A program made the translations under genes and the position numbers. Source: a virus. Taken from it: a stretch of 21,939 nt of DNA. Under the pieces are notes generated by a model. It saw only the letters and a program-made list of their open reading frames with translations, had not been told where the DNA came from and searched no databases. Location of the stretch: positions 1 to 21,939 of IMG/VR virus record IMGVR_UViG_3300046007_014117; one strand, 5' to 3'. Shown here piece by piece: positions 1 through 21,939 of this stretch (position 1 is the stretch's first letter; every line of letters begins with the position of its first letter).

Positions 1-373
1 AAGTTTTACTGCTTGTTCCTGTCCAAGCAGTGTATTGTGTACCAGACGCTGCTGCATTTCCCCTGGCATTTGTCACATTGGTTATATCTGTAGATACATT
101 AGACAGTATGGTAATTAAATCTGTGGAAACTGGAGCAATTCTTGAAGTTATAGTGGTACCTTGATGACTGGCAGTGCTGGCCAAATTATTGACCAAAGAT
201 GCCCAATTTGTAGCTGATACAAGACTTCCTACACTGACCTGTGACAAAGCAGTTTGCCCATAACCAAAACTAGTAGCACCAGTGGCCCATACACGATTTA
301 GCCCCGACGAACTGTCCCCTACAAAAGTATTGTAGTCAGTTGCTTCAATTAATCCACCTGATATATAACTCAT
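1..373 (-). CDS. Virion structural / tail-fibre-associated protein, N-terminal part (cut by left edge)
   Basis: An open frame starts at an ATG at 371-373 and reads through to the left edge, giving 124 residues with no stop; the C-terminus is outside the window. It begins MSYISGGLIEATDYNTFVGD and continues with Gly/Ser/Thr/Ala-rich, weakly hydrophobic sequence, including WASLVNNLASTASHQGT (about residues 57-73). This opening and the W..L.N.L...A.HQG pattern resemble small virion proteins encoded near tail-fibre genes in marine T4-like phages; that resemblance is from memory and was not searched. No signal peptide or membrane segment is visible. The start is supported by AAAGG (381-385) seven bases upstream, which overlaps the stop codon of the preceding 463-aa gene. 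Only ten bases separate the two genes, so they are probably co-transcribed and translationally coupled. Exact function is unknown. Confidence 0.8.
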   Translation of the reverse strand, partial: MSYISGGLIEATDYNTFVGDSSSGLNRVWATGATSFGYGQTALSQVSVGSLVSATNWASLVNNLASTASHQGTTITSRIAPVSTDLITILSNVSTDITNVTNARGNAAASGTQYTAWTGTSSKT

Positions 374-380
374 GAATATG

Positions 381-385
381 CCTTT
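381..385 (-). promoter_or_regulatory. Shine-Dalgarno site for the left-edge gene
   Basis: On the minus strand this reads AAAGG, seven bases before the ATG at 371-373. Its 5' part overlaps the TAA stop (384-386) of the upstream gene, so a ribosome terminating there would sit on the next initiation site. This supports the chosen start and suggests coupled translation. Confidence 0.5.
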
Positions 386-1775
386 ACTTTATTGTTACTA
401 TAGCTTCAACTAATCCGATATCGTCTGTTGTTTTTGATTCTAATGCACGACCTATGCTGTTGAATGCAGTCAAATCGCTGTAATTTGCTGCTTTGGCCAA
501 CCCATTGCCGGCTGCAACTAATCTGTCGCCTTTGTTAACTGTGCCAATAACACGAACTGGAACACGACCTGTTATTGCCACTGGTGGGTGTGTGGTGTCA
601 GGGCCTGCACCGCCGTTCATTAAAAAGGCAGCAGCAGTGCTGATTACGCCAAATACATTATTACTTAATGGATCCTTGACTTGCGTGATTTCAGCATCTC
701 CCCCTAACTCTACCACTGTACCTGGTTCGTAAAGTTGATCAGCTGCAAATCTTTCTGCAACGTCTGCATACAATGCAGTGGTTGCAGTGGCAAATATTCT
801 ATTGAAATAGTTACTGGCACTGCCGATATTGCCCACAGCATTTGATCCAGACTTATTGATGCTGCTGACTTCCAAGGCATTACCAAACCCCACAGTGGCA
901 TTGGCACCAAATGCTGTAAACACTGTGGTGTCTACTCCGCCATCGTTGACTTGAAAGATTATATTACCGTTGTTGGTCTGATTGGCAATGGTTATAGTAG
1001 ACCCCGACACAGTCATAGACAAATCACCATCGGTGCCAATTTCTAAACCATTGTCGTTGACAATGGTCACTGCATTCACTGTACTGGTGATATTACCAGC
1101 TACTGCAGTCGATCGCATGAATGCATTGGCATACAAACTTTCTAGCTGTTGACTATTCGTTGCTGTACCCTGGAATAATTGATCAACACCGGATATACTT
1201 GTGGCTAGAGTGATCCCTGGTCTCACTGTGGTAAATCCCGTTATACCAACCTGAGGAGTGAACGAAGCATCTTTACTGACTATGCCCACTACTTGATTTG
1301 CCACAAATAATTTTATAACCACATGATCAACCAGACTGGTATCCTGTATGGTGTCAACTATGGCCCCAGTGGTACCAGTTCCGGCAGTATAAGCCGGTCC
1401 AACCAGTATCCATGCCGAACCACTGTAAACATTCAATTGTTCGTTGACACTGTCATACCATAGATCGCCAACAGTAAGACCAGTGGCAGGAGCACTGGCA
1501 CTGGATGTGGCTCCGTTACATCTTTTAAAAGTTGTGCCATTATAAACATTGAGAGTATTATTGCTTTTATTAAACCATAATTGTCCGGTCAATGGTGCGC
1601 CCGGTGATGTAGTGTCGGCTGCATTTTCCAATAGATGAATAAAGTTTTCATCTAAAAATTCGCCATATCCGGCATAATTTTTTCCTACCAGTGTCATGTT
1701 ACTGGATGTATTAATTGTGCCATCGGCAATTGTTGCAAATACTGTACCGTCGGTTAAATTTATTGTATAAGCCAT
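384..1775 (-). CDS. Tail-fibre-like protein with GxLW repeats and a C-terminal fibre domain (463 aa)
   Basis: This predicted trimeric fibre or decoration protein probably extends from the baseplate or tail. Two copies of a short beta-repeat are seen near the N-terminus, GQLWFNKSNNTLNVYNGTTF (about 64-83) and GDLWYDSVNEQLNVYSGSAW (about 103-122). This G-x-L-W-[FY]-[ND] ... L-x-V-Y-[NS]-G pattern recurs in phage tail fibres. The middle is Thr/Ser/Val/Asn-rich with many short beta-strand patterns and almost no charge. The C-terminal 130 residues (334-463) begin ALYADVAERFAAD and contain VFGVIST, HPPVAITGRVPVRV and KGDRLV. Such a terminal domain is found at the ends of many phage fibres and somewhat resembles Peptidase_G2-type fibre ends; I cannot confirm any autoproteolytic site. 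The start has a good Shine-Dalgarno (GGAG at 1782-1785) and a late-promoter-like octamer 35 bases upstream. Its receptor, if any, cannot be read from the sequence. Confidence 0.85.
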   Translation of the reverse strand: MAYTINLTDGTVFATIADGTINTSSNMTLVGKNYAGYGEFLDENFIHLLENAADTTSPGAPLTGQLWFNKSNNTLNVYNGTTFKRCNGATSSASAPATGLTVGDLWYDSVNEQLNVYSGSAWILVGPAYTAGTGTTGAIVDTIQDTSLVDHVVIKLFVANQVVGIVSKDASFTPQVGITGFTTVRPGITLATSISGVDQLFQGTATNSQQLESLYANAFMRSTAVAGNITSTVNAVTIVNDNGLEIGTDGDLSMTVSGSTITIANQTNNGNIIFQVNDGGVDTTVFTAFGANATVGFGNALEVSSINKSGSNAVGNIGSASNYFNRIFATATTALYADVAERFAADQLYEPGTVVELGGDAEITQVKDPLSNNVFGVISTAAAFLMNGGAGPDTTHPPVAITGRVPVRVIGTVNKGDRLVAAGNGLAKAANYSDLTAFNSIGRALESKTTDDIGLVEAIVTIK

Positions 1776-1781
1776 ATATTA

Positions 1782-1785
1782 CTCC
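1782..1785 (-). promoter_or_regulatory. Shine-Dalgarno site of the 463-aa fibre gene
   Basis: The minus strand reads GGAG six bases before the ATG at 1773-1775, within TTGGAGTAATATATG. This is one of the strongest ribosome binding sites in the window and it fixes the start. Confidence 0.65.
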
Positions 1786-1810
1786 AATGTTCTATTAGAC
1801 ATATTTTTTA

Positions 1811-1818
1811 TATTTATT
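1811..1818 (-). promoter_or_regulatory. T4-type late promoter element (AATAAATA)
   Basis: The minus strand reads AATAAATA, matching the NATAAATA form of the T4 late promoter (TATAAATA in T4) recognised by the phage late sigma and clamp system. It lies in the 41-bp gap between the 201-aa gene, whose TAA stop it overlaps by two bases, and the 463-aa fibre gene. With T4 spacing (element at -13 to -6), transcription would start near 1805, leaving a 29-30 base leader that contains the GGAG site. No separate -35 is expected in this class. The assignment rests on motif and position only. Confidence 0.55.
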
Positions 1819-2422
1819 ATGTTGCACTTAATTGAGTTAAAGTCTGAATTCTAATTGTGTAGTCAATTTGTATTTGACGATTTAAACTTTTTTGTACCGG
1901 ATGAAATATCACGTGTGTTAATAATCGTGTGGCATCTCCATCTCCGGTATACCCTTTTAGTCCCAACTCATCAAAAACAAATTCACCGTTGAAATTTGTG
2001 CTATTGTCAAATGCTTGTTGCCCGGCTGGCTCGCCGTAGTCCAATAAACAAGTCACCAAAATATCAGTATAGACTTGTCCAGCAGTATGTAGTACTGTCA
2101 TTTTGTTGTTTGCTGGGTCTGTATTGGCAGCAGCATTATCGTCTACAATCTTGAAATAAGTTTCGTTGTATAAATCGGTATTTTGTCCAGTGACATTTGG
2201 CGGCAGATATGTAATCACACCAGTAGGGTCTACACTACTTCCTCCATTACCAAATGCCATTGTGTAAATATAACCGGTTGTGCGATTTGCCAAAGTCTGT
2301 GCTAGACTTATACTCATATTTTCATAATGAATGGCATTTTGTTTTTCCACAAAGACTTCGCCGTTTTTGGGATCATATATTTTCAAAAAACCTTTGATAT
2401 CATAACTCATGGGTAAAATCAT
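1817..2422 (-). CDS. T4-like phage virion structural protein (201 aa)
   Basis: A small virion protein of a type encoded next to fibre and baseplate genes in marine T4-like phages; the assignment is by remembered resemblance, and its exact place in the particle is unknown. Visible landmarks are IKGFLKIYDPKNGEVFVEKQ (about 9-28), then NAIHYENMSISLAQTLANR, a Gly-rich turn MAFGNGGSSVDPTGVITYLP (about 55-74), and a beta-rich tail ending RQIQIDYTIRIQTLTQ. There is no signal peptide or membrane segment. I chose the first ATG (2420-2422) over the second at codon 5 because GGAG (2431-2434) lies eight bases upstream of it. The start overlaps the TGA of the 48-aa ORF (ATGA), and that ORF's last 20 residues are a near copy of residues 10-29 here, which suggests a tandem duplication. 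A 41-bp gap separates its stop from the 463-aa gene. Confidence 0.82.
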   Translation of the reverse strand: MILPMSYDIKGFLKIYDPKNGEVFVEKQNAIHYENMSISLAQTLANRTTGYIYTMAFGNGGSSVDPTGVITYLPPNVTGQNTDLYNETYFKIVDDNAAANTDPANNKMTVLHTAGQVYTDILVTCLLDYGEPAGQQAFDNSTNFNGEFVFDELGLKGYTGDGDATRLLTHVIFHPVQKSLNRQIQIDYTIRIQTLTQLSAT

Positions 2423-2565
2423 GACCTTTTCTCCACAAATACTTGTTTGGTATTTGGATCAAATACTTTAATATATCCGGAAAAAGTCAATGCAGCATGT
2501 TCTTGCTTGGCATTAGATTTTTTAACAGATTTTTCCAAATTCTTATTTTTTTGTTGCATTTTCAT
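2419..2565 (-). CDS. Small ORF (48 aa) duplicating the N-terminal motif of the next gene
   Basis: An uninterrupted frame runs from ATG 2563-2565 to TGA 2419-2421. It begins MKMQQKNKNLEKSVKKSNAK, a Lys/Asn/Gln-rich and probably disordered lead. It ends SGYIKVFDPNTKQVFVEKRS, which aligns without gaps to residues 10-29 of the downstream 201-aa protein, with 9 of 20 identical and most others conservative. The stop overlaps the next start (ATGA). The last codons contain that gene's Shine-Dalgarno GGAG, so translation here should influence the 201-aa gene. Its own ribosome binding site is poor (AT-rich, only AAG), and an alternative ATG sits at 2557-2559. It could be a genuine small protein, a remnant of a once full-length paralogue of the 201-aa gene, or a coupling leader. 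The paralogy is seen in the sequence; expression is inferred. Confidence 0.55.
   Translation of the reverse strand: MKMQQKNKNLEKSVKKSNAKQEHAALTFSGYIKVFDPNTKQVFVEKRS
2431..2434 (-). promoter_or_regulatory. Shine-Dalgarno site that decides the 201-aa start, inside the 48-aa ORF
   Basis: GGAG on the minus strand lies eight bases before the ATG at 2420-2422, within GTGGAGAAAAGGTCATG. It falls in the Val-Glu-Lys codons of the 48-aa ORF. This favours the first ATG of the 201-aa gene over its in-frame ATG four codons later, and supports coupling between the two frames. Confidence 0.6.
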
Positions 2566-2570
2566 TTTAT

Positions 2571-2578
2571 TATTTATC
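2571..2578 (-). promoter_or_regulatory. T4-type late promoter element (GATAAATA) before the 48-aa/201-aa pair
   Basis: The minus strand reads GATAAATA, an exact match to NATAAATA, five bases after the giant gene's TGA (2583-2585). With T4 spacing, transcription would begin at about 2565, the A of the 48-aa ORF's first ATG. That transcript would be leaderless for the small ORF but would give the 201-aa gene a leader of about 140 bases. The element may therefore mainly serve the 201-aa gene. Confidence 0.55.
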
Positions 2579-2582
2579 TTAA

Positions 2583-5500
2583 TCAAAAACCTCTAAAAAA
2601 CCTAGCTGCGTCAGTGTCGGTTTCTTGTAAAGCTAGACCATTGCTGGCTGTATTGGTGCCAGGTTGATACCAACTGAGTCCTTGTACCACTGCTATTACC
2701 ACTTCTTGTCCGTCGGGTGGGGCTTGATCAAACTCCACAGCAATTGGCTCATAATAGCTGATAAAATAATTATCTGATTGAAGTATACCCCCTATATAAA
2801 CTTGCAATGCCTGTTCTATGAATCCCGAGCTGTCAGCATAGTAGTTTAAATTTATATTGCTGGCCACAAACTTGATAGTGGACCCGTCGCCAATAAACAC
2901 ATCTTGCACAGTTCTATTTTGATACTGACTGTCCAACAAATTGCCCAGTCCCATGTCATAGACTGTGCTATTTGTCAAATGAGCTGCTGCTGCTGTGCCT
3001 GCTGTGCCTCTTCGTAGTCCCGAGATACTGTTTGTGGCTAGATCAACTGTCCTATAAGTAATTCTTTCTCCATTGACGGTAATTACACCCAATAGATTTT
3101 TGGATGGGTCTGGAATTTCAAGATTGGAGACATTATTGACATATATTGTGTCTGATTCGGCAGTGATATCACTGATTAGATATGTGGAGGAATTTTCAGT
3201 GATACGATAAGTCAACTGTAAACCACGCATGTCTTGAAAAATTCTAAAACCAATTGGGTCTGGTGTTATGCTATCTGTTACTTCTGTGATGACCACAACA
3301 TCGAGTATACCAACAACCCCAGAGGTAAGTATCAATTCTTGTCCCGACACTGTGAATCCAGCACCATAAAATAATCTATTTCCATTTAGTGTTACCCACA
3401 GTCTTTCTGGTTTAGTATAGACTTTATCCAGAATAAAATTATTCACAGATACACTGATGCCATCTGCAAAGTCAAAACTACCAGGAGTAAATGAAACACT
3501 GGCTGAATCAAAAGGTGCACTGTCATAGGGCTGATCTACTGCTATAGATGATGTTATAGGGCCAACATAAACTGTTGTCAACAGTCCTTGTTGTATTGTG
3601 TCATTCCAAGTAACCACAGTGATCACATCACCGATCAGTGGCAAGAAACTGGCACTGGGATTCCATTCCAATGTTACTGCGGATGTTCCTAGTCCACTGA
3701 AAGTGTAGTCTGCATCAGTAAATACTGCAATATCAATGACAGCACCTTCGTTGGGCGCCACTGTAAATAAAATTTCTCTAAGGTCGTCATCTGATACATA
3801 TGGTTCAACTGTGTAATCTATGCCCTGCACCTGAAGTTCATTATCAAGCCAGACCACAACATCACTGTTCAATATTGTGCTTTGGTTGAACCCCAGTCTG
3901 GTGGGCAATGTGAAACCGGTAGAACCATCAGCAATATACTTTGCACCAGCAGGCGGCCTAGCACGAACACCATTTCTTTCTACCACTGCCACTGCGGCAT
4001 TGATTCCCCCCATGTTGGCTGTCAACGCAAAACTCAATGTTGATCCATCAGCAGTGAAATATTCTGTAATAGGAGTTGACCAAGTTATCCCTTCTGCAAA
4101 ATAACTGCTGCCCAGGGCAGTAATACTGATATAATCATTTATGGTATAGGTATTGTCAAAATTGATTTCTGTATATCCATTGGCATCTTCAGAATAACTG
4201 TAACTATTGATTAATTCACCATTGACAAAAATAACAAATTCTTCAATCAAATCATACTGAACATCTATGGCGAGTTGATTGCCGATTTGATTGCCAATAA
4301 AACTTTGTCTATACAATTGATTTCCGCCACCAATTCCGTAGACAGATACCACTATGATGTCCCCGTCGCTGGCAGCAGGAAAACTGATATTATCTACTAT
4401 ATTGACCGTTTTAGTGACCCAATCTACCGTATAATGCACTCCTAATAACAAATCTCGCCGTTGAGTTTGATTAGAAACCAATACTTGTATGGGATCGTTG
4501 ACAACATTGGCAAATCCAACCGAAGTTGTTACTGGGTTGTCATAGACAAATTTTATGTAGCTCAATGGAAATCCGTGTCCGTCACCTTGCCAGTCTGCAC
4601 CGGGATTAGAGAACACACGAAAATCCAATGTGTCAAAGATACTACCCGGTACTAATTCTTCGGGTGCATGACTGCTGTACTGATCTATAAAGGCACCACC
4701 GGACACATTGATGTCACTGGTCCTAGTGCCCAAGTAAGTATCTAAGAAACTGCTTTCGTAATTCACATCAAGTGTAGTCAAATTGTCATTGAACATCAGC
4801 CCATAGACTTGTACCCCAGGATAACTTATACCGGACATTAATAATTCAAGATCTACTCCAATTTCGGTCTCGTTTGGTGCATAAAATCCCTTGGTTCGAT
4901 CTACACCACTTAATGTATTGGGGTTAACCGGAGCCCAGTTACTCAAACTAAAACTGCTGGACACATTATTTTGTATGGCGACCCATGCTCGATTGGCGTA
5001 TCTGACTTTTTGGCCGATCACATAGGTTATACCAGCTGCCCAATCTGTGATATCACTTTGGTACTGATATCTGTCAAATTTGATTGTGGTCTTTAATTGT
5101 CTTATCAGTGGATTGCCCATTACTGGTATTAACAATGCGCCTGATCCTGTGCCTGACACTGTTATAGTAGGAGTTAACAGATATCCACTACCTGGATCTA
5201 CCACTGTGACTTCGCTGATGGCCCCGGAGATATTGATATTTGCAGACAAAATAGCAGGGCTGGTACACTCGCCTACCACGGTTAAGATGGGCGGCTCAAC
5301 AAATCCTGTCCCACCATCCACAATATTGACATTGTCCATGGACAACTTATAATTGTCAAACCAATAACTGTATGGAGAAGTTGTCCATAATTGGCTGGTA
5401 GGTAATGTGTCGCTGTCTTGGTTTGCTGTGCCTGTTCCAGTGGCAGTACTAAGTGTATAGGGAGTCAGTATAGGGCTTATGAATTTTGGAACAACAAGAT

Positions 5501-8500
5501 TAGTATTGTAGTAGGCAGGTATATCAAAATCCAAAACATTCAAATCAGCAATATCAAATCCATTATATATCAAGTTTAATTCGCGAACCTGCACATGATA
5601 AGGCTTGACTTCTTGGATATAGTCAATGACAAATTCTTGATTGTCTCTATTGTAAATTTGATATGGTAATAGTTGCCTAATCTTGTGATCAACATCAATT
5701 AAACTGGTTTTATATAACCACTGTGGTGCCAGGGTTTCAGATAAAATGAAGTTAAACATCAATATCAAGCATCGATTTCTTTCTATCAATAAATCGTCAA
5801 TCAAGAGCTCTTGATTAATGGCTTCCAGTATTTTTCTAGTTTCTGTGACCGGTTCTTGATCAAAGTATTGAAAATCAAATACCTCAACATCAAAACCAAA
5901 TTTGCCATATTGGTAGTCCCAAATAGCTTGACTGATTTGTATTGTGCCGTTCTGCAAACCCACTCTGTTCCACCCGGTGGAAGTTTTCAAATAAATTTCA
6001 AAATTATCATTGGCATTAAATCTAACTTTGACACTGCTGCCAACTGGTAAAGTCAATGTGTCTAATTCGGAAGCATAGTCAATTTCTGCCACTGGTGTGA
6101 TCGAACTATTATAGCCAGGTAAATACCAATTTTGGTAACTCCAGTACTTTTTGGTATCATAACTCTGTACTCTGACCAATTGTAATGTTTCAAAAGTTTT
6201 GCTGGCTGTGACTTGGTTAATGGTCCAATAACCAAATTGTTCACTGTTTGTTTCTACTAGATATCTGTAGCCGACCGGAACAGCATCAAAATCTTGATAG
6301 CTTAATTCTTCTATATTGGCCACTTTTGCGTCCCAGGCACCAGTACTGCTAGATGGATAAGATTCGGCTGAATTTAGTAAATTAAAACTGCGCGATTCTG
6401 CAATGGGGTATTGACCAAGAATAGAATTAACTCTCTTTAAATAATTTTTTAATGCTGCAAATCTATCAACAAACATGCTTTGTCTTGGTCGGAAATTTAT
6501 TCCGTAACGATCAGCGGGCCTTAACAGCGGATCCGGTACTAGATTGCCCTGTGTGTCTGCACCACAAAAACTATCTAGTAATTTTCTGTAAAGATTGGGA
6601 GGTAAAAATCCATCAGGTCGATCTTGCGGTACCAGTTCATACTCAACATGCACAGGATTGTCGTTGAATTCTTTATCAAATTCTATTGATAAAATAGTGT
6701 CTTGTGCATTTATTATGCTCTCGCCGTTATAGATAGCAAAACTACTGGCATTTAAAAAAGCCAAATACGGAATGCCAGATGACTTGGGATCAGATATGTA
6801 TCTTTCTATAGCAGAGGTACTTAGAGTCTTTGCCTTTGCTGATTCAACAAAAGTATTGCCCCTGACCCAGAAATAATAGTTGGTTCTGACTACTCCGGAT
6901 GCATCAACATACCCTATGGCATTGAACGAAGACAACGATCTAGGGAAACCCGGACCGGTATACTGTGCAGGAGGTACTTCACTTTCTGTCCACTGATAGA
7001 CTTCTATCTGACTGCCAGGAAAAAGTTGACTCCATCTTGCTGCAGCATACTGTATATTATCCTGATTGGGATTAATAAATCTTGCATTGGTAGTATCCCA
7101 CCAAATTTTTCCTAATTGAGTGCCATTCCATCGTCGACCATAGTTGTTAACCGGCCCCACATTATAGGCAGCAGGATCAATGGCACCTATGTAATCTATG
7201 TTTTGTCTTGCTGCACCCAGTATTTTTCCTTGTAATGGATCAATAAAATCAAAAAAGTCAGTGCCTGGACTTTGTAGTAAATCATAAGCAAAGGCATTGT
7301 TGATTAATTTTATGTCAACAACAGGAGTTTCTTCTCTGATCACTGTCCAAGCTGGACTATTGTTGGAATTTACAAAAGTGTTAAATCTTCCATAGTTCAA
7401 TTCACTCAGAGTGCTGTCGCCCAGGTCATTGCCCGGACTGGTAACTAGTAAAGAATTTGCAGTATAGTCAACCACTTGTCCAAATTTATCCAAACTTTGT
7501 AATCCGGCAGCAGGATAGATCTGTTGTCCAAATACAAACAGATCTGGATTAGTTATGCTGCTGGATTGACTTGATAGTAAATCAAAGGTATACACTGCAC
7601 CGCTTTCGTTGGGCTGGGAATATACACTAGTGGCCAACCCATCGAAATAAGTATCTCCTCCATCAAAAGTCATGGGTATATAAGATGAATCACGGGGTGC
7701 ACCGATTACCAATATATTTGAGCTGTTTTCGATGCTGATCGATTCGCCAAATCTTGCAGATACTAGTGGCCTGGGACTGAGTATTGTCTGTGTCTGCACA
7801 AAAAGTTCTAGTCCCAATGCTGTGTAGACATTTGTTGAATTGACAAGACCCAGCCCGATCTGTAGTTCGTTCATTCGATTAACAGTGTCATTGATCAAGG
7901 ACAATGTGAGCACACCGGTAACAACTTGGATATCTGCTGTTGAAGGCGGAGGTGTGGTAAAAGTTATTGTTTTAGTAACTAGATTAATTGTATAGTCTAC
8001 ATTTTCGATTTGTAAAATATCATTTTTATAAACCAATGCAGTATAGGATGTGACATTTTGATATGCATTGTCGATGGAATATGTTTTTAATACACCATTG
8101 GGTTTAATAGTAATGTTGTCTGATATGCTGGCTTTGACATTAGGAACCGAAGCATTGACTTGATATTCAAAACCTATTAGATTAATTATGGCAGCCAAGA
8201 CACTGGTGGTTTTCAATTCCCAATAGTCAGTGTCGGATATCGGAGTAGATACTGGAACATCTTGTAAAGCTTGATATACACTGTAAATGCCGGCATTTAA
8301 AGTCAGTACCACAGTGGCAAATTGATAACTGCTGGCCGATGACCAAATGCCAGGAACAACAACATTAATGTTGTTGACTCTGAGACTGTCACCAGCTGCC
8401 AAAACAGGATTGGCCACTGTGGCAGAAATGGTGTTGTACATTCTAGCTTGGTTGACTATTCGTTCAACCTGACCCGGTTGTGGTGTTTCTCCATTGTTTC

Positions 8501-11500
8501 CAGGTACCCCAACATAAACACTGCAACTTCTATTACAGATTTTCACTGCAGAACCATATTCCGAATACTGTTGCGGATTCTCTGCTGTTAATTTTTCTAG
8601 ATAATTGAAACCATTGATGCTGATTTCAATCATATCGCCGACTTGTAGTGGATAGTCAATATCAATGGTGTTGGCACCTGTGACAGTGAAATTTCCACCG
8701 ATATTATAATCAGTATTGATCAAAATAGTGTCATTGACTTTGACTGTGATAGGTGTATTGAAATTAACTGTGGTTGTGTATAGAGTTTGATTTGCATCAT
8801 CCACAACAAATCTTTCAATTGTTCTTTCGAAAACATAGGCTGCACCCACATCGCTGATGGAGTCTACAGTATCGGTTTTGGCGCCTATCACAATTTGTGA
8901 ACCGTCGATACTGCAATCGATGTTTTGACCAAAGCCAGATCCTGCCACCGAAATAGGCGGTTCTAGTTTGTCCACATACTGATAGTATGTTTTTGCTCGA
9001 ATTATGATATTGTCACTGACAGATTTACTGGAAGAAAATGTTATTTGTTTGGTGGCATTATTAAAGGTATAATCAAAAAACGGTCGTTGTAGAATGTCAT
9101 TTATGGTAACAATAAAAGAATAGATATCAACGGCAGTATATAGATAATCACCGATCAAATAGCTGGCTGTGCCAGTTCCATAAAAACCATAGATAAATCT
9201 GCGTCTTATAGTCAATATTTGGTCATCAGCTGGTGCCACATTTAAAACTATGTTACTGGCGCCTACAGAATAATCACTCAAATTCAATAATTGATTGTCA
9301 AGAATAACCACTAATTGATTTGGTTTGGTACTGTCAATGACAATGCTGTCGTCGTAATTATATGATAAAATACTGCTGTCTGTTTTATATGCCACTGACT
9401 GCAATTGAACCGGTACTTGAGCAAATGCATACACACTGTTGATACCAGGTGCACCGATATACATCCACCGTTCATCAGTGCTGATAACTACACTTTTTCC
9501 AAACTCAGCAGATTCGCCAAGATCGTCAACTGGTAAACAAATTTGAGAAAATTCAAATGTGCTGCTGCCAGTCACTTTGTTCATCACAGCAACCAATCCC
9601 ATATTTGTTATGGCATTTATGTCACTCAACGGAGCACCAATGGCACTGTAGTCAATATTGCCTATGCTGACACTGCGACCAAAATCTTGTGTGCCCACTG
9701 CATTGCACTCAATTAGACTGTTGTTAATATAAGATCCAAAATTATTTTTAACATAGGTATAAACACCGCCATTGGAAGAATATGCTGGGCTTCCTATATA
9801 GGCATAGAGTCCCTGTTGTGATTGAGCAGCACTGACCCCATATAAACTGTCTACACTAGGTGTTTCTGCCGAAATTGATTGTCCTTGGATAAACACTTTT
9901 TGTTTTTCTAATACCTGCCAGGGCTGCGTTGAATTAGAAATCCAAATTTTGGCATCGGTTGTCAATTCATTTGCGTATGGTTGATCTATGATATCGCTGG
10001 CCTGTGTCACTCTGCAACTTTGTAAACTAAAGGCCACTCCTGTACCAGTTATGACCGTTTGATTGAGGTTTACAAATACATAGGCAATGATAATGGTATT
10101 GGGACTGGGAACTGACAGCACTCTATAGACACCGTCGATATTACTGTCAAAATATCTAATAATTATTTTTTGATCTCTGGTTAACCCATGATTTTGATTA
10201 AACAGCACCAATGCAGTACCATCTAAATTATCTCTGACTGCTATGACTGAACTGGCTATGCCAAATATTCTATATACATCCCAATCATAATTGTTTACTT
10301 TGGCCACCCAAATCAATTTACCCACATTGAGCTCGCCGAGGTAGGGATTCAACGCAGTTGGGTCATCTAAACTAAACACAGTAAAATCAACATCGTCGAA
10401 ATTCACAAAACCTGCACTGGGGAAACCTGCAGCAGGAGGCAACATTTCTCTAGTAGGCAATATGTTGGGATCGGTTATTAAGTAGCTAGATTTCCAAATA
10501 TTTTCAACCTGTATGGTTTGATCAGCGATACTGGATTGGCCTGGGTTGATTATTTGCACTGTGGCAGGATTTGAAGTCAAGTTAGCTCGATTTAATTGTA
10601 AATCAAAATAACTCCGATTGGCATTACTGCCGTATGTGGCTTTTTGTATTGCCCAATTTTCGTAGATATCAAATTGTGCCACTCCTTTGCCCAAATCTGC
10701 AAAGGAAAAAATTTCTGCAGAAGTGATAGTTCCTTTGGTTCCTAAAAATTGTCTATACAGATTTACTTGACTGACATCATTTAAATTCAGGGCAGTCATA
10801 TACTGTCTTGGCCTAAACCCAATGAGGCCATAGCTGAATATGTCTTGATCTTTTTCTAGGTTGGCATTATATACATCATAGCTATTGGCCAACTGATCAC
10901 TTTTGTCGGGCAAGTTAGGTAATAATCCTGTTTGAATTTCAGTATAGTCGCTTCTTTTCCATAGATTGTAATTGAAAGTTTCGCTGGGCTGGATTATTGT
11001 GTTTGCACTATAATATAAATTCTTGTATTCAACTATTTCTCCTTTGGAATATTTTTTTGTTGGTTCCCAATTTTGAATATTGTCTTGATTTAAAATGAAC
11101 CCCGGCGCATTGAGTTGACCCAACCAGTTTAGACTTGTAATTGCTGCAATTTTTAATCTGCTCTGTCTGGCACCAGTTGCGGGATCATATATTAGATCAG
11201 CAAAAATGCTACGATTGTCCAGCACACAGATATTTTCATAGTTAACTAAATTTACATTGAGATAATTGACAGTTTGATTATTTGTGGTTGTCAAAGTGAA
11301 TCTATTGTTGTCTCTATCGACAATTAGATTTTTTGTTGTGAGCGGAGATTTTTCCTGATCCAGGATGAGATTTTCCTGTGTTTGAACACTGACATCGTCC
11401 ACTATGGCATAGGGTCTTTCTACAACCAACCGATCGGCCGATGGGTTGAGATTGATCACACTATTGATGCCCCATCCTTGGGAATCCCAATATAAAAACT

Positions 11501-14500
11501 CTTTGACCATTTGTTGCCAGTCCAACACATAACCATTTTGATATTCTGTAAATTCAAAACCCAACGATTGCAGTCTGGCGCCGTAACTGATAAGAAAATC
11601 GGCCACACCACTGGTAGTGGTGTATTCATAACCATAGGGGATTTGTATAACTGTGTCGGTGTGACTGACACTCACGTTGACTGTCCGCCCACCAGCAGTA
11701 ATCGGAAGTGGTGGGCCAACATTTTGACTTGCCAGTATTTCAAAATAAGGTTTAGTTGTTCCGTAGCCGTATAGACTGTAACCATTGGCAGTTTTTTGTA
11801 TGATCACACTGCTGTAGGTTGCTCGATCAAATGGAACATTCTTGTAAAGAAATAAATTATAACTTTCATCGGGCAATAACAATCCGCTGTTGGTGCTCTG
11901 CGGGCTGCTTTTTTCAGTGAAAATCTGCAATAGATTTTTGGCAGTAAAGGCACCAAATCTATAGCATAATCTCACATCCAATGAACTGAGATCTTCTGTC
12001 AGTATTGTGGTGCTGTCCAATCCCGATTGTTGGTTGAAATCAACAATCCAGTTGATATAACTGGCTTTGCTGACACCATTGCCATAGATTTGTATTCCAC
12101 TGGCATTTAATCTAAATCTGTCATTCAATAAATATTGATCAAATTCGTTGTTGAATCTATATAAATCTCTATCAGCAAACAGCGAAAAGAATTCAGCCGG
12201 TCTGGTCAAGGCCAACAATCGCATGACACTGAACGGATAAGCACTGCTGGTTCTCCAGGCATTTTCCGCTGGCCCGTCATCACCAAATATCCATTGCTGC
12301 ACAAAACTGTTTTTGTCATAACTTGCAACCACACTGTAAAACGGACTCAATAATTGACCTTCAGATCCAGCAGGTATAACTTTGTTTAGATCAGGTCTGC
12401 GATATTTTTCAATTACATAAGTACCAGCAGGATCTCTGACTAGACCGGCTGCCAAATCGTCCCACAATACCAAATTACCAGCTGTGTAAGGTGCAGGACC
12501 ATATTGATCAGTCCACCAAGTAGGTTCCACCGAAAATCCCAACATTTCCCATGGACGGGTATTGGGGTAAATTGTATCATAAAAATAATTATATATGCCT
12601 CGCCAAGCGCCTATGCCCAATGCCTGTCCACTTAATTTATTTTGAGATTGAGCATAATTATAACTGAATTTATTTGATTGAATGAAGTTCTGTGTGCTAA
12701 AATCCAGTCTATTCCAACCAATCCAACTGAAAAAGTCAGGTGCCAATATGCTTGTTATTTCTTCCAAACTATAATCTGTGGTTCTGAATTGACCAGGTAT
12801 TACATCGGCTGCATCTATAGGGACCGGATTATTGTCCAATTTTAAATTGTTATAAATTCTTTTTTCAAATTCCAATAACAAATCGTCTCTGAAATCTTCA
12901 AATGCCACAGTGATAGAACCGTCGTGCCCTCTGATTACCAATGTGGGTTCTATATAGGTAGTGTCTAGGTAAATTTCAGGCACAGTGGCAGGATAAAGTC
13001 CTAATTTAGTTGGTGTATTTGGAATAAAACTGCCATAAGTGGTAGTGTATTCTCTAATAGATAAAACATCACCAACAGACAGTGTTGTTGTCACAGTTAT
13101 TGTGGGCGAGTCTACGCCCACTGTATAATCTATGCCTTTGATCAATTGTACATTGTTTAGATAGACTATCAAACCCAAATAATTTGCACTGGTAAAGTTA
13201 TAAGTCTGTATGGTGTCAAAAACATTCAGGCTGACAGGTGTGATGGTATAATTGGTTTCTGTGTAGACATTGCTGAAAGGCAACATATCAGACCAATAAA
13301 ATGGGCTGGCACTGGTCTTGTCAAATCCCAGTTGACTCAATATGTCGTTCAGTATATTCGGAATAGTCTGATTGGTATAGTCATTGGTCGCAGCCAAATT
13401 TAAAATTTGTGCTTTGACTTTTTCATATTCTCTACTGTTGTAATCTAATGCAGCAAATATATTAAACTGCTTGCTTCTAAAAAAGTATCCCGCCAAAGTC
13501 AACGGTGAGCTTTGTTGATTTATAACCAACCCATAGGGCAACACATTGCCCAAGTCTCTGATATTATTGGCACCGTTGATGTCACCGGCAAAATCGTTTA
13601 GATTTTCTGCAATACTTTCATAGTGCTGTCTAGCAGTGCCCAAAGTAAATGTTGACGAATTTTCATTAAATGGATTATTTTGTAAATTGGCAGGTATTTG
13701 ATAAAAACCATATGCACTGGGTTGATTACTCAAAGCCAATACTTCTATCAAAGCGTCGGTGGGTATATCTGTGCTGGACAGTGTGATTGTAGTATTATTA
13801 ATCTGTGTTGTGTAGGTAAATGTTCCCGGTATTTGATATACTCCTTCCACATAGATTTTCAATACTGGCACGTCTATGTCCAATTGATTCAAGACTTCAA
13901 TATCTAAAATCAAAGGCTGTGTGGGATCATATTTAAAACTAAATTGCTGATAAATCTGACTACGAGTAGCAGCGGTTTGCCAACCTATTCTGGGTGTATA
14001 GTTTGTTCTATCGCTATATTCTTTTAGAGTACCATTGCTGATTTTTAGAGTTTGACTCTGTTGATTGCCTACATAGACAAAACTTTGAGTATAAAAATTA
14101 TTGTCAAAGACAATGTCACCGATGTTGTTTAAACTGAGATATCCCAACGGAAATCCCAGTATGGGATCGTCTATTCCCACACCAATCTGATAACTGAAAA
14201 TCTTGCTACCGACAAAATTTGAACTGACATAAACTTCTTGATCACTGTAACTAATACCGGACAAGTCATAGACATCAAACAATGGGGCTTGATTAATGGA
14301 ATTTTTTTGTTGTGCTATAATCCAGTCAAGGCCGTTAAACCAATAGGATTTTCCTTGTGTGATACTTCCGTCCAGCGACACCACACAATTATTAGTCAAA
14401 ACTGTGTTTGCTTCCGTCAACAAAATTACCTCAGAACTGCTGTCTCCAGTGGGTTCAATAAATGACACAGTGTAAATCTTATTTTTCACATTATTGTCAG

Positions 14501-16340
14501 TGTCTGCTGCAAATATCACTCTGCTGCCATTTTCAAAAGTATATCCATCAACTGTGTAACTGGGTTGCCCATTTACTTGAGACAGTGCATCTGTGGTAGT
14601 GAAATCAACAATATTGACCGGGGGCAATGCCTGTGTGCCCATGTTGTACAGTTGTATTCCACCTCTAAATTCTAAAATAGGTCTTTTGGCTCTATATTCA
14701 TTGTTTAAGTCAGGGGTAGAATTATTGTATTCAGCAGTGGCGTTGATGACATCAACATGAAACCATCTATTTGTTCTAGACCAAGGATTAAGACTAGGAC
14801 TGTCCAGTGCCATCAACAAGTAATCTGGTCTTAGCGGTTGGTTGGGTTCTGTGCTGTCTATGTAAATTTCTGGTGTAATATAATCAATGACCGGTAACAG
14901 TTGAATAGCTGTTCCCACTCCAGCAACATAATATTCATTATTTTGATAACTGTCTGGCACCACCGAACCACGAAATATTACTTTTAAGTTGTTGGTGAAA
15001 ACCACTCCAGTTGGGCTGGTGTAGTTTGGTTTACCCAAAATGTCATTGATGAAAATTGTGTCGTTGCTGGTTGAAGTAATCAGTTTAATTACGCCAAAGA
15101 AATTGGGATTGGTGGCATCCTGGTAGTAGAGTGTATTAAACACTGCTGACAGCAGGGGAATTTTTTCCAGGTATTCGCTGTTGTTTTTGTACCATTGTGT
15201 GTTACTCCACTGTTGCCCGAAAAGAATATTTACTTTGTCATAAACAGAAATTGTCTGATAGGGTTCCACAGTCAAAAAGATATTGTTGTCAGTGTCATAA
15301 TTGTAGACAATTTTCCAGATGTTATAACGATCTTGAAAAGGCACCTGTGTGGCTTGATCAAACAGCAAACTATCGAAGCTGCCAGGTAATCCGTTATTGA
15401 CAGGCAATTGTGCAAGAGGATCAAATCTTGTAGTTAAAATCCATCCTTGATCAGTGGTAAACACTATGGTTTTTTGATCTAAACTTGTAATACCATCAAT
15501 GCCTTGTGGGTTAGCAGTTAAAAATTCGGAAAGATATACATTGTTGATATCTTCCAAAGACAATGATGTGGTCAATAGATCCACAGATCCCAGTAAAGGC
15601 AGATCATAGTAAAATTGCTGAGCATCAGCTGCAGGAACTGTAAAAGTTATGGTGCCATTGTTGATGCCGTTATTGTCCACCCCCAATATATCTCTACTGG
15701 AAATATTGGGGGTGGCAGCCAGGGTACCATTGATACCAGGCTCTAACTGTATCCAAAAGTTGTTGGGTGCTTGATCTAGTTGAAAGGTATAAGTGCCGCC
15801 GCGCAGTAGATAAATTGTGGGCCTATTTCCGGCCAATCCAGAAAATTCATAGCCCCTGTCAGTTCTGGTCACAATGAAATCATCAGTCAATGGAATTGCA
15901 GTTGAGCTGATGTCTACGGCATCCGGTCCGTTTGGTAACCAATAATATTGACTGAAGTTGATAAATTTATCAACATTGATAAATGGATCCCAGGCATAGT
16001 ATTCACTGTTGTAAAGCCTATCTGCCTGTGTAATATCAGCACCTTGTAGTTTTAATGCATCCAGTAGCCCAGGATAAGTTATCACATCTTTAATCACTGA
16101 TCTATCTTGATCCAACGAAACCACACCAGGTTCAAGTTGATAATCTGTTCTGGTTTTATCTAATTCTATGACATATCTGTCGCTGGGGTTAACACCGGGA
16201 CCAACTCTTCTACCAATGTATCCTTGTGTCTTTTTAAATTCCGGTTCTTGTGTTAATTGGTCAAGTGTGGCAGACAGAAACTGCCTATTGACAGGAGTTT
16301 GAAAAATTTCTGGTAAAAAATCAACTGTTTTCAAAGACAT
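2583..16340 (-). CDS. Giant multidomain baseplate/tail structural protein (4,585 aa)
   Basis: One unbroken frame of 4,585 codons. It follows gp6, the slot of T4 gene 7 (a 1,032-aa wedge protein), so a wedge or wedge-attached fibre role is inferred. Residues 1-150 (MSLKTVDFLPEIFQTPVNRQ ... WDPFINVDKFINFSQYYWLP) and about 3537-3587 (DVDHKIRQLLPYQIYNRDNQ, then EVKPYHVQVREL) resemble large virion proteins of marine T4-like phages. Other regions: an all-beta segment with TYTFQLDQAPNNFWIQLEPG (181-254); eleven degenerate beta-modules in three clusters (about 827-1096, 2343-2809, 3949-4553); seven FG-GAP-like motifs (2176-2977); three W...Y..G modules (1753-1797, 2663-2711, 3763-3806); paired GSGY repeats (3670-3744); and ITVNGERITYRTVDLATNSI leading to GLRRGTAGTAAAAH (4417-4450). 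No signal peptide or membrane helix is apparent. The start overlaps the gp6 stop (TAATG), with GGGG upstream. The ORF is certain; the role is inferred. Confidence 0.85.
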   Translation of the reverse strand: MSLKTVDFLPEIFQTPVNRQFLSATLDQLTQEPEFKKTQGYIGRRVGPGVNPSDRYVIELDKTRTDYQLEPGVVSLDQDRSVIKDVITYPGLLDALKLQGADITQADRLYNSEYYAWDPFINVDKFINFSQYYWLPNGPDAVDISSTAIPLTDDFIVTRTDRGYEFSGLAGNRPTIYLLRGGTYTFQLDQAPNNFWIQLEPGINGTLAATPNISSRDILGVDNNGINNGTITFTVPAADAQQFYYDLPLLGSVDLLTTSLSLEDINNVYLSEFLTANPQGIDGITSLDQKTIVFTTDQGWILTTRFDPLAQLPVNNGLPGSFDSLLFDQATQVPFQDRYNIWKIVYNYDTDNNIFLTVEPYQTISVYDKVNILFGQQWSNTQWYKNNSEYLEKIPLLSAVFNTLYYQDATNPNFFGVIKLITSTSNDTIFINDILGKPNYTSPTGVVFTNNLKVIFRGSVVPDSYQNNEYYVAGVGTAIQLLPVIDYITPEIYIDSTEPNQPLRPDYLLMALDSPSLNPWSRTNRWFHVDVINATAEYNNSTPDLNNEYRAKRPILEFRGGIQLYNMGTQALPPVNIVDFTTTDALSQVNGQPSYTVDGYTFENGSRVIFAADTDNNVKNKIYTVSFIEPTGDSSSEVILLTEANTVLTNNCVVSLDGSITQGKSYWFNGLDWIIAQQKNSINQAPLFDVYDLSGISYSDQEVYVSSNFVGSKIFSYQIGVGIDDPILGFPLGYLSLNNIGDIVFDNNFYTQSFVYVGNQQSQTLKISNGTLKEYSDRTNYTPRIGWQTAATRSQIYQQFSFKYDPTQPLILDIEVLNQLDIDVPVLKIYVEGVYQIPGTFTYTTQINNTTITLSSTDIPTDALIEVLALSNQPSAYGFYQIPANLQNNPFNENSSTFTLGTARQHYESIAENLNDFAGDINGANNIRDLGNVLPYGLVINQQSSPLTLAGYFFRSKQFNIFAALDYNSREYEKVKAQILNLAATNDYTNQTIPNILNDILSQLGFDKTSASPFYWSDMLPFSNVYTETNYTITPVSLNVFDTIQTYNFTSANYLGLIVYLNNVQLIKGIDYTVGVDSPTITVTTTLSVGDVLSIREYTTTYGSFIPNTPTKLGLYPATVPEIYLDTTYIEPTLVIRGHDGSITVAFEDFRDDLLLEFEKRIYNNLKLDNNPVPIDAADVIPGQFRTTDYSLEEITSILAPDFFSWIGWNRLDFSTQNFIQSNKFSYNYAQSQNKLSGQALGIGAWRGIYNYFYDTIYPNTRPWEMLGFSVEPTWWTDQYGPAPYTAGNLVLWDDLAAGLVRDPAGTYVIEKYRRPDLNKVIPAGSEGQLLSPFYSVVASYDKNSFVQQWIFGDDGPAENAWRTSSAYPFSVMRLLALTRPAEFFSLFADRDLYRFNNEFDQYLLNDRFRLNASGIQIYGNGVSKASYINWIVDFNQQSGLDSTTILTEDLSSLDVRLCYRFGAFTAKNLLQIFTEKSSPQSTNSGLLLPDESYNLFLYKNVPFDRATYSSVIIQKTANGYSLYGYGTTKPYFEILASQNVGPPLPITAGGRTVNVSVSHTDTVIQIPYGYEYTTTSGVADFLISYGARLQSLGFEFTEYQNGYVLDWQQMVKEFLYWDSQGWGINSVINLNPSADRLVVERPYAIVDDVSVQTQENLILDQEKSPLTTKNLIVDRDNNRFTLTTTNNQTVNYLNVNLVNYENICVLDNRSIFADLIYDPATGARQSRLKIAAITSLNWLGQLNAPGFILNQDNIQNWEPTKKYSKGEIVEYKNLYYSANTIIQPSETFNYNLWKRSDYTEIQTGLLPNLPDKSDQLANSYDVYNANLEKDQDIFSYGLIGFRPRQYMTALNLNDVSQVNLYRQFLGTKGTITSAEIFSFADLGKGVAQFDIYENWAIQKATYGSNANRSYFDLQLNRANLTSNPATVQIINPGQSSIADQTIQVENIWKSSYLITDPNILPTREMLPPAAGFPSAGFVNFDDVDFTVFSLDDPTALNPYLGELNVGKLIWVAKVNNYDWDVYRIFGIASSVIAVRDNLDGTALVLFNQNHGLTRDQKIIIRYFDSNIDGVYRVLSVPSPNTIIIAYVFVNLNQTVITGTGVAFSLQSCRVTQASDIIDQPYANELTTDAKIWISNSTQPWQVLEKQKVFIQGQSISAETPSVDSLYGVSAAQSQQGLYAYIGSPAYSSNGGVYTYVKNNFGSYINNSLIECNAVGTQDFGRSVSIGNIDYSAIGAPLSDINAITNMGLVAVMNKVTGSSTFEFSQICLPVDDLGESAEFGKSVVISTDERWMYIGAPGINSVYAFAQVPVQLQSVAYKTDSSILSYNYDDSIVIDSTKPNQLVVILDNQLLNLSDYSVGASNIVLNVAPADDQILTIRRRFIYGFYGTGTASYLIGDYLYTAVDIYSFIVTINDILQRPFFDYTFNNATKQITFSSSKSVSDNIIIRAKTYYQYVDKLEPPISVAGSGFGQNIDCSIDGSQIVIGAKTDTVDSISDVGAAYVFERTIERFVVDDANQTLYTTTVNFNTPITVKVNDTILINTDYNIGGNFTVTGANTIDIDYPLQVGDMIEISINGFNYLEKLTAENPQQYSEYGSAVKICNRSCSVYVGVPGNNGETPQPGQVERIVNQARMYNTISATVANPVLAAGDSLRVNNINVVVPGIWSSASSYQFATVVLTLNAGIYSVYQALQDVPVSTPISDTDYWELKTTSVLAAIINLIGFEYQVNASVPNVKASISDNITIKPNGVLKTYSIDNAYQNVTSYTALVYKNDILQIENVDYTINLVTKTITFTTPPPSTADIQVVTGVLTLSLINDTVNRMNELQIGLGLVNSTNVYTALGLELFVQTQTILSPRPLVSARFGESISIENSSNILVIGAPRDSSYIPMTFDGGDTYFDGLATSVYSQPNESGAVYTFDLLSSQSSSITNPDLFVFGQQIYPAAGLQSLDKFGQVVDYTANSLLVTSPGNDLGDSTLSELNYGRFNTFVNSNNSPAWTVIREETPVVDIKLINNAFAYDLLQSPGTDFFDFIDPLQGKILGAARQNIDYIGAIDPAAYNVGPVNNYGRRWNGTQLGKIWWDTTNARFINPNQDNIQYAAARWSQLFPGSQIEVYQWTESEVPPAQYTGPGFPRSLSSFNAIGYVDASGVVRTNYYFWVRGNTFVESAKAKTLSTSAIERYISDPKSSGIPYLAFLNASSFAIYNGESIINAQDTILSIEFDKEFNDNPVHVEYELVPQDRPDGFLPPNLYRKLLDSFCGADTQGNLVPDPLLRPADRYGINFRPRQSMFVDRFAALKNYLKRVNSILGQYPIAESRSFNLLNSAESYPSSSTGAWDAKVANIEELSYQDFDAVPVGYRYLVETNSEQFGYWTINQVTASKTFETLQLVRVQSYDTKKYWSYQNWYLPGYNSSITPVAEIDYASELDTLTLPVGSSVKVRFNANDNFEIYLKTSTGWNRVGLQNGTIQISQAIWDYQYGKFGFDVEVFDFQYFDQEPVTETRKILEAINQELLIDDLLIERNRCLILMFNFILSETLAPQWLYKTSLIDVDHKIRQLLPYQIYNRDNQEFVIDYIQEVKPYHVQVRELNLIYNGFDIADLNVLDFDIPAYYNTNLVVPKFISPILTPYTLSTATGTGTANQDSDTLPTSQLWTTSPYSYWFDNYKLSMDNVNIVDGGTGFVEPPILTVVGECTSPAILSANINISGAISEVTVVDPGSGYLLTPTITVSGTGSGALLIPVMGNPLIRQLKTTIKFDRYQYQSDITDWAAGITYVIGQKVRYANRAWVAIQNNVSSSFSLSNWAPVNPNTLSGVDRTKGFYAPNETEIGVDLELLMSGISYPGVQVYGLMFNDNLTTLDVNYESSFLDTYLGTRTSDINVSGGAFIDQYSSHAPEELVPGSIFDTLDFRVFSNPGADWQGDGHGFPLSYIKFVYDNPVTTSVGFANVVNDPIQVLVSNQTQRRDLLLGVHYTVDWVTKTVNIVDNISFPAASDGDIIVVSVYGIGGGNQLYRQSFIGNQIGNQLAIDVQYDLIEEFVIFVNGELINSYSYSEDANGYTEINFDNTYTINDYISITALGSSYFAEGITWSTPITEYFTADGSTLSFALTANMGGINAAVAVVERNGVRARPPAGAKYIADGSTGFTLPTRLGFNQSTILNSDVVVWLDNELQVQGIDYTVEPYVSDDDLREILFTVAPNEGAVIDIAVFTDADYTFSGLGTSAVTLEWNPSASFLPLIGDVITVVTWNDTIQQGLLTTVYVGPITSSIAVDQPYDSAPFDSASVSFTPGSFDFADGISVSVNNFILDKVYTKPERLWVTLNGNRLFYGAGFTVSGQELILTSGVVGILDVVVITEVTDSITPDPIGFRIFQDMRGLQLTYRITENSSTYLISDITAESDTIYVNNVSNLEIPDPSKNLLGVITVNGERITYRTVDLATNSISGLRRGTAGTAAAAHLTNSTVYDMGLGNLLDSQYQNRTVQDVFIGDGSTIKFVASNINLNYYADSSGFIEQALQVYIGGILQSDNYFISYYEPIAVEFDQAPPDGQEVVIAVVQGLSWYQPGTNTASNGLALQETDTDAARFFRGF
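2683..4500 (-). repeat. C-terminal cluster of five degenerate beta-modules in the giant protein
   Basis: Five copies of a roughly 40-50 residue unit lie here: LVSNQTQRRDLLLGVHYTV (from about 3949), FVNGELINSYSYSEDANGY (about 4032), VWLDNELQVQGIDYTVEPY (about 4160), VTLNGNRLFYGAGFTVSGQ (about 4311) and VYIGGILQSDNYFISYYEP (about 4509). Each follows the pattern V-x-[LVI]-[ND]-[GND] ... [DG]-[YF]-x-V ... [TEIL]-[IV]-x-[FL] ... G-[DE]-x-[IV]-x-[IV]. Two further clusters lie at residues about 827-1096 and 2343-2809. The strand pattern resembles the N-terminal domain of T7-type tail fibres (the NQDYRFT segment), which is a suggestion only. Confidence 0.6.
4920..5053 (-). other. CBM5/12-like W...Y..G module 3 within the giant protein
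   Basis: Residues about 3763-3806 read ITDWAAGITYVIGQKVRYAN, then RAWVAIQNN and finally LSNWAPVNP. This W-x(5)-Y-x-x-G-x-x-V-x-Y ... W-x-A ... N-W spacing is that of chitin/carbohydrate-binding modules of the CBM5/12 type. The same spacing occurs in many phage fibre proteins, so sugar binding is inferred. Confidence 0.5.
5110..5332 (-). repeat. Paired G-[ST]-G-[FY] beta-repeats in the giant protein
   Basis: Residues about 3670-3744 contain VDGGTGFVEPPILTVVG and VDPGSGYLLTPTITVSGTGS, two copies of the pattern V-[DN]-x-G-[ST]-G-[FY]-x-x-P-x-[IL]-T-V about 40 residues apart, joined by ISGAISEVTV. Such GSGY...PT(I/V)TV repeats are widespread in phage structural proteins and form beta-structure. 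Confidence 0.6.
7915..9312 (-). repeat. Middle cluster of four degenerate beta-modules, interleaved with FG-GAP motifs
   Basis: Four copies start at residues about 2343 (VILDNQLLNLSDYSVGASN), 2406 (VTINDILQRPFFDYTFNNA), 2528 (VKVNDTILINTDYNIGGNF) and 2766 (VYKNDILQIENVDYTINLV). They share V-x-[LIV]-[ND]-[ND]-x-[LI] ... D-Y-[ST]-[VIF] and end in strands such as QILTIRR, NIIIRAK and MIEISI. They alternate with propeller blades, so they probably project from it as inserted domains. Confidence 0.6.
8210..8353 (-). other. CBM5/12-like W...Y module 2 within the giant protein (divergent)
   Basis: Residues about 2663-2711 begin GIWSSASSYQFATVVLTLNA, continue with IYSVYQAL and end DTDYWELKT. The W-x(5)-Y ... 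Y-x-[VA] ... YW spacing follows the other two modules, but the central glycine is missing. This is the weakest of the three. Confidence 0.35.
10950..11085 (-). other. CBM5/12-like W...Y..G module 1 within the giant protein
   Basis: Residues about 1753-1797 read IQNWEPTKKYSKGEIVEYKN, then LYYSANTIIQPSET and NLWKRSDY. The W-x(5)-Y-x-x-G-x-x-V-x-Y-x-x-x-Y-Y-x-A ... W spacing is a good match to small carbohydrate-binding modules. It lies well before the propeller region. Binding of a host glycan is inferred, not shown. Confidence 0.5.
13040..13859 (-). repeat. N-terminal pair of degenerate beta-modules in the giant protein
   Basis: Two copies lie at residues about 827-870 (IYVEGVYQIPGTFTYTTQI) and 1057-1096 (VYLNNVQLIKGIDYTVGVD). 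The second is one of the clearest examples, ending in SVGDVLSIREY. They share the pattern described for the C-terminal and middle clusters and are separated by about 190 unrelated residues. Confidence 0.55.
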
Positions 16341-19300
16341 TAAATTACCCCGCTGCCCGGTGCAGTTCTTATGTTGGTGCTGGTCAAAGCAGATATCACT
16401 TCGACATTATTTACAGTGGCACAATTCACGAAAATTTCGTTAGGTGCGCTTCTTACTTCGTAGAGATCACCGAAACTTTTTGTTGGATTTAATGGCACAA
16501 TTACCACACTGCTGACTATACCTCCCATATTTCTGTGGATGTAAGCAGCACATTCACTGAAATAAAAGGTAGCACCAAAATCCCATTTATCTATAGTGAA
16601 ATAATCATTGAGATTATTTACAACCAAATTCTTTATGGCACTGTCGCTGGCATTACTGTTGACAGCTTTGATAACTTTTATAGTAGCTCTTAGACTTTCG
16701 GCTGCTTTTTCTCCAAACAGCGGTTTAAAAGTCACACTGTTAAGAACAATGTTGTCACTGATCATTTTGTAGTTTTGCAAGTTTTTATATGCAGTGGACA
16801 ATTCATCTATTGTGGGCTGTTGAGGCTCAATCACAGTGCCTGTTGTGTCTCTGATCCAGTTTTGATAGGCAATGTAGTATTGTTGAGTCACCACATACAA
16901 ATCAATGATATTGCTTGTACCCGGGTCAATTCTTGAAGTCAACGGAGCATTGTGTCTGTATTGATAATACAAGTTTTGTCTACCAGTCTTGACGATCCAT
17001 TCGCTGCTGACATCGACCAATACTTTTTCGTCATTGACCACAGTGATCAGATAAAAAGCTCCCACCGAACCAGTATTGGTCACTTGAGCATAGGCATAGA
17101 ATACCTGCCCTGGGTCAAATTCTTCCTTGACTAATTCTATACTTGTTAATGTGGGCAAATCTCTATAAACTCTGTCATATGACACCAATAAATATCTTTC
17201 TAGATTGTCAAAGTCCACAGTTTTTTCAAAGAATACAGTTTTGTAGACAGGATTAGTGGCAGGGTCAACTATTTCGTAAAAAAAGTCTGGATCATCGGCA
17301 ATGCCGTCGGCATCGCTGTCCTCATAGCTGACATTGACTTGAAAATCATCAACCAATCCGTCACTGAGCACAGGTTGTGCTATTATTCTCAATGGGTAGT
17401 CTGTGGTCAAACTTTGATTACTGTCTGGTTGCGAATTAGATCGTAATACTTTGACAAAATCTTTTATGGTAGTACCAGTTCGTGGATCATAGATATTTTG
17501 ATTGGTTTCGAAAAAGAATCTTGTTTGAAGTACACTACCAAATCCATAGACTAAAAATCTTGTTGATGCAGTATAGGTATCACCGGACACAATAAATTGC
17601 ATGAGCCAACTGGCATCGCTGTTGGTGCCTGCTGTGCTCTGTGCATTGGCCAAACTAAATTCAGCGTCGACTGCCAGATTTGTATTGGTTATCACATACC
17701 ATGTTGAAGTGATATTATTGTAACCCAGCCCAAAATTTCTAAAAAGCACAATTTGATCTATGATGGAATTAATAACTGAAGTGGGCAGTGATGTGATCAA
17801 AACTGGAATCACCTGCACTGGTATAGCACCAGTGGGCACAAAATCATTGATGGTGATCGGCCCCAATCCATTGCTTAAATTGCCTTGACCGTTGTTTGTG
17901 CCATCCCCAATTATGCTGATTGGACTGGCCCACAATACAGATTTGTCCCCATCTTGAGAAGGGCTACCTACTTGTAATTTATTTTCATTGTCAAAATATT
18001 GTCCATTGGGTGCTTGGAATTTGATTAAACTACCCAGCACAATATATTTTGTATTGGTACTACTGGAAATACCAACTGGCACAGGTGTTCCTGCGCCATC
18101 GACGAAATACCCAGTGGTCTCGTTGTACAAAGTGGTACTTTGTTGCCAAGTCAGACTCAGCGAAGTCAATGATGGTCTTGGAAAATTTTCATAATAAAAC
18201 TGCGTGAACTCATCTCTGATAATCGTGGGTTCAATTTGATTATTGATCACATTGGCTATGTCATTTTGTGTCAACCAAGTAAAACTGAATGTGGGCAATT
18301 GATTGTCTTCCCATAATGCACCATCACTGCCGAAACTATTGGTGCTGGAATACTTGCCAGTGTTGTCAACTAAATCCAACCATCTACTGGTTCCTATGCT
18401 GGCACGATTTACAGCTTTGCTTTTAATAATGCTGTTGTACAAAGTAAACGGAAAATTATTGTAGTCTTCTCCGTTTACCATACGATTCTGTGTATAATAT
18501 CTCGCAGGTGCACGCTGTTTAATTTCAGCAATGGATTCTCTGGGCTGTGCATTGCTGACTGGTTGAGTTATGCCGCAGGTAAAGGTAATGGTTTCGGTCT
18601 GTCCTGTTCTGCTGATATAAGTTATAGGAATGGAAACACTTTGCATTTCTTCGGGATTGATAATATATCTCAGTCCATTACTGGCTCGAACATAACATCG
18701 AAAAAATCCCACTGGTATTGCACTAAATACACCATCTCCAAAAACCAAGGTAATTTGATCGTTGACTCTACTGGTCACACTGAACAGTTTTCTTTGTTCA
18801 GGATCAAGTTGTTCCACTGCACCAGCAAACACATTGTCTACAAATTGCCATTCTTCAGTGGTATTGCCCACATCGTCTAGTTGAAACAACCATTTATCTT
18901 CGTTATTAATTCCTTCAATATTAATATTGACTGTTTGGTTAGTGATTTGTTCAGACAGATTGAAATCTTGATTGGTCAATACACCCTGTTTAAAATAAAA
19001 GAAAAAGCCGGTATTGGCACTTTCAAATCCCATTCTGTCATTGCGATACAATATATTAAAGACTGCATTGGGTGAAGGACTGACTTCATAGATATAATCT
19101 TCTCCGGCACTGGTCACACTCACCGCTTCAAATGGCATTTGTACACCATCCACAGTGGAATTATAACCCACTATTGGTAAAAATCCCGGTACTAGATTAA
19201 TACTGTATTCGTCAGTTAATACATTGACTATGTTTTGTCTATTGCCGGGGCGGCCTATTTTTTGACTGTCTACCAATGCTGCATTTATAATGGCATTAAA

Positions 19301-19765
19301 TTGTTCGCGCCAGTTGAGATTGGTGGGATCATTCCAATTTATTGTGATATTGCTGAGGTTAATACCGTTGAAATCAATTACATTTTCAGTAGTTTGTACA
19401 TTGAAAACTTTGAGATAGCCCTGTGCTGCAGTGTTTCGTTTGGGGGTGTAACCAACTAAATTTGCCAGTCTGACCACACTGTCTCGTCTTTCTGCTGTAT
19501 CTAAATAATTTTCTCTGGTATTTAAATCGTTTCTGAATGCCAGTGCTTGCCCCATGAAGGCAATTACATCCAATAAAGCAATAAATTCACTGCTTTCTAT
19601 ATAGTCATTGAATGTTTCAGGATAGTATTGTCTTAGATAATCTACAAAACTTTTTCTCAGTGTTTCAAAATCATAGCTTTGAAAGTCAGCTTCTCGAAAA
19701 GTCTGATAAATTCTTTTCCAATCCTCGACTCCAAAAATCACTGTTTGTCTTGTAGTTCGTGCCAT
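16340..19765 (-). CDS. gp6: Baseplate wedge subunit gp6 (T4 family, 1,141 aa)
   Basis: This homologue of T4 gp6 forms the dimeric core of each baseplate wedge and joins neighbouring wedges into a ring around the hub. The N-terminal 115 residues carry the family signature: VIFGVEDWKRIYQTFREADF, then LRQYYPETFNDYIESSEFIA, LDVIAFMGQALAFRNDLNTR and LDTAERRDSVVRLANLVGYT, followed by PKR. The end also fits, with FDWxF-type sequence WDFGATFYFSECAAYIHRNM (about 1060-1079) and FGDLYEVRSAPNEIFVNC. At 1,141 aa it is much longer than T4 gp6 (660 aa), the extra being in the beta-rich middle. An acidic loop DSDADGIADDPDFF (about 814-827) resembles EF-hand/thrombospondin-3 calcium loops. The start ATG (19763-19765) has only a weak AAAGA ribosome site; a late-promoter octamer lies 23 bases upstream. 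Its stop overlaps the giant gene's start (TAATG), so the two products are probably made together. Confidence 0.93.
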   Translation of the reverse strand: MARTTRQTVIFGVEDWKRIYQTFREADFQSYDFETLRKSFVDYLRQYYPETFNDYIESSEFIALLDVIAFMGQALAFRNDLNTRENYLDTAERRDSVVRLANLVGYTPKRNTAAQGYLKVFNVQTTENVIDFNGINLSNITINWNDPTNLNWREQFNAIINAALVDSQKIGRPGNRQNIVNVLTDEYSINLVPGFLPIVGYNSTVDGVQMPFEAVSVTSAGEDYIYEVSPSPNAVFNILYRNDRMGFESANTGFFFYFKQGVLTNQDFNLSEQITNQTVNINIEGINNEDKWLFQLDDVGNTTEEWQFVDNVFAGAVEQLDPEQRKLFSVTSRVNDQITLVFGDGVFSAIPVGFFRCYVRASNGLRYIINPEEMQSVSIPITYISRTGQTETITFTCGITQPVSNAQPRESIAEIKQRAPARYYTQNRMVNGEDYNNFPFTLYNSIIKSKAVNRASIGTSRWLDLVDNTGKYSSTNSFGSDGALWEDNQLPTFSFTWLTQNDIANVINNQIEPTIIRDEFTQFYYENFPRPSLTSLSLTWQQSTTLYNETTGYFVDGAGTPVPVGISSSTNTKYIVLGSLIKFQAPNGQYFDNENKLQVGSPSQDGDKSVLWASPISIIGDGTNNGQGNLSNGLGPITINDFVPTGAIPVQVIPVLITSLPTSVINSIIDQIVLFRNFGLGYNNITSTWYVITNTNLAVDAEFSLANAQSTAGTNSDASWLMQFIVSGDTYTASTRFLVYGFGSVLQTRFFFETNQNIYDPRTGTTIKDFVKVLRSNSQPDSNQSLTTDYPLRIIAQPVLSDGLVDDFQVNVSYEDSDADGIADDPDFFYEIVDPATNPVYKTVFFEKTVDFDNLERYLLVSYDRVYRDLPTLTSIELVKEEFDPGQVFYAYAQVTNTGSVGAFYLITVVNDEKVLVDVSSEWIVKTGRQNLYYQYRHNAPLTSRIDPGTSNIIDLYVVTQQYYIAYQNWIRDTTGTVIEPQQPTIDELSTAYKNLQNYKMISDNIVLNSVTFKPLFGEKAAESLRATIKVIKAVNSNASDSAIKNLVVNNLNDYFTIDKWDFGATFYFSECAAYIHRNMGGIVSSVVIVPLNPTKSFGDLYEVRSAPNEIFVNCATVNNVEVISALTSTNIRTAPGSGVI

Positions 19766-19788
19766 AATGGTTTGTCTTTGTTAAAAGA

Positions 19789-19796
19789 TATTTATC
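19789..19796 (-). promoter_or_regulatory. T4-type late promoter element (GATAAATA) upstream of gp6
   Basis: GATAAATA on the minus strand lies in the 51-bp gap between gp25 and gp6. With T4 spacing, transcription would start near 19783, an 18-base leader before the gp6 ATG. It would drive gp6 and the giant gene independently of gp25. It matches the element at 2571-2578 exactly. Confidence 0.55.
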
Positions 19797-19816
19797 GTTT
19801 TAATTATCTACATGGT

Positions 19817-20191
19817 TTATATAAAACTGGCATTTCTCTGAATTTGATCAAAAAATATAGACAGTGTTTCAGAAGTATTGCTAGGGACCACTGTGATTTC
19901 TATGTCAAGCAGTATACCGTTGTCCTGTGGGTAAAGATTTACTGATTGCAAATATATTCTAGGATCACCTCCTGTTACTCTTTGTATTTCCTCAATCATG
20001 ACAGCTTCTACTGGCTGTGTTAGATTTTCAAATACAAAATCCCAAATTTTAGTACCATAATCTGGCCTGCCTGGCAATTGCCCCTGTCTAATATTAAAGG
20101 CATTTAATAGATCTCGTTTAATAAGTTCGAAGTCAACTAATGTAAATTTTTTGTTTTTGTCGATGGTACTAAAACCAATAAAAGTAGTCAT
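19817..20191 (-). CDS. gp25: Baseplate wedge protein gp25 (GPW/gp25 family, 124 aa)
   Basis: This wedge subunit bridges the gp6/gp7/gp53 wedge to the inner baseplate and is part of the minimal sheath-initiation core conserved across contractile systems. The length (124 aa against 132 in T4) and landmarks fit: FSTIDKNKKFTLVDFELIKR (7-26), the family core GRPDYGTKIWDFVFENL (41-57) and IEEIQRVTGGDPRI (66-79), where DPR stands in for the usual EPR, followed by LDIEITVVPSN near the end. Older annotation calls this family 'lysozyme', but no catalytic residues are evident and the role is structural. The gene starts 15 bases after the 531-aa gene ends, with a weak AGGG ribosome site. Gene 6 follows after a 51-bp gap that holds a late-promoter element. 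Confidence 0.95.
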   Translation of the reverse strand: MTTFIGFSTIDKNKKFTLVDFELIKRDLLNAFNIRQGQLPGRPDYGTKIWDFVFENLTQPVEAVMIEEIQRVTGGDPRIYLQSVNLYPQDNGILLDIEITVVPSNTSETLSIFFDQIQRNASFI

Positions 20192-20206
20192 AGTGTATTT
20201 ACCCTA

Positions 20207-21802
20207 TTAGAAATTTGTGTATTCAGGTCCTGGTACTTTGTCATCCCCTACAATGTTTTTAAATGAAGCATCTAAAGATTTTCTATTCACAGTATTATAA
20301 ACTGCCTTGGCCTGTTTGACTCCAGCCTGTAATGCATTGCCACCGCCCAGTCCAGCAAATGCGCCAATAATGCTGATTCCGCCAAAATTATTTAATGCAC
20401 CACCGAGCTTGGATACTTCACTTGATATTCCGCTGAACACTGAGCTGAGTTGCCCCCCGATTGAACTCAATACGCCGGTATTGCCTATCGCTCCTGTGAC
20501 ATTATTGATATCTCCGAGATCAAGATTGGCCAATTGACCAGGATTGGCAAATCCGCTGGTAATGTTATTGAATGCACCGGAAATTGATCCGCTGATACTG
20601 CTGGTAATTTCTCCCAGTTTACCGGTTACTGCTCCGGTGATCGATCCCAGCCCTGATGTAATACCGCCGGTAATTTGACCGATGCCGCCTTGTAGTTGTG
20701 TAGCTGCCTGACCGATCAACCTATTTGCCACCTGACCGGTCAGTTGTCCAGCAACACCTCCCACAATACCACCGCCCAGAGACCCAGTTAATTTGTTGAC
20801 CAGCCCACTGGAAAGACCACTGACAGTGCCTAATAATTTTCCACTGACCCCGCCCACTAGATCATTGACCCCAGACGAAATGTTTTTTGTCAAGTTCGAG
20901 TTCAATTGCTCAGCTGTTTTACTGACATTACCGGTCAGTCCAGAAATGACCGAATTCACATTGTTGGGGCTTTCGGCTATTTTTCCGAATGCGGCCGAAA
21001 ATTCGCTGGATTTGGCAAAACCACTTATCACAGCAGCAGAATCGCCTCCCAACTGTCCCTTGATTAAATTCACTGCTGTGTTTGTACCGTACTTGGCAGC
21101 AGTATTGATCACAGCAGCCACTTCTTTTTCGTTGATTAGATTTTGTATGGTTCCATTTTTTTCCAATTGCTGTTGTGCACTGGTCATCAGGCTTTCTTGA
21201 ATGCTGTTTTGCATTTTTTCATTTTCTAAAACATCTTCTATACTTTGTATGCCCATCTTGCCAGTCCATACTGTGGGACTAGATAAAGTAGACACCAAAT
21301 CATTGGTTTTATTAACCATGGCTGCTACTGCCGGTTTAATAAAACCCTGCGATTCTAATTGCTGTGCATTTAATCCAAACTTGCCCAACCCCAATGCATT
21401 TGATATTTCTGCACTGGGTTGATTGACATTTTTTGCTGTTTGACTCATTAATCCCTGCACCACAGATGTAGTCAATTGACCCACAGATGTATTCGTTGCA
21501 CCTTGTTTGATAAAGTTGGCTGTGTTGATTGGCTTTTCCACAGAAATCTCAGACAAATTTGTCTGTATGGTAGTTTGTTGTAGTGATTTTTGTAAATTAG
21601 CGAATTCGATTTGAGATACTGCACTGGCCAGACCCTGCGAAGCCTGTGTGGTAGAATCTAAAACTTGTCCAGACTCCAATACTGTCAAACTACCAGTGGC
21701 CAGCTGTTGGTCAAAAACTGCTCTGGCTTGATCTGCAGTCGATCCGTCCGGTCCCTGTACCACATAGGTTACTCCGTCAAAAACAATTTCAAACTTGTTC
21801 AT
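20207..21802 (-). CDS. Gly/Ser/Thr-rich tail-associated structural protein (531 aa)
   Basis: Not assignable to a named T4 protein. It lies between a putative gp5-like gene and gp25, where marine T4-like phages often have a similar protein (recalled, not searched), so a baseplate-hub or tail-associated role is inferred. The N-terminus, MNKFEIVFDGVTYVVQGPDG then STADQARAVFDQQLATGSL (to about 39), looks like a small beta-beta-alpha domain. Residues about 125-200 contain LGKFGLNAQQLESQGFIKP and SPTVWTGKMGIQSIEDVLEN. From about 300 to 480 the chain is low-complexity, with short amphipathic units such as GGITSGLGSITGAVTGKLGE that suggest surface-lying or self-associating helices rather than membrane helices, because Ser/Thr/Asn/Gln recur every few residues. 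The end, VGDDKVPGPEYTNF, is polar. The start overlaps the upstream stop (ATGA), with GAG eight bases before it. Confidence 0.8.
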   Translation of the reverse strand: MNKFEIVFDGVTYVVQGPDGSTADQARAVFDQQLATGSLTVLESGQVLDSTTQASQGLASAVSQIEFANLQKSLQQTTIQTNLSEISVEKPINTANFIKQGATNTSVGQLTTSVVQGLMSQTAKNVNQPSAEISNALGLGKFGLNAQQLESQGFIKPAVAAMVNKTNDLVSTLSSPTVWTGKMGIQSIEDVLENEKMQNSIQESLMTSAQQQLEKNGTIQNLINEKEVAAVINTAAKYGTNTAVNLIKGQLGGDSAAVISGFAKSSEFSAAFGKIAESPNNVNSVISGLTGNVSKTAEQLNSNLTKNISSGVNDLVGGVSGKLLGTVSGLSSGLVNKLTGSLGGGIVGGVAGQLTGQVANRLIGQAATQLQGGIGQITGGITSGLGSITGAVTGKLGEITSSISGSISGAFNNITSGFANPGQLANLDLGDINNVTGAIGNTGVLSSIGGQLSSVFSGISSEVSKLGGALNNFGGISIIGAFAGLGGGNALQAGVKQAKAVYNTVNRKSLDASFKNIVGDDKVPGPEYTNF

Positions 21803-21939
21803 GATTTAATCTCAATTGACCACCCTTCCGGCACAGGCACAGCCGTGGGCGGAGGTCCCGGTGGTGTTGGTTCTAATTTGACCGAGACATCAACACCGGC
21901 ATTGTGATAGGGATAGGGTTCGTGTGTTGGTGCTCTGCT
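21799..21939 (-). CDS. C-terminal end of an upstream virion protein, possibly gp5-like hub/lysozyme (cut by right edge)
   Basis: An open frame enters from the right edge and ends at TGA 21799-21801, giving 46 residues. It begins SRAPTHEPYPYHNAGVDVSV and ends in a Pro-rich tail, PTPPGPPPTAVPVPEGWSIE then IKS. The P-T-H-E-P-[YW]-P-x-H-x-N motif is one I associate with the C-terminal part of the gp5-type baseplate hub protein of marine T4-like phages, but no lysozyme domain is within view, so this is tentative. Its stop overlaps the start of the 531-aa gene (ATGA), indicating coupled translation and a shared operon with gp25. Confidence 0.6.
   Translation of the reverse strand, partial: SRAPTHEPYPYHNAGVDVSVKLEPTPPGPPPTAVPVPEGWSIEIKS

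What the first reader, a model, noticed from the sequence alone, without database searches (positions are those of the whole stretch)
2419..2565. Unlisted 48-aa ORF that copies the N-terminal motif of the gene it overlaps
The apparent intergenic gap between the giant gene and the 201-aa gene holds a 48-codon frame. Its last 20 residues (SGYIKVFDPNTKQVFVEKRS) align without gaps to residues 10-29 of the 201-aa protein, with 9 identities. It ends in an ATGA overlap with that gene and carries that gene's GGAG. A duplicated head without a body, ending exactly at the downstream start, suggests a collapsed tandem duplication, or a head module kept as a small protein or translational leader.
Basis: partly seen in the sequence, partly recalled or inferred. 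Interest (0 to 1): 0.65.

Follow-up and report, generated by a model that had tools for sequence, protein, structure and literature searches.

The report
Conserved hairpin-only baseplate microprotein
A 48-residue reading frame overlooked in a jumbo-phage tail-baseplate gene cluster is a real, ancient, selectively maintained gene: a free-standing copy of the first beta-hairpin of the protein encoded next to it, found at the same place in all 80 close relatives examined and in more distant jumbo phages.

Summary
The 48-aa frame 2419-2565 ends in an ATGA overlap with the 201-aa gene, carries its GGAG, and its last 20 residues match residues 10-29 of that protein (9/20 identical; profile E 1.2e-8). 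It is not a local accident. All 80 IMG/VR relatives keep it, 44-55 aa long. The hairpin codons are under strong purifying selection (omega 0.11, against 0.10 for the same motif in the 201-aa gene). The penultimate Arg is kept in 67/68 distinct copies. Related head-only ORFs occur in more distant jumbo phages (PA5oct gp356, Atu_ph07 gp179). In two relatives its N-terminus is fused to the 201-aa body; in two others a GIY-YIG endonuclease lies between the genes. No full-length paralogue was found.

So 'head kept as a small protein' is supported and 'recent collapsed duplication' is not. A purely regulatory leader is unlikely, though coupling of translation remains plausible. The 201-aa partner resembles tail-collar/baseplate-arm proteins (phage A511 gp105, phi812 arm). 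Best guess: a baseplate-assembly microprotein that docks through the same hairpin as the arm protein and is made with it from a T4-type late promoter. The docking role is inferred; no expression or binding data exist.

The parts
2419..2565 (-). small ORF, 48 aa: disordered N-terminus plus beta-hairpin head
   Evidence: omega 0.11 in the hairpin codons; AF2 hairpin residues 31-35/42-47, pLDDT about 95
2422..2481 (-). hairpin head SGYIKVFDPNTKQVFVEKRS, homologous to residues 10-29 of the 201-aa protein; penultimate Arg conserved
2419..2422 (-). ATGA stop/start overlap with the 201-aa gene
   Evidence: conserved in nearly all relatives
2431..2434 (-). GGAG ribosome-binding site of the 201-aa gene, inside the small ORF
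2571..2578 (-). GATAAATA, T4-late-promoter-like box, 5 nt before the small ORF's ATG
   Evidence: gp55-like sigma in relatives
1817..2422 (-). 201-aa baseplate-arm-like protein (PHROG 11259) whose N-terminal hairpin is the paralogue
2336..2395 (-). residues 10-29 of the 201-aa protein: the second copy of the hairpin

Best explanation
The 48-aa frame is a genuine late gene. It arose by an ancient partial duplication of the 5' end of the neighbouring baseplate gene (or by splitting of a longer ancestor). Its product is a microprotein: a disordered 20-25 residue tail, in most relatives a P[ND][ED] box at a fixed place, and the beta-hairpin that forms the first two strands of the 201-aa baseplate-arm-like protein. 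It is transcribed from a T4-type late promoter placed almost on its start codon and is translated ahead of, and coupled to, the 201-aa subunit. It most likely acts in baseplate assembly by docking through the same hairpin surface as the 201-aa protein, either as a minor subunit filling an equivalent site or as an assembly factor holding that site. SHOWN here: homology, conservation, purifying selection, position, fused and split forms. INFERRED: expression, promoter activity, coupling, docking and role in assembly.
For: All 80 relatives have it at the same site, 44-55 aa, frame open. Hairpin omega 0.113 (2dlnL 426 against omega 1), similar to 0.098 in the paralogous head; N-terminus 0.46. Shifted frames carry stops in 37 and 63 of 68 sequences. 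Penultimate Arg 67/68 by several codons. P[ND][ED] box in 63/68 smalls, always 14 residues before the hairpin Ile, and in 0/68 mains; the translations show the same register in PA5oct and five deep lineages. Head-only ORFs in PA5oct, Atu_ph07, L092-L101, L103, L132. In L102/L130 the small profile matches the fused main protein over nearly its whole length, which ties the two products functionally. AF2: hairpin at pLDDT about 95 with a disordered tail. Partner fold: HFTV1 tail Z 9.7, phiKZ gp139 7.6, A511 gp105 7.4, phi812 arm 7.2; [quoted passage not shown] The PA5oct homologue sits in a block where every other product is noted as found by ESI-MS/MS.
Against: PA5oct gp356 is the only member of that block without the ESI-MS/MS note, so presence in virions is not supported; at 41 aa it could simply be missed. 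Phosso, SCTP-2, Vibrio 2.275 and 121Q-type phages lack the gene, so the partner can do without it. No binding, expression or structural data. The phylogeny allows one origin or two, and the hairpin profile comparison is mixed in deep lineages.
Confidence: 0.5

Rival explanations
1. Translational leader: the ORF exists mainly to bring ribosomes to the 201-aa gene by termination-reinitiation and to set its output; the peptide itself is incidental.
For: ATGA overlap and internal GGAG conserved in nearly all relatives; the late-promoter-like box lies 4 or 7 nt before the small ATG in 60 of 68, so a message starting there begins with the small ORF.
Against: Amino-acid sequence upstream of the ribosome site is conserved (omega 0.11) and homologous to the partner's own head, which a leader does not need. 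The ribosome site is no more paired than in synonymous shuffles (mean rank 0.52). In Atu_ph07 and L132 an endonuclease gene separates the two, and in L092 a gap of about 330 nt, yet the head ORF persists.
Confidence: 0.1
2. Assembly chaperone or decoy: the microprotein occupies the head-binding site of the arm protein or of its partner during assembly and is absent from the finished virion.
For: Only product of the PA5oct baseplate block not noted by ESI-MS/MS; same hairpin as the partner; small genes labelled chaperone are listed with the tail genes of other myophages (63-64 aa in Deep-Blue/Vp4, PMC11406892).
Against: Non-detection of a 41-aa protein is weak evidence; no data on binding.
Confidence: 0.28
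3. Relic of a homing-endonuclease event: a GIY-YIG gene entered the 5' end of the gene, the old head was stranded upstream, the body regained a head, and the endonuclease was later lost.
For: Atu_ph07 and L132 have exactly [head ORF][GIY-YIG/NUMOD3 gene][full gene].
Against: The endonuclease forms are nested in a clade where most members have none, so insertion between two existing heads is simpler; purifying selection rules out a mere relic in the window's clade. As an origin it remains possible.
Confidence: 0.08
4. Chance open frame with an accidental resemblance.
For: Short, and unannotated in some records.
Confidence: 0.01

Closest known systems
Pseudomonas phage PA5oct gp356 (YP_010678858.1, 41 aa) and Agrobacterium phage Atu_ph07 gp179 (YP_009611844.1, 42 aa), both 'hypothetical protein'
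   Same: same place between the giant virion gene and the 201-aa-like gene; same hairpin head and a short tail
   Different: PA5oct version abuts rather than overlaps the next gene; the Atu_ph07 version is followed by a GIY-YIG endonuclease and has a different C-terminus; neither record connects it with its neighbour
PHROG 11259 (unknown function), the 201-aa protein's family
   Same: the small protein is a paralogue of its N-terminal hairpin
   Different: it lacks the whole body, and the small protein itself has no significant PHROG or Pfam match
Listeria phage A511 gp105 / phi812 arm segment / phiKZ gp139 baseplate proteins
   Same: the 201-aa partner resembles their fold (Z 7.2-7.6)
   Different: Z below 8, sequence identity 10-14%; I found no head-only companion described for them
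Small genes labelled tail chaperone in other myophages (e.g. the 63-64 aa gene in Deep-Blue/Vp4)
   Same: tiny gene beside baseplate/fibre genes
   Different: not described as a copy of part of its neighbour (PMC11406892)

Membership tests
Conserved protein-coding small gene | open frame and synonymous-biased substitution across relatives | tested here: met
   frame open in all 81 loci; hairpin omega 0.113 with the ribosome-site codons excluded (the three GTG-overlap loci L015-L017 were read by eye)
Conserved protein-coding small gene | product detected | not testable with these tools
   PA5oct gp356 has no ESI-MS/MS note; supplementary tables of the Atu_ph07 proteome were not available
Paralogue of the PHROG 11259 head | significant profile similarity to the head | tested here: met
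   E 1.2e-8 in the window, 3.7e-10 to 9.2e-5 in seven long contigs
PHROG 11259 (full protein) | match of the 48-aa protein to the family model | tested here: not met
   no match to phrog_11259; best hit of any kind E 0.046 to another family
Regulatory leader peptide | message structure hiding the downstream ribosome site unless the leader is translated | tested here: not met
   no more pairing than synonymous shuffles; only thermodynamic folding was tested
Regulatory leader peptide | stop/start overlap with the regulated gene | tested here: met
   ATGA in the window and nearly all relatives
A511 gp105-like baseplate arm protein (for the 201-aa partner) | shared fold | tested here: inconclusive
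   Z 7.4, rmsd 3.4 over 119 residues; no Foldseek match below E 0.001 in PDB
T4-type late transcription unit | TATAAATA-like box and a gp55-like sigma | tested here: met
   TAAATA in front of 65/68 small ORFs; gp55-like sigma in 11 of 12 relatives, E 4.5e-8 to 0.003; promoter activity itself not testable here

The most novel reading that the evidence does not exclude
A widespread class of 'head-only' viral microproteins: a phage keeps a detached N-terminal hairpin of a baseplate subunit as its own gene, read from a promoter placed so close that its message is leaderless, and uses it to compete with or cap the full subunit so as to set arm number or assembly order; in some lineages the split is undone by recombination between the two heads.
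Probability: 0.2. Interest if true: 0.65.

Novelty: new variant of a known kind. Interest (0 to 1): 0.5.

Why it matters
It adds a conserved gene to the baseplate cluster of a large, mostly uncultured group of jumbo phages and shows that a fragment of a structural subunit can be kept as an independent protein over very long times. Because split, fused and absent states all exist in nature, with cultured representatives for split (PA5oct, Atu_ph07) and absent (Phosso, 121Q), the function of the fragment is directly testable. It is short enough to be missed by gene finding.

Tried and rejected
Recent duplication or gene conversion: rejected, small heads are not closer to their own neighbour. Full-length paralogue at this position: none seen; seven long contigs have only two heads each. 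RNA structure hiding the ribosome site: no signal. A simple pairwise NG86 dN/dS gave 0.47-0.58 for the head, but it selects low-dS pairs from a saturated set and was replaced by a codon-model fit on a tree. Sequence search of the 201-aa family in PDB: no hit. tblastn of one small protein in the phage collection: nothing significant, too short. Hairpin profile test for one or several origins: mixed (its register for the L092 row was wrong and that row should be ignored). Expression from virion proteomics: the Atu_ph07 main text names neither protein and supplements could not be opened. The first look had scored L103 and L132 as lacking the small ORF; a closer look and the profile search corrected this, so the label counts printed (4 changes) are out of date; by hand the corrected labels still need 4 (two gains) or 5 (one gain).

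Full report
OBSERVATION. The window holds a minus-strand baseplate cluster of a jumbo myophage: 531 aa, gp25-like (19817-20191), gp6-like (16340-19765), a 4585-aa giant (2583-16340), the small ORF (2419-2565), the 201-aa protein (1817-2422) and a 463-aa protein (384-1775). The small ORF is as described: 48 aa, ATGA overlap, internal GGAG, 9 identities in 20 to residues 10-29 of the 201-aa protein. Its profile finds that head at E 1.2e-8.

CONSERVATION. tblastn-confirmed relatives of the 201-aa protein in IMG/VR (80 loci, 75-92% identity) all have an ORF at this place (L015-L017 with a GTG overlap, read by eye from the sequences). The products are 44-55 aa: a variable Gln/Pro/Lys-rich tail, then usually RPNExGxISV, then GFVKIFDPKTKEVFVEKRA. 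Aligned columns and counts are: penultimate Arg in 67/68 distinct copies with several different codons, P[ND][ED] in 63/68 at exactly 14 residues before the hairpin Ile, and in none of the 68 adjacent full-length proteins. The window and its nearest relative L001 have lost that box. A codon model fitted on the tree of the 201-aa gene gives omega 0.113 for the hairpin with the ribosome-site codons left out, 0.133 for the box and 0.46 for the tail; the paralogous hairpin in the 201-aa protein gives 0.098. The tree's branch lengths were rescaled, so absolute rates are rough, but the test against omega 1 is overwhelming (2dlnL 426).

DEPTH. Head-only ORFs recur at the same place in more distant phages: PA5oct gp356, Atu_ph07 gp179, and contigs L092-L101, L103, L132. 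They are absent from Phosso, SCTP-2, Vibrio 2.275, L104-L107 and the 121Q/RaK2/CBB group. The translations show the Pro-acid box in the same register in L093, L094, L095, L097 and L101. L102 and L130 have no separate small ORF; their main protein begins with a tail and box like the small one (KPNERANIKVTGHVLI, APNEIATLKVTGHLLI), and the small profile matches them over positions 3-48 and 6-48 whereas ordinary main proteins match only from about position 23-32. I read these as fusions by recombination between the two heads; a pre-duplication ancestor is possible but they sit inside the two-head clade, with moderate support. In Atu_ph07 and L132 a GIY-YIG/NUMOD3 endonuclease gene lies between the heads. 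Whether the small gene arose once or twice is not settled.

ANATOMY. AlphaFold2 gives a confident hairpin (residues 31-35 and 42-47) and a disordered first 20 residues; the 201-aa protein is predicted well (pLDDT 84, pTM 0.81) with the same hairpin as its first two strands. That fold matches viral tail-collar fibre models in BFVD and, less surely, solved baseplate proteins: HFTV1 tail Z 9.7, phiKZ gp139 7.6, A511 gp105 7.4, phi812 arm 7.2. [quoted passage not shown] Role by fold is therefore a lead, not a test.

EXPRESSION SIGNALS. A TAAATA box lies 1-7 nt before the small ATG in 65 of 68 distinct loci, 4 or 7 nt in 60, against mostly 18-27 nt, usually with a GGAG, before the gene that follows the 201-aa gene. 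Such boxes are described as putative late promoters before structural genes in the related phage CBB (PMC5259590), and gp55-like late sigma factors are found in 11 of 12 relatives. A T4-type start point would fall at or just before the small ATG (own knowledge of T4 late promoters), so the message may be leaderless; this is inference. The 201-aa gene would then be second on the message and coupled through ATGA. The ribosome site is not specially occluded.

MECHANISM. The best reading is a baseplate-assembly microprotein sharing a docking surface with the arm protein. The strongest circumstantial support is the fusion in two relatives and the selection on the hairpin. Whether it stays in the virion is open: the PA5oct homologue is the one product of the gp353-gp360 block without an ESI-MS/MS note. 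The leader model explains the overlap but not the sequence conservation. A relic or chance model is excluded for the window's clade.

NOVELTY. The homologues exist in public records as hypothetical proteins, and the duplication of part of a neighbour is a known evolutionary route; what appears new is the link between the two genes and the split/fused/absent pattern. I found no paper describing it in the library searched, which does not hold most subscription journals.

Noticed in passing
L082/L091 (Atu_ph07 gp178) and L132:2301-3020: A GIY-YIG/NUMOD3 endonuclease gene sits between the head-only ORF and the full-length gene in two separate lineages; in Atu_ph07 it overlaps both neighbours.
   Followed up: partly
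20187-20203 (minus strand): The gp25-like gene also has a GGTAAATA box 4 nt before its ATG with no room for a ribosome-binding site, as the small ORF does: possible leaderless late messages.
   Followed up: partly
384-1775 (minus strand): The 463-aa protein ends in a Peptidase_G2/intramolecular-chaperone-like region (Pfam 26.6 bits, cut-off 25), suggesting a self-cleaving fibre or spike.
   Followed up: no
20207-21802 (minus strand): The 531-aa Gly/Ser/Ala-rich protein has no significant PHROG or Pfam match.
   Followed up: no
L092:2668-2998: About 330 nt lie between the head-only ORF and the main gene, with a second TAAATA box before the main gene; it may be the scar of a lost gene.
   Followed up: no
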